Source of the DNA: Alopecurus myosuroides
Lineage: Eukaryota; Streptophyta; Magnoliopsida; Poales; Poaceae
Assembly (NCBI GenBank): GCA_028641055.1
Contig: CM054061.1
Location: 57,114,681-57,178,680, forward strand
Length of the DNA: 64,000 bases
Direction of reading: 5' to 3'
Shown: one piece after another, positions 1 through 64,000 of the stretch
Layout: the number at the start of each line of letters is the position of its first letter
Position numbering within the stretch: position 1 is the stretch's first letter
The notes under the pieces: generated by a model
The model's database searches: none
What the model was told of the DNA's origin: nothing
What the model saw: only the letters and a program-made list of their open reading frames with translations
Position numbers and translations under genes: made by a program

Positions 1-537
1 GGGAAGGATGACTCATGGATTAAACGCGAACACATGGAGACTTTCGGAAGTTGGTTGCAAACACGTCTTATAAATGACACCACTGTTGAAGATCAGCTAT
101 ACATGTTGGCAGGGTCACCATCTTCGACTATTGGGAGTTTTCAAGGGTACGAGATAAATGGAAATACATTTTACACGAGCTCCCAAGATAAGAAGAGCAC
201 CAACCAAAACAGTGGTGTCCGCTTTGATACAACAAACGAGAATGGAAAAACTGACACATACTATGGTTACATAGAGGAGATATGGGAACTTGACTATGGA
301 CCTTCTTTTAAGGTCCCTTTGTTCAAGTGCAAATGGGTCAACCTGAATGGAGAAGGGGTAAAGGTAGACCCGCTTTATGGAATGACAACAGTGGATCTCA
401 ACTGTATTGGTTACACGACAGACATGTCAGAAGATTATAATAAGTTTGTTGAAATTCCACCCTTCACAGTGAAATCTGACCCCACCATCCCGTTAAATAA
501 TGAAGATGCTCCATGGTTACGGCCGAAGCGATCATAA
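1..537 (+). pseudogene. CACTA transposase-region protein, DUF4216 domain, C-terminal part
   Basis: The frame is open from base 1 and ends at TAA 535-537; the first ATG in view (34) is internal, so this is the C-terminal end of a longer protein. The segment has the DUF4216 pattern typical of plant En/Spm TNP2-type proteins: INGNTFYT, then TQNSGV-like (NQNSGVRF), YYGYIEEIWELDY, then VPLFKCKWVN and a valine/aspartate-rich stretch (GVKVDPLYGMTTVDL). DUF4216 has no known catalytic role and lies downstream of the transposase core. No stop or frameshift is visible here, but the catalytic part is outside the window, so activity cannot be judged. It is listed as a pseudogene only because it is partial. 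Confidence 0.8.
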
Positions 538-729
538 GCAAGGGTCACGAAGAAAATTCAGAAGACTAGATAGGGATGTTGTTGGTGATGTGTAATAATA
601 AACGTGGAATACATGATCATAGTTCTTATAACGTAGTATGAACGAGATTTTGTTAACCAAAATGATATTTATACATATTATGTGATTATGAATGGAGTAG
701 GTGCAAGTTTGACCAATAATTTGTATTGA

Positions 730-959
730 TCGGTGTTGAAGAACATGTTTCCCAATGGTGTTAATGTGGTGTCCTTATTCTCCGGTATTGGAGGAGGAGA
801 GATAGCTTTGCACAGGCTTGGCATCCACATGAAGACAGTGATTTCAGTTGAGATAGGTGAAGTTAATAGGAGGATTTTGAGGAGTTGGTGGGATCAGACA
901 CAAACTGGCACTTTAATTGAGATTGCCGACGTGAAGTCTCTCACTAATGATAGCGTACA
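730..959 (+). pseudogene. DRM-type DNA methyltransferase fragment, copy 1
   Basis: The translation from 733 includes VVSLFSGIGGGEIALHRLG, VISVEIGEVNRRILR, WWDQTQTG and IEIADVKSLT. This is the S-adenosylmethionine-binding motif I region (F-S-G-I-G-G) and the following motifs of the plant DOMAINS REARRANGED METHYLTRANSFERASE family, the enzymes of RNA-directed DNA methylation. Only about 75 residues are present; the UBA domains, motifs VI-X and the PC catalytic segment are absent, so it cannot be an enzyme. It lies 190 bp after the CACTA coding region and is best read as a host gene fragment captured by the transposon. An alternative is an old gene remnant into which the CACTA inserted. No obvious splice sites or promoter. 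Confidence 0.8.
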
Positions 960-1003
960 CGGAATGCAATTCATTCCAAATTGATACTGTGGGTTGCCAC
1001 TTG

Positions 1004-1203
1004 TCGGTGTTGAAGAACATGTTTCCCAATGGTGTTAATGTGGTGTCCTTATTCTCCGGTATTGGAGGAGGAGAGATAGCTTTGCACAGGCTTGGCATCC
1101 ACATGAAGACAGTGATTTCAGTTGAGATAGGTGAAGTTAATAGGAGGATTTTGAGGGGTTGGTGGGATCAGACACAAACTGGCACTTTAATTGAGATTGC
1201 CGA
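1004..1203 (+). pseudogene. DRM-type DNA methyltransferase fragment, copy 2
   Basis: This is a second copy of bases 730-929, 274 bp downstream. By eye the two 200-bp copies differ at one base (a/g, S versus G in the ILR[S/G]WWDQ segment). The frame is open from upstream of the copy through the FAR1-like fragment boundary, ending at 1225. Copy 2 stops at GCCGA, where copy 1 continues with DVKSLT, so copy 1 carries slightly more of the gene. Like copy 1 it holds only the SAM-binding region and lacks the catalytic Pro-Cys motif. The near identity implies a recent tandem duplication after capture. Confidence 0.8.
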
Positions 1204-1206
1204 GAC

Positions 1207-1413
1207 AGATATTGCAGGATTATAACTACTTTCGAGATGTAGTATGTGTTGACACACGGTATAGAACAAGTGATTATGGCAGGCCTCTATTGTTATTCAT
1301 TGGAGTTAATCACCATAAACAACCCAAAAAAGTTTTGACTGACTGCTTTACATCGATAGGGGATGCAGTTGCTTCTGCTTGGCCAGGGACTGTCCACCGC
1401 TCGGATATATATC
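1207..1413 (+). pseudogene. FAR1/FRS-like (MULE transposase-derived) gene fragment
   Basis: One open frame reads YNYFRDVVCVDTRYRTSDYG, then FIGVNHHKQ, then PKKVLTDCF, SIGDAVASAWPGTVHR. These match in order two blocks of the MULE transposase domain as found in the FAR1-RELATED SEQUENCE / FHY3 transcription-factor family: the first catalytic aspartate block (DVVCVD-T-YRT) and the later VLTD...AWPGT.HR block. The 30 or so residues that normally separate them are missing at the HKQ/PKK junction, so the fragment is internally deleted, possibly at an exon boundary. It has no zinc-binding N terminus and no C-terminal SWIM finger. It abuts the second DRM fragment, making a chimeric stretch of two unrelated genes inside the CACTA element. 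Confidence 0.7.
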
Positions 1414-1414
1414 T

Positions 1415-2106
1415 GTCAACGTCAGTCCTGGCTGCTTGTTCATCCTCTAGAGTCTGCGCTGCTCTGCTCTACTGCTCGTTGCGGCTCAGGTTGGTAACGG
1501 TCCATGTTTGCGTATGCTTTGTGAACTTATGGTTTGATTTGAGAATTTCAAAACTTTGATTTGATAATCTTTTGGCCGGAAGCACCTAGCAATATCTTTT
1601 AAACCTTGTTTCTCTCCATATGCTATTTGTACTTCTCATCGGCTGTAATGTTTCTCTACCTGATTCTACTTCTCCTCTGCCTAGTTTACAGATGTTTGCT
1701 CTTTTCTGTAGATGTTTCTACACTGTAAAATGGACATGTCCTGCGAAACATGCAGACAAGGCGCTGATCACCACTACTGGGACATGCCCATTTTACAGTG
1801 TAGAAACATCTACAGAAAAGAGCAAACATCTGTAAACTAGGCAGAGGAGAAGTAGAATCAGGTAGAGAAACATTAGAGCCGATGAGAAGTACAAATAGCA
1901 TAGGGAGAGAAACAAGGTTTAAAAGATATTGCTAGGTGCTTCCGGCCAAAAGATTATCAAATCAAAGTTTTGAAATTCTCAAATCAAACCATAAGTTCAC
2001 AAAGCATACGCAAACATGGACCGTTACCAACCTGAGCCGCAAGGAGCAGTAGAGCAGAGCAGAGCTGACTGTAGAGGATGGACAAGCAGCCAGGACTGAC
2101 ATCGAC
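1415..2106. repeat. Long inverted repeat (about 327-bp arms, 37-bp loop)
   Basis: Bases 1415-1741 are the reverse complement of about 1779-2106, with a spacer of about 37 bp (1742-1778). The arms stay alignable throughout with only scattered mismatches and small differences near the outer end. A third short copy of the outer end (GACTCTAGAGGATGAACAAG) lies at 2104-2123. A transcript through this region would fold into a hairpin over 300 bp long. I do not recognise the arm sequence as coding; it could come from an intron or untranslated region captured with the gene fragments. Confidence 0.9.
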
Positions 2107-2480
2107 TCTAGAGGATGAACAAGCCACCCTACTTCTACTATGAAAATGAGGCCCTAGCTCCAAAAAGTGTATGGGTGGAAATTTCCAGAAATTTGTATGA
2201 CACAGAGCCGCTTTATAATTTGAATATAAATTTCCATAATTTATATTCAAATTATATACAAATGAAAAAATAATTAATAGTTTCAATAGTTAGAATAATT
2301 ATTTAGTTAAACGAAAAATGGATTTAAATTAGTTTTGCAAATTCTAGCATTTTTCATGTTGGAATTTTTGTCAAATTTGGAAGTATATAAAAGTTGTTAA
2401 TGTGCAAACTTAACGCTTTTCAAATTTTGGCGCTAAAAAATTTTGGGCGCGCAGAGGTGCCACCGAAATTCGAAATTTGT
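2107..2480. other. AT-rich CACTA internal sequence, no gene seen
   Basis: AT-rich stretch with a small palindrome at about 2217-2260 (TTTGAATATAAATTTCC / matching inverted copy). No convincing coding frame. Confidence 0.5.
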
Positions 2481-2565
2481 TTTTGGTCCCGGGCCGTGGT
2501 ACCAACCGGGACCAAAGGGCTCTAGTCCCGGTTGGTGGCACGGGCCGGGACTAAAGGCCCAAGTG
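2481..2565. repeat. CACTA subterminal-type repeats, inner cluster
   Basis: Contains GGTACCAACCGGGACCAAAG and CTAGTCCCGGTTGGTGGCAC, two opposed copies of the GGTCCCGGTTGG motif typical of grass CACTA subterminal regions. TATAAAAAAGCG follows at 2566. Confidence 0.65.
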
Positions 2566-2900
2566 TATAAAAAAGCGCGGCCCTCTCTCCAGGCCGAGCG
2601 GACACCCCAGGGGCGGGCACGAGTGGATATGGCTGGGCGAAGCCCTGCCGGCGGCGGGAACGAGTGGACAGATTCGCCGGCGGAACGCCGGCGGGGATGG
2701 ACTAGGGGCACAGTAGATTAGGGGAACACAACTTATATTAAAATAGGGCCAGGGGCCTTGCTTACATAGGGGCGGCGCGGCCACAGGCGGCCGGCCGTAC
2801 TTGCATAAGGGCGGCGGCGCGGCCACAGGCGGGCCGGCCGTTTCTTGGGGGGGTAGCTAGCTAGGGGCGTTGTCTATAGAGAATAGGGGGCGGCGGTGAC

Positions 2901-3950
2901 CTAGTCGTCCTCGTCGTCGGAGAGGTGTACATACGCGGGTGCCTGCCACAGGTGGGCAGGCGGCTGGGCCGGGCTCGCCGGGGGGGGCATCGGGGGCGCG
3001 TACGGCGGCGGCGGGGGCAGTACCTCCTGTGGCAGCGGCGGCGGCGGGGGCAGCTCCTCCTCCTGCTCCGGCGACCCCGACGCCCAAACGCCGCCGGTCC
3101 AGGCCCAGGTCATGCCATACTCCAGGCCTGGTGGGAGCGGCTGCGGCTCCGGCATGTCCTCGGACGCCTCCAGCTCGGCGTTCATGGCCTGCCACCAGGG
3201 GATGGCAGGCTCGTTAGGGGGTGGCGGCGGCGGTGGCATGGCAGCGGCGTCGGCGGCGGCGGCGGCCACGACACGCTCCCACCTCTTGATCTCGTCGTCG
3301 ACGAGGGAGCGGCGGGAGCGCTCGCAGGCCTCCTCCAGTTGGGCCCGGAGCTCGGGGTCCGGCTCCCCGGAGAAGTCCTCCGGCTCGTCCACGAGGAGCC
3401 ATAGCTCCCTCTCCCGGCCGGGCGCTGGCGGGGGGTAGTCGTCCACGTTGGCCTCGAGGGGGGCGGGGATGAAGGAGCGGCGGCGCTGCTCGTGCTCCTG
3501 CTCGAGCCAGGCGGCCCAGTAGGGGGAGCTGCGCGCGTACATCCGCTCCCTGCGGACGGGGGCCGGCAGGAGCTCGCGGCGGCGCTCGATCTCCTCGAGC
3601 AGCGCCGCGCCGGTCGGGGCCGGCGGCACTGGGATCCGCTGGGGATTCAGGTGCCAGCCGTCCGGGAGGTGCACGTCGTTGTAGAACACCGGAGTGGCAT
3701 TGTTCCAGTGCCACTCCGCCTCGTCCACCCGGACGTACCGGCGGAACCGCTTGCCCGGGGGCGCGGCGCGGGGCGGCGGGCGTGCAGCCGGTGGTGGCGC
3801 GGGGACGCGTGGCACCCCGCCGAGGCGGACACCTCCAGGGCCGTAGCCGAAGGCCTCCGCCGGCGGGGGCGGGATGCGGCCTGCGTCGCTCGACGAGCCT
3901 CCGTCGTCGTTCCTTGGGCGCTTGCCGGAGTTCGAGAACCAGCGGGACAT
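2901..3950 (-). CDS. Transposon-associated proline-rich protein of unknown function
   Basis: The frame runs from ATG at 3950 (MSRWFSNSGKRPRNDDGG) to TAG at 2901-2903, about 349 residues. An upstream in-frame ATG at 4091 adds 47 residues of low-information sequence, so 3950 is preferred. Features: basic nuclear-localisation-like GKRPRND near the N terminus, a serine run, a PPPPA linker, a central block with conserved aromatics (EAEWHWNN, FYNDVHLPDGWHLNP, SPYWAAWLEQEHE), a helical charged segment, two proline runs (PPPPPPP), and an acidic tail DDEDD. GC is very high and an antisense frame is also open, as expected for GC-rich DNA. I recall similar ORFs as common uncharacterised proteins of wheat CACTA-like repeats; no function is known to me. 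It lies antisense to the transposase, between two subterminal repeat clusters. Confidence 0.5.
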   Translation of the reverse strand: MSRWFSNSGKRPRNDDGGSSSDAGRIPPPPAEAFGYGPGGVRLGGVPRVPAPPPAARPPPRAAPPGKRFRRYVRVDEAEWHWNNATPVFYNDVHLPDGWHLNPQRIPVPPAPTGAALLEEIERRRELLPAPVRRERMYARSSPYWAAWLEQEHEQRRRSFIPAPLEANVDDYPPPAPGRERELWLLVDEPEDFSGEPDPELRAQLEEACERSRRSLVDDEIKRWERVVAAAAADAAAMPPPPPPPNEPAIPWWQAMNAELEASEDMPEPQPLPPGLEYGMTWAWTGGVWASGSPEQEEELPPPPPLPQEVLPPPPPYAPPMPPPASPAQPPAHLWQAPAYVHLSDDEDD

Positions 3951-4018
3951 GGTGGCGGCTAGGGTTGCTTTGCCAGGGACGCGTCCGGGGTGGGTGGGTT
4001 GTACGGGCGGCGGGGGGC

Positions 4019-4028
4019 CTTTAAAAAG
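4019..4028 (-). promoter_or_regulatory. Weak TATA-like site upstream of the proline-rich ORF
   Basis: On the minus strand CCTTTTTAAAGG lies about 70 bp upstream of the ATG at 3950. It is the only AT-rich patch in a GC-rich region; a promoter role is inference. Confidence 0.25.
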
Positions 4029-4524
4029 GACCCGGGGTGGGCTGGCATGCCAACCGGCGGCCTGAACGTGGCGGCGGTTGCAGGCGGCCATGAATGTGGG
4101 GAGCCGAGGCGTGGCGCGTGGGGAGTGGGGCGTGGGAAGCCGAGGCGGGGCGGGAAGACGAGGCGGGGCGGGAAGACGAGGCGGACAGCGGCCCTTTGAC
4201 CGTCCTTCGGTCTTAGTTTAATGGACCAGGCGAACCAGCCACCAGGCCGCTGGCCAGTGGCCCCTGTTGACTGGCCATAATAACAGGCGCGGGCCAGTGG
4301 GCTCTTCGAACCGTTGACTGTCCATAAATAAAAGACGCGGGCCAGTGGGCCTTTTTTGACTAAAAAATGTGTCAGTGGGCTTAATTAAAGACGTTGGCCT
4401 GGAGCGGTTGGGGAAGGGGAGGCCGGTTGGCGATTGCGAGGCAGGAGAAAAAAAAAACGAACAAAAAAAACCTGCCGCGGCAGGGAAAATGGGCGGACTT
4501 TATTCTTTTTTTAAGAAGGCATCC

Positions 4525-4728
4525 ATCCCGGTCCCTAAAACGAACCGGGACGAACTCCCTCGCGGTCCCTGGCCCAGAGTCGCCACGTGGGCCAGCCTTA
4601 CCATCCCGGGTGCTGGCACAACCGGGACCAACGGGGAGGGCCATTTGTCCCGGCTAGCCCATCCCGGTTGCGCAACCGGGACAAATGGCCCTTACGACCC
4701 GGGACAAAAGGCCCTGTTTCCAGTAGTG
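4525..4728. repeat. CACTA 3' terminal inverted repeat and subterminal repeats
   Basis: At least four opposed copies of CCCGGT-type units (CATCCCGGTCCC, AACCGGGACGAACT, CATCCCGGTTGCGCAACCGG, CCCGGGACAAAAGGCCC) lead to the terminus GTTTCCAGTAGTG ending at 4728. Such units are the presumed binding sites of the CACTA-encoded DNA-binding protein. Confidence 0.8.
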
Positions 4729-5714
4729 GGTGGCGGCGGGCATGGTCGCGAGTTGGAGGAGAAAAGTCACAGGAGGGGATCAGGGGAGGAGCCTGCCATG
4801 AGATCTCGATCTGGATCGGGGAGGAGAGACGAGCACGGGATGGCCTAGACTGGGGGAAGGACTGGGGGAAGAGGCGTGGGTGGGGATTGGGGGGACGCGC
4901 GCGCGATGGCGATGACACCGGTAGGTCCCGCAGCTCACCTACGTCCAATAGGAGGCTTACACATGGCGCCTCCAGGTGAGCTGCGCGCGAGGGGAACGCT
5001 TCGTGGACGATCGGCAGAGAGGAACTACCCTCCCACCCTTTATAGAAGTAATGCCGGTTGCTTCCCATGAAATCTTTCTCTGAATCTGATGCCGACCCCT
5101 CGAAATTGTTTATAGTTCCTCAGTGTAAACCTTCATGTAACTATATTACCCCAAGTCAGGATAATTACTCACGACAAATGCTAGCCGATAACTCAGCGGA
5201 TCATGAAAAGAAAAGTGCCGAGGCATCGATACGCTACACCCGCAGATCGCAGGAGTTGTCAAGCTGGGATACTGTAGCTCATCCGGCAAACTAGATAGAC
5301 TTGATCTCACTAGCTTTTACACTTGGCTACACGTGAGAAGCGTCGGCACGAGCAGAAAGGGAGGCAGCCATTGGTGCGTACAGCTAGCTTGCCGTGGTGG
5401 AGTTTGTCAAAGTCTAACCGGATTGAGGATAGAGATACGCTTGTCCCCTTTGGTATAAAAAGGTCAGGAACTTTGCACGAACGAACGACAGGTGATGTAA
5501 AAAGCGATAGCTTGGAAATCATGCCCTTTCCCGTGACTTGCTTATTTTCTTTCCTTGTAAGATGGTGATCGTCACGTACAATTTCTCGGAGAATAATCTT
5601 AGCCGCCGGCCGTACGCGTGTGTCCTGTTGGAGGAATCTGGGAACAGCAAACTGACTGAATTTGTCTGTTTGGTTGGCTCTGGATTGTGCGTGCATGACC
5701 CTGCATGTACTTGC
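4729..5714. other. No gene recognised
   Basis: First half GC-rich, second half ordinary composition. Several short frames are open (for example 4876-5070 and 5310-5696 minus), but none has a recognisable motif. A CCTTTATAG box lies at 5036. Confidence 0.4.
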
Positions 5715-6020
5715 CCGTTAGGTTAAAGGACATGTTCCAACCGAAAACGGCTATGTATGGTTGCCAGTGCGACGTGGTCGTCGGCTAGTTTAGGAGCGTG
5801 GCCTCGGGACCGGCGTGGATGTCGGAGCAGCTGCTCCGGATTTCTTCTTGCGTCAGGTTTTTCCTCTGACGTCGTGGTGCCGGCTTTGGTTGCTAGGGCA
5901 GCATGGTCGTCGACTCGAGTTGTATCTTTTTTTCTTTTCATGCCTTGTCCTGTCAGTTTGCTACTTCTTTATCAATATAAAAGGCAAAGTTTTTGCCGTT
6001 TGTTCAAAAAAAAAAGAAAA
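5715..6020 (+). mobile_element. 5'-truncated LINE 3' end with poly(A)
   Basis: The segment ends TTTATCAATATAAAAGGC... GTTTGTTC followed by an A-rich tail at about 6006-6020. This resembles the 3' untranslated ends of plant L1-type LINEs, including the one ending at 37417 here (AATATAAAAG... CATTTC then A-run). No coding remains. The 5' limit is uncertain and no target duplication was found. Confidence 0.5.
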
Positions 6021-8246
6021 TACGTCCCCACACACAAGCTCTCTCGGTAGCATGATAATCAACGAGAAACTATCGACACTGCCAACTGTAGGAACCGTAA
6101 CGATGATCTTGTGCAAGAGATCGACGCGACGAAAACAACAAATTAAATAGCGGAATCAGTGAGACCGTTCCATTTCAAGGTACCCCCAATAATATGTGTG
6201 TTTTACCTCTAAATTTACCTAGATTAGCACTAAGCCCCGTCCAAGTTAAATGATGTCCATTTGACCACTCTTCTCTGGCTCCGACCCTAACCATTGTCGT
6301 CCCAATATCGCAAGCGAGAGAAGTTTTTGCCGGTGAACTGAAGGCGTGTGCCACGCCGGCGTCCAGTCGTTCTCATGACTTCATGAGCATAACATTTGCA
6401 TACACTTTTCTTTAGTTTTACAATGGAACAGTACGTTTTACTATCACCGGTCTACATCATGTATGCATTTTTTTTCTAGCCGAGTACTGGCATGGACAGT
6501 GGAAAAAATAGCAATATGAGGATGGCCAAGCTGCGGTCTATGTCAACATTGCAAAAGCACGAACCGTAGACCACCGTGCATACCTTCTTCCAGTGCAGAT
6601 ACTCGCTATATAGGTCTGGTAAACCATAGAAGGATGGATGGACGATCCAGAGATAACAACCGCCCTTTGATAGGTTCTACCCTCGGTCTACGAGTGTTGG
6701 CACACCATCACCAACGGGAAATGGCAACACTGAGGGCAAGTGGGATGGGTCTGCCCGTCAGGCACGCCTCCCATCCTACCAGCAAATCTCACTTATACCG
6801 TTTATGTGCATCCCGTTTAGCGCGGCGGGGTAAACGGCTGCATCCACATATCCCGATTTGTACCGCCCGAGTGAGTAGCTAGCTATACGGGGAGGGTGAC
6901 CGGGTGAGTTGCATGCATGTCCCTAGCAACTTCGTTCTTTGTAGTTTGCATGCCACCATGTCCCATGTGACCCGCATGTCCGACATCTTAATATCCCACT
7001 TATCCCGTTTAATCCCAGCGGACAAAATTAGACGGGAGGCCGTCATCCCATTCCTGCGCCACCTGTATCCTAAGATGAAGCCATGGTATCGCTCGCTATG
7101 CTAGTGTCATTGAAGATATGCTACGATTATTTCGGCAGACCACCACCATGCCGCTATCATCGTTGGTCATTTAAATCTATATCACATTTCTTATCTAAGG
7201 AGAAAGTATTTGTGCAAATATCTTTTATTTGAGAACAATTTATTGACTTCAAATTTCTTGAACTCATTAACAATTCAAATATACTTCTGAACAACCGTAG
7301 TTCTTTAAATCTACTCTTCAATTGCCATATCTATGACAATGAATCGCAAAATCAACTAAGTTGTGACGAACGAGGGACGGCGGGCGAGCAATGGCAAAAG
7401 CAGAAAATTCGATGGTCCGTGTGTTCTAATCCTAAATCCTTATATTTACGTGACGTACACAGAGTCCCGAGTTGATCACCTATTGGCATGACTAGGCGTG
7501 CTCTTCTGCTCTCCCAGTAGGAGTAGTTACGAGCCGACCTTCAGGCCCAATTGCTCGTGTAGGGCTCTTAATTATGTGGAACAACCCTTTTAACCTATTA
7601 ATTGACTTATTCACGGGAAAATCTACTAGGCGACGAACCTACTAAAGCTAATTAATTTTTTTCTTTACATATACATAAACTAAGCCTACTCACACATACC
7701 TAAAATGGGAGACCCTGGCCGCCAAACATTTGGGTAGTATTTTTCCACCATTGCAGGATTTCGTTATAAGGAGTGGTCAAGCTTTGTTTTTCTAGCGGTG
7801 GCTTTTTTTTTGCTAAGTTTTTATCACGCGCCACTAAAAAAAATCTGTAGTTAACCTTTGACAATCGTTCTGTACTATTGTGCCATGTAAATTATGGAAG
7901 GTAAAAATGGAGAGAAAAAGAAGAAACGGGTCAGAAATATTCCAAGTTGAAATCGAAATTCTCAAGGAAGCTCTGTTCTTGGCAGCTAGGCAGGGAGAAC
8001 TTCTGCTCCAATAACGCGTCGACGTCGCCTCGTCGGAGGAAAACCAATGAGACGGCTGTCGAGCGGCGGCGGCGTGCAGCCCAAGTTCCGCAAGGGGCTG
8101 TGGTTACTCAGTAACTGACCGATCGACGGTTGCTTCCTGCCGATCGTGTCCCGGTGGCTATAATATATGCGGGGCAAGAACCGCAAGCTCACTCGGCGAG
8201 TGGGGAGAGAGAGAGCTTGATGAATGAGTGAGGCGATACTTCGAAG
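6021..8246. other. Low-copy-looking DNA, no gene recognised
   Basis: Mixed composition with no long frame. ORFs at 6634-6882 and 6904-7104 have no recognisable motif. T-runs occur at 6467, 7805 and similar places. I see no transposon ends. Confidence 0.4.
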
Positions 8247-8248
8247 TA

Positions 8249-8341
8249 CTCCCTCCGGTCCGGAATAATGGTCGCACACTGTACAAGCACTTGTACTACG
8301 GTAGTACGTTCCTCCCGACTATTAAATCGGATCGGAGGGAG
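8249..8341 (+). mobile_element. Stowaway (Tc1/mariner-type) MITE
   Basis: 93 bp with inverted ends CTCCCTCCGGTCCG and ...CGGATCGGAGGGAG, flanked by the TA target duplication at 8247-8248 and 8342-8343. This is the classic Triticeae Stowaway structure. It has no coding capacity. Confidence 0.92.
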
Positions 8342-8457
8342 TACAGTAGGTTCGAAGCAAAAGGCGCCGCGCGTGTGGATTGAAGCTTAAGACACCTCCG
8401 TTCTGTGGCACGCGGCGGGATAAAATAGTCTCCTCCCCAAGGAGAAAAAAACTCTAA

Positions 8458-8501
8458 CTGTACGGTGTTAGTTTTTTTTTTGACAACCTGTACGGTGTTA
8501 G
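8458..8501 (-). mobile_element. Minimal retroposition scar: 16-bp insert with 14-bp target duplication
   Basis: CTGTACGGTGTTAG at 8458-8471 is repeated exactly at 8488-8501. Between the copies lies only TTTTTTTTTTGACAAC (8472-8487). On the minus strand this is GTTGTC plus an A10 tail, the form expected of a target-primed reverse-transcription event that copied only a few bases beyond poly(A). Confidence 0.75.
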
Positions 8502-9737
8502 GGCATGTGCAGTGGTATCTAGTCAGCCGTCTGTATCAAGATCCACGTATGAAAATTAGTGACGTGGAGTAGAGAGAGAACGCAAAAAGGAAAAGCCCGT
8601 CTGTTAAGTTACCGACCGTCTAATCCCATGCGAAAAGCTGGCTATCGACTCCATAATCACCATTGTACGCGGACGTTACGAATGGTGGGCTAGGAATCAC
8701 GGAGAACTAGCCTTTTTCCTCCGTGAGATTTAGAATCAGTTGGTTTTTACCTTTTTTTTTCGTGGAGCAGTTGGGGAGTATATAGATTGGTAAACAGACT
8801 CCTTATTGTACGTGCCGTCTGCAGAGGTATCTGTATATGACGTAGACACTAGCCGTCTATTGGAGACTGACTTTGTCCGACAAGAAAAAAAATTCTCTCT
8901 TTCCTCGAGCGAGACTTAACAGGACACTCTGTCTAATTAAGCCGCAAGCGTAAGCCTGTGGACCTGTGAATCCATCCCAACTGGTAGTACGGTGCAAGCA
9001 ATTAAAACTCGCGTCATCGTCATGGTACTGCTAGGTATCCAATTAATCCTTTGGCCGGGCGCGTCGCGATATTAGCAGCTGAGATTACTGCTCATCATCC
9101 CGGTCAGTCTTGAGCATCTAATCGATCGATCATTCGATCTGATGCATCAAATCTTAAATCACGATTTGATCATCGACCGATCACGTCGCGCGAATCAACG
9201 GTCTGGCCTTCTCTGCCGACCTTCACGTTCCATCAGATCCGTCTCATCTGTACTACTGTGTGCAGCATGTGTACGTCAGAATACAGAGATACTCGCCAGC
9301 AGCTACTAATCACATCGAAGCGAAGCAAATGCGGTAAGAATTCCAATCGTTGATGCGATCACTCCGGTGAGCACGTCGCTTTGCTTCCTGTATACTCATT
9401 TTCCTGTTTGCTCCGTACGTATCTTCATTAGACATTAGACAGAGGAGATCGAAACAAACGGCCAAATTCACAGCGTGTCGGTGAAATTAAGGCCACGATG
9501 AATTCGTCGTTGCCTCGTTAATTACGACAAACCTCGCAGTGTCGTATATTCGTGCGTAGGAAAAAGGAGGCAGTGAAGAAAATCGGTGACAAAAGGTAGT
9601 GTCTTCGCGGTCAGAAAATCAGTGGCGTCGACAACAGTGTTTCTCTTGTAAGGGACGCCTCTTTCATTCTTTTCTCGGGTTAATCTATTTGGCTTTATCT
9701 CGAACAATTAATTACTTTTTTTTTTAGGTTCCTAATT
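8502..9737. other. No gene recognised; GATC-rich intergenic DNA
   Basis: Contains short palindromes such as ATCAAATC...GATTTGAT (about 9147-9170) and repeated CGATC words near 9120-9180. GGGCATGTGCAGTGG at 8502 resembles the left end of a hAT-like MITE, but no matching right end was found. Confidence 0.35.
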
Positions 9738-12700
9738 TTTTTTTTTGCGTGGGAATTGGGAACTCTTTATTCAACAAATAAACTCCTTGGACAGTCAGCC
9801 AGTAGACTGTTGAGCAGGAAGCTAGGACTCTAGGAGGTTCATCTAACCAACTTTCAGTCACACCTATAGTGCTAGCATGCTTTGCACAAAGGTGAGCTGG
9901 AAGATTAGCAGATCTTCTTACATGCTGAATAGAAAAAGAAACGAAAGCTTTAACTAGTACTCCAATCTCATCTAGCAACGGTGCAATCACCGATCGCGAG
10001 GACCCTCTCGAATCCCAAAGATTGACTACCTCGAGGCAGTCAGTTTCCACAATCACCTTCGGAAAACCACGTAAGGTTGCAAAACGAACGCTGTCCCAAA
10101 GTGATAACGCCTCCATGAGGGATCAGAGACACCTTGGTATGATTTACTCCAGGCCCCCAAGAATCCAACAGCTGAGCGAGCCACCCCTCCCGCACCGCCA
10201 ACCTCTCCATCGAAATTGATTGCGCCATCAACATTGATCTTTATCATCTCAGTTCCAGGGGGTTGCCAACCATAGCCCGGTAAAACCATCGTCATCTTGC
10301 GAGGAATATCCAGAAGAGCCAAGTACTCCCGAATATGTCGCACAACATGAACAGGATTGTACCCTTCATCACCATGTGTCAATCTATTCCTTGAATGCCA
10401 GATAGACCACATGACTGAAATTATTTTTGCCCGAGTGTCAGCACTGAACCGTGGATCACATATAATATCCCGTGTCCAAGTTTGAGGATGCAGCCGAGGC
10501 AAAACGACCTCCAGCCTGACCCTTGCTTCCTCCCAGAACTGCTTTGCATGAGCACAATTGATAAGTGCGTGCATAAGATCCTCTTCTTCCGCTAAACAGA
10601 CATTACATCTACTTATCGGTTTTATATGTCTTCTCTTTAGTGTAGCTTCATCAGGGAAAATTCCCCTAATCACTCGCCACCAGAAGACTCGAATTTTTGG
10701 CATCACATTAAGCTTCCATAGGGCTTTCCAAATCTGCGTATTTGTCGTTGAAGAACCTGTAACCGCCCCCTCCTCTTGAGCTAATCGCTCTTTGTGTATC
10801 ATCAGAGCACGGTACGCTGTTTTTACAGAATAAACCCCTGTCTTCTCATGTGTCCAAGCCAATATATCGTCGCCACCACCATTTCGGATAGGTATATTAA
10901 GGATAGCATCAGCATCCGGTTTAATGAAGGTAGCACGAACCAAATCTGACTTCCATGTCCAGTTGTATGTATCGATTAGCTCACTGACTTTCTGTAATGT
11001 ACATCTTGTTGGCCTGAACATAGGTTTCAGAGTCAACCTTCCGGGTATCCAGTTGTCATCCCATATCGAGATCGACGAACCATCTCCCACACGCTTAATC
11101 AAACCACATTGCAAGGCCTCCCGGCCTGCCACAATCCCTCTCCATGTCGCAGAGGCTGAGCGAGGAACACCAGCTTCCATAAACCCCAACTCAGGGAAAT
11201 AACGGGCTTTTAATATTTTTCCACAAAGAGAATCCGGCCTCATCAGAAACCTCCAACCCTGCTTCCCAAGTAGTGCGACATTAAACTTGTGCAGGTTACG
11301 AAAACCCATACCACCATTCTCCTTAGCCGTAGCTAGAGCATCCCATGAGATCCAATGAAGCGATCGCTTATCCAAGGAGCTACTCCACCAGTCTTGAGCC
11401 ATGCACGAGGACAGACTATTGCAAACTTTCTTGGTGAGTAAAAAACACAGCATACTGTACGTTGCTATTGCCTGTACCACTGCTTTGAGCAAGGTCTCTC
11501 TGCCCGCACAGGCTAAATTTTTCTCCGACCACCCTTGGATTTTACCACGAGCACGCTCCCTCAAGTGCTCAAACGTACCACTATTAATCTTGCCAATTGC
11601 AGTGGGGAGACCTAGATATCGCTCAGTAAAAGCCTCCACTGATATTCCAAGAACTTGTTTCACAGATTGTCTCACATGCACGGGCGAATTTGGGCTAAAA
11701 TAAATAGCACTTTTATCCTTATTCACACATTGGCCAGAAGCATCACCATAAATCCGGATAATATCATTTAATCTATGAGCACTCTGGACATCCGCTTTGA
11801 GGAAAATGATACTGTCATCTGCAAATAACAGATGGCTAACCCACGGTGCTCTGAAGTTAACACGAATCCCTTTATCTATGTAAGCACCACCAAAGCATTT
11901 CAGCAAAGATGAAAAACCCTCAGCGCAACAGAGGAATAGAAAAGGTGACATTGGGTCACCCTGCCGTAATCCTCTAGATGGGATAAAAAAGGGGAGTAAT
12001 TCCCCATTCACTCTGACAGAGAATCTGACAGATGAAACACATTTGAGAATCAACCTGACAAACCTGATTTCGAAACCCAATTTCATCAGAACTGCCTCAA
12101 GAAAATGCCATTCAACGCGATCATATGCTTTCATCATGTCTAATTTAACCGCACAAGAGAAGTTTTTTCCTTTTTTCCTTCTCTTCATCGCATGAATGCT
12201 CTCATAAGCCACAAGTACATTATCTGTTATCAGCCTACCAGGCACAAAAGCACTTTGCTCCTCACTAATGATCTCATCCATATGCACTCTTAACCGGTTG
12301 GTAATTGCTTTAGCAGCAATTTTATACAGAACCGGGCATAGAGAGATTGGACGATACTGAGAAATCTGCACAGGGTTACGGACCTTCGGAATAAGAGTTA
12401 TTGTAGTGTCATTACGACCCGTTGGCAGCTCTCCACCATTCAAAAAATCCAAAATCGCCGGCGTTAATTCATCCTTTATTAAGTTCCAGTGGCGTTGGAA
12501 AAAACCAGCAGTAAACCCATCAATACCCGGGGCTTTGGATGGCGCCATTTGGAAAAGAGCCTTCCGCACTTCCCCAGCCTCAAAAGGTTTACTGAAGGTA
12601 TCATTCATCTCAGTAGTAACACAGGCTGGAACATACTGTAACAGCTCATCCATATTATTAAACCCCTGAGAAGTATACAGATTATGATAGAAGTTTAGCA

Positions 12701-13625
12701 CCTCATCTTTATCATCTTCAGGACACGCACACTGCGATCCATCAGCTCGCATCAGGTTGGCAATCCTGTTTATACGTTTGCGGTGTGCCGCTTGAGCATG
12801 GAAATAAGCCGTGTTACGATCCCCTTCACGAAGCCATTGAACACGTGAACGTTGCCTCATCCACGTTTCTTCTTGTTTCAGATCTTGACGCAGCTTTTCC
12901 GTCGTATTTTTTTCCTCATCGGATGGTCCACGACCAACCGACTGTCGCCGCAACAGCTCCAACTTCTTTTTCAAACTTCGAACCTTTTTGGCAAGGCAGC
13001 CAAACTCCTTGGCCCCCCACGGCACTAGGTTCTTTTCCAACGTGGCCAACCGATCTGCAATACCCTGCAAGCCTTGGTTACCTACTTGTTTTTGCCAAGA
13101 CTCAATAACCAGACTCTCATAGTCTGAATGAGTCTGCCATACATTCTCGTATCTGAACTGACGTGGTACATGTCTCATAGAATCATAGTTTGTCTCAGGC
13201 ATGTCCACCATCACAAAGCAGTGGTCAGATTCTATAGTACTGATGTGACGAACACGGGTATGCTCAAATTTCTGTAGAAAATCAGCATTGGCAAACGCCC
13301 TATCCAGCCTTGCCTTGACATTTGCATCACCGGCCTGCCTATTATCCCAAGTGAATGGTACTCCATTCCAGCCCAGTTCTTGAAAGGAGCACGCATCAAC
13401 AGCTTCACGAAACGCCCTCATCTGCCATTCTGGTCGAGCAGCTCTACTGAAGTGTTCAGAACCATGAAGAGTTTCGTTAAAATCCCCCAAACAAATCCAA
13501 GCAGAATGTGGAATTGTATTAAGGGTACGAAGGAACCGCCAACTCTGATACCGATCTTCAGCTTTCGGCGCCCCATAAAATCCAGTGAAATTACGTTACC
13601 ATGTAAACTTACCGTCATTCATATT
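9738..13625 (-). mobile_element. L1-type LINE copy A (with RNase H), 5'-truncated
   Basis: The minus-strand element has its A-tail as the T-run at about 9738-9748. Going 5' it encodes RNase H, zf-RVT, reverse transcriptase and the C-terminal half of the endonuclease, and it breaks off near 13625 within the endonuclease; ORF1 is missing. It belongs to the same family as copy B at 15370-17856 (shared ITDNVLVAYES, AVKLDM, LKAYDRVEWHFLEA-type blocks). No clean target duplication could be found. Confidence 0.85.
9770..13618 (-). pseudogene. LINE ORF2: endonuclease (partial) - RT - zf-RVT - RNase H
   Basis: The main open stretch is 13490-10053 (about 1,145 codons). It starts in the endonuclease at GDFNE, then shows a coiled spacer, RT blocks (KAPGIDGF, RPISLCPVLYKI, SAFVPGRLITDN, KAYDRVEW, GLRQGDPMSPFLF, LLFADDS), the reverse-transcriptase zinc-binding region (WKLNVMPKIRVFWWR ... 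CNVC ... HALINCAHAK) and the first strand of RNase H (KINVDGA). The catalytic FADD is present. The frame breaks at about 10110-10120, where RNase H continues in another minus frame (10116-9724: VETDCLEVVNLW, HVRRSANLPAH). The endonuclease N-terminal part (13618-13490) is in a third frame. The element is dead as it stands because the endonuclease is truncated and RNase H is split. Confidence 0.88.
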
Positions 13626-13639
13626 CCGAGTGGTAGTTT

Positions 13640-13980
13640 AGGCCTTCCGTAATGAATACCTTAGTGTGATATCATAGGCAATACAGGTGTATATTATGGA
13701 TACCTTGAATACCTAAAACTTGGGTTTGTATGACATATATATACACTTGGGTATACATACCAAAGGTATCTACATACCTTACATACCTAGAATACATATA
13801 CACTAGTGTACGCATACCTATCAGATATGTATATATACGTATACGTATATATATACTTTTTACGTATGTATACGCTACTATGTGTATACCTAAGGGAATA
13901 TATACGTACTACATACCCAAGGTTTACATACCCGAAATATTCATGATGTCTACATACCTAAAATGTACGGTATTTGATAC
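13640..13980. repeat. TACATACC-rich low-complexity DNA
   Basis: About 340 bp built from TATAC, CATACC and GGTAT words with many local palindromes, followed by GATACCGGTGCCCATGCTCC. Its composition resembles the interior of the foldback MITE at 39591-40203, but I could not align the two. Confidence 0.5.
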
Positions 13981-14296
13981 CGGTGCCCATGCTCCTAGGT
14001 GCCCCATTTGGGCTTCCTAGGTAAATTAACAGATGCTCCATGGTGCCCATGCTTATATATATAAGAGGAGCTAGAAAGTGACCTCTGAAAAGAGAAGATT
14101 ACGGCAGCCACGGTATGCCTAAATGCCAAATCAGCCACATAGATTAATTTGGCAATGCCTTTGCATGTCCGTTTCCTGTCCAATGTGTAGGATGCTAAAT
14201 TTAGAATAGTGTGGGACCCACAGATGGTTTTTCACGATATAGATTCTCTCATCCCCTTCCTCTCATGCCCTTCAATGCATTTTTTATTCGTCGAAC
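13981..14296. other. Spacer, no gene recognised
   Basis: Contains two near copies of GGTGCCCATGCT (13982 and 14043). No coding evidence. Confidence 0.35.
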
Positions 14297-15327
14297 CCCC
14301 TGTTTGGATGTCGGAAAAACTTCTTGGAATTGAATTGGATAGAGAATTTCAAATCCAAGATGGAAAGAAAATGAGCTCCAATTTGAATTCTGTCGTTTGG
14401 TTGCGCGTGGAAGTTGTAGATGGAATCAAAGGACATCACCGAATTCAAAATCCTGTTTGGATGTACCATGGAATTTGTAGATGGAACCATGGAATTTCTC
14501 TCTGATGGCATAGTGCTATCAAATGGTTAATATCTAATTGCAAGATCAAGTATATTGTGAAACTCTCTGTTTTTGTACAGAGTTCAACAGAAAAAGCCAC
14601 TCTCTGTTCGAGAGCCAAAGACAGGCCGGCGGCACCCTTCTCCCCATACGCGCTTGTTCTCGGCATGGCCACCGGCGATGGAGGAGCCGGCGAAGCGGTA
14701 GAGGAAGGCGCCCCCGTGGCCACCGACCAAGACGCCGGCACGTGACCCCGAGGATCAACGGCGCCAACTCCAGAAAGAAGTCCCCGCCGGCCACGGGGGG
14801 CCTGCCGCACCCGCTGGAGAGTGCGAGGCCAGCGTTGGGGGGGCAATTTCCTCCGTCGCCTCTAAGCCCCCTGCCGCCACCAATTCCCCTCCAACCGCCG
14901 AAGATCTAGGAGATGCGAGCTAGTAAGCGTAGAAACGAAGAGGGTTAGAAGAAGGACGGAAGAAGGAGGTGCGGGAAGCATGCCGGCAGTAGGGGAGTCC
15001 TTGTTTACCTTCGTCGCCGTCGCCTGGTTCCTCTCGCCGGAGGTCGAGCCATCGACCGAGGCGCCGCCTCCTTCTATTTCTGCGTGAGTGAACGGGGTAC
15101 CGGCTGCGGGAGAAGTTTTTCCTAGCGATTCTGAGGGTTTGGGCTCGAAATTAGTGAGAGCGGGGCACGCACGTGCGTGTGTGTGTGTGTGGGTGGGGGA
15201 AGGGGGCTTGCATGGAATTGGCCTGAGATTCCAGCCCCTAATTCATTGATCATCCCAAACAGTGGAATTTGGCCTAGCAATTCCAAATAGGCAAATCCGA
15301 GCAGTTTTTCCGACATCCAAACAGGGG
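14297..15327. mobile_element. DNA transposon with 25-bp perfect inverted ends, non-autonomous
   Basis: Starts CCCCTGTTTGGATGTCGGAA at 14297 and ends with the exact reverse complement at 15327, perfect over 25 bp. Subterminal parts are rich in GGAATT/AATTCC words, as in grass PIF/Harbinger or hAT MITEs whose ends read CCTGTTTGG. No transposase is present. Flanks (AAC left, TTA right) do not give a clear target duplication. The GC-rich core (about 14620-15120) looks like captured genic DNA. Confidence 0.7.
14664..15120. other. GC-rich, exon-like segment inside the TIR element (captured?)
   Basis: From ATG 14664 a frame begins MATGDGGAGEAVEEG and stops after 26 codons. A second frame gives SRKKSPPATGG, and the minus strand of 15000-15120 looks like a 5' leader (AAACCCTCAGAATCGC then pyrimidine-rich). 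The sharp GC rise relative to the AT-rich ends suggests acquired host sequence. I do not recognise the source gene. Confidence 0.35.
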
Positions 15328-15369
15328 TTAATGGATTTGACAACGAATCTTTTAGTTGCCCTATGCCAA

Positions 15370-17823
15370 ATCACTGACAATGTTCTTGTTGCGTACGAGA
15401 GCGTGCATGCGATGAAGAGAAGAAAGAAGGGCCGTAACTCATCGTGTGCGGTAAAATTGGATATGCTCAAAGCTTATGATCGGGTGGAGTGGCACTTCTT
15501 GGAGGCTATTCTTATCAAACTTGGCTTTGGAGATAATTTTGTTCGGCTGATTATGAAATGCGTTTCATCAGTCAGGTTTGCGGTTAAAGTAAATGGTTCT
15601 CTCCTTCCGTACTTCACTCCCTCCAGGGGTTTACGTCAAGGAGACCCGATGTCGCCATTTCTTTTTCTTTGTTGTGCCCAGGGATTAACAGCTCTTCTCA
15701 ATCATTTCGGCGGGGCGCATATTGATCGAGGCATTCGGGTGAGTTACCGTTCCCCGTGGGTGAGTCACTTATTATTTGCAGACGACAGCCTGATCTTTAT
15801 GAAAGCATGTGTTGCAAGTGCTCATCGTTTAAATGAGGTCCTAAGGATTTATTCCCAGTGTTCGGGCCAGGAAGTAAATCGTGACAAAAGTGCGGTTTTC
15901 TTCAGTCCCAACACTCCAGTACATGTTCGAGAGGCTTTGAAACAAATTTTGGGAATTCATGTTGAAGCTTTCTCGGAGAGATATCTTGGCCTTCCCACTG
16001 CTGTTGGGAGAATTACCAGCGGTACTTTTGCACACATTGGTGAACGGTGCAGAGGGAAGATGCAAGGGTGGTCGGAGAAAAACTTGGCTTGCGCCGGTAG
16101 GGAGACATTGTTGAAATCTGTCATTCAGTCTATACCGGTGTATAGTATGAGCTGCTTCTTATTAACCAGGAAAATATGCAAGCAACTCACGTCTTACATG
16201 GCAAAATTCTTCTGGAGTAGTTCGATCGATAAACGTTCCATGCATTGGCTAGCTTGGGAGAAGTTGGCCTCATCAAAAACAAAGGGCGGTATGGGTTTCA
16301 AGGATTTGGAAATGTTCAATCTTGCTCTCCTCGGTAAACACGGATGGAGGCTTATGATGAATCCTGATTCGCTATGTGCGCAAGTGCTTAAAGGGAAATA
16401 TTTCCCTAACTGTTCCTTCATGGAAGCAAATACTCCTGCCTCCGCTTCTGCTACGTGGAGGGCCATAATTGCAGGAAGAACAGCTTTGGAACATGGCTTA
16501 ATTAAGAGAGTAGGCTCTGGTTCCTCGATATCTACCTGGACAGATAGATGGATTCCATTCACAAGAACACATATACCGATGGGAAGATTAGGTAATGTGG
16601 CTCTAGACAGAGTATCTGATCTGATCAACGGATACAACCGCACCTAGAAAATCGATGTGGTGCGAGATAACTTCCTAGCACCTGACGCAGATGCTATTCT
16701 TAATATTCCTCTAAGGTCGTCAGGTGGGGAGGATTTTCTAGCCTGGTCTCTGGAAAAGAGTGGATCATATTCTGTAAAATCGGCCTACCGTGCTCTGGTG
16801 ACTCGCAACGAGCATATTGCTCTAGAGGAAGGGACGGCAGTGGGGGCTTCATCGACAGATACACAATTATGGTCTGCTTTGTGGAAACTAGGGGTTCTCC
16901 CTAGAGTCAGAGTATTCTGGTGGCGAGTGGTGCGAGGTATTCTACCTGATTACAGTACCCTCAAATTTCGGCATATTAAACTGGTTGCCAGGTGCGACCT
17001 TTGCCAAGCGATGGATGAGAATCTCTTCCATGCTCTGGTGTCGTGTTCACACGCGAATGACTATTGGCGAGCCGCGCAAGAGCTCTTAGCTCTTAAGCTG
17101 CCCCGTCTACATCCGATGACATGGGCTAAGGACATTGTCCTCGACCCGATGTTCGATCCGAAGGATAGAGGCAGGATAATTACGATCATGCATGCGATAT
17201 GGACATCTCGCAACAGGTGGACGCATGATCTCCCCAATTATAAACCTGATCAAGCTCTTCTTCGGATTCGCGAGGATCTCTCGTTGTTGGAGTTTCCAAA
17301 CAGAGGTGGTACTCCTAAGGTGGAGCAATGTTGGAGACCACCTGATCAAGGGTGGGTGAAAATCAATACTGACGGTGCTACAGACCTGCTGAACCGCAAC
17401 GGAGGAGGTGGTGGTGTGGCACGTTCACATGATCAGTACCTTGGTGCCTGGTGCAAACCCTTCCCGGGTGTTACGGATCCCCTAATTACAGAAGCCCTAG
17501 CACTCAAAGAGGGAGCAATCTTTGCTCACTTGAGGGGTTTTTCACATGTGATTATGGAGGTGGATTGTGTTGAGGTTGTAAACCTCTGGTTTTCGCGTCA
17601 TGGAGCAAGATCGATCGTGGCGCCTATTTTAGATGACATCGCTGAACTGTCGCTTAAGTTCATTTCCTTTTCAATCAATCATGTTAAGAGGGAAGCTAAT
17701 AGAGCTGCGGATTGTTGTGCCAAGCATGCCTGTTCCCTTTTGGTTTCAGATTGCTGGATCAATACCAAACCGCCCTTCATTGTTAGCAGCCTTCTGGCGG
17801 ATTGTAATAGTTATTCAATCTAA
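15370..17823 (+). pseudogene. LINE ORF2 3' half: RT (partial) - zf-RVT - RNase H
   Basis: Reading starts at ITDNVLVAYESVHAMKRR and shows KAYDRVEWHF, GLRQGDPMSPFLF, LLFADDSLIF, the linker, zinc-binding residues (CDLC ... HALVSCSHA) and a full RNase H (KINTDGAT, ALALKEGA, EVDCVEVV, HVKREANRAAD). A single in-frame TAG at 16645-16647 interrupts it, where copy A has a tryptophan codon (TGG), so this is a one-base nonsense change. Otherwise the frame is intact to TAA at 17821-17823. The fingers of RT, the endonuclease and ORF1 are missing by 5' truncation. Confidence 0.88.
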
Positions 17824-17856
17824 TAAAGTTGAGTGTTGTGTGCAAAAAAAAAAAAA
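15370..17856 (+). mobile_element. L1-type LINE copy B (with RNase H), 5'-truncated
   Basis: LINE similarity begins abruptly at ITDNV (15370), in the middle of reverse transcriptase, and runs to an A13 tail at 17844-17856. A polyadenylation signal AATAAA lies at 17822-17827. It is the same family as copy A, in opposite orientation, so the pair forms a head-to-head inverted arrangement. No convincing target duplication. Confidence 0.85.
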
Positions 17857-19084
17857 GACACCCAAGAAAGCACAAACCATCTGATCCTTGTAGTTGAAGG
17901 GAAAAGGAGTTTTGTATACACATTTATGTTGCACGAGTACTCTTTTGCTAGACCGACAAACACAGTACCAAAAAGTCTTCGTTTGATTCGCCTGTAAGTG
18001 GTGGGCCATAGCTTGATATGTGGTCGATTCTGCAATCATCGAGCTACCCAATCTCCACGATGATCCAGACGCATGTACTGTTGCACGGTAAAGACAAAAG
18101 TCTGGCCGGCCCCAGATTAAAACATCGCGCTGAAGCCTTCCGTCGAGCATTATCACCACTCCTAGCTAGGCTACTAGCACCTCACATGTTTTACGTGCGT
18201 GCATTTTTTTGTTTTTTTCTGCGGGCATGCATGCATGCACGCACGGGCTTGTGTTAATTTCAGCGGAGCAATCAAAGGCTGTAGAAACATCCAAACATGC
18301 ATGCATCAGAGCACAGCTATGAAATTTGAGGCACGAGAGTTAATTACAGTTTTGACAGCACAACCGTGGATCGTACTGTACGTGTGGACATTTAATCTGA
18401 TGATTTCCTGTTCTTGTCTGAGAAAGGACACACGCGCGCCAACAAAAGCTGCACGGAGGCCGATCGCACAGTGTACTTAGATATTGGTGAATGAATCGTC
18501 GTGTTTGGTTAGCGGAGTAATGGCCAAAGATGCCGCTCTAAAGCACCGAGAAAGAGAAGAACGAGCCGGCCGGGTGTGTGTGGGAGGTGACTTGCAATCG
18601 CCACAATGGAAGGGGGGCGGTGGAGAGGGAAGGGAGAGCTTGCGTGAGTTGGATAAAGGCCGGCGACTACACGGCGGGTTTGGTAGCCGGTCATGGTCGC
18701 GCGCGCACGCGTTCCATGCATGCAGGCCCGGTCCTGCGTGGACGAGGAGGCCCGGGTCGCTTCGAGCGTGGTGCAAGCAAGGCGACCTAGCACTAACGGA
18801 TTCGCATCTAACTAGGCAGTGTACGTAACTGACTACTGTTGCTGCACTCTGCATGGCTGGCTGGTGTCTTCACCGGTACGTCGAGGCGCCGTTAACGCGT
18901 ACGAACTACAGTACGTGCGTGCTGCGTGCACCGCCGGCCGTATGGATTCGACGTGTTAGGAAAGGAACTCATATGCTCTGTGCATCGATCAACCGGCCCG
19001 TATGGATGACTTCTCTACTTCATATGACCCTCATGCATGTGCATGCATGCATGGCAGTTTCTTTACGATACTCCTACTGTCCTA
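17857..19084. other. Low-copy-looking DNA, no gene recognised
   Basis: GCATGCATGCATGCACGCACG at about 18226-18245 is a short alternating purine/pyrimidine run, and 18540-18800 is GC-rich with open frames on both strands but no motif I recognise. Could be promoter-like DNA of a lost gene; unsupported. Confidence 0.35.
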
Positions 19085-21624
19085 CTCACTTTGTTCCAAA
19101 TGTAAGATGTTTTAACTCTTTTTCACATTCACACATTTTTACATGTATCTAGACAACTTTTAGTGCATATGTTCACTCATATTAGTTTGTATCTAAACAC
19201 CATGAGAAATAGCTAGAACATCTTATATCATGCCCGGGCCAGCTGTTCTGCAGAATGTGCCAGCCGCACAGGGCCCAAAATTTATGGGGGGCCAGAATTT
19301 TTATACAGGCCTATCAAGTATAGTAATCTGTGAGAACTAGACCGCTCAGGCGATGAGCGACTCTGAGGGCGGCTCCGTGGGCGACCCCGCAGGCGTCCCG
19401 GAGCGGGGATTGGCGAGTGAGGATGCTGACGTCGTGGATGGCCATCCCATCTGCACGAAGTCTGGCAAGGCGCCCTGTTCCAATCCCATCGCGGAAGGGC
19501 TCGGGGGTACGCCGCAGTTCAGTGGGGGACGATTTTGGGCGCTGGCGTTTAGCGATGAGGAGGAAGATATGATGCCGGTCGCCTCGTCGGAGCGAGCCAA
19601 CTACTTCGAGGCCTGCCGGACTCCGGTGTCTGAGGAAGCCAGGGCGATCCGATCACACTCGTCTAGATTCGAGAAACGACATCGAAAGCGGATCGAGCAA
19701 AGGTACGCTGCCATTTCTTTGTTCAAGGATTCGTCGATCTCTGGGTTCACTCCTAGATCAACCTTATCGGAGGGATCTGATCGGAGGCGTGCATTGAAGC
19801 TTCCGGTGATGGAACCTTCTGTTTTTACAAAGGTGGACGATGGTTGACAAACTTGGAGGATTGTCTCGCGCCGGCGACGATCGCCGTTGGGCCGCATGGT
19901 TGCGGGCGCAAAATACGGATCCGAGAGGGGATTTTTTTATTTGCGTAATTCACGTGAGGTGGACCCAATAAATGTTCTCAGGGGCTCGGGCCCGTTGGCA
20001 GAAAAAAGCGATCGCAATCCTTCGGATACTAGTGCGTATCAGATCTGTTCTGAGCGTACGAGGATTCCACTTGGTTTCGGTCCACGTAAATTGCTAGGGT
20101 TTATCTGGAAGACCTCCTCGGGGCGATCGACGAGATCTCCAGACAAGCCCGCCGCCATGGCTAAACGAGGAGGTGGCCAAGGCTCGGATCAGCAGGGAAA
20201 CGCCCATGGACTAGGCCATGGTCACTTTGGCCAGAACTTCGTCCGGGGGGACCGAGCGGGACGGCTGGTTTGGTGGATGGGGTTGAGGCGCTCGGCGGCA
20301 GGAACACGACCATGGAGTTCCATGCGGGTGCTGGATTTGATCATCAGATGGGGAATCGTAATCAGTATTACCGTGGCCGACAGCGCTACGATCACGCCCG
20401 TGGTAACAATGGCAGAGGACGAGGAGGTTATGGACATCAAGGATATGGACCTTATGGGTATCGGCAAGGAGTGGGTCGTGCTAGGATCCCTCCGGTGGCA
20501 CAGGCTACAAGCAATGTGCAGGCTCATGTCGCACCATTGGCGCCTCAGATTGTTCCTGCGGCTGTTCCTACGGCTGTTCCTATGCAGGTTGGTCCTGTGA
20601 ATGGGACGGTGGCGCCTGCTCCGCAACAACGGCACACGGTGATATCGCAAGCTGTGAATAATGTGTCCACTAGTCATGGTGTTGCTACCGGTCAAGGAGG
20701 AAAACGTGTCTCAGCGGATCAATTGGCTGCGGTAGTGGCTGGGGTGGTTTAGAAAAAGGGAAAGAAGACCGAGAAAAACAAGTGCTTTCCGTGTGGTGAC
20801 GCCAATCACTTTGTGGCAGATTGCCCGGCTCCATCTTGTTAGTTCTGTCAGGGTACAGTACACAAATCGGGGCCTTGTCCTCCGTTGTCCGCGCCAAAAC
20901 CCCACCCTGTTATGTACGGGTATGCTCACGATGAATTGATGATCTTTGGTATCCCTTTAACGGAGAGTTATCGTCCAATAGTTGTCAATGCTCGCTGAGC
21001 TTCCATAGTTGTTGCTAAGGGGAATATGTCTATCCCTCAAGTTATATCTCAGCTGCGGAGATTAGTGCCTACTGATTGATATGTGTGGGATGTTAGCCAG
21101 GTGGGCCATAATGTATTCAAAACCCTCTTCGCATCTAAGCTAGAGCTTGACAGGCTGAAGATTTTTGGAACTTGTCGTGTTCCAAACAGTTCTTGTGAAC
21201 TGACAGTGGATTATTGGGGACAGAGAATTGAACGTCTCGATACTCTGCCGGATTTTTGGGCCCAGGTTTCTGGCATTCCCGAGGAACATATTGGGGATTT
21301 TCTCGCGATGTGGGCGGTAGGCTACATGATTGGTGTAACGAGGAAAATTGATATGGTTTATACTTGTTAGAATGGGGTGTTAAGGATTTTAGTTGGATGC
21401 CTCAACTATACAAAAATCCCTAAAACTATTCCAATGCTCATAAAAGAGGAGATCTATGAGCTTTCTTTCTGTGGAGGGAGAGGAGAGGTATGATAACATT
21501 GATGACATGGCTGTGGACAATGACAAGGAGGATTATGACGATGATGATGATGATGATGATTTGGGGCCTGATTTTCGGGATGCTTTAGCAAAGACCTCTT
21601 TGGAGGATGTTCCAGCTAGAGGTG

Positions 21625-22102
21625 TGATGGAGGGATAATAATCCGGTAGGCCAACTCCAAGGTGTAACCCGGCCCAAAGGACGCTGCGCAGGATCCGGCT
21701 AAGGATAAAGAAACTTCTGGAAGGCCCAAGTTTGTAGGCCTAGTAACCCGGATTGTGGGTTACTTTAAAGGAAGGTTTGGGTTTGTATGCCGTGTCCGGG
21801 TAGGATCCAGGGTGCGCCTTGGAGAGTAAGCCATGGGGGGTACGGGTGCTTTATAAACCGACCCTCAGGTCTAGTCGAGGGAGATCTAAGAACCCTAGTA
21901 GTACCAGTTGATATCGAGCATCCAGTGTATACGAGAGATTGAGTTAATATATTGAGATTGGAGACTCGGCGACTTGATTGCCGGCTACCAGATCGAGTTC
22001 CATCATGTTTTCCTCTGAGCTAAACCCTCTCCCAAACGCCTGTGTCGTCTTGCCCCAATATCAGTTACCCCCGGTAACGTCTGCCGTGATAATCCCACGA
22101 CA
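21625..22102 (+). repeat. Gypsy 5' LTR (478 bp)
   Basis: Begins TGATGGAGGGATAATAATCC and ends CCCACGACA. A TATA box (TTTATAAAC, about 21850-21858) marks the U3/R promoter. An ATG at 22005 opens a frame that continues past the LTR end into the gag remnant. Confidence 0.92.
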
Positions 22103-22919
22103 GTTGGCGCCTACCGTGGGGCCTGCGTCCAAAGGTGTTTACATCACGGGAGAAGCTCGGAAGAACATGGAGAATCTTGTCATCGGCGAGATCTACATCA
22201 ACCACGAAGGGGAGAAGATGGTGGACGATTCCGGCTGGGAGCCAGAGTCGGATCACCTTGCATCCGGGTCCATTGTGACGATCGGCCAGATCAGCCTCTT
22301 CATCGGTATGGTACGTACGTCTGATTCAAAAGGACAATATCATGTGCATACTACAGGAACTTCTAGTAGGGACAAAAAGATACTCAAGCAAGCTGTGAAC
22401 TCGGTTTCCTCGGCTGTTTCGGGATACCTGAGATGGGCGGAACAAGAGATAACGTGGAGCAGAAGAGATCACCCGGAAAGGATAGAGCACCCAGGAGTCT
22501 TAGCATTGGTAGTCGCACCACATGTTAATGGATACGAGTTAAAAAGGGTCCTGATGGACGGTGGAAGTAGCATCAATATCTTGTACTGGGAAACTTCCTC
22601 ACGCATGGGTCTTAGAGAGTCCCAGCTACAGAAAAGCTCAACAGTTTTTCATGGAATAGTGCCGGGTCACTCGGCATGTCCTGAGGGGAAAATCGCATTG
22701 GAGGTGGCTTTCGGAGAATCAGCGGATAATTATCGAGTCGAGTGGCTCACGTTCGAGGTGGTCAAATTGCGCAGTCCTTATCACGCACTATTTGGAAGAC
22801 CGGCTTACGCCAAATTCATGGCCAGGCCGTGTTACGTGTATTTGCAGCTGAAGATTCCGGGTCCTAAGCGGACCATCACCATACATGGAAGCCGGGATAT
22901 AGCGGCCGAGTGTGACTAA
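22005..22919 (+). pseudogene. Gag remnant fused to aspartic protease
   Basis: From ATG 22005 inside the LTR the frame reads through the primer site (as LAPTVG) into the gag N terminus (KGVYITGEARK, VIGEIYI, DDSGW). Near 22320 similarity to the sister gag at 62949-64000 ends, and the frame continues into the pre-protease segment (ITWSRRDHPERIEHPG) and the protease active site MDGGSSINILY (about 22555). The bulk of gag, including capsid and any zinc knuckle, is missing. The frame ends at TAA 22917-22919, with a second in-frame TAA shortly after (before 22970), both upstream of RT. Retroviral-type protease normally cleaves the gag-pol polyprotein; here gag function is lost. Confidence 0.85.
22105..22122 (+). 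promoter_or_regulatory. Primer-binding site, tRNA-Lys type
   Basis: TGGCGCCTACCGTGGGGC, 2 bp after the LTR. It matches the 3' end of plant tRNA-Lys (CTT) except for one base (T for C at position 8); the sister copy at 62949 has the perfect match. Confidence 0.8.
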
Positions 22920-22970
22920 GGAGATTCGGTAATGGCCGAGCAAGCTTGCAGAAAATAAGAACTCAAGTAT

Positions 22971-25900
22971 TATCGGTCTCAAGTAGATCCAGATGATGGA
23001 ACCGCATTGAGAAGGCCGAATACTGAGGACGAAAGAGCAAAATTCAAGGCGGCACAGGACACCAAGATGGTGGATTTTGTCGAAGGTGATCCCACTAAGC
23101 AATTTACTATAGGGTCTAACTTGGACGGCGAGCAGGAGAAGGCACTTGTGGAGTTTATTCGCTCGAACGCGGACGTATTCGCCTGGACACCTAGCGACAT
23201 GCCGGGTATCCCTACAGAATTGGCAGAGCGCAGTTTGCATGTAGATCCCAAGTCCAGGCCTGTTAAGCAAGGCTTGAGGAAGATGAATGAGGAAAGAAGG
23301 AAAGCTATAGGTGAAGAAATTGCTCGACTATTAACAGCCGGCTTCATCATGGAAGTGTTTCACCCGGATTGGTTAGCAAATCCGGTGTTGGTGATGAAGA
23401 AGACCAATGAGTGGAGGATGTGCATTGATTTTACGAGTCTCAACAAGCATTGCCCAAAAGATCCGTTCGCATTGCCTAGGATAGATCAGATCATAGATGC
23501 AGTAGCTGGAAGCGACCTATTATGCTTTCTGGACGCTTATTCCGGATATCATCAGATTAAACTCAAGAGGGAGGATTGGGAGAAAACGTCGTTTATAACC
23601 CCCTTTGGCGCCTTTTGTTACAAAACCATGACATTTGGGTTGAAGAACGCTGGCGCAACTTATCAACGTTGTATTCAGAAGTGCTTCGAGGACCAAATTG
23701 GACGCAACGTCCATGCTTATGTGGATGATGTGGTTATCAAGACTAGGAAGGCGGAAACATTTATCGATGACTTGAGGGAAACATTCAAAAACTTAAGGAG
23801 GTATCAAATGAAGTTTAACCCGACAAAGTGCGTATTTGGAGTTCCAGCTGGGAAATTACTTGGCTTTATCGTTTCGGAGAGAGGAATTGAAGCAAACCCG
23901 GACAAAATTAAAGCTATTCAAAATCTGAAAAAGCTGGAAAATTTGAAGCATGTTCAGAAGCTCACGGGCTGCGTGGCGGCCTTGAGCCGATTTATATCAA
24001 GACTCGGAGAAAAGGCAATACCCTTGTACCGGCTCTTGCGGAAGTCCGACAAATTTGTATGGGATCAAGAGGCGGATGAGGCGTTCGAGGCACTAAAGAA
24101 GCAGTTATCTGAAGCACCAGTACTAGCGGCCCCGGGCCCCAAAGAGCCTATGTTGCTGTACGTAGCAGCTGGCCCCAGAGCCGTTAGTGCGGTGGTGGTT
24201 GTGGAGCGTAAAGAGGATGGAAAAGGTTATCCAGTCCAGAGGCCCGTTTATTATGTCAGTGAAGTATTATCAGAGGCAAAGCAGCGCTATCCGCATTGGC
24301 AAAAGCTGGTCTTCGGGGTCTTTATGGCCAGCCGGAAACTAAAGCCGTATTTCCAGGAACACCCCATAACAGTAGTTAGCTCAATACCAATGTCGGATAT
24401 CATCAGAAACTCGGATGCGACTGGAAGAATAGCCAAATGGGCAATAGAAATGGGGGATTATCACATCAGCTACGAGCCCAGGTCAGCAATCAAATCTCAG
24501 GCTTTGGTTGATTTCGTTAATGATTGGACACACACAGACATGACTACCGTGGTTCCAAGTTCCGAGTCATGGATCATGCACTTCGATGGATCAAAGCAGT
24601 ACGAGGGATCAGGAGCTGGGGTGGTGCTAACATCACCCAAAGGAGACAAATTGAGTTACGTACTACAAATTCACTTCGACTGTTCCAACAACGTGGCCGA
24701 GTATGAGGCCCTGTTGCATGGCTTAAAGGTAGCCAAGGAGATGAACATCAAGAGGATACGATGCTTTGGAGATTCGGACCTTGTGGTACAGCAGGTGTCA
24801 GGAACTTGGGATAGAAAGGACGCAACTATGGCAGCATACCGCAGGGAAGTTGATAGGGTTGCAGGATGTTTTTCCGGGTATGAGGTGGAGCATATAGACA
24901 GAAGAAAGAATGAGGCAGCCGACGCACTCGCCAGACTCGGCTCGCGCAGAGAGCCGGTTCCACCTAACGTTTTCCTGGACGAATTATGGCGACCATCAGT
25001 TAAAACCGAGTCAGAGGAGGAACTGGCAAATCAAGACCCGGATTCAGGACTTGTGGCCACTGTACGTACTATTCCCGAGTGGACAGAACCGTTTTTGACC
25101 TACCTTTCACGCGGCGAGTTACCACAGCAGGAGGTATTAGCAAGGCAAATTTTGAGGCGAGCAAAGGGATATTCTATCATCAATGGGGAATTATACAAGA
25201 GAAGCGCAGCAGGAGTCTTTCTGCGCTGCGTAGCGCCAGAAGAAGGCCGGCAGATTCTTAAGGATATCCATGAAGGCGACTGCGGACATCATGCATCCAC
25301 AAGATCTCTTGTGGCTAAAGCTTATCGACACGGATTTTTCTGGCTCACGGCTCTAGCAGATGCGGAACGATTGGTAGCAAGGTGTGACGGATGTCAACGG
25401 TACGCTCGCCAAACCCATGTGCCGGCTATGGAGTTACGGACCATCCCGTTAACTTGGCCGTTCGCTGTCTGGGGTATGGACATGGTTGGCCCCTTTCATA
25501 TGTCACCATGCAAGAAGACACATCTTTTGGTGGCTATTGATAAGTTTACCAAGTGGGTTGAGGTTATGCCAGTTACTAATTATGAAGCAGCTACAACAGT
25601 CAAGTTCTTAAAAAAGATTATCTACCGGTTCGGGTATCCCCACAGCATAATTACCGACAATGGAACCAACATGTCCCTTGGTGAGATGGAGAAGTTCTGT
25701 GGCAACAATGGAATCCGGCTTGATGTTGCATCAGTGGCTCATCCGCAGGCCAATGCACAAGTGGAGAGGGCAAACCAAGAATTGTTTCGCGGATTAAAAC
25801 CACGATTGCGAGTTCCCTGTATCAGGGCCGCTGGCGCATGGGTCGAAGAACTTCCTTCTGTGGTTTGGGGTATCAACACTACACCTAACAGGTCCACTCA

Positions 25901-26360
25901 AATGACACCCTTCTTCATGGTCTATGGCGCGGAGGCAGTGTTACCGAGTGACATTATTCACGATTCACCGCGAGTATTAGCTTACGTCGAAGTGGAGAAC
26001 GAAAAGACCCGGCAGGACGCCGTAGATATGTTAGAAGAGCAAAGAGAACAAGCCCTGGAAAGATCAGCCATATATCAGCAAGATCTACAGAGGTATCATA
26101 GCCGGCGCGTGAAAACCCGGGTGTTCCAGGAAGGAGATTTGGTTCTGCGCCGGGTACAGTCAAACGAAGGAAAACACAAATTATCACCACCATGGGAATG
26201 ACCATTTATCATAAGCCGGAATCTGCATAATGGATCATATTACTTGGTAGATGCAAGGGAAGAGTCGGCTACAATTAACGACACCGCACATACCACTTCA
26301 TCTATGCAAGAAAGAGACAGACCATGGAACGTGGCTCAGCTACGTCCGTATTATACTTAG
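22971..26360 (+). pseudogene. Gypsy pol: RT - RNase H (degenerate) - archaeal-type RNase H - integrase
   Basis: Same frame as the protease, open to TGA 26199-26201 and then to a natural-looking TAG at 26358-26360. RT: CIDFTSLNKHCPKDPF, DAYSGYHQI, YVDDVVI (23718-23729 for YVDD). A first RNase H region (LLYVAAGPRAVSAVVVVER) lacks the catalytic Asp of standard Gypsy RNase H. A second, complete one follows (MHFDGSKQYEGSGAG, NNVAEYEALLHGL, GDSDLVV, NEAADALARLG), the added archaeal-type domain of Tat elements. Integrase: HHAS...C.GCQ zinc finger, then D (WGMDMVGPF), D (ITDNGTNM) and E (AQVERANQE), all present. The stop at 26199 falls in the integrase C-terminal tail (PPWE then stop). With three nonsense codons in PR-IN, the polyprotein is not made. 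Confidence 0.92.
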
Positions 26361-27399
26361 TAAAGACCATATTGGCAAGTGGAATTGCACGATGTAACAG
26401 GCAGCAGGTTTTAGACGTACTCTTTTCCTATCCAGGGAACCCTTGGGGACTGGATGGGTTTTTAATGAGGCGGCTTGCTGACCCAATATTCTCATATCAA
26501 GAAAAGAAGTGGTTATTCTCATCTCAGTACGTTGCATATGTATAGGTCTTGGGGGCTGATTGCTTGAATAGCACAGTTACAAACTCAATGACCCGGCCTT
26601 GATGCCTATGAGTTATAAGGGCCGATTACTCGCAAACGAGTACGGCTGCAATCTTATAACCGGACAAAGGAGCCAAACTTTCTTGACTTTTCTTACTTAA
26701 GCTCGATGTGACTCGCAATAAAAGTGGCATGATTTGCTCGCTTACGATTACAATCAGCCATGAAGCCCAATGGGACTTGCCTGACCCTGTTTTCGTATAG
26801 ATGTAACAACATGATATCCACGCGAAAGCCGGCTTATAGTACAAGATTGTCAAAAGGGTCATCTAAACCACAAGTTATGCAGAGTATAAGGCTAAAGGCT
26901 GGAAACTCAATGTTTATCAAGCATAACTTCACTACCTAGGTGAAACGGCTCCGGGTTTGAGCTTAGCAAACAACAAAACTCGTTCTCTTCGAAAAGACCA
27001 CATATCCCAGACTCGGAAATTCGGGTCTTGGCGATTGGGGATTTTGGAAAGGAAAAAGTAGTTGCTAAGACTCAAAAACACCCAAACATCCGAGTCTTGG
27101 GGACTTGGGGGCTTAGAAGCAAGCCCGCTCGTCAAAACACCCATGAAACTTGGAAACCGAGTCTCACAATAGGAATCATAACGAAAGCCGGATATCAAGA
27201 ACAAGTTGACTCAAAAGTGGATAAATTTAAACGGACATAACAAGCACAAAGTGTATCAAGAACTTAGAGTGCATTACGAACTCCGGTAAATAGTATCAAA
27301 GGTGCACAGGCGCACCATCCAAAAATAAATTTTTTAAACGGCACATCGGCCGACTGACGCATGAGAAGTGGCATTAAGGAGCAGGTATCACTCGGCATT
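26361..27399. other. Gypsy region between pol and the antisense gene
   Basis: About 1 kb with no coding frame. A GGTCTTGGGGGCTGATTGC purine tract (26544-26562) resembles an internal polypurine tract. The 3' end of the antisense transcript should lie here. Confidence 0.5.
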
Positions 27400-30300
27400 C
27401 TAAGCCTCGGTGTCCATCTTCGCCTTACCCTTGCCATCGCTTGGGGTAGCAGCAGCACCCGGATCAGCAGCGCCGGCTCGCGCAGGAGGAGGAACGACTG
27501 GCGTGGAGGTAGCGGGTGCAGAATCGGCTTCAGCCTTCTTTTTGGAAGCCTCCTCCCTCAGCTTAGCAGCTTCCTCCTTCCATCGGGCAAGCATGTCATA
27601 CGGCTCGGGAAGATCCGATTTGACAACTTCACCAGCAGCGTCATACGCAGGAACAAGGGAATCCACATCTAAACCATCAGCAATCACGCTGGCCGGGTAA
27701 CGGACCTCTTTCTGGACGGCTTGGAAATCCTTCACGGAGAACTTGGACCCATCAAGCTTGAATTCCGGGAAACCGCCCATAAGCTTAGCCAGCTCGAGCT
27801 TAGGGAAATAAGCCTTGGCAAGTGCAAGCCCCCGGGTTACTCCCACCCGGCAGGACGAGCGTTTCCAGTGCCAAATCCATTCAGGGATAGTGGAGCAAGC
27901 GTCTAGCATTCTCTTCAGGTCGCCGTACCCTGTACCCGGCCACCGTATTTCTTGAAGGACCCATTTGGTTCGGGCGCATAGCTGCCGGATAACGCTCTTG
28001 ATAGCTTTCAGCCTGGCAATGTCACCCTCGTCTGGCATCACTTCATCCGGACCTGCAGAAATCGAAACATAAGTCAGGAAACTCCGGCTATTTATCAAAA
28101 GGGTAACCCGGATGAAGAAACATACCAAGCAAAGCACGATACGTGTCAGCGATTTGAACAGAAAGGCTCGTTAGATCATCTTCTGCTGTGTGAGCCCTCT
28201 TCCTATACTTCTTCATTATCATCCTGTTCCTCCTGGCCTCAGCCTCGGCCGCTTCACGCAGAGCCACCTCCTTTTCAATGAGCTTGGTGGCCTTTGCCAG
28301 TTTCTCCTCAGATTGAGTCACGAAGGACTGCATGGATGCAAGGAAGGATTAGCCGGGTAAGGGGGAAAGGTATCAGTCGTTTATATCGTAAAAGTTCCAA
28401 GCAAATTGTGAAATAATTCACTCGGAACTTGGGGACTGGATAAGGACACAAGCAATATTAGTCGGGTTTACCTCGTGTTTGGCTACTAAAGCATCCAAGA
28501 TATTTTCTTCATTAGCTCTCAAAGCGCGCAGGGTTTCGAGCATCTGGGCAAACGTCAGGTCCTCGGGTCGGACACCGGAAGAGCCGGCAGCCTGGTCGCC
28601 TGATGGGGGAGCTCTCCCCGCCCTTGGGGTCGAGACCCGGACAGTCTGAGTATCCGGGTTAGGAGAACCCATCCTCGTATCCGGAACCTCGATCTCCTCG
28701 TCTACTGGTTCGGATGAGGCAGGAGACTCGGCAGCTTGGTGAAGTGAGTCGCCCAAGGGGCCTTGTTTCTGGTCGTTCGCAGTATCACCGCCAGTCGCGG
28801 ATTCTATGTTCTCAGTCGGCTCCTCTGCCTGACGGTTGTCCGCCTCCCGGTTATCCATCTCCACATTCTCCGGGTCACTAACGGTGACTTGAGCGCTAAA
28901 AGAAAGATGAAAGAAGGCAGTTAGCAAGGGTGATTGAAAATTGTCAGGTATCAAAGGGTGTCATATAGCCAAAAACTTACCCGGTGTTTATGGCGTAATC
29001 CGGCGGGAGCTCGCCGCTGGAAGCAGACGAAGATGTCAAAGGGACCGACAGTGGAACCCGGAATTGTACGGCATGTGGATGGTTAGGAGAAGGGTGGCGC
29101 TGAGGAGAATTGGAAGGACGAGGCGAAGGAGCACTGGCACGGTGGACGGGGGAGGTAGAGATGCCCGGGTTAAGGGGATCCTCACCCGGGGAACTCCGAG
29201 TTACTCTGCGCTTGGCTGGAAGAGAGTCCTTCAAGTACGACGAGTTTGATAATTGATGGTTAAGTCGTCGCATGGCATCAAACGAGTAAGGTTCAGAGGA
29301 TATAGAAGAGAAAGGAACCTTGGACACTGCCCCTCTGGATTTCCTCTTGGCTCCGACTGTTACTTCCTGATCAGATTCGGTGGCCTCCGGGTCGTCCTCA
29401 TCCTTCTCTTCTTCGTCCTCCAGCCCTGCGAGCCGAGTATGTATTGATGGCAAAGGTTAAATGGGAGGAAAAGGATGTAAGTGAAGATAATACCAGATCC
29501 GGGCAAGTACCTTCACTATCATCGGCCGGCTCGTCCTCTTCTTCCGGGTCTCTGGAAGGAGGGGAGGGTTCAACTCTCCAGAAGGGATCATCAGCCTAAG
29601 ATAAAAGGATGAAATTAAGGGTTAGACGCTGTATCAAGTGAAAGTGTGGAAATAAGTTATGAATATCGGGTCTTACCGCTGGAGCCGGGTTTTCCCGAGT
29701 GAATGGGGGTAACCCGGCGATGTTCTTTATCACCTCTAGCTTCTCTGTCAAGAAGCCCTTGATGGTCTTGTTGGTATCGCCGGTCGCAAAGCTCTTGGTG
29801 GAGTATCGGAGTGCGTCCGTGGTGTGCCCCGAGTACTCGCACATTCATTTGGTGCGGATGGAGTTGGGTTGGATTCGAAAATCGACCCACGTTTTCACTA
29901 AATTGAGCCCAAGGAGGCCTTGGGCTGAGAGGATGGCTATTTTAGCTAACAAGGGAAGGATCGCCTCCCTGTCCGAGTCAGGGGCAAAAGCATTAAAAGA
30001 CTCGGAAGGCTCGAGGCGACTCTCCGAGTAACCCGGCAGTTTCTTCTCGCTGTCTGGGGAGGTATCATGGCAGTAAAAGAATGATAGCTGCCAGTGCTTG
30101 ACATGGGAGTTTAGATTGAGGGTTGGCATCGGTGAATTCTTGCGGCGTTGGATGGATACCCCGCCGCAGGTAAGAAGTGCTCCGTCACCGCTTTCGCGGC
30201 ACGGCTTACACTGGAATAGCTCGATGAAGAGAGTCAAACTTGGCGGTACGCATAAGTACGACTCAGATAGAACGATGAAGTGGGTAATGTTCAACATAGA

Positions 30301-30615
30301 GTTAGGCCCTATGTCGAATACCCGGAGGCCATAATGGTTTAGGACCTCCCTAAAGAAAGGGTGACCCGGGGGACGGAATCCTCGGGTCACGTGCTCTATG
30401 AAGCAGATTACCTCATTATCGGCGGGTGTGGGCCGGGTCTTGTCGCCCGGTGCTCTCCAGTGAATATCCTTCTGGGAAGGGAGAATTTCTAACTCGGCTA
30501 GCCCGTCCAGCTTGGCCTTTGTAACTGTGGAACGCCCCCAATTGGCGGATATGGTCTGGGTTGCCTTTGCCTGAGTCGGCTGTTTTCCTTGCCGTTTGGG
30601 AGCCATGGGATCAAC
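27400..30615 (-). pseudogene. Spliced antisense gene of the Tat-like Gypsy (Transposase_28-type, PF04195)
   Basis: Six coding exons on the minus strand: 30615-29677 (ATG 30606), 29595-29511, 29425-28981, 28895-28472, 28327-28126, 28052-27400. Every intron has GT...AG (donors GTAAGA, GTACTT, GTAAGT, GTAAAC, GTATGT) and all phases agree; coding length is 2,739 nt, 913 codons including the stop. The first exon has the 'putative gypsy-type transposon' block (ICFIEHVTRGFRPPGHPFF, HYGLRVFDIGPNSMLNI). Later exons are acidic and Ser/Pro-rich (LEDEEEKDEDDPEA), then a coiled coil (EEKLAKATKLIEKEVALREA), then a C-terminal domain ending in an Ala/Pro and Lys-rich tail. One in-frame TGA (29847-29845, codon 254) breaks it. 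Antisense extra ORFs are known in Tat-group elements; their role is unknown. Confidence 0.85.
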
Positions 30616-31365
30616 CTGCAAAACACAAGAAAAAGAGGTACAGGAAATAAGACTCGGAAGTATTGGATTATCCGAGTCTGGGATATCAAGAAAGTGTGAA
30701 AACTAAGAACTATCCGAGTATCACGCCATGAAGTGGAGATTGCAAGGTATCCGGGTATTAAGTATAACTATGGAGATTATTGGTCACTTACGTACGGAAA
30801 AGTGTTTGGGGAAGACGGATGGTTGCCCATGTATCTACTGCAAGCAAAATAGCCGGAAAAGGAGGATTTTCCGGGTGTCAATGTTATGTGCGGAAAATTG
30901 AGGTGAAATGGATCTAGAACGGAAAACTTGCAAACGATTCTACCAAGAGATTGGTGATTAATAATGATAGGAGGGTGGTGTGTGATCATCAAACAGGTTG
31001 TTGAAGAAGTTGGCAAGCATCTAAGCCGTCTAAATTTGGTGTGAAAAAAAAACGGCCCACAGGTTGACCTAGATCCAGTCTGGGGTGAATCGAAAAATTG
31101 CGAGGCTAAATTAAACAAGTACAAGGAACTTACTGGGAGATGTTGGAGTTTAGCGCGACGACGGTGGACGGCGTGGATCGAGTGCCCCTTTGCGATTCTT
31201 GGCGAGCGGGGTGAGCGCGCAGCGGTGAAGTTTGGCGGCGGCGCGGGATGGCTCGGAAGCGGACGCGGCCGGCGGTGGCTCTGCTCCGGCGGCGAGCACG
31301 AAATTCCTACGGTGGTGTTACGAGAGCGCAAGGAGTGAGGAAGGAAAGAAGAGGATGGAGTGAGC
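30616..31365 (-). other. Leader and 5'-UTR intron of the antisense gene
   Basis: An acceptor TTTTGCAG ends at 30616, 9 nt before the ATG. Strong donors CCAGTAAGT (intron start 31133) and TACGTAAGTG (about 30791) lie upstream. The stretch from about 31365 down to 31134 contains no ATG on the minus strand, as expected for a leader. The exact exon set (one or two UTR exons) cannot be settled by reading. Confidence 0.55.
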
Positions 31366-31394
31366 CGTTGGGTTCTAGGTCATCCTCTGAACAC

Positions 31395-31402
31395 TATTTA
31401 TA
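31395..31402 (-). promoter_or_regulatory. TATA box of the antisense gene
   Basis: A perfect TATAAATA on the minus strand, followed about 50-70 bp downstream by a pyrimidine-rich leader (CCATCCTCTTCTTTCC). It lies about 0.8 kb upstream of the ATG at 30606 and faces away from the 3' LTR. Confidence 0.65.
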
Positions 31403-31782
31403 AGGTGAGGGTGAACTTATCCCAACGGCCGGAAGCCGGAAATTAGGGGGGAATGGTTATCCACGCGGATCTTGCGAGATATGCTTCGAGTATTTGGCAA
31501 GGTACCTGGACAAAAAAGAGAAGGAGATCCACCCCGTGATATCAGGGTTGATTATCGAGTATAGAATCTTGACATTATTATCAGTATTCTTCAGACCTGG
31601 AAAGTTAAGCCAAGTACTTTGGGAAAAGCCGGGTTACTATATGGCCACCATGGAGTTAGGCCTAGCTGTCTATCGAAGCACCTTAACCCGGCCTCCATAC
31701 ACTTGTGTATTTGATATTTCTGCAGGGAATAACGAGCGCTTCAAGAAAGGATCCGTGAAGCCCAAGCTATTCTGGGGACTAC

Positions 31783-32259
31783 TGATGGAGGGATAATAAT
31801 CCGGTAGGCCAACTCCAAGGTGTAACCCGGCCCAAAGGACGCTGCGCAGGATCCGGCTAAGGATAAAGAAACTTCTGGAAGGCCCAAGTTTGTAGGCCTA
31901 GTAACCCGGATTGTGGGTTACTTTAAAGGAAGGTTTGGGTTTGTATGCCGTGTCCGGGTAGGATCCAGGGTGCGCCTTGGAGAGTAAGCCATGGGGGTAC
32001 GGGTGCTTTATAAACCGACCCCCAGGTCTAGTCGAGGGAGATCTAAGAACCCTAGTAGTACCAGTTGATATCGAGCATCCAGTGTATACGAGAGATTGAG
32101 TTAATATATTGAGATTGGAGACTCGGCGACTTGATTGCCGGCTACCAGATCGAGTTCCATCATGTTTTCCTCTGAGCTAAACCCTCTCCCAAACGCTTGT
32201 GTCGTCTTGCCCCAAGATCAGTTACCCCCGGTAACGTCTGCCGTGATAATCCCACGACA
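31783..32259 (+). repeat. Gypsy 3' LTR (477 bp)
   Basis: Same sequence as the 5' LTR with about three substitutions and one 1-bp deletion by eye. It keeps the TATA box (TTTATAAA, about 32007-32014). Its internal ATG frame continues without a stop across the junction into the LINE ORF1 remnant, to 32518. Confidence 0.92.
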
Positions 32260-33611
32260 AGGTGGTTCTGGGCAATCTGGGGAGAAGACTCCTACTAATG
32301 AGCAAGATAGGACTACTGCTAATGGTTCTTCTGATATGCAAATGAAGGCCACGGGTGTGGTATTTTCTCGGTCTCTAAGGAGGCAATTCAGCCTTGTTCA
32401 GCCGCTGGTTGGGGGTACATGTGCTGCCGGGCACAAAATCTCCTCTATTGTGCTGCCGGGCAGCAGTTCTGGGCACAAAACGGCTGTTTTTGCTGCCGTG
32501 GGTTGCGGTGCGGCATAGAATGGGGCTGCCGGGCACGAGAATCCTCCAATTGTGCTGTCGGGCAGCAGTTTTGGGCAGAAAAATGAGATTTGTGCTGCTG
32601 TGGGTTCTGCTGCTGTTTCAGTTTGTGCAGCAACTCTTTTGGCTCCAGCGGGTATTATCAAAGAGACAGATGGCTGTGTGGTTAAGCGGGTTGATGGTAC
32701 TCCCACTTTGTCTCCTTTTCGATGTTCACTTGGCCCGGTTTTTGATGTTGTGCAGTCAGTAGTCCAGAGGGACACACGGGTACAGGAGGTACCATTTGCT
32801 CCATCTGATGCAGTAACCATGGCGGTGAGACAAGCTACAGATGAGATGTGTCTGTCGCCAGTGTTACCCTCTGTTTGTTCGCTCGAGCATGATTATTCTC
32901 CATCTGCTGCTGCTCCTCGTGCTTCACCACATCCAACACCAGAGACTCCGAGAGGGAATGCTGGAGCGAGTGTGTTGGCTTCTCGGTTGGACGTTTCTTC
33001 TGCGAACCACACGGGGCTGGGACTGCCTACGCCAGCGACGGGAAGGATAGCGAGATGGCGCGCAGACGTGAGACCATCATTGCTTATGGTGGGATTTTGG
33101 AGCCCACTGCATCGGGGCGCCGTTCCAGTGCGCGTATTCGGGAGTCTCCGTCGGCGGATGTTCCTATCGTGGAGCGTGCGACTCTACGGGCTACACAGAA
33201 AGATGTGCAACTGGGAGGTATGTTTTCCGCTAAAGCACTGTCTTTTACTAGTTTTTCCAATGAAACTATTATTAGTAGAGCTTCTAGACTAGGTGTTTCT
33301 CTAGCTACATCTCCATCCGAAGTTGATAGAGCTGCAGTGATGTTGAAAGCTACTGAGCAATCACGCCATTTAGTTACTTTAACAAATAATTTGCATTCTT
33401 CTGGACATGATACTGATCTTTGTCCAGTAGTTCATAAGGTGTCATCTTTGTGTAACAATTTTGAGGATGATGTTGAGGGGGAGATTGATGATCAGCTGGA
33501 TCTCCTGTCACAGAGTGTCAAGGTGACACGTTCTTGTAAGAGAACCAAAGTGAGTGGGTTCTTCAAACCTAGGAGAAGTGCTAGAATTAAAACTTTGCAT
33601 TCTAAGTAGCC

Positions 33612-36600
33612 ATGAGAGGTTTATTCTGGAATAGCGATGGGTTTGGGGATACGGCTAAACACTGGACTGTTAGAGAAGCGTTATCTGAGCTTAAGTTAGA
33701 TTTTATAGCTATTAGCGAGACTGGTTGAGGGAGTTTTTCGGTTCCCTTTTTAAATCACCTTCCTGGCGGATTAGATTTCAGTTGGTATTGTCTACCACCT
33801 CATGGGAGGTCGGGAGGCATCTTGATTGGTTTTAACAATGTGACTATAGCAGTACAGTCTGTTATAGCCGGGGATTTTTCGGTTAAAACCCATGTTAGGC
33901 TAAAGGATGATGGATTCCTTTGGGCTTTGGTTGTTGTTTATGGGGCTGCCCAAAACAACAAAAAACCAGAATTTTTGTCTGAACTGTTCGTATTTGCGAT
34001 AGAGAAACACAACCCATATTGGTGGGTGGTGATTTTAATATTATTCGTCGCAAGGAAGACAATAATAATAATAATTTTAATCCGCGGTGGCCAGTTATTT
34101 TTAATGCTATTATTAAGAGTCTCGATCTTAAGGAACTTGACCTCTCCGGTAGACAATATACTTGGACAAGCAGGAGAGATACTCCAACTTTAGAAAAGTT
34201 GGATAGAGTGCTTGCTAGTATAGAGTGGGAGAAAAAATTCCCGTTGGTGACGGTTCAAGCATTAGCCAGAATGGGGTCTGATCATTGGTCATTGCTTGTG
34301 GACTCTGGTTCATCTGCTCATACTGGGAATAAATCGTTATTCTCTTTTGAGTTGTCTTGGTTGAGACAAGTGGCTTTTTTTTTAATTAGTCAAGGCGGAA
34401 TGTGACTCCATTTTGGCTGGTTCTACCCCGATTGAGCGATGGCAAAACAAGATCAGACATCTAAGGATTTTCTTAAGGGGCTGGGCTAGGAACCGAGCAG
34501 GTGAATACAAAATGTTAAGAGACAAACTGTTGTCTCTTATTAATGAGTTGGAGTTGAGAGCTGAAGTGGCTCCACTTTCAGACGTTGAACGTGACGCCAA
34601 AGCGGAGGCGGATGTATGTATTGCTAATATTCGACGCGAGGAAGAGTCTAAGTGGGCTCAGCGGGCGAAGGTTAGGCACATTCAAGAGGGGGGTGATAAC
34701 ACTAGGTATTTCTTGAGCAGGAAGCAAATCTTCCAGCTTGAGCAGGATGAGGGGACTATTATGGGACAAGAGAATTTAAAGGTTTTCATATCTGAGTATT
34801 ATAAAAAGTTGTTTGGGCCATCGATGCCATCTAGCTTCTCACTGGAGGAGTCTAGAATTGATGATATTACTCAGGTTTCTGAAGAGGAGAATCTTATTCT
34901 GACACAACCTTTTACGGAAAAGGAGGTGTGGGAGGCGATTTCTCAAATGGAACTCAATAAAGCCCCAGGTCCGGATGGTTTTCCTGCAGAGTTCTATAAG
35001 AAATTATGGGGGGTCATTAAAATAGATTTAATGGTCATGTTTAATCAGTTATATTCCGGTGATTTAGACTTGTTCAAGTTGAACTTTGGAGTGATCACCT
35101 TACTTACTAAGAAGGAAGATGCGAGTAGGATTGAACAGTTTAGACCTATTTGCCTCCTGAATGTGAGTTTCAAATTTTTTACGAAAGTTAGAACGAATAG
35201 GGTAACCTCGATTGCGAAGAGGGTTATCCGCCCCTCTCAGTCTGCGTTTCTCCCAGGGAGGAACATATTGGAAGGGGTTGTGGTTTTACATGAGACTATT
35301 CATGAGTTAAAACAAAAAAATTTGGATGGAGTCTTGCTCAAAATTGATTTTGAGAAAGCATATGATAATGTTAATTGGAAGTTTCTCCAGCAAACTCTAT
35401 GCATGAAAGGCTTCTCTCCACAATGGTGTGATTGGGTGGCTAGGTTTGTGCAAGGAGGAAGCGTGGGGATTAGGATCAATGATGATATTGGTCATTATTT
35501 CCAAACTCTAAAGGGGCTTAGAGATCTGTTATCACCTATTCTTTTTAACCTTGTTGTTGATATGCTGGCACTTCTAATCCAGAGAGCCAAAGAGGATGGC
35601 CAAATTGGAGGATTGATTCCACACCTTGTTGAGGGAGGGGTTTCTATTCTTCAATATGATGATGATACCATACTCTTTTTAGAACATGATGTAGAGAAAG
35701 CGGTTAATTTGAAGTTGATTCTGTCCATATTCGAGCAGTTATCTAGGCTGAAAATTAATTTCCATAAGAGTGAGGTTTTCTGCTTTGGCAAGGCAAACGA
35801 TTTTCAAAATGATTATAGGAAAATATTTGGATGTGAGCTTGGGGCTTTACCATTCAAATATTTGGGGATTCCTATTCACTATCGTAAACTTCTGAACAGA
35901 GAGTGGAAGCCGGTTGAGGACATGTTTGAGCAGAAGCTAAGTGGTTGGGTTGGAAAACTGCTCTTGTACGGTGACCGTTTTGTTCTCATTAACTCGGTTC
36001 TGTCAAGTTTACCTATGTTTCTTTGAAATACCCGCTGGGGTTAAAAAGAGACTAGACTTTTATCCATCCCGGTTCTTCTGGCAAGGTGATCAGAAAAAGA
36101 AGAAATACAGACTGACCAAGTGGAACATAGTTTGTCGACCTAAGGACCAGGGAGGTCCTGGGATTGAATGTCCTGATGTTAAGAACAAAATTTTGCTTAG
36201 CAAGTGGTTATTTAAATTACTCACTGAAGAAGGTATGTGGCATGAGTTGCTGCATAATAAGTATGTAAAAGGCAAACCGCTTGCACAGGTTGAAGCTAGG
36301 CCTACGGACTCCCCTTTTTGGAAGGGTATTATGGGGGTCAAACGGGATTTCTTCCAACACATTTCGGTTACACTTGGCAATGGGCAGAGTGTTAGGTTTT
36401 AGGAGGACCCGTGGTTGGATGGAGCATCTTTGGCAGATCAATATCCAATGTTGTTTAATATTGTTCGAAATAAAAATGTGTTAGTAGCAGATGTCCTTGG
36501 TCAAGACCAACTTAATATTCAATTTAGAAGATCGCTGTATGGTGATAAGTGGGTTGCCTGGCTCAATTTAGTGGATAGGTTGATAGCAATCTCTATTACG

Positions 36601-37242
36601 AATGAGCAATACTCTTTTAATTGGAAATTGACACGCTCAGGGATTTTGACAGTAAAATCTCTTTATGAGGAGCTTATGAATGGGGACACTGGGTTCCTAC
36701 ATAAGTATTTGTGGAAATTGAAGGCCCCTTTAAAGATCAAGATCTTTATGTGGTTCCTTTTCCGTAAGGAACTTCTTACCAAGGATAATCTCGCTAAAAG
36801 AAGATGGACAGGATGCAAACGTTGTGTGTTTTGTGATAATTTTGAGACAATTGATCACCTATTTGTTCATTGTGAGTTTACTAAGAAAATTTGGAGATTA
36901 GTTCACTTCACTTTTAGCATAACTCCACCCACTAGTGTTAATAACATGTTTGGTACATGGCTTAATGGTATAGATAAATCAACTAAAGCGAGTATACGCA
37001 TTGGTGTATGTGCTTTTCTTTGGGCAATTTGGAAATGCCGGAATGATGTAATATTTAACAATTTGGTGGCTGGACATTTTTTGCAGGTGGTTCATACGGC
37101 TGTGCATTGGATCCATATGTGGTCTTACCTGCTGCCCCAAGACCAGCGTGGACGTTTGGATGCCGGCTGCTCTCGGCTGATGACGGGCGTACGGGCTATA
37201 TTCAACATGGGTGGATGGCTGCACACTAGACGATTACAATGA
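33612..37242 (+). pseudogene. LINE ORF2: endonuclease - RT - zf-RVT, degenerate
   Basis: It starts at ATG 33612 (MRGLFWNSDG), 3 bp after the ORF1 stop. Endonuclease: IAISETG with a TGA after it near 33726, a frameshift near 34015, GGDFNIIRR, GSDHWSLL. RT: the frame 34413-36026 shows KAPGPDGFPAEFYK, RPICLLNVSFKF, SAFLPGRNI, KIDFEKAYDNVNW, then GLRDLLSPILFNL, where the usual GLRQGDPLSP has lost the QGDP core, and YDDDT where YADDT is expected. Frameshifts follow at about 36026 and 36400. The zf-RVT region is in 36415-37242 (WKLKAPLKIKIFMW ... CVFC ... HLFVHCEFTKKIW). No RNase H follows, unlike copies A and B, so this is a different L1 lineage. Several lesions rule out activity. Confidence 0.85.
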
Positions 37243-38011
37243 GTTGTAATCTAGATTTATCTTTGTTTAGGTGGCTAATCTTTGTAGCCACTTTAACTGA
37301 TGGTTGAGATGTTTTTATTGACTGGCTGTGAATTTGGATTTTGAACATCTTCTATTTTAATATAAAAGCCGTGTGCATCGATGCGATGCAGAGGCCAGGT
37401 TTACCATTTCAAAAAAAAAGTATAGTAATCTGCAGGCCGATCAGAGTAGAAATTAGTAGAAAGAACAGGGCCAGCGCAACCTCGGCCGCTGGTCCTTGTC
37501 CACGTCCTACTCGTGGTGTTTGGAACGGACTCCATCTTCACCTACTCACATCCATCGATCTAACACAAAATGCAAACCACATTTTCTTCTTGCCGACTCG
37601 CGCTAGGATCGAGAGGTCGAGCCGCCAGAGCTGGGTGAGACCAAGAGACGAGTATGCATTCTTCTCATCTTCTACGCACCGATCGGCAGCGTCGCAGTCA
37701 TATATGGGATTAGTACACGGACACGAGCAAGGTGAGTTCGGCGGTCATATGTCCATCTAATCGCTAAATAAATTAGTAGTTTTGTTAATGCTCTAATTTA
37801 ATATCGATGGCACTGTATCTTTTAATTTTGTCATTTTATTTTGAAGCTAGTGTTTCAAAAATCCAGATTTAATTCGTCACGTGGAAATTCAAATCTGGTA
37901 CCCAAAAAACATATGAGAAAATAAAACGAAGTTCTCATTAAATCTCAAAAGGGGGCTATGGACATTTATGCTTCTTAATATATCGTATTCTATGTGAGAT
38001 ATTATGACATA

Positions 38012-38164
38012 CTGCCCCATTATAAAATATAAGACGGTTCCGATAATTCAATGTAGACTACATACTAAAATAAGTGAACCCACAAACTAAAATGTGTCTA
38101 TATATATGAAAATCATGTCAATTAGAAAAATGGTAAAACATTTTATATTTCCGAACGAAGTAAG
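38012..38164 (+). mobile_element. Degenerate Stowaway MITE inside the hAT element
   Basis: Ends CTGCCCCATTATAAAATATA and, from the other strand, CTTACTTCGTTCGGAAATAT, flanked by TA at 38010-38011 and 38165-38166. 153 bp, no coding. The ends are decayed relative to CTCCCTCCGT. Confidence 0.6.
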
Positions 38165-38286
38165 TATATATTTTAATGGCCGAATAGTTAAAATTTTGTA
38201 GTACGATAGGGCCCATTTTAAAGTTTTGCACAGGGCCTGGATTTTGCCAGCCCGGCCCTGTCTTATATTTAGGAACGGAGGGAGTA

Positions 38287-39503
38287 CAAATAACGGGAAT
38301 GAGTAAACCTTTTGTTAGCAAAAAAGTTCATTCAAACACTCATGTCTTTGGACCCATGCATGTCTCAGACCGATTTGGAGCGATCCCCGGCCGTACGTTA
38401 CCCATCCATGCGAACGTGCATATTCTTTGGCGCGGTGCATGCTTGCAGTGCGGGCTTGTCCTGTTCCGTTGGCCAAATTTGAATCTACGTCACCGAAGGT
38501 TGGCAAGCTCTCATTTTCCAATCAAGTGGCTATCGACTTCTAGACCTAGCGGTTACAGACAACACAGTGCCGTTTTCAAACCAAACAAAAGAGCATGGGC
38601 ATCGATAGTCATGCAGTCGATCTCATTGTCGTAATGCAATCATTCATGTCGTTCCAGACGTGCGAGAGTTGTCGGTAACTGATCGATATATGCCTACTTC
38701 CACGAAAAATACATATGCCAAAATGACACCACCTTGCTGCCTATATATAGATTCTACACGTCGAACTAGTAGTTCTACGACAGATACATATATATGCCAA
38801 AAGTCTCATTCTCTCGAGAAAATGTTATTTCCACGTGGCCACAAAAGCTGCCGATTCGACATTGAGATTGTTCATGATTCCACAATTCGATGGAGATGAA
38901 CAAATAATTATAACATGGTTTTTTTTATAGAAATTTATGAACAAGATGTTCTCATCGAAATTTCACAAGATGAACTGATTAACAATGCAGAGGTGTACAC
39001 TTTTTAGATCTCTATTCATAAATGTGTGAAGTCGTCTCAAAAATAAGATTTTTTTTCTCGGTCAACTTAGGTGTAGATGGGGACAAATTTTAATTCGTAA
39101 AGTCCCCCGTTTGGAAAAAAAGGAATTGGCAAGTCATCTCTAGTCATATTATTGCAACTATAGTATTCTTACCGACCGGCGCTCGTTATAGGCTTGTTAT
39201 CTGTTACTAGTAGAGAGTGACTAGATTTTTATTACTCCTATCTGAAGATTCCATGTTACACGTAGAGCGACCAAATTAATTGATTAGCTTATCTAAAAGT
39301 GGTGCATGTCCATGTTTTGGACCAAATGATCCCCAGAAAGTTTACATGAGTCATTATCTTGAGTTGCCTCCTCTAGAAAGGAAAGGGAAAAGGAAAGCAA
39401 AAAACAAATAGCAGCTAACATTTGCATCATGCAGGCTGTTCTTGCCGACTCTGGCTCCACTTAGAAGTTATGCAACCCTAAAGCTAACCTCATCACACAA
39501 AAA

Positions 39504-39507
<4 letters not shown>
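38287..39507. other. No gene recognised
   Basis: Ordinary-composition DNA right of the nest. Short frames at 38299-38634 and 38660-38899 have no recognisable motif. Confidence 0.4.
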
Positions 39508-39593
<86 letters not shown>

Positions 39594-40200
39594 AAAAGGG
39601 TTTCTACTCCCGGGTGTAGCTACACCCACGTCTCATATACTGCTGTACGGAGGTATGTGTCATACTTTTTCGGTCCAAGTATGTTCATATACTATATTTA
39701 AGATACTTCAAAACAAGTTACGTGAAAATTATAAAATTGAGTATGTAGTTTGCACTATATATTCAAAATACCGGTATATATGTATATATAAAATGAGTAT
39801 GTAGAAAAATTACACATACTACGTAAAAAGTAGTATATATACTACCGAAATAGTAATATATACTGCATACTCTTTTAGTATGATGTATGTAGTATCTATC
39901 ATACCGGAGAGTATGTATAGGTAGTATGTAGTATGTATTACTATTTCGGCAGTATATATACTACTTTTTATGTAGTATGTGTAATTTTTCTACATACTCT
40001 TTTTATACGTACATATATACCGGTATTTTGAATATATAGTGCAAACTACGTAGTCAATTTTATAATTTTCATGAAACTTGTTTTGGAGTATCTTAGATAT
40101 AGTATATGAACATACTTAGACCGAAAAAGTATGACACATACCTCCGTACGGCAGTATATGAGACGTGGGTGTAGCTACACCCGGGAGTAGAAACCATTTT

Positions 40201-40278
<78 letters not shown>
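39508..40278. mobile_element. Foldback MITE inserted in a (TA)n microsatellite
   Basis: (TA)n at about 39508-39590 and 40204-40278 flanks a 613-bp core (39591-40203) that is almost a perfect palindrome with centre near 39897. The arms begin GGGAAAAGGGTTTCTACTCC, followed by GGTGTAGCTACACC, itself a palindrome. The structure and TA-repeat target recall the Micron type described in rice, but I do not claim sequence identity. No coding; long Ile/Tyr runs predicted here are translation of TA repeats. Confidence 0.8.
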
Positions 40279-40280
<2 letters not shown>

Positions 40281-40409
40281 TCTCTATACCTAATTCACGC
40301 ATTACATAACAAATTAATATCGTAGCACTTCGATACGGCCATTTTGCATCACTATTTTATATCGTAATTTTCTGTTATTCTTTGATATATTTCATAGTAT
40401 GATGCATTA
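40279..40409. other. AT-rich junction
   Basis: Short AT-rich segment between the TA repeat and the LTR fragment; nothing identified. Confidence 0.3.
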
Positions 40410-41841
40410 TTTATGTTATTTCATCTTATTTTGCATGTTTGATAATTATTGGAGACTAATCACCGGGAACAGAAATCTGATGGAAAAAAACACCGTCAAG
40501 ATACTCTATTTCTGAAGACCAGAAGAAGGGGGCATCAGAGGAGTCTTAGAAGGCCAGATGAGAGAGCCAGCCACGAGGGGAGCCAGAGGGGGCTAGCAGG
40601 GGCCCACACCACCAGGTAGCGCCCCTCCCCCCTGGCTGCGCCGCCAGGTGGTGTGGCCACCCTGGCCCACCTCTGGCCGACCCCTTTCGCGTACTTCATC
40701 CCTAGGGAACACTAAGACCTACAGAACCATCGAGGAAATATTCCGCCGCCTCCTAGGGGCGAAAAACAACAGAGAGAGAAGAACTCTCCGGCAGGGAGAA
40801 ATCTGCCGGGGAAATTCCTCCCCGGAGAGGGGAAATCATCGCTATCGTCACCGTTATCGTTCTGGGCATCATCAAGATCATCATCGGCATCATCATCATC
40901 ATCATCAACACCATCATCCTAACTATCAACCTCCGTCCCACTGTAACAATTAGGGTTCTATACTGTTGTTTTCCACTAGATCTCTCTCCCGGCGTGGATT
41001 ACTTGTTAGTAGTTGATGCTTACGAGATTTATCGGTGTTTGCACTTTATGACCAAATTTTTATTCATCATTATATCACCTCTGATCATGATCTATATGAT
41101 GTCTTGTGAGTAGTTCGTTTAGTTCTTGAGGACATGGGAGAAGTTAAGATGTTAGTAGTGGAATTATGTTGAAGTAATATCTAATGGTTTGATATTTAAG
41201 TTGTGGTGCTATTCTTCTAGTGGTGACATGTGAATGTCGAATACATGACACTTCACGTTTATGGGCCTAGAGGGATGCATTGTGTATTTGGCTACTAATT
41301 GTGGGGTTGCCGGACTGACAGAAATCTAAACCTCTGTTAGGAAACCGATGCACGAGGGAGTGTAGGATCCCAGAGTTTAAGGCTGTGGTTAGATTTATCT
41401 TAATTACTTTCTTGTAGTTGCGGATGTTTGCAAGGGGTTTAATCACAAGTATGTATTAGTTCTAGTTGGGCGGTGTATTAGCATAGGTTCACCCACACAA
41501 CACCTATCAAAACAATAAATATTAATCAGCTGTATGAAACGAAAGCGCTTGACAAAGCTCCCATGTGTCCTCGAGAACGTTTGGTAATCATAAGTTAACC
41601 AACCGGCTTGTTCTTTGCTCTAATAAGGATTGGGCCACTCGATGCAATTATTATTACTGTTTTTTATTTACTAGCACTTTATTTATCCGCTATATCAAAA
41701 ACCACCAAAAACCGGTTTGCTAGTGTTTACAATGAATCCTCTATCCAACGTGCTTGTCGACACCTTCTGCTCCTTGTTGGGTTCGACACTCTTATTTATC
41801 GAAAGTACTACGATAAATCCCCTATACATGTGGGTCATCAC
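40410..41841 (+). mobile_element. LTR fragment or solo LTR of a Gypsy-type retrotransposon
   Basis: Has the layout of Triticeae Athila-like LTRs: CCCACACCACC...GGTGGTGTGG GC-rich stretch (40605-40660), AACCCTA-like leader words, (CAT)n at 40865-40915, and a 3' end reading GTTGGGTTCGACACTCTTAT ... GGGTCATCA at about 41840. No primer site or coding region follows, so it is a solo LTR or truncated LTR. The 5' limit and target duplication are not certain. Confidence 0.55.
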
Positions 41842-42363
41842 ACTTACATATGATTTGAGTGGCCATATGTAACATTTTGATCCTTTAAACTCTCACCCGG
41901 GGCAATGACGCAGGATCTATGCTCCTGTGGCCGCCATCTCATCCTCCGAAGGGTGACTTGAGGTAATAAGGTATTACCATTGCAAACTTCCTCCTCACTC
42001 TTCTCGCTGCAGTCTTTGTTGTTGTCCATCCTTATTGCGCCGCAGATCCATCCGGCCACCTCTTCCTCTACCCTAGCCCTACTCAAACCATATTCCTCCC
42101 ACTTATCACCATTTGCAGATGTGGTGGGTCCTATCCTCGACATATTTTGGATGCTTTCTTGGGATTTTAGGTATGCTCTAGGACAAAGTGGCGAGGCAGG
42201 ATGTGTGGACTTCATCGCATGCTCTAGTTGTCGGTATCTCGAGTAGCCGAGACCGGATCTGGCAGTGCTATTATCCAATAGGTTTTGCTCCGACAAGTGA
42301 ATTACATGCTCGACTACAATGGCTGGGGCTAGTCCCGTTTCATTCGGTGGAATTGTTAGCTAT
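41842..42363. other. Flank of the Copia insertion, no gene recognised
   Basis: A 150-codon minus frame (42296-41844) is open but shows no motif. The five bases before the Copia LTR are GCTAT; the matching copy would lie beyond the window. Confidence 0.4.
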
Positions 42364-43230
42364 TGAAAGTGCATTTCTTTTTTCCGGTGTTTTGTGTGTT
42401 AGTTAACAATACTAAGTACATTATTTATCGAGGTGTTAAGTGTGCAGGTGTTATCTTTAACATCGGCATCGATCACCAAAAAGATCGGTGAAGATTGGGC
42501 TAAGAGATTTGGGACAGTGAGGAGCCGTATTATTCTAACCGGATTATCCTGGGAAACCGGATATTCCGGTTAGGATGGTTTCTGTCCAGTTCGAGACAGA
42601 GAAGAGCCGGAATATTGGAACTAGATTATTCATGCCATACCGGATATTCCGGTTGAGGAAGTTTTGCTCAAAATCGACTAAGGACTGAAGCCTCAACTCA
42701 CAGTTTCCAACCGGATTATTTGAACCGGATTATTCCGTGCCAACCGAAATATCAGATTTAGGTGCCTGCACGGGACAAAAGCCAACCGGATTATTCAGCC
42801 CCAATCGGAATATCCGGTTGAAGTCAACGAGTTCGTTCAGATCTGGAAAAATATTCCCGACCGGATATTTTGGTCCAAACTTGCACCGGATATTCCGGTA
42901 CCACTTTTCCAGCTCAAACGGCTAGAATTGAGGAGGGGTATAAATACGCCTGCTCTTCCTCCTTGAGCTCTAGTTTGTCCATTAACATTCAATAGTATTT
43001 ATTGAGCTCACCAAATCTTCAATTACTCCCAATCCCTCCCACCAAACTTGTTGATCTTTGGATGATTCAAGGACAAGGCCCCGATCTACATCTTCACCGA
43101 GCCGTTCTTCATTTCCCCCTCATATTATTGAGGGTTTCAAGTCTACGGTTTCCATTTGTGGAGAACCTAGAGCTCTTGCTACTCTTGGTGATTCTTGGTG
43201 TTGGGAGCCCCCAATTTGGTTGTGGGTGTG
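42364..43230 (+). repeat. Copia 5' LTR, left part
   Basis: Starts TGAAAGTGCATTTC. From 42535 to 42905 it carries about a dozen variants of AACCGGATATTCCGGTT. The LTR is cut at GGGTGTG (43230) by a Gypsy element and resumes at 51759. Confidence 0.88.
42939..42946 (+). promoter_or_regulatory. Copia LTR TATA box
   Basis: TATAAATA directly downstream of the CCGGATATTCCGG array; the 3' LTR has the same box at 60756-60763. Confidence 0.75.
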
Positions 43231-44893
43231 TGATACGTCTCCAACGTATCTATAATTTCTGATGTTCCATGATGATATTATGCCAATTGCTACATGTTTT
43301 CTCCCTTCTTTATGTCATTTTTATCGATTTTCTGGACTAACCTATTGACAAGATGCCACAGAGCTAGTTCCCTGTTTTCTGCTGTTTTTAGTTTCAGAAA
43401 AGTTGTTCTGGAAATATTCTCGGAATTGGAAAATTCGAAGCCCGGAAGTCTTAGAATTTCCGAAGGTTCCACGGAGTCCCGAAGAGACCCGGAGGGGTGC
43501 CTCAGGGGGCCCCACACCATAGGGTGGCGCCCCCCCTTGGCCGCGCCGGCGGGTGCTGTGGGGCCCCTATGGCTCCACCGCGTTTGCCCTTTCGCCTATT
43601 AATTCCCCTCCGAAGGAAAACCCTAGGCACCTAATCAAAAATCCCTGAAAAGTTTCGCAGCCGTCGTCGTCAACCCTAGATTAGGGGGGTTATGAAGCTG
43701 TCTCCCGGCACCCTGCCAGAGAGGAGATCATCACCGGAGGCCTCTTCATCACCATGCCTGCCTCCGGAGTGATGTGTGGGTAGTTTATCCTTGGACTACG
43801 GGTCCATAGCAATAGCTATATGGTTGTCTTCTCCTCCTATGCCTCAATGTTTAGATCTCGTGAGCTGCCTAACATGATCGAGATTGTTCTTATGTAATCC
43901 TTTGTGATGTGTTTGCTGGAATCCGATGAATATTGAACTTATGCCAAGTTGATTATAGTCTTCATTGCATATGTTATTTGTGATCTTGCATGCTTTCCGT
44001 TGCTAGTGGTTGCTCTGGCCAAGTAGTTGCTAGTAACTCCAAGAGGGAGTATTTATGATCGATAGTTGGGTTCATGCCTCCTTTTCGCCTGTGCTCGAGT
44101 GACAGAAACGTGACGGTCGAGGATGTGTTGTTTCCACTAGGGAGAAAACAGCGGTGTCAGTGCCCGCGTGCACAATCATTGCTTACATTACACACATTTC
44201 TTAATGGGATTATCTGTTGCTTGCAACTTAATACCTAAGGGGGTTCGGATGATAACCTGAGGGTGAATTATTAGTCATAGATGCAGTTGGATTACGGTCT
44301 ATGTATATTGTTGTAATGCCCACACTAAATATCATAGTAGTCATCATGTCATGAATGTGCACTACGGTGCAACCTCTATTTGTCAATTGTCTGGCTGTAA
44401 TTTGTTCACCCAACATGCTATCTTTTATGGAGAGACACCACTAGTGAACCTATCAACCCTGGTCCATTTTCCTACACTGTTAAACAAACCACTACAATTT
44501 CCTGCTTTCTTTACTTACTGCAAGCATGCACTATTTTCCACACTATACGTCTAATCTTTGTTTTCAGCAAGACCGGTGAGATTGACAATCTCACTGTACC
44601 GTTGGACAATGTATTTTGGCTGTGTTGTGTGCAGGTTCCGCATTGTTGCTGACACCGGTGAGGCGCCATCACCACCGTCAGTGGCATCAACCTTCCGAAG
44701 ATCCTCTTTCTCCTACTAGATTGATAACCTTGGTTCTTAACTGAGGGAAATTCTTACCGCTGCACACATCACACCTTCGTCTTGGGGTTCCCAACGCACC
44801 ATCAACGTTTGCATCAAAGAATTTCTGGCATTGTTGCCGGGGATTCAAAGCCATCAAGAAGCAACCACTCCCTCATCAACTCTGCAAGCAACA
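43231..44893 (+). repeat. Athila-like Gypsy 5' LTR (1,663 bp)
   Basis: Contains a GGGGCCCACACC-type GC-rich block (43505-43570), TATTAATTCCCC core-promoter-like box, AAAACCCTAGG leader words and, near its 3' end, an extra primer-site-like sequence TGGCATTGTTGCCGGGGA (44826-44843). Confidence 0.85.
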
Positions 44894-44901
44894 AGAATTT
44901 A

Positions 44902-44919
44902 TGGCGCCGTTGCCGGGGA
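44902..44919 (+). promoter_or_regulatory. Primer-binding site, tRNA-Asp type
   Basis: TGGCGCCGTTGCCGGGGA, a full match to the 3' end of plant tRNA-Asp (GTC) with CCA. Confidence 0.85.
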
Positions 44920-45085
44920 GAAAGAAGTCTTCTGTAAAGGGGAGTCTCTCACTCTCAACCTCTTCATTTTGTTTATTGTTTTGTTTTTATTTTTTGTCTT
45001 GTTTTTCTTCTTTATATCAAAAACACAAAAAAAAATTAGTTTACTTTATAGCTGTTATTTATTTGCTTGCTTTTAGTTTGCTAGA

Positions 45086-45801
45086 ATGAGTATTCCTAAA
45101 GTTGAGGTTCGTTCTTTTAGGCAACATTGGGGAAGAGAGTTTAAAAGATGCTTGGTATAGAATAAAAAACGCTCATAATAGGTGTACAAAAAACTATTCT
45201 ACTTGATACTCCTGAGGAATTTTTATGTTCGTACTACCGGCTGGTACAGGTATGTGTTAGATACTCTTACGGGTGAAAATTTTCTAGGAACTCCTGCCTT
45301 GGAAGCTTACAATTTGATTTAAAGTTTGGTAGGAACGCCCTTCGCTATAACTGTTAAAACTGAGACCACTTTGGAGGATGTTATTAATAAACTAAAATCT
45401 TTGGAAATGAACTTACCAATTTTCCTTGATAATTCTAGCAAGTTAATGAATCAATAATAACTATTGATAAAAGAATCACTCCTCTAGAAGCTCGCGACAC
45501 TCATGATGATCAAAATTCTAGGATTGGTAAACTAGAGGAGGCGATGGGAACTTTAAGCTCAACTTTTTCATCTCTTAAATTCAAAAAGGAGAAAGCCTTT
45601 GTGGGAAAAGAGCAAATATTCATGTATGTTCCCAAGATAACTAAACACAAATCTCAATATGTGTTGAAAATTGCTAAAACGATTAATGAAACTAAGAGTG
45701 ACCTTCATGTTGAATCTTCAGAAACACCTAGAGTGCCTATTGCTGCAAATAATGATTTAGAGGAAGTTACAGATGTTGATGCGTCACTTGAAAATACTTG
45801 A
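45086..45801 (+). pseudogene. Athila-like gag remnant
   Basis: After ATG 45086 a decayed frame can be followed through several shifts: a KDAWYRIKNAHNRCTK-like block at about 45145-45200, GENFLGTP-like at 45275, and finally an open stretch at 45544-45801 (MGTLSSTFSSLKFKKE...). The block order matches the gag of Athila/Sabrina-type elements. Only about 0.7 kb remains, there is no capsid end, zinc knuckle or pol. The element can only have moved with proteins supplied in trans. Confidence 0.55.
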
Positions 45802-48496
45802 GTTGCTTTCTATGCCAAGCTGAAAGGCGTTAAATAAAAGCGCTACAGGGAGATAACCCGTTCTATTTCTCCGTTTTCAACCCGTTTTCCGTCGTTTTCT
45901 TTTGTTTTCTTTGCACCTGGGTGTTGTCTATTTCCTTAGCAACCCTGCTGTATCTTTTATTTTGTGTCTTTGTTGAGCCAAGTAAAGCCTCTAGTGGAAA
46001 ATTGAGACTATATTTCGGATTTCTGCGCAGGAAACAGATTTCTGCTGTCCACTGTTAAATTCATATAGAATCACAGAAATTCAAAATGACCTGAGTTTTT
46101 TTGTGCGTAATCCTGGCCTATATACGCAACATTTCTTAGTTGAACGCTTTTTTATTTAAGAAACAGACTATTTTCAAAAAAAATCATCTTTACCTGCTGT
46201 CCTGTTTTGACAGATTTCTGCCAATAATTGCATTTGCATCTTAATCTCTTTCTTTTGGTGTTCTTTTGAGATAAAGAGTTTTAAAAGAAGTTGTGACAGT
46301 AGCTAACGTGTTTATGAGTGATAGGCTTGTGTTGAGACTGAACCATGTGAATTTATTATTTCGATTGCACTAACGTTGCTAATGAAGATTGTGAGAAGTT
46401 TGGTGTGAAGGAAGTTTTCAAGGGTCAAGAGAAGAGGATGATATGACATGATCAAGAAGAGTGAAAATACTAAGCTTGGGGATGCCCCGGTGGTACATCC
46501 TAGCAAATTTCAAGAAGACTCAAGCGTCTAAGCTTGGGGATGCCCAAGGCATCCCCTTCTTCATCGACAAATTATCAGGTCACTTCTAGTCAAACTATAA
46601 TTTTATTCGGTCACATCTTATGTGCTTTACTTGGAGCGTCTTTTATTTTTTCTTTCAATTTATTTTTATGTTTTCAATAAGCTTGGTTGGACCCCAGAAT
46701 TCTTTTATTGGAGAGTGACACACTCCGCTTTTTCATGGGAATACTTTGTATTCTTAATCCTTGTCTGGCTGCTGCATTTATTTAGCTCATGTTTTGCATG
46801 CATCTCTTATCTAAGAGTTGTTAGTTTTAGTAGTGTTATGTGAGTGCTCTCATGTTTTATTGCTGTATAATGAAGATTATTTTTGTTAAAACATATCTTG
46901 TATGGTGCTTGTTGGGAAAAGAAACTGCTGCTTGAAGTAGAATTTTAATGGTGCAAGTAGAAGCTTGTATAGATTGTGGCTAGAACTTTTTCATACTATG
47001 CTAGATGTTATTTTAGTTTTAAAGCCCTATGGTTATTGAGTAGCATGATTAGCCTCAAATAGCTGAGAGTGTTTAATGTGCGATTGAAATATTCATGAGT
47101 TGTTCTTGTCATACTGAAGCATAAAGTTATCGTATTCTCTTTCGAATGTTTTATTTGGTTGACTTGGTGCATGCTCACACCATGTTTATGAATATCAACC
47201 AGTCACTAATAGCCTCTATGATAATTTAGTTTTTGAACTTGTGATACCGCTTATGCTTTAATTAATGATGTTTATGTCGCTATGCATGATTATGGCTCTT
47301 ATGCTCTCTTGATTTGTCGCTCCCAGTCTTTTGCTAGCCTCCACCTGTACTGAGTATGGAATTCTACTCGTGCATCCAACTCCCTAAAACCAAGTTTTCC
47401 CATTGTGTCCACCATACCTACCTACATGTGGTATTTAACAGCCACTCCAAGTAATTTGCTCATGTGTTACCTTTAAAAACCTTCAAAATTACTCCTGCTT
47501 TGTGTTCCTGTTTTGCTCATGAGGACGTAAATAGAGAATCTTTATGTCACTTGTTGATTGGATTTCACATCATGGACTAGTGGCTTCATACGCTTATCCA
47601 AATGATAGAAGAGCTGGCAGCGGGGTGCCCAGCCCCAAATTAATACACACAAAATCTCTTCACTATTTCCCCCTGATTTATCAGTCAAAGAATAATTGTG
47701 TAAACAAGAGAGAAAGAGGGATGACCTTCTATACCAGTCGCGTCCTTCATACGGGAGCCGCTCTTGTGAAATCTAGTTGGCTTGTTACGTACTGTATTTT
47801 CTGTTTACCATTCGTTGACATTAGCATACAACTCCCAAAATATAGACACTCCTCCATGGTATGTGATTGTTGGCAAGTACCCAAGGATTCGGTTAGCCAT
47901 GGTTTGTGAAAGATGGTTGGGAGGAGTGTGAAACTTTTAATACCTCTGTTTAATAAAATAAAAATATCTAGCACATGAGTGATCCCTGCTTCCCTCTGCA
48001 AAGGGCCTTTATTTTACTTTTATGTTGAGTCTCCATCTTCTAACTTTATGCACAGTTGAGAGAGCATTTTTTCCATTCTGAGTTTTATGTGCATTTGTCC
48101 CAGAAACATTATTAATTGATTCATGATGAGTTATTATTTGTTCTAGTCATCCTCATTAACTTTGAAGGTGTCCTGGCATTTATGTTTTTCTCCACTCTTA
48201 AGGACTAGCGAAATACCACTTTGCCATGCTTTCTCTATACTTGAAACAATAATATATCTTTCTTTGCATTGTTATTCATGATCATTTATTTGAGATACTT
48301 CTCATGATGCAAAGTCATTGCTATGCTTTATTATTAAAGTTCTATTTATCATGTTTGTGTTAAAGTTCTATGATCTCAGCTCACATATGCTTTTACATTT
48401 TATGATCAAGATTGTGTGGTAGCATGTCACCCCAGAAATTATTTTGTTTATCGTTTACCTACTCGAGGACGAGTAGGAACTAAGCTTGGGGATGCT
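45802..48496. other. Non-coding interior and 3' region of the Athila-like Gypsy
   Basis: Contains three AAGCTTGGGGATGC motifs (about 46473, 46530 and the polypurine tract at 48483-48496). The motif repetition suggests duplicated polypurine tracts. No coding frame of note. Confidence 0.6.
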
Positions 48497-51400
48497 TCAT
48501 ACGTCTCCAACGTATCTATAATTTCTTATGTTCCATGATGATATTATGCCAATTTCTACATGTTTTCTCCCTTCTTTATGTCATTTTTATCGATTTTCCG
48601 CACTAACCTATTGACAAGATGCCACAGAGCCAGTTCCCTGTTTTCTGTTGTTTTTAGTTTCAGAAAAGTTGTTCTGGAAATATTCTCGGAATTGGAAAAT
48701 TGAAGCCCGAAAGTCTTAGAATTCCCGAAGGTTCCACGGAGTCCCGAAGAGACCCGGAGGGGGGCCTCAGGGGGCCTGATACGTTTCCAATGTATCTATA
48801 ATTTCTGATGCTCCATGATGATATTATTCCAATTGCTACATGTTTTCTCTCTTCTTTATGTCATTTTTATCGATTTTCCGGACTAACCTATTGACAAGAT
48901 GCCACAGAGCGAGTTCCCTGTTTTCAGCTGTTTTTAGTTTCAGAAAAGTTGTTCTGGAAATATTCTCGAATTGGAAAATTCGAAAGCCAGAAGTCCTGGA
49001 AGCTTCCAGAAGTCCCGAAGAGCCGCGGAGGGCGGCCACTGGGTGGCCACACCATGGGGTGGTGCGGGTCCCACCCTGGCCGCGCCACCTAGGGGAGTGG
49101 GCCCCCTGGCCACCTCCCGGTATCGCCCTTTCGCCCATATATACTCCCTGAGGCATAAACCCTAGGAGAATCGATCTTTTCCACAAAATACATCCGTATC
49201 TCCGCCGCCACCGCTGACAAGTTTCGGGGGACAGATCTCTGTTCTGGCACCCTGCCGGGACGGGGAAGTGCCCCCGGGAACCATCTCCATCGACTCCACT
49301 GCCATCTCCATCGCCGTTGTTGTATCCTATGACGAAGAGGGAGTAGCTCTCCCCCGAGGCTGAGGGCTCTACCGGTAGCTATGTGGTTCATCTCTCTCTC
49401 GCATGGTGTGATCTATATGTGATCATGAGCTTTGTAATCTATTTTAATTCGTAGATGTTACTCTTCATGTTTTGCTACTCAAGTGCTTATTAATACGAAC
49501 TTTGGAGTCACTTGGATCGCGGTGTGAAGGTGACAGTGTGCACATCGTGTGTGTCACCTCTATGAATTGTGGTGTTTGTCTAGTACCTTCTGGGGCGCTC
49601 ATAGTGACAGTGTGGGGTTAACTAGACATGGGAATGCTTACTTTAAGGAATGCTTTTTTCAGCCCTACGCAATGATTAGTGTTCATTATTTGTTATGAGA
49701 TCTTCTTAAACGCTTTGATCACGGTGTAAAGGTGACAGTGTGTGCACCGTGTGGTTTAGCATTATATTTATATTTTGTGTTGGATAACCCTATGAAATTG
49801 TGGTGTTTGCGTGGAACCATATGGGTCCCATGGTGATAGCATGGGGGTTACTTAGTTGGGAAAGTTCTTACTCTGAGGAGTGCTGTTAAAGCCCTACGCA
49901 TGGATTGGTGTTGTTATTCGACCGGAGAGTGGTTAAGAGTAGCATAGTGAGAGAAGCTATCTAGTTATTCATTTATGTGATCATTGTTGAGAGTGTCCTC
50001 TAGTGAAAGTAGGACCCTTAGGCCTTATTTCGAAGCATTGAAACACCGTTTTCCGCCTGTTTTGCTACATGTTTGCTTGCTGCCATTTTTATTTCAGATA
50101 GTTATTATCATCCATATTACTTCCATTTTACTCTCTCTTCGCCGAACTACTGCACCTATATACCTGACAAGTATATTGGGTGTGTTGGGGACACAAGAGA
50201 CTTCTTGTATCTTAATTGCAGGGTTGCTTGAGAGGGATATCTTTGACCTCTACCTCTCTGAGTTCGATAAACCTTGGGTAATCCACTTAAGGGAAACTTG
50301 CTGTTGTTCTACAAACCTCTGCACTTGGAGGCCCAACACTATCTACAAGAATAGAAGCGTGCGTAGACATCAGGGCCCACACCATATGGTCGCGCCCCCC
50401 TTGGCCGCGCCGGGGGGTGGTGTGGGGCCCTAGGGCTCTACCACCTTTCCCTTTTGCCTATTTATTCCCCTCCGAAGGAAAACCCTAGGCACCTGATCAA
50501 ATATCCCCGAAAAGTTCCGCAGCCGCCGTCGTCGTCAACCCTAGATCAGGGGGGTTCTGAAGCTGTCTCCCGGCACCCTGCCGGAGAGGATATCATCACC
50601 GGGGGACTCTTCATCACCATGCCTGCCTCCGGAGTGATGCATGAGTAGTTCATCCTTGGACTACGGGTCCATAGCAGTAGCTAGATGGTTGTCTTCTCCT
50701 CCTATGCCTCAATGTTTAGATCTCGTGAGCTGCCTAACATGATCGAGATTGTTATTATGTAATCATTTGTGCTGTGTTTGCTGGGATCCGATGAATATTG
50801 AAGTTATGCCAAGTTGATTATAGTCTTTATTGACTATGTTATTTGTGATCTTGCATGATTTCCGTTGCTAGTGGTTGCTCTGGCCAAGTAGTTGCTAGTG
50901 ACTCCAAGAGGGAGTATTTATGATCGATAGCTGGGTTGATGCCTCCTTTTCGTCTGTGCTCGAGTGACAAACGTGACGGGGGAGGATGTGATGTCGCCAC
51001 TAGGGAGAAAATAGCGGTGTGAGTGCCCGCGTGCACAAGCATTGCTTACATTACACACATTGCTACAATGTGATTATCTGTTGCTTGCAACTTAATACTT
51101 AAGGAAGTTCGGATGATAACCTGAGGGTGGATCATTAGTCATAGATGTTGTTGGATTATGGTCTATGTATATTGTTGTAATGCCCGCACTAAATATCATA
51201 GTAGTCATCATGTCATGAATGTGCACTACGGTGCAACCTCTATTTGTCAATTTCCTAGTTGTAATTTGTTCACCCAACATGCTATCTTTTATGGAGAGAC
51301 ACCACTAGTGAACCTATGAACCCCGGTCCATTTTCCTACACTTTTAAACAAACCACTACAATTTCCTGCTTTCTTTACTTACTGCAAGCATATACTATTT

Positions 51401-51758
51401 TCCACACTGTACGTCTAATCTTTGTTTTCAGCAAGACCGGTGAGATTGACAACCTTACTGTACCGTTGGGACAAAGTATTTTTGTTGTGCTGTGTGCAGG
51501 TTCCGCGTTGTTGCTGGCACCAGTGAGGCGCCATCACCACCGTCAGTGGCATTAACCTTCCGAAGATCCTCTTTCTCCTACTGGATTGATAACCTTGGTT
51601 CTTAACTAAAGGAAACTCTTACCGCTGCACTCATCACACCTTCCTCTTGAGGTTCCCAACGCACCATCAACGTTTGCATCAAAGAATTTCTGGCATCGTT
51701 GCCGGGGATTCAAAGCCATGAAGAAGCAACCACTCCCTCATCAACTCTACAGGCAACA
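48497..51758 (+). repeat. Athila-like Gypsy 3' LTR, split by a solo LTR
   Basis: Starts TCATACGTCTCCAACG (TG changed to TC) right after GGGGATGCT and is interrupted at 48777-50372. Without the insert it is about 1,660 bp, matching the 5' LTR, and it carries the same extra primer-site-like sequence (51691-51708). Confidence 0.82.
48777..50372 (+). mobile_element. Solo LTR of a related Gypsy family
   Basis: TGATACGTTTCCAATG ... GCGTAGACATCA, 1,596 bp, flanked by a perfect 5-bp duplication GGGCC (48772-48776 and 50373-50377). No interior, so it arose by LTR-LTR recombination. The first roughly 250 bp resemble the host Gypsy LTR; the rest is unrelated to it. TATA-like CATATATACTCC at about 49135. 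Confidence 0.85.
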
Positions 51759-52171
51759 ATGTGTGCCCCAAGTTGTTTGTAAAGGATTCGATTCCCGCCT
51801 CAAAGGGGATCAATAGTGGAAGGTGGACTAGGCGTTTGTGGTGGGGTTCATCGGAGAATAGGGTGAGGCCTTTGTGGCGTTGAGTAGGCATTTGTGGCGA
51901 GCTCACACCCCTCCAACGAGACGTACTCCCTTAACAAGGAGGAACTCGGGATTACATCGTGTCTCTGTGTGCTTCATATCGGTTACCTCGTTCCCTTCCC
52001 CTTTACTTGTGCTTGTATTGTATTTGTGCTTGTTGTTCTCATATAGGTAAATTCACCATAGTTGCATTATCTAGAGAATTTACCTTTATGTCAAGCCTAA
52101 ACTTGAAGAAAAATTAAAATTGGTCGTAGCACCTATTCACCCCCTCTCTAGGTGTCCATACATTACTTTCA
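51759..52171 (+). repeat. Copia 5' LTR, right part
   Basis: Resumes GTGTGCCCCAAGTTG (3' LTR: GTGTGCTGCATGTTG) and runs to ...CATTACTTTCA at 52171. Confidence 0.85.
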
Positions 52172-52173
52172 AT

Positions 52174-52190
52174 TGGTATCAGAGCCTTGG
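52174..52190 (+). promoter_or_regulatory. Primer-binding site, initiator tRNA-Met type
   Basis: TGGTATCAGAGCCTTGG, 2 bp after the LTR end; TGGTATCAGAGC is the standard plant Copia primer site. Confidence 0.92.
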
Positions 52191-52225
52191 CTCTTGTATC
52201 GGGCTTAACCGCATAAGAGTTAAGT

Positions 52226-54676
52226 ATGGTCGATGAGGCGGAGACCACCGGTTCCGCGTTACATGTCTCTATGGATGATCTCAATGAGTTGAAAAATCCA
52301 TTGACCTCATCCATGGAGAACAAAATCGATGAATTGCGACAACTCATGTTGCAATTCATGAAACCCAAGGAACCGGAAGTCTCTACTTCACCTCCTCCGG
52401 GCAAAGTCCCGGAGGGCGCCAAGAAAGGGGATAATGGTGATCCATCTAAAGATTCTTCCCCTAAGAACTCCACCGATAAGGGTACGGAAGGAGATGGAGA
52501 ATATCACTCCGTCAAAGGACATTATTCTCCCGATCCTCCCGTCCAACATCCTCATATAATCCCTAGGGGAGATCCACCTAAAATTGATGCATTTTCTTTT
52601 CGTGAATGGAAATATTACATGGAAACTCACTTGAACTCTTCTTGTATAGAAGTTTGGAGGGTCACTCGTGATGGATACAAGCCTCATGACCCCAAGAACT
52701 TGACAAGAAGAGAAGATGTAGATTGTCAACTCAACTACACTGCTGTGTCGATTCTTCAACAAGCCGTGGGTCCTAACCACATGCCTCATCTTCAACAATG
52801 TTGGTGCCATAGGCTCAAGACTCTTTCCACCGCATTCCACAATGTTGGTGCCAAGTACTTTGATGATGCTTGGATCAAGAGGAAGTACATGATTTCTCTC
52901 ATGCTACTTGAGCCCGCGGACTTGAAGAACATTCAAGGAAGACATGACTTTTCTTCGTTGACCTCAACTCAAGTTATGCAAGAGGTGTGCTCCTATCAAG
53001 TGCAAACCAAGAATTCTCTTGACAACCGTGCTAGGGCCATAGGAATGCACAAAGGGGCATCAGTTGCTTTGAAGGCCAAGGTTGTGTCAAGGGAGGTTGA
53101 GTATGAATAAGAGTGCCATGAGGAATTGGCTCCATTGTAGGATCAAGGATATGATCCCGTGCTCAAAGATATCATTGCTCTTACCGTGCAAAAGTTTTGG
53201 AAGAATCCCCCCAAGGCCAAGGCATATGTTGAGGAGAAGACCAAGTCTCGCTATGGAAATGATGGGACTCAACGAGTAAGGTCTTGCTTCAATTGTCAAG
53301 ATAAGCACCATTTCATTGCGGAGTGTCCCTATGAAAATAGAAAACTCCATGGTGGCAAGAGCATTCTCAAGGACAAGTTAAAGGTTTCTTACAAGAAACG
53401 TCACTTTAAGAAGAAACCATTCAACAAGAAGTCCCCCACCAAGTTTGTTCTTGTGACTCAAGAGGAGTATGATTTCGGAAGTGATGAAGAAGAAGAAACC
53501 ACAAGTGAGGTGGCCGCTCTTGCAATTGCTTCTACTCCATCATCCTCATCTCTCTTTGAATCCCCCAATGAGAATCATCCTCACCCAAATGCCAAGTGCT
53601 TCATGGTTAAGGCCTCAGAGGTATCACCTTATCCCAACTCTAAGACCCCAAGTGAACTAGAAAATCATGATAGTCTTAGAGTATAAGATGAAATTCTCTC
53701 TTTGGAACGTTTTATGTCTAACATACAAGGGGAGACCAAGAAGTACTTTTATCATCTCATGAGCCAATTGGGAGAGGACCATGAAGCTCTTGAGAAGAAA
53801 GGTGAGATTGAAATAAGGGATGCGGATGAGATAGCATCCCTCTCTATGAATCTTGAGGAAGCGCATGATGGTAGAGTTTATCTTGAGGAGGAACTTGAAT
53901 CTATTGAAGAGTCAAATAATGAACTTTTTTCTAATTTCACTAAGGAACGTGATCTTGCAATTGCTAAATATAAAAAGTCTATAAAGGATAAGGTTGAGTT
54001 TGGTGTTGGTCATGGTAAACTAACCGAGGAGTTTGAAAAGCTAACCAAGGCTCACAAGGCCTTGGAGAGTCAACATTCTTCCCTCAAAGAGTTGCATGAA
54101 CAACTTCAAACACAACTTAACAACCCTAGCACCTCTACTTCTTCTTGTGATCATGCAAATATTATTGAGGAAAATGCTAGGTTGAAGGAAGAGCTAGCAA
54201 GGCTCAAGGTCAAAGGCCCTCAAGTTGAGAATGTTGTGGTCTCTATCCCACAAGTGGTTGCCCCTATGCCTCATGTGGTTGTTGCTAGACCACAAATGAG
54301 TGCTCCAAGTCAACAAGTGGGCAAGCAAGGTATTGGCTATGTTGCCAAGAAGAAGAACAAGAAGAAGAAGAGCAAGAAGAAGGCCAACAATGGTGCTTCG
54401 GGTGCTATTGTCATTTGGGACAACACTACTCTTAGCACTCCCGCACAAGCTAACAATGTTGCTTCAAGTAGTGGTGTCATGAGGGACAACACTACTCGTA
54501 GCATCTCTGCGGGAACTAACAATCCACACCATTTCTTATATATTGTTTATTATGGTGTTGTGCAAGCTAAATATGTTGGTCCTATTGAGGGTTACATTGA
54601 CTATACCATTTGGGTTCCAAAGACCCTTGTTGTTATCATGAAGGGACCCTCCTCGGGTCCTAACTATAGACAATGA
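52226..54676 (+). pseudogene. Copia gag with CCHC knuckle and coiled-coil extension
   Basis: Starts at ATG 52226 (MVDEAETTGSALHVS). The N-terminal part includes a Pro/Ser/Lys linker, then the gag core (DAFSFREWKYYMETHLNS, SILQQAVG, DDAWIKRKYMISLMLLEP). A frame change at about 53100 leads to the zinc knuckle CFNCQDKHHFIAEC (about 53283-53325), a Lys-rich region and an acidic stretch. A TAA at 53684-53686 separates a long coiled coil in the same general reading (53702-54160: EEAHDGRVYLEEELESIEES, KALESQHSSLKELHEQLQTQ) and a Lys-rich KKKNKKKKSKKK tail before the protease. Such extended gag proteins are usual in SIRE-lineage Copia. Lesions seen: one frameshift and one nonsense codon. Confidence 0.8.
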
Positions 54677-54689
54677 TATCTTGCAGGAC

Positions 54690-55965
54690 TATGCTTCCGG
54701 TAGGTCTAAATGGATAATTGATAGTGGATGCACTAGTAATATGAATGGAAGCAAAGAACTTCTGATGTAGTTGCGCCCAAATGGTATTAATGCAACCGTC
54801 ACTTATGGAGACACGTCCTCATCTAAGGTATCGGGATTTGGCAAGGTTGTGAGTGCTCCCGATATTACTATCGTGGACGTCATGCTTGTTGAATCCCTTG
54901 GTTTCCATTTACTTTCGGTTTGTTCTCTTGGGAAGATGGGTTTCTCCGTCTTCTTTGATGAAAACATTGTGGTCCTTTTGAGGAGAAAGACTCTTGATGT
55001 CGCATACGTGGGACATGTTGAAAATGAGTTGTTCGTGGTGGACTTTTCAAATTCTACCAACTCTCAATCAATGTGTCTTTTTGGAAAGGCAGGCGTGGGG
55101 TGCTTGTGGCATCGCCGCTTATCCCATGTCAACATGAGAACTTTGCAAAGTCTTCACAAAGGTGGCCTTATTCTCGGACTAAAAGAAAATGTTTCCTTTT
55201 CCAAAGATCGCGTTTGTAGGTCATGTGTTGAAGGAAAGATGCATGATGCCGCCCACAAGGCCAAGACTATTATCTCATCAAAGAGGATCTTGGAGCTTCT
55301 CCATGTTGATCTCTTTGGTGCCGTGCCCGAGGCAAGTCTTGGAGGCGATAAGTATTGCTTGGTGATTGTCGATGACTATTCTAGATACACTTGGGTCTAC
55401 TTCTTCAAGTGCAAGAGTGAGACCCAAAAAACTCATCGACTTCACCAACCAAGTGCAACGTCAATATAGTGTCCAAATCATGGCCATTAGGAGTGATAAT
55501 GGCTCCGAGTTCACGAACTACAAATTGAATGAATTACTTAGTGATGAGGGTATTCATCATCAATATTTCGCCACCTACACCCCTCAACAAAATGGTGTAG
55601 CCGAGCGGAAGAATAGAAATCTATTGGATATGGCAAGGAAAATGTTGACGGAGTATTCTTCTCCCCAATATCTTTGGGTGGAGGCTATTTATATCACATG
55701 CTACTCCTCCAACCGCCTCTACATTCGCAAGGGCTCGGACAAGACTCCATATCAGATCCTTACCAGCAACAAGCCCAACGTCTCCTACTTCCGTGTATAT
55801 GGTTGTAAGTGCTTCTATTTGATCAAGGGTGTTAGGTTGTCTAAATTTCAATCCAAAACTATTGAGGGTATATTTGTTGGTTACGGTGCCGAATCCCACA
55901 CTTATAGAGTCTTTGACAAAGCCTCACGGATTGTCATAGAATCTTGTAGTGTGGTTTTCGAGTAA
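54690..55965 (+). pseudogene. Copia protease and integrase
   Basis: Protease active site WIIDSGCTSNM at about 54710-54745, followed by a TAG (54767-54769). The GAG-pre-integrase block (LWHRRLSHVNMRTLQSLHKG) and zinc finger (RVCRSCVEGK) follow, then integrase core D (LLHVDLFGAV), D (RSDNGSEF) and E (QQNGVAERKNRN). The frame shifts once at about 55425-55440 between the first and second Asp, and ends at TAA 55963-55965. All three catalytic acids are present, but the nonsense codon and frameshift prevent expression. Confidence 0.88.
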
Positions 55966-56318
55966 AATGATGGCTCACAAGTGGCACAATTTCATGTTTC
56001 TAATGTAGATGTTGAAATGCCTCAAGAAGCCATAGGAAGGATGGGTGTGGGATTTTTCCGCCCCATTGAGGGACACCTTATGGCGACTCGAGAAGGACTA
56101 TGCTCTACTCAAGTGGAGCCCTCCTCTACAATAGAAGAACAAGCCAAGGAGCCAAGTGATTCACCTAACCAAGAACATGTTGAAGACCCTCCTCTAATTG
56201 TACAAGTTACTACGCAAGATTCAACCACTCCTATCGTTCATGATAGTCAAGGTCAAGGCCAAGATCAACCATCCTCGTCCTCCTCTCCTCAAGTTGAAGC
56301 TAGTGTTGAAGATGTTGT

Positions 56319-56349
<31 letters not shown>

Positions 56350-57934
56350 GGCCAAGATGGTGAAGATGGGGACCGAATTGATCAAGATGATCAAGTCATT
56401 CCTCCTCGCAATAATGAGGAGATCGAAGCCCGTCGTGCTAGAAGGATAAGAAGAGCTTTGAAGCAAATTGATGCTCAAGACAACAAAGTGTTGGAAGATA
56501 TTAAAGCACAAAGATTGCCACAATGTTATTGGCACTAAGTGGATATTCAAGAACAAGCAAGATGAGCATGGCATTGTTATAAGAAACAAGGCAAGATTGG
56601 TGGCTCAAGGCTACACTCAAGTGGAAGGCATTGACTTTGATGAGAACTATGCTCCCGTGGCTCGCCTTGAGTACATCCATATCCTCCTTACATATGCATC
56701 TTCACATAATTTCAAATTGCAACAAATGGATGTCAAAAGTGCTTTCTTTAATGGTCCACTAAAACAGGAGGTATATGTTAAGCAACCTTCGGGGTTCGAG
56801 AACGTCAACTTTTCTAACCATGTCTACAAACTTGATAAGGCTCTTTATGGACTTAAACAAGCACCACGTGTGTGGTGTGAGCACCTTAGAGAGTTGTTGG
56901 AAGACCGTGGTTTCGAAGTTGGGAAGATCGACCCCACCCTTTTCACAAAGAGGGTAAAGGGAGAGCTTTTCATATGCCAACTCTATTTGGACGATTATCT
57001 TTGGTTCAACCAACCAAGGTTTTAATAGTGAGTTCTCAAAGCTTATGACTGACATGTTTGAGATGTCCATGATGGGAGAGCTTAAATTCTTTCTTGGCTT
57101 TGAGATCAAGCAATTGGCTCGTGGGACTTTCATTTATCAAGCCAAGTACACCCAAGACATGCTCAAGAGGTTTAATTTCCAAGGTGCAAAGATGAAGCCA
57201 TCACCTATGCAAGTAAAATGCCACCTCAAGCGCAATCTGGATGGTAAGATGTGGACCAAAAGTTGTATCGTTCTATGATTGGTTCTTTGCTTTACCTTTG
57301 TGCATCTAGGCCCGATATCATTTTGAGTGTAGGTGTGTGTGCAAGGAATCAAGCGGCTCCTAAGGAAAGACACTTAGTGGCGGTCCATAGGATCTTTTGG
57401 TATTTGGTTGATACCTCAAGGTTTGGTTTGTGGTACCCAAAGGGGGCACAATTCTCTCTCAAGGGGTACACAGACTCGGATTGGGCCGGTGATCAAGATG
57501 ATAGGAAGTCTACTTCGGGGGCTTGCCAATTTCTTGGTACGTCCTTGGTGAGTTGGTCTTCCAAGAAGCAAAATTGCATATCTCTCTCCACCGCCGAAGC
57601 CGAGTATGTGGCGGCCGCTAGTGCTTGCACCCAATTTCTGTGGATGAGGCAAACCCTCAAAGACTACGATGTTCACTTGGAGAAGGTACCCCTCATGTGT
57701 GACAAAGAAAGTGCCATCAAGATTGCCTACAACCCCGTGCAACACACAAGGACGAAGCATATTGAGATTCGTCATCATTTCATCCGGGATCATGTGGCAA
57801 GAAGTGATATTGAGCTAGCATATGTCCCCACCAAGGATAATCTCGCGGACATCTTCACGAAGCCTCTCGATGATGCAAGATTCATGTTCTTGAGGAATGA
57901 GCTAAATATCATTGATTCTAGGAGTTTGACTTGA
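55966..57934 (+). pseudogene. Copia reverse transcriptase and RNase H
   Basis: A linker with an Asp run encoded by (GAT)n at about 56318-56346 leads into [52 protein letters not shown] and YLDDYLWF, where YVDDI/M is usual. The frame changes near 56530, 57020 and 57255. RNase H (57251-57934): GYTDSDWAGD, STSGACQFLG, STAEAEYVAA, CDKESAIKIA, HIEIRHHFIRD, FTKPL. RNase H is the best-preserved part; RT is broken by at least two shifts. Stop TGA at 57932-57934. Confidence 0.88.
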
Positions 57935-59172
57935 AGATCTTGCACACACCCCTATAGTTGATACGTGTTTGGGTTTAGGTGTAGGCATGGACATAGGAGG
58001 AGTGTTATCCTGACACATTGGGTTCTCCCCCCCCATTATGCCCAAAGCAAAAATTCATTGTTATCTCTCATTTTCTAATGTTGAATTGTGAGCTTCAATG
58101 TCGAGTATTGGCCATGCACCCAAGATATATCTTCGCGGTGTCATACCATGATCTCTTACATGGTTTCTTAGGCCACCAACCTCTTCTTTGTGAACAGTTG
58201 GATCTTAGTTGGGGTTTATTCGGTATTTCATTGCATTTCTCTTGTTTTCCCTCGCTAAGTGTTTTTGTGGGAAAATCTCACTCAATTGGTCTATTTGATT
58301 GTTTGATTCTTGCAATTGAGGGGGATAAGTACTACTTCCAGTTTGGTGTTTCTATCCTAAGCCTTTCTACCCAAAACCAAACTCTATCTAGCACACTTGT
58401 CGCTCCATTGAAACTAGGAAGCTTCGAATCAGAAGGCAGCCGAAAAATCCAGTTCTGTTTTGAACCAGAATATCCGGGTGGTATCGGAATATCCGGTTCA
58501 TACTTGAACCAGAATATCCAGTCCGGCGAATCTACACATATTCGGAGGGACACGGGGGGATAGGCAGTTCTTTCCTTTTCTCCCCCAACTCCTCTCCTCC
58601 ACCACAGTGCCGCCTCTCCGATTCTTGCCCCCCGGGCCACTTCCTCCACGGAATCCGCGAGTTCTTGCCCGGATCTTGTTCTCCATAACCTTGGGATCAC
58701 TTCCATCCAAGCATCTTCATAAATGGACACCAATAGAGTTCAAATATTTTGAATCTTGGTGCCATAACCCTACCTCTCCATGGATTTGTGCTTTTTCTAG
58801 TCACTGCTTGGTAGTGATTGCTCGTTAAGGTATCTTATGCATGCTAGAGACAATAGGTTAGATTCCCATATCACCGATCTAGTTTTAAAATCTAGGTAAG
58901 GATCAATATGTTGCTGGTTTCGTGCACTCGGAATATCCGGTTCTGTATTGAACCGTAATATCCGGTTGTGTTCTTCACGCACTTGGAAATTTTTGATACA
59001 GTATTGAACCGGAATACCCGGCTGAGTTCTGTCCCGAATTCCACCAGCACTAGATCCTAACTAGAATTTCTTCTCGACCATTGGGTGGACTCTTCCCTAT
59101 TGTTTTGACGTATGATTCCTCCATTGTTTGACATGTGTGCACTTACCCCCATTGCTTCCTCTATGATTCTCC
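57935..59172. other. Copia 3' non-pol region, first part
   Basis: No convincing coding. It includes further copies of the CCGGAATATCCGG motif at about 58460-58525 and 58928-59025, as in the LTR. Confidence 0.6.
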
Positions 59173-59637
59173 TTCACAAGTAGCTCTCACGCTGACAAGT
59201 TGGGCCCTCGCATGCGTCCTTCGTACAAGGACACGAGTGATGAGGACCCCAGTGACCCTCGTCCTCCAAGGAAAGCTATTCACAAAGGGAAGACCAAGTC
59301 TTTGGCCTCGAAGCCATCAAGGAAGAAGAAAGTCAAGGAAGCAAGGAAGAATTACAAGCTAGAAGTCACCACTCAGCTTCTTCACCACGTGAGTGGTGCT
59401 ACTGGTGATCTTCCTGTTGCTCTTGTCCCTCAGTCCTATACTCAATGGTAATCCAGAGACCGTACCCCTTGGGAGAATATTGAGGAGGCTCTTCGTAGCA
59501 CAACTGCTTCTTCCAGTACTCATGTTGGAGATGATTTTGATGAGGAAGATGAGGATGCGGACGAGGATCTGGAGAGGGCTACTGAGGGTGCTTCTGATGC
59601 GTCAACTGGAGAGTTGTCTGAGCATTCGGATTCTTAG
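59173..59637 (+). pseudogene. Extra 3' ORF of the Copia element, unknown function
   Basis: One frame with no ATG recognised at its start and a TAA at 59449-59451. It first reads a basic segment (RPPRKAIHKGKTK, KPSRKKKVKEARK), then HHVSGATGDLPVALVP; after the stop the same frame continues with WENIEEALRSTTASS and a highly acidic tail (FDEEDEDADEDLE) to TAG at about 59637. Its place between pol and the 3' LTR is that of the env-like or extra ORF of SIRE-lineage elements, but I see no signal peptide or transmembrane segment. Function unknown. Confidence 0.45.
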
Positions 59638-60199
59638 ATCGTTGTTGGGACGCTAGCACCACTACCTATCTCCTTTTTTGTGTCTTGATGCCAAAGGGGA
59701 AGAAGTAGTATTATGCCTACGGGATTTGCATGGGTTTCGGTCACAAGCATATGCTTTTACCATTTCTTGAGAGCTTGTGTCCATTTAGTCTTATTCGTGA
59801 ACTATTTGCTTGTTATTGTCTCGTTTAAAACTATGTGCTATGTGTTGTGAGACTTTGGTGACTATGGTTATCTACTATGGGTATTTGGTTATCTATGGTT
59901 ATCTATGATTATGTTGATGATATTATCTATTATTGTGCTTGGTAATTCATATTGTCATCTCTACGCATAAGGTATATATTTCTCACTTCCTCAACATATT
60001 GGTGATTTTGGTTACTTTGGCATGTTTGCTACTTGTTGGAAATTGCTCCCCTTGTATTATTGCATTTTTGCATTTGAGGCAAACAAAAGATGTGCATATA
60101 GATAGGGGAGAAATTTCCAATTTTTTGTTTCAAACATGTACTCGTCAAGATTTTATTGCAAATCTTAGTATTGTCATCTAACACCAAAAAGGGGGAGAT
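59638..60199. other. Copia 3' untranslated region and polypurine tract
   Basis: T-rich region ending AAAAAGGGGGAGAT immediately before the 3' LTR (polypurine tract about 60186-60198). Confidence 0.75.
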
Positions 60200-61269
60200 T
60201 GAAAGTGCGTTTCGTTTTCCGGGTGTTTTGTGTGTTAGTTAACAATGCTAAGTACATTATTCATCGAGTTGTTAAGTGTGCAGGTGTTATCTTTAACATC
60301 GGCATCGATCACCAAAAAGAGCGGTGAAGATTGGGCTAAGAGATTTGGGACAGTGAGGAGCCGGATTATTCTAGGAACCCGGATATTCTAGTTAGGATGG
60401 TTTCTGTCCAGTTCGAGACAGAGAAGAGCCAGAATATTGGAACCGGATTATTCATGCCATGCCGGGTATTCCGGTTGAGGAAGTTTTGCTCCAAATCGAC
60501 TAAGGACTGAAGCCTCAACTCACAGTTTCCAACCGGATTATTTGAACCAGATTATTCCGTGCCAACCGGAATATCCGGCTCAGGTGCCTGGACAGAAGCC
60601 AACCGGATTATTCATCCCCAGTCGGAATATCCGGTTGATGTCAACGAGTTCATTCAGATCTGGAGAAATATCCCGACCGGATATTCCGGTCTAAACTTGG
60701 ACCTGATATTCCGGTACCTCTTTTCCAGCTCAAACGGCTAGAATTGAGGAGGGGGTATAAATACCCCTCCTCTTCCTCCTTGAGCTCTAGGTCGTCCATT
60801 AGCATTCAATAGCATTTATTGATCTCACCAAATCTTCAATTACTCCCAATCCCTCCCACCAAACTTGTTGATCTTTGGAGGATTGAAGGAGAAGGCCCCG
60901 ATCTACATCTTCACCGAGTCGTTCTTCATTTCTCCTCATATTCTTGAGGGATTTGAGTATAGGGTTTCCATTTGTGGAGAACCTAGACCTCTTGCTACTC
61001 TTGGTGATTCTTGGTGTTGGGAGCCCCCAATTTGGTTGTGGGTGTGTGCTGCATGTTGTTTGTAAAGGATTCGATTCCCGCCTCAAAGGGGATCCATAGT
61101 GGAAGGTGGACTAGGCCTTTGTGGCGGGGTTCATCGGAGAATAGGGTGAGGCCTTTGTGGCGTTGAGTAGGCCTTTGTGGCGGGATCACACCCCTCCAAC
61201 GTGACGTACTCCCTTAACAAGGAGGAACTCAGGATTACATCGTGTCTTCGCGTGCTTCATATCGGTTAC
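60200..61269 (+). repeat. Copia 3' LTR, left part
   Basis: TGAAAGTGCGTTTCG..., aligned with the 5' LTR through ...CATATCGGTTAC, where a Gypsy LTR enters at 61270. The CCGGATATTCCGG array is at about 60358-60720 and the TATA box at 60756-60763. The rest of this LTR lies outside the window. Confidence 0.88.
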
Positions 61270-62468
61270 TGATACGTCTCCAACGTATCTATAATTTTGA
61301 TGTTCCCTGATGATATTATGCCAATTGCTACATGTTTTCTCCCTTCTTTATGACATTTTTATCGATTTGCCGGACTAACCTATTGACAAGATGCCACAAA
61401 GCCAATTCCTTGTTTTCTGCTATTTTTAGTTTCAGAAAAGTTGTTTTGGAAATATTTTCGGAATTGGAAAATTCGAACCCCGGAATTCTTCGAATTCCGA
61501 AGGTTCCACGGAGCCCCGAAGAGACCCGGAGAGGGGCCTCAGGGGGCCCACACCATAGGGTGGCGCTCCCCCTTGGCCGCGCCAGGGGGTGGTGTGGGGC
61601 CCCCAGGGCTCCACCGCATTTGCCCTTTCGCCTATTTATTCCCCTCCGAAGGAAAACAATAGGCACCTGATAAAAAATCCCCGAAAAGTTCCGCAGCCGC
61701 CGTCATCGTCAACCCTAGATCAGGGTTTTTTAAAGATATTTCCCGGCACCCTGCCGGAGAGGAGATCATCACCGTAGGCCTCGTCATCACCATGCCTGCC
61801 TCCGGAGTGATGCGTGAGTAGTTCATGCTTGGACCACGGGTCCATAGCAGTAGCTAGATGGTTGTCTTCTCCTCCTATGCCTCAATGTTTAGATCTCGTG
61901 AGCTGCCTAACATGATCGAGATTGTTCTTATGTAATTCTATGTGCAGTGTTTGCTAGGATCCGATGAATATTGAACTTATGCCAAGTTGATTATAGTCTT
62001 CATTGCATATGTTATTTGTGATCTTGCATGCTTTCCGTTGCTAGTGGTTGCTCTGGCCAAGTAGTTGCTAGTGACTCCAAGAGGGAGTATTTATGCTCGA
62101 TAGTTGGGTTCATGCCTCCTTTTCGCCTGTGCTCAAGTGGCAGAAACGTGACGGGGGAGGATGTGTTGTTGCCACTAGGGAGAAAATTGCGGTGTGAGTG
62201 CCCGCGTGCACAATCATTTCTTACATTACACACATTGCTTAATGCAATTATCTGTTGCTTGCAACTTAATACCTAAGGGGGTTCGGATGATAACCTGAGG
62301 GTGGATTATTAGTCATAGATGCAGTTGGATTACGGTGTATGTATATTGTTGTAATGCACGCACTAAATATCATAGTAGTCATTAATGTGCACTACGGTGC
62401 AACCTCTATTTGTCAATTGCCCAGCTGTAATTTGTTCACCTAGCATGCTATATTTTATGGAGAGACAC
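61270..62468 (+). mobile_element. Second Athila-like Gypsy, 5' LTR part (in Copia 3' LTR)
   Basis: Same family as 43231-44893: TGATACGTCTCCAACG start, same GC-rich block (61545-61610) and leader. Cut at GGAGAGACAC (62468), corresponding to about 44439 in the other copy, by the Tat-like Gypsy that follows. Right part not in the window. Confidence 0.85.
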
Positions 62469-62946
62469 TGATGGGGGGATGCTAACCCGGTATGCCAAGA
62501 TCCAAGGAATAACCCGGCCCAGAGACAGTGAGCAGGATACGGCTAGGGATAAAGATGTTTGTGGAGGCCCAAGCTTGTGGGCCTAGTGACCCGGATTGTG
62601 GGTGTTGTAAAGGAAAGTTAGGGTTAGCACGCCGTGTCTGGGTAGGACCCGGGTGTGCCTTGTAAAGTAAGTTAGGAGGGGTACGGGTACTATATAAACC
62701 GACCCTCGGGTATAGATTGACACAGAGATTTGAGAACCTTAGCAATATCGAGTGGTATCGAGTATCCAGTGTAAACCCTAATCGAGTTATTGTATCGAGA
62801 ATAGAGATCCGGCGACCTCGATTGCCGGCTGTCAGATCAAGTTGTATCATGTCTTCCTTTGAGCTAAACCCTCTCCCGAACGCCTGTGTCGACTTGCCCC
62901 AAGATCAGTTACCCCTGGTAACATCTGCCGTGATTATCCCACGACA
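62469..62946 (+). repeat. Tat-like Gypsy 5' LTR (478 bp)
   Basis: TG...CA; TATA box TATATAAA at 62691-62698; ATG at 62849 opens the gag frame inside the LTR, as in the other copy. Confidence 0.88.
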
Positions 62947-64000
62947 TTTGGCGCCCACCGTGGGGCCTGCGTCCAAAGGTGTCTACATCACGGGAGAAGC
63001 TCGGAAGGGCATGGAGAATCTTGTCATCGGCGAGATCTACATCGACCACGAAGGAGAAAAGGTGGTGGACGATTCCGGCTGGGGGCCGGAGTCGGATCAC
63101 CTCGAAACCGGATCCGTCATAACAATCGGCCGGATCAACGTCTTCATCGGTATGGTATGTGCTTCCAATTCGGTCCCTGACAACGTTGGATCTGATTCTA
63201 TGCCATGAAAAGCCACGTCTACCCGATCAGATGATGAAGAATCAACGGGAACGACATATCCAGCAGAAGAACCCATCGCGGAGTGGGAACAGCCGGAGGA
63301 GCCGGCATGGACCCCACGCGACCGGGCCCAAGGAGAAGATGGCACCGGGTCTATCCTGGATCTACTGGAAAACCGGTATGAGGAGAACGGTGAAGAGGAA
63401 CAGCCTGAATTCACACCGGATGTCGCGCGCCGAGTTGCAGTCTATGCAGCCCCCGCGGCTAACCAAGGAAACACAGCCGCGGCACCAGTCGGGGCAGTGG
63501 CCCAGCAACAGGGCGCGGTTAACGGAGACCCGGTCTTGACCCGGGTCGATGGAGAGTCAGCATCGGTCACCAGTCGCGCGGCAGATGAGGAGCAACACGC
63601 CAACATGTTCGGGTTTCAAGCCAATCGGACACCCGGGGCGGGTCCCTCGAATCCGCGTCACCCGGCCCTGTTCGATAATAATTTGATCTTGGATCCTACA
63701 GTCCTCGCCACTGTTATCACCCCAGAAAACGCGGCAGAGCGTGTTAGAGATCTGGACGTGGCTCGTCGTGCATTGGAACAGCAAAGAAGGCAAGTGGAAG
63801 CAGATAGACAGGGGATGGCCACCCGGCGGCGCGAGCTAGACGCGTTGGAAACCCGGCGGCTTCGAGAGGAAACGTCCAGGATACATCAAAGGCACCACAC
63901 CAGGTTGCCAGCAACGGGCGGGGTTATTAATCCGGCTAATTTGTTCATCACGCCTCAGGATCAACCGATACCAGTGGTGAACCAGGGAACTGCACCCCAA
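62849..64000 (+). pseudogene. Tat-like Gypsy gag, N-terminal part, one nonsense codon
   Basis: From ATG 62849 (MSSFELNPLPN) in the LTR the frame passes the primer site (LAPTVG) and the block KGVYITGEARKGMENL, VIGEIYI, VDDSGWGPES. At 63206-63208 an in-frame TGA interrupts; the same frame then stays open to the window edge: an acidic Glu-rich stretch, EFTPDVARRVAVYAAP, an Ala/Gln-rich linker, and a charged coiled coil (RVRDLDVARRALEQQRRQVE). No capsid homology region or zinc knuckle is reached. A GTATGT donor-like site lies at 63155, so the stop could fall in a short intron, but no good acceptor is visible. Gag would form the virus-like particle. Confidence 0.75.
62949..62966 (+). promoter_or_regulatory. 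Primer-binding site, tRNA-Lys type
   Basis: TGGCGCCCACCGTGGGGC, a perfect complement of the 3' end of plant tRNA-Lys (CTT) including CCA. Confidence 0.85.

Follow-up and report, generated by a model that had tools for sequence, protein, structure and literature searches.

A Ty3/Gypsy LTR retrotransposon of Alopecurus myosuroides carries, on its minus strand, an antisense gene that is protein-coding and under purifying selection. We are nearly certain that it is a spliced, protein-coding gene of the element itself that is maintained by selection, and we consider the broader account, in which the antisense gene is taken together with introns that survive retrotransposition by virtue of their antisense orientation, to be likely. 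The strongest evidence for the gene is its conservation among copies. All coordinates refer to the window, which is the whole stretch of 64,000 nt that was analyzed.

The host element (Tat/Retand-type) spans 21625-32259 on the plus strand and is delimited by its LTR pair and a target duplication of 5 bp, AGGTG, read in the flanks. Comparison of the LTR pair placed the 5' LTR at 21625-22102 and the 3' LTR at 31783-32259 (both plus strand; identity 99.16%). Next to the 5' LTR lies a TTGGCGCC.. stretch, a putative PBS. An ORF at 22103-22919 (plus strand) represents a protease-like part, in which DGGSSINILY is presumably the protease motif; no Pfam family, GAG included, was matched in this region before pol at E 0.01. 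POL follows at 23007-26201 (plus strand) and comprises reverse transcriptase, RNase H, and integrase, as seen from Pfam matches to RVT_1 (2.4e-25), RVT_3 (1.9e-20), and rve (2.4e-15). Neither a plus-strand ORF of at least 120 aa between pol and the 3' LTR nor a tandem-repeat array in 21600-32300 at score 40 was found.

The dimensions of the element agree with those given for Retand in the consulted parts of PMC11963269: the LTR of 478 bp, the internal region of 9,680 bp, and the POL-3'LTR region of 5,581 bp (26202-31782) lie inside the respective ranges of 315-1,194, 7,380-12,869, and 2,933-6,566 bp. A tandem-repeat array was reported there for about half of the Retand clusters and is thus an optional feature. 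Three rows of that work, Alopecurus myosuroides 7a-c, come close to the element described here (LTR 477-481, internal region 9,671-9,685) and likewise have neither GAG nor tandem arrays, whereas their pol-to-LTR length of 5,427-5,433 differs from the 5,581 found here, perhaps because the end of pol was set differently. The element probably belongs to the Retand lineage (Tat-like), an assignment set by element anatomy and PF04195.

The antisense gene extends over 4,003 nt on the minus strand, from a TATA box at 31402 to a TAG at 27400, and its rebuilt boundaries give six introns, one in the leader and five in the coding part. The TATA box, TATAAATA (31395-31402), is located about 380 bp from the 3' LTR boundary on the side of the internal region. 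It is followed by a pyrimidine-rich, non-coding leader exon (31134-31372), whose start is an estimate set about 30 nt downstream of the TATA box, and by a GT-AG leader intron of 518 nt (30616-31133; ends GTAAGT..GCAG), whose acceptor lies 9 nt upstream of the ATG at 30606, as the first-pass annotation had read it. Coding exon 1 (29677-30606, 310 codons) contains the PF04195/TRP28 domain at the start of the protein, which had also been recognized before and which Pfam matched with E 1.4e-21 and 76.9 bits against a cut-off of 26.2. The further coding exons are exon 2 (29511-29595, 85 nt), exon 3 (28981-29425, 445 nt, acidic and then of low complexity), exon 4 (28472-28895, 424 nt), exon 5 (28126-28327, 202 nt), and exon 6 (27400-28052, 653 nt), which encodes the conserved C-terminal part, ends in the TAG stop, and holds the tblastn matches of the related proteins P0001-P0003. 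They are separated by intron 1 (29596-29676, 81 nt, phase 0), intron 2 (29426-29510, 85 nt, phase 1), intron 3 (28896-28980, 85 nt, phase 2), intron 4 (28328-28471, 144 nt, phase 0), and intron 5 (28053-28125, 73 nt, phase 1), all with GT-AG ends as first proposed; the phases, given earlier as 0,1,0,0,1, had to be corrected to 0,1,2,0,1.

The coding sequence amounts to 2,739 nt, or exactly the 913 codons that had been counted, TAG included. The one TGA noted in that frame, on the other hand, is a premature in-frame stop inside coding exon 1 (codon 254, 29845-29847), which leaves the gene of the window copy disrupted. Of 34 family copies, 0 have a stop at this position, which makes it private among the copies compared.

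Single-copy splice models in transposons are often spurious, and together with the in-frame stop of the window copy this raises the question of whether the model is a product of chance or annotation. When the antisense strand was searched for spliced frames (at most five introns, each of 60-160 nt, one stop permitted), the best frame measured 2,799 nt, compared with a mean of 1,283, an SD of 165, and a maximum of 1,668 nt in 100 dinucleotide shuffles; the best frame of the opposite strand reached 1,575 nt. The view that random sequence would hardly hold such a model was therefore borne out, and a chance model was rejected on the shuffle test and the conservation among copies; with the splice sites, the TATA box, and the dN/dS values reported below, we regard an artefact as practically negligible. 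The leader does indeed contain no ATG, but the same is true of 317/500 shuffles and 19/24 sequences, and this property was dropped as evidence for a gene. Taken by itself, TATAAATA is likewise a weak sign, as shuffling the upstream stretch produced it in 9 of 500 cases.

Copies were searched in the same 3.57 Gb genome, and 28 were picked by hand from the 150 top-scoring of 57,073 candidate PF04195 places, a choice that biases the sample toward conserved copies. The 23 diverged copies offer 138 intron slots, six of which are absent because similarity ends there (introns 4-5 of L016 and introns 2-5 of L021). GT and AG stand at the aligned sites in 131 of the 132 introns present; for L018, L019, L020, L022, and L026, BLAST covers mainly exon 1, and the remaining introns were read from the MAFFT alignment. 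These splice sites are kept while the intron bodies fall to about 50% identity, and the leader intron shares 50-82% identity with the window in 13 copies. Even at the end of exon 1 in L010 and L012, which align up to that point with an identity of 31% and 29%, a GTAAGT donor is present, as it is in L013, a locus resembling these two. The octamer TATAAATA recurs in 22 of the 23 diverged copies, which supports the earlier suggestion that the gene has its own, predicted promoter.

Another 34 places with 94-99% identity cover the whole 4,003-nt gene (lengths 3,936-4,013 nt), and any deficit is smaller than the length of the shortest intron. A structure private to the window copy is ruled out by this family and by the conserved diverged copies. 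The predicted spliced antisense gene of the first-pass annotation is supported, and its exon junctions, whose lack of conservation had been named there as a sign against the gene, are shared among family members. The picture is less uniform for the reading frame: when the frame of the window copy was projected onto 15 others, 13 contained one or more stops and two were open throughout, and the projected length was not a multiple of three in 11. Frequent frame breaks had been named as a sign against the gene; they are as expected from decaying copies and a crude projection, and the low dN/dS speaks for the frame.

In the proposed frame, the exons gave dN/dS values of 0.13-0.22 in 21 of the 23 copies, far below 1, with outliers of 0.35 in L016 and 0.45 in L021; the ratios are rough in 11 of the 21 comparisons because dS exceeds 1. 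In the same 21 copies, the other two frames of the antisense strand yielded 1.00-1.89, and one frame of the opposite strand yielded 0.17-0.38 and was always higher than the antisense frame. The constraint is weaker than that on pol (0.03-0.05). These values bear on the idea that the antisense RNA itself is functional, with an incidental frame, by pairing with the genomic RNA and thereby triggering or blunting silencing. The convergent layout does permit dsRNA, an option that is discussed in the consulted parts of PMC7264820. However, an RNA-only function leaves unexplained both the selection on the protein, with at least 1.00 in the two other antisense frames, and the splice sites conserved across diverged copies, as well as the resemblance of the protein to models from wheat and Aegilops. 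Antisense RNA as the sole function was rejected on the frame-specific dN/dS and is, in our judgement, highly improbable, whereas a dsRNA role alongside the protein is possible.

Relatives of the protein were found in other grasses, as had been proposed for examination, mostly among wheat and Aegilops proteins, in which junctions 1, 4, and 5 are visible and intron 1 has the same position. By pattern, 51 of 68 related proteins cross junction 1 without interruption, while three of the 68, all from short contigs, contain 26 extra residues there that begin with V-S and end with Q, the pattern expected of an unspliced GT..CAG intron. Donor read-through was also seen at intron 5. One relative, P0048 (845 residues, from a contig of 4,258 bases), remains open over the junctions, as expected of a spliced cDNA. 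A search with residues 60-330 only returned no relatives, although the full-length query did, and a scan of IMG/VR found no relative.

Structure predictions were less informative. The TRP28 model (mean pLDDT 59) had no PDB or viral match of note, the C-terminal model reached a pTM of 0.23, and searching solved structures with a profile yielded 14 weak matches (best E 0.0028), of which 12 fell in the coiled-coil part. In the model of P0053 (Aegilops), the region corresponding to coding exon 5 is a predicted long helix (123-245). None of the predicted folds points to a mechanism.

Among the three functions first considered, a trans-acting protein fits best. We propose that the stretch between pol and the 3' LTR of the element holds a complete Pol II gene that is convergent with gag-pol, with a TATA promoter of its own inside the internal region and with six introns, one in the 5' UTR and five in the coding part. 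Its mRNA would be transcribed and spliced without the LTR promoter, and its product would be an accessory element protein of about 900 residues with an N-terminal TRP28 (PF04195) domain, an acidic and probably disordered middle, a coiled coil, and a conserved C-terminal part. This protein may enter the nucleus, dimerize via its coiled coil, and regulate the element or its chromatin, in a position comparable to that of retroviral antisense proteins such as HBZ. That the product is a nuclear regulator is a tentative proposal, which we rate slightly below even chances. In maize Grande, the antisense gene (gene23) has its own upstream promoter and encodes a nuclear protein according to Gomez-Orte 2013 as relayed in PMC7264820. 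HTLV HBZ/APH-2, which is named in PMC11963269, is an analogous retroelement antisense gene with a separate promoter and a nuclear protein, for which no homology is claimed; the HTLV antisense promoter lies within the 3' LTR (PMC7264820), whereas the TATA box here lies in the internal region.

Alternatively, the product might be a structural or packaging factor that replaces or aids the missing GAG. The element has no GAG family match before pol, and in the consulted Table 1 of PMC11963269, all eight rows marked GAG NO are TRP28 YES. TRP28 is, however, also present in most of the GAG-bearing rows, and the Grande protein was reported to be nuclear. Because the models are weak, structure searches are uninformative on this point either way, and we consider such a role improbable.

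Antisense ORFs in this position are not new in themselves. Antisense TRP28 (PF04195) ORFs were reported in 61 of 63 Retand clusters (Vicient 2025, PMC11963269), with the same location from pol to the 3' LTR, strand, and domain as here. Grande gene23 is likewise antisense between pol and the 3' LTR, and rice RIRE2 and Silene Retand have antisense ORFs that, as described in PMC7264820, agree in position and orientation; ORF4 of Silene Retand shares the Pfam domain of the gene described here. Where PMC11963269 delineated ORFs by ORF Finder, we find that the ORFs belong, as exons, to a single spliced gene whose TATA box is conserved. In that paper, "intron", "exon", and "splic" are confined to the reference list, and the word "intron" is absent from the review PMC7264820. 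Introns in the antisense gene were not described in the consulted parts of these two works or in passages of PMC12786077, PMC3091746, and PMC10606437. One spliced gene built from such ORFs was not found in the literature searched and has apparently escaped notice.

What the antisense ORFs of plant LTR retrotransposons do and where they come from are questions described as open in the consulted parts of PMC7264820 and PMC11963269. With one intron in the 5' UTR and five in the coding part that cover all three phases, the gene has the look of an ordinary plant gene, and it might have been captured long ago from genomic DNA of the host, introns included, and still do a host-like job. This concerns its origin and is compatible with a spliced element gene under selection. 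Capture through spliced mRNA is disfavored by the intron-bearing structure, as it would presumably have left a gene without introns. Against capture stands the statement in PMC11963269 that no TRP28 similarity was found outside transposons. Since copies with saturated dS have the same introns, the captured gene suggested at first is conceivable only as an old event and not as a recent one, and we consider it rather unlikely overall.

Returning to the spliced element gene, the persistence of its introns may be explained by orientation: in the sense genomic RNA, they would read CT..AC, be invisible to the spliceosome, and be copied intact by retrotransposition, whereas a sense gene would lose them. 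We further lean, by a modest degree, toward the view that a single split gene of ancient origin unites, as its exons, several antisense ORFs that were reported one by one in Retand (TRP28, Smc-like, and other coiled-coil ORFs). In this view, its promoter and intron positions are fixed and have been retained across grass Retand and probably beyond, and it entered as an intron-bearing genomic gene whose introns survived as antisense.

The gene model predicts the form that spliced antisense reads should take, and the spliced protein and predicted promoter provide the correct construct for localization, DNA-binding, and expression tests. If this view is true, a genuine regulatory gene with introns resides in one of the major lineages of plant retrotransposons, which would be an example of how a retroelement may retain an intron-rich gene through its RNA stage.

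The minus-strand gene at 27400..31402, between pol and the 3′ LTR of a Tat/Retand-type Ty3/Gypsy element, was rebuilt from the sequence with a TATA box (TATAAATA, 31402-31395), a leader intron, and six coding exons, and all boundaries fit as proposed by the first-pass annotation. The leader intron is 518 nt long and ends 9 nt before the ATG; the five coding introns (81, 85, 85, 144, and 73 nt) are all GT-AG. The annotated frame of 913 codons (2,739 nt including the stop) stands, with codon 254 being TGA, but the intron phases are 0,1,2,0,1 instead of 0,1,0,0,1. A Transposase_28-type start had also been claimed, and a Pfam search indeed found this domain (PF04195, TRP28) in exon 1 (E 1.4e-21). 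The frame is likewise beyond chance: in a dynamic-programming test allowing up to five introns of 60-160 nt and one stop, the best spliced frame on the real strand was 2,799 nt versus a mean of 1,283 nt (SD 165, maximum 1,668) in 100 shuffles. The opposite strand reached 1,575 nt in the same test.

Diverged copies were collected from the genome (3,566,735,433 bases in 3,227 contigs, with the window placed at C5:57114681-57178680). A scan for PF04195 gave 57,073 first-look candidates, of which 150 were scored, all above the cut-off; 28 of these, hand-picked and spread over the list, were taken as gene-sized stretches (20 + 8). By BLAST, 23 of the 28 align to the window gene, with 69-80% identity in the main piece; in L018, L019, L020, L022, and L026 this piece extends little beyond exon 1, and the other introns rest on MAFFT alignments. 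Reading six introns in each of the 23 copies (15 + 8, the window copy being left out of splice-site and TATA counts) gives 138 slots, six of which are missing where similarity ends first (introns 4-5 of L016, introns 2-5 of L021). The exon junctions are kept between family members, as GT and AG lie at aligned places in 131 of the 132 introns present; the sole exception is the leader acceptor of L048, which is aligned in a gap. Intron lengths vary across copies, from 375 to 542 nt for the leader intron and from 73 to 102 nt for intron 5, and the leader intron is 50-82% identical to that of the window (13 copies). The octamer TATAAATA is present in 15/15 copies of the first set and 7/8 of the second, L047 carrying TATATATA instead.

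The remaining five stretches (L009-L013) gave no BLAST alignment to the window gene, and their first 1,000 nt contain no octamer resembling TATAAATA. In L010 and L012, which align as far as residue 310 at 31% and 29% identity, GTAAGT marks the end of exon 1 one codon later, with the phase unchanged; L013 (aligned to residue 300) also has GTAAGT there. Beyond this genome, 68 related proteins were found: 62 named wheat, emmer, or Aegilops models, one Festuca, one jgi, two lgn, and two ena entries. The junction 1 pattern matched in 54, of which 51 read straight through (as NPAPA followed directly by ADDxFW); the other three (P0054, P0055, and P0057), all on short contigs of lgn or ena origin, carry 26 additional residues that start with V-S and end with Q and read as an unspliced intron would. 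Among the 14 proteins outside the pattern, five run straight through with one changed residue, P0052 does so by eye, two have a different upstream part joined to the identical start of exon 2, and six do not cover the junction or are not alignable. At junction 5, FG plus exon 6 occurs in 24 of the 68, and seven proteins (P0008, P0022, P0046, P0062, P0064-P0066) have FGK, as a GGTAAR donor would read. At junction 4, P0001, P0017, P0020, P0021, and P0023 use different donors and share the residue at which exon 5 is entered. Near junction 2, P0062, P0063, and P0065 carry an insert of 20 residues that P0064 and P0066 lack, several of these proteins being named as isoforms; around junction 3, divergence is too high to judge. 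P0048, open over 845 residues on a contig of 4,258 bases, was taken for a putative cDNA.

Selection was estimated by comparing the window with each of the 23 copies (Nei-Gojobori dN/dS). Over the exons, dN/dS is far below 1, at 0.13-0.22 in 21 copies, values that are rough because dS exceeds 1 in 11 of these 21 comparisons; L016 (0.35) and L021 (0.45) have downstream parts without alignment. In the same 21 copies, the other two antisense-strand frames give 1.00-1.89. One opposite-strand frame gives 0.17-0.38 in the 21 and lies above the antisense frame in 23/23; no plus-strand ORF of at least 120 aa was found between pol and the 3′ LTR of the window element. Young pairs are mixed (L014-L024 0.50, L022-L026 0.18). 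Regarding frame breaks, a crude projection from the window, blind to indels and shifted splice sites, placed stops in 13 of 15 copies and gave a length not divisible by three in 11; two of the 15 are open throughout. For pol, 12 stretches were fetched, six of which were usable (five whole, one two thirds), two giving short matches and four none. Pol dN/dS in the six elements is 0.03-0.05 with 85-92% DNA identity, as against 69-80% for their antisense gene; the antisense gene evolves faster than pol, yet is clearly constrained. Pol dS is below that of the antisense gene in all six (L029, L030, L032, L033, L035, L040), and pol identity in L033 rises to ~95% in its last third. The contrast in identity may reflect either mosaic elements or uneven constraint.

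To cover the window's own family, its 4,003-nt gene was searched at the DNA level, which gave at least 38 matches: the window, 34 other full places, and three partial ones. The 34 (like the other counts, a lower bound) cover the gene from base 1-3 to 4003 at 94-99% identity and measure 3,936-4,013 nt, none being shorter by the length of the smallest intron. None has a stop at codon 254, and five have another stop inside the ~200 nt read around it.

The whole element (21625-32259, +) is delimited by an LTR pair and a 5-bp target duplication (AGGTG). Its LTRs (478 and 477 bp) are 99.16% identical, with four differing columns among the 478 aligned, which, at a substitution rate of 1.3e-8 per site per year, suggests insertion ~0.25-0.32 million years ago. 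POL (reverse transcriptase, RNase H, integrase) matches Pfam at 23007-26201 (+), and a protease-like part precedes it at 22103-23006 (+). No GAG family was matched in the element by the Pfam search, and judging from this sequence the element is probably non-autonomous; its antisense gene nonetheless stands at 34 further full-length places. The element agrees with the Alopecurus myosuroides 7a-c rows in Table 1 of PMC11963269 (LTR 478, internal 9,680, no GAG, no tandem array, TRP28 present). In the tables of PMC10606437, PF04195 tops the Pfam domains of blackgrass extrachromosomal circular DNA (416 and 361), which fits recent activity of such elements.

Around the element, LINE-type ORFs that match reverse transcriptase and zf-RVT lie at 10053-13490 (-) and 34413-37242 (+), the latter ~2 kb beyond the 3′ LTR. 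A Copia-type fragment (54771-55469, +; gag_pre-integrs and a partial integrase match) sits among more broken ORFs (52226-58563), and a related second element starts near the right edge (62467-63171, +), its LTR and adjoining sequence being 81-83% identical to the first. Long direct repeats common to 42362-44894, 48523-51986, and 60198-62540, mostly 76-95% identical, are probably parts of further nested elements. Two identical 200-bp copies (730-929 and 1004-1203) are separated by 274 bp.

Antisense TRP28 ORFs have been reported in 61 of 63 clusters, along with further antisense ORFs with Smc-like domains, in PMC11963269, and the terms intron, exon, and splic are absent from that text outside its reference list. 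PMC7264820 calls for antisense and spliced transcripts to be looked for. An ORF threshold of 600 nt applied to the window yields two distinct antisense ORFs in the pol-to-3′ LTR region (29845-30621 and 27400-28137), corresponding mainly to exons 1 and 6 of a single gene. By analogy, multiple antisense ORFs in published elements may often be exons of one gene as well, a statement not found in the open-access literature searched, mostly through listings.

Taken together, the copies show a split gene whose promoter element is fixed and which is kept by protein-level selection. Its introns probably survive retrotransposition because the gene is antisense, so that the genomic RNA has them as CT..AC, which implies that the antisense mRNA was never a template in the lineage of copies examined. 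This mRNA would be transcribed from the TATA promoter and spliced, and its protein would act in the nucleus. A structure model of TRP28 (mean pLDDT 59) gave no structural match, and the coiled-coil part was modeled confidently only as a long helix. The antisense protein of the maize element Grande is described as nuclear in PMC7264820, and DNA binding is predicted for TRP28 in PMC11963269. On these parallels, a nuclear regulator is the favored product of the antisense gene, a role that we hold tentatively, at slightly below an even chance.
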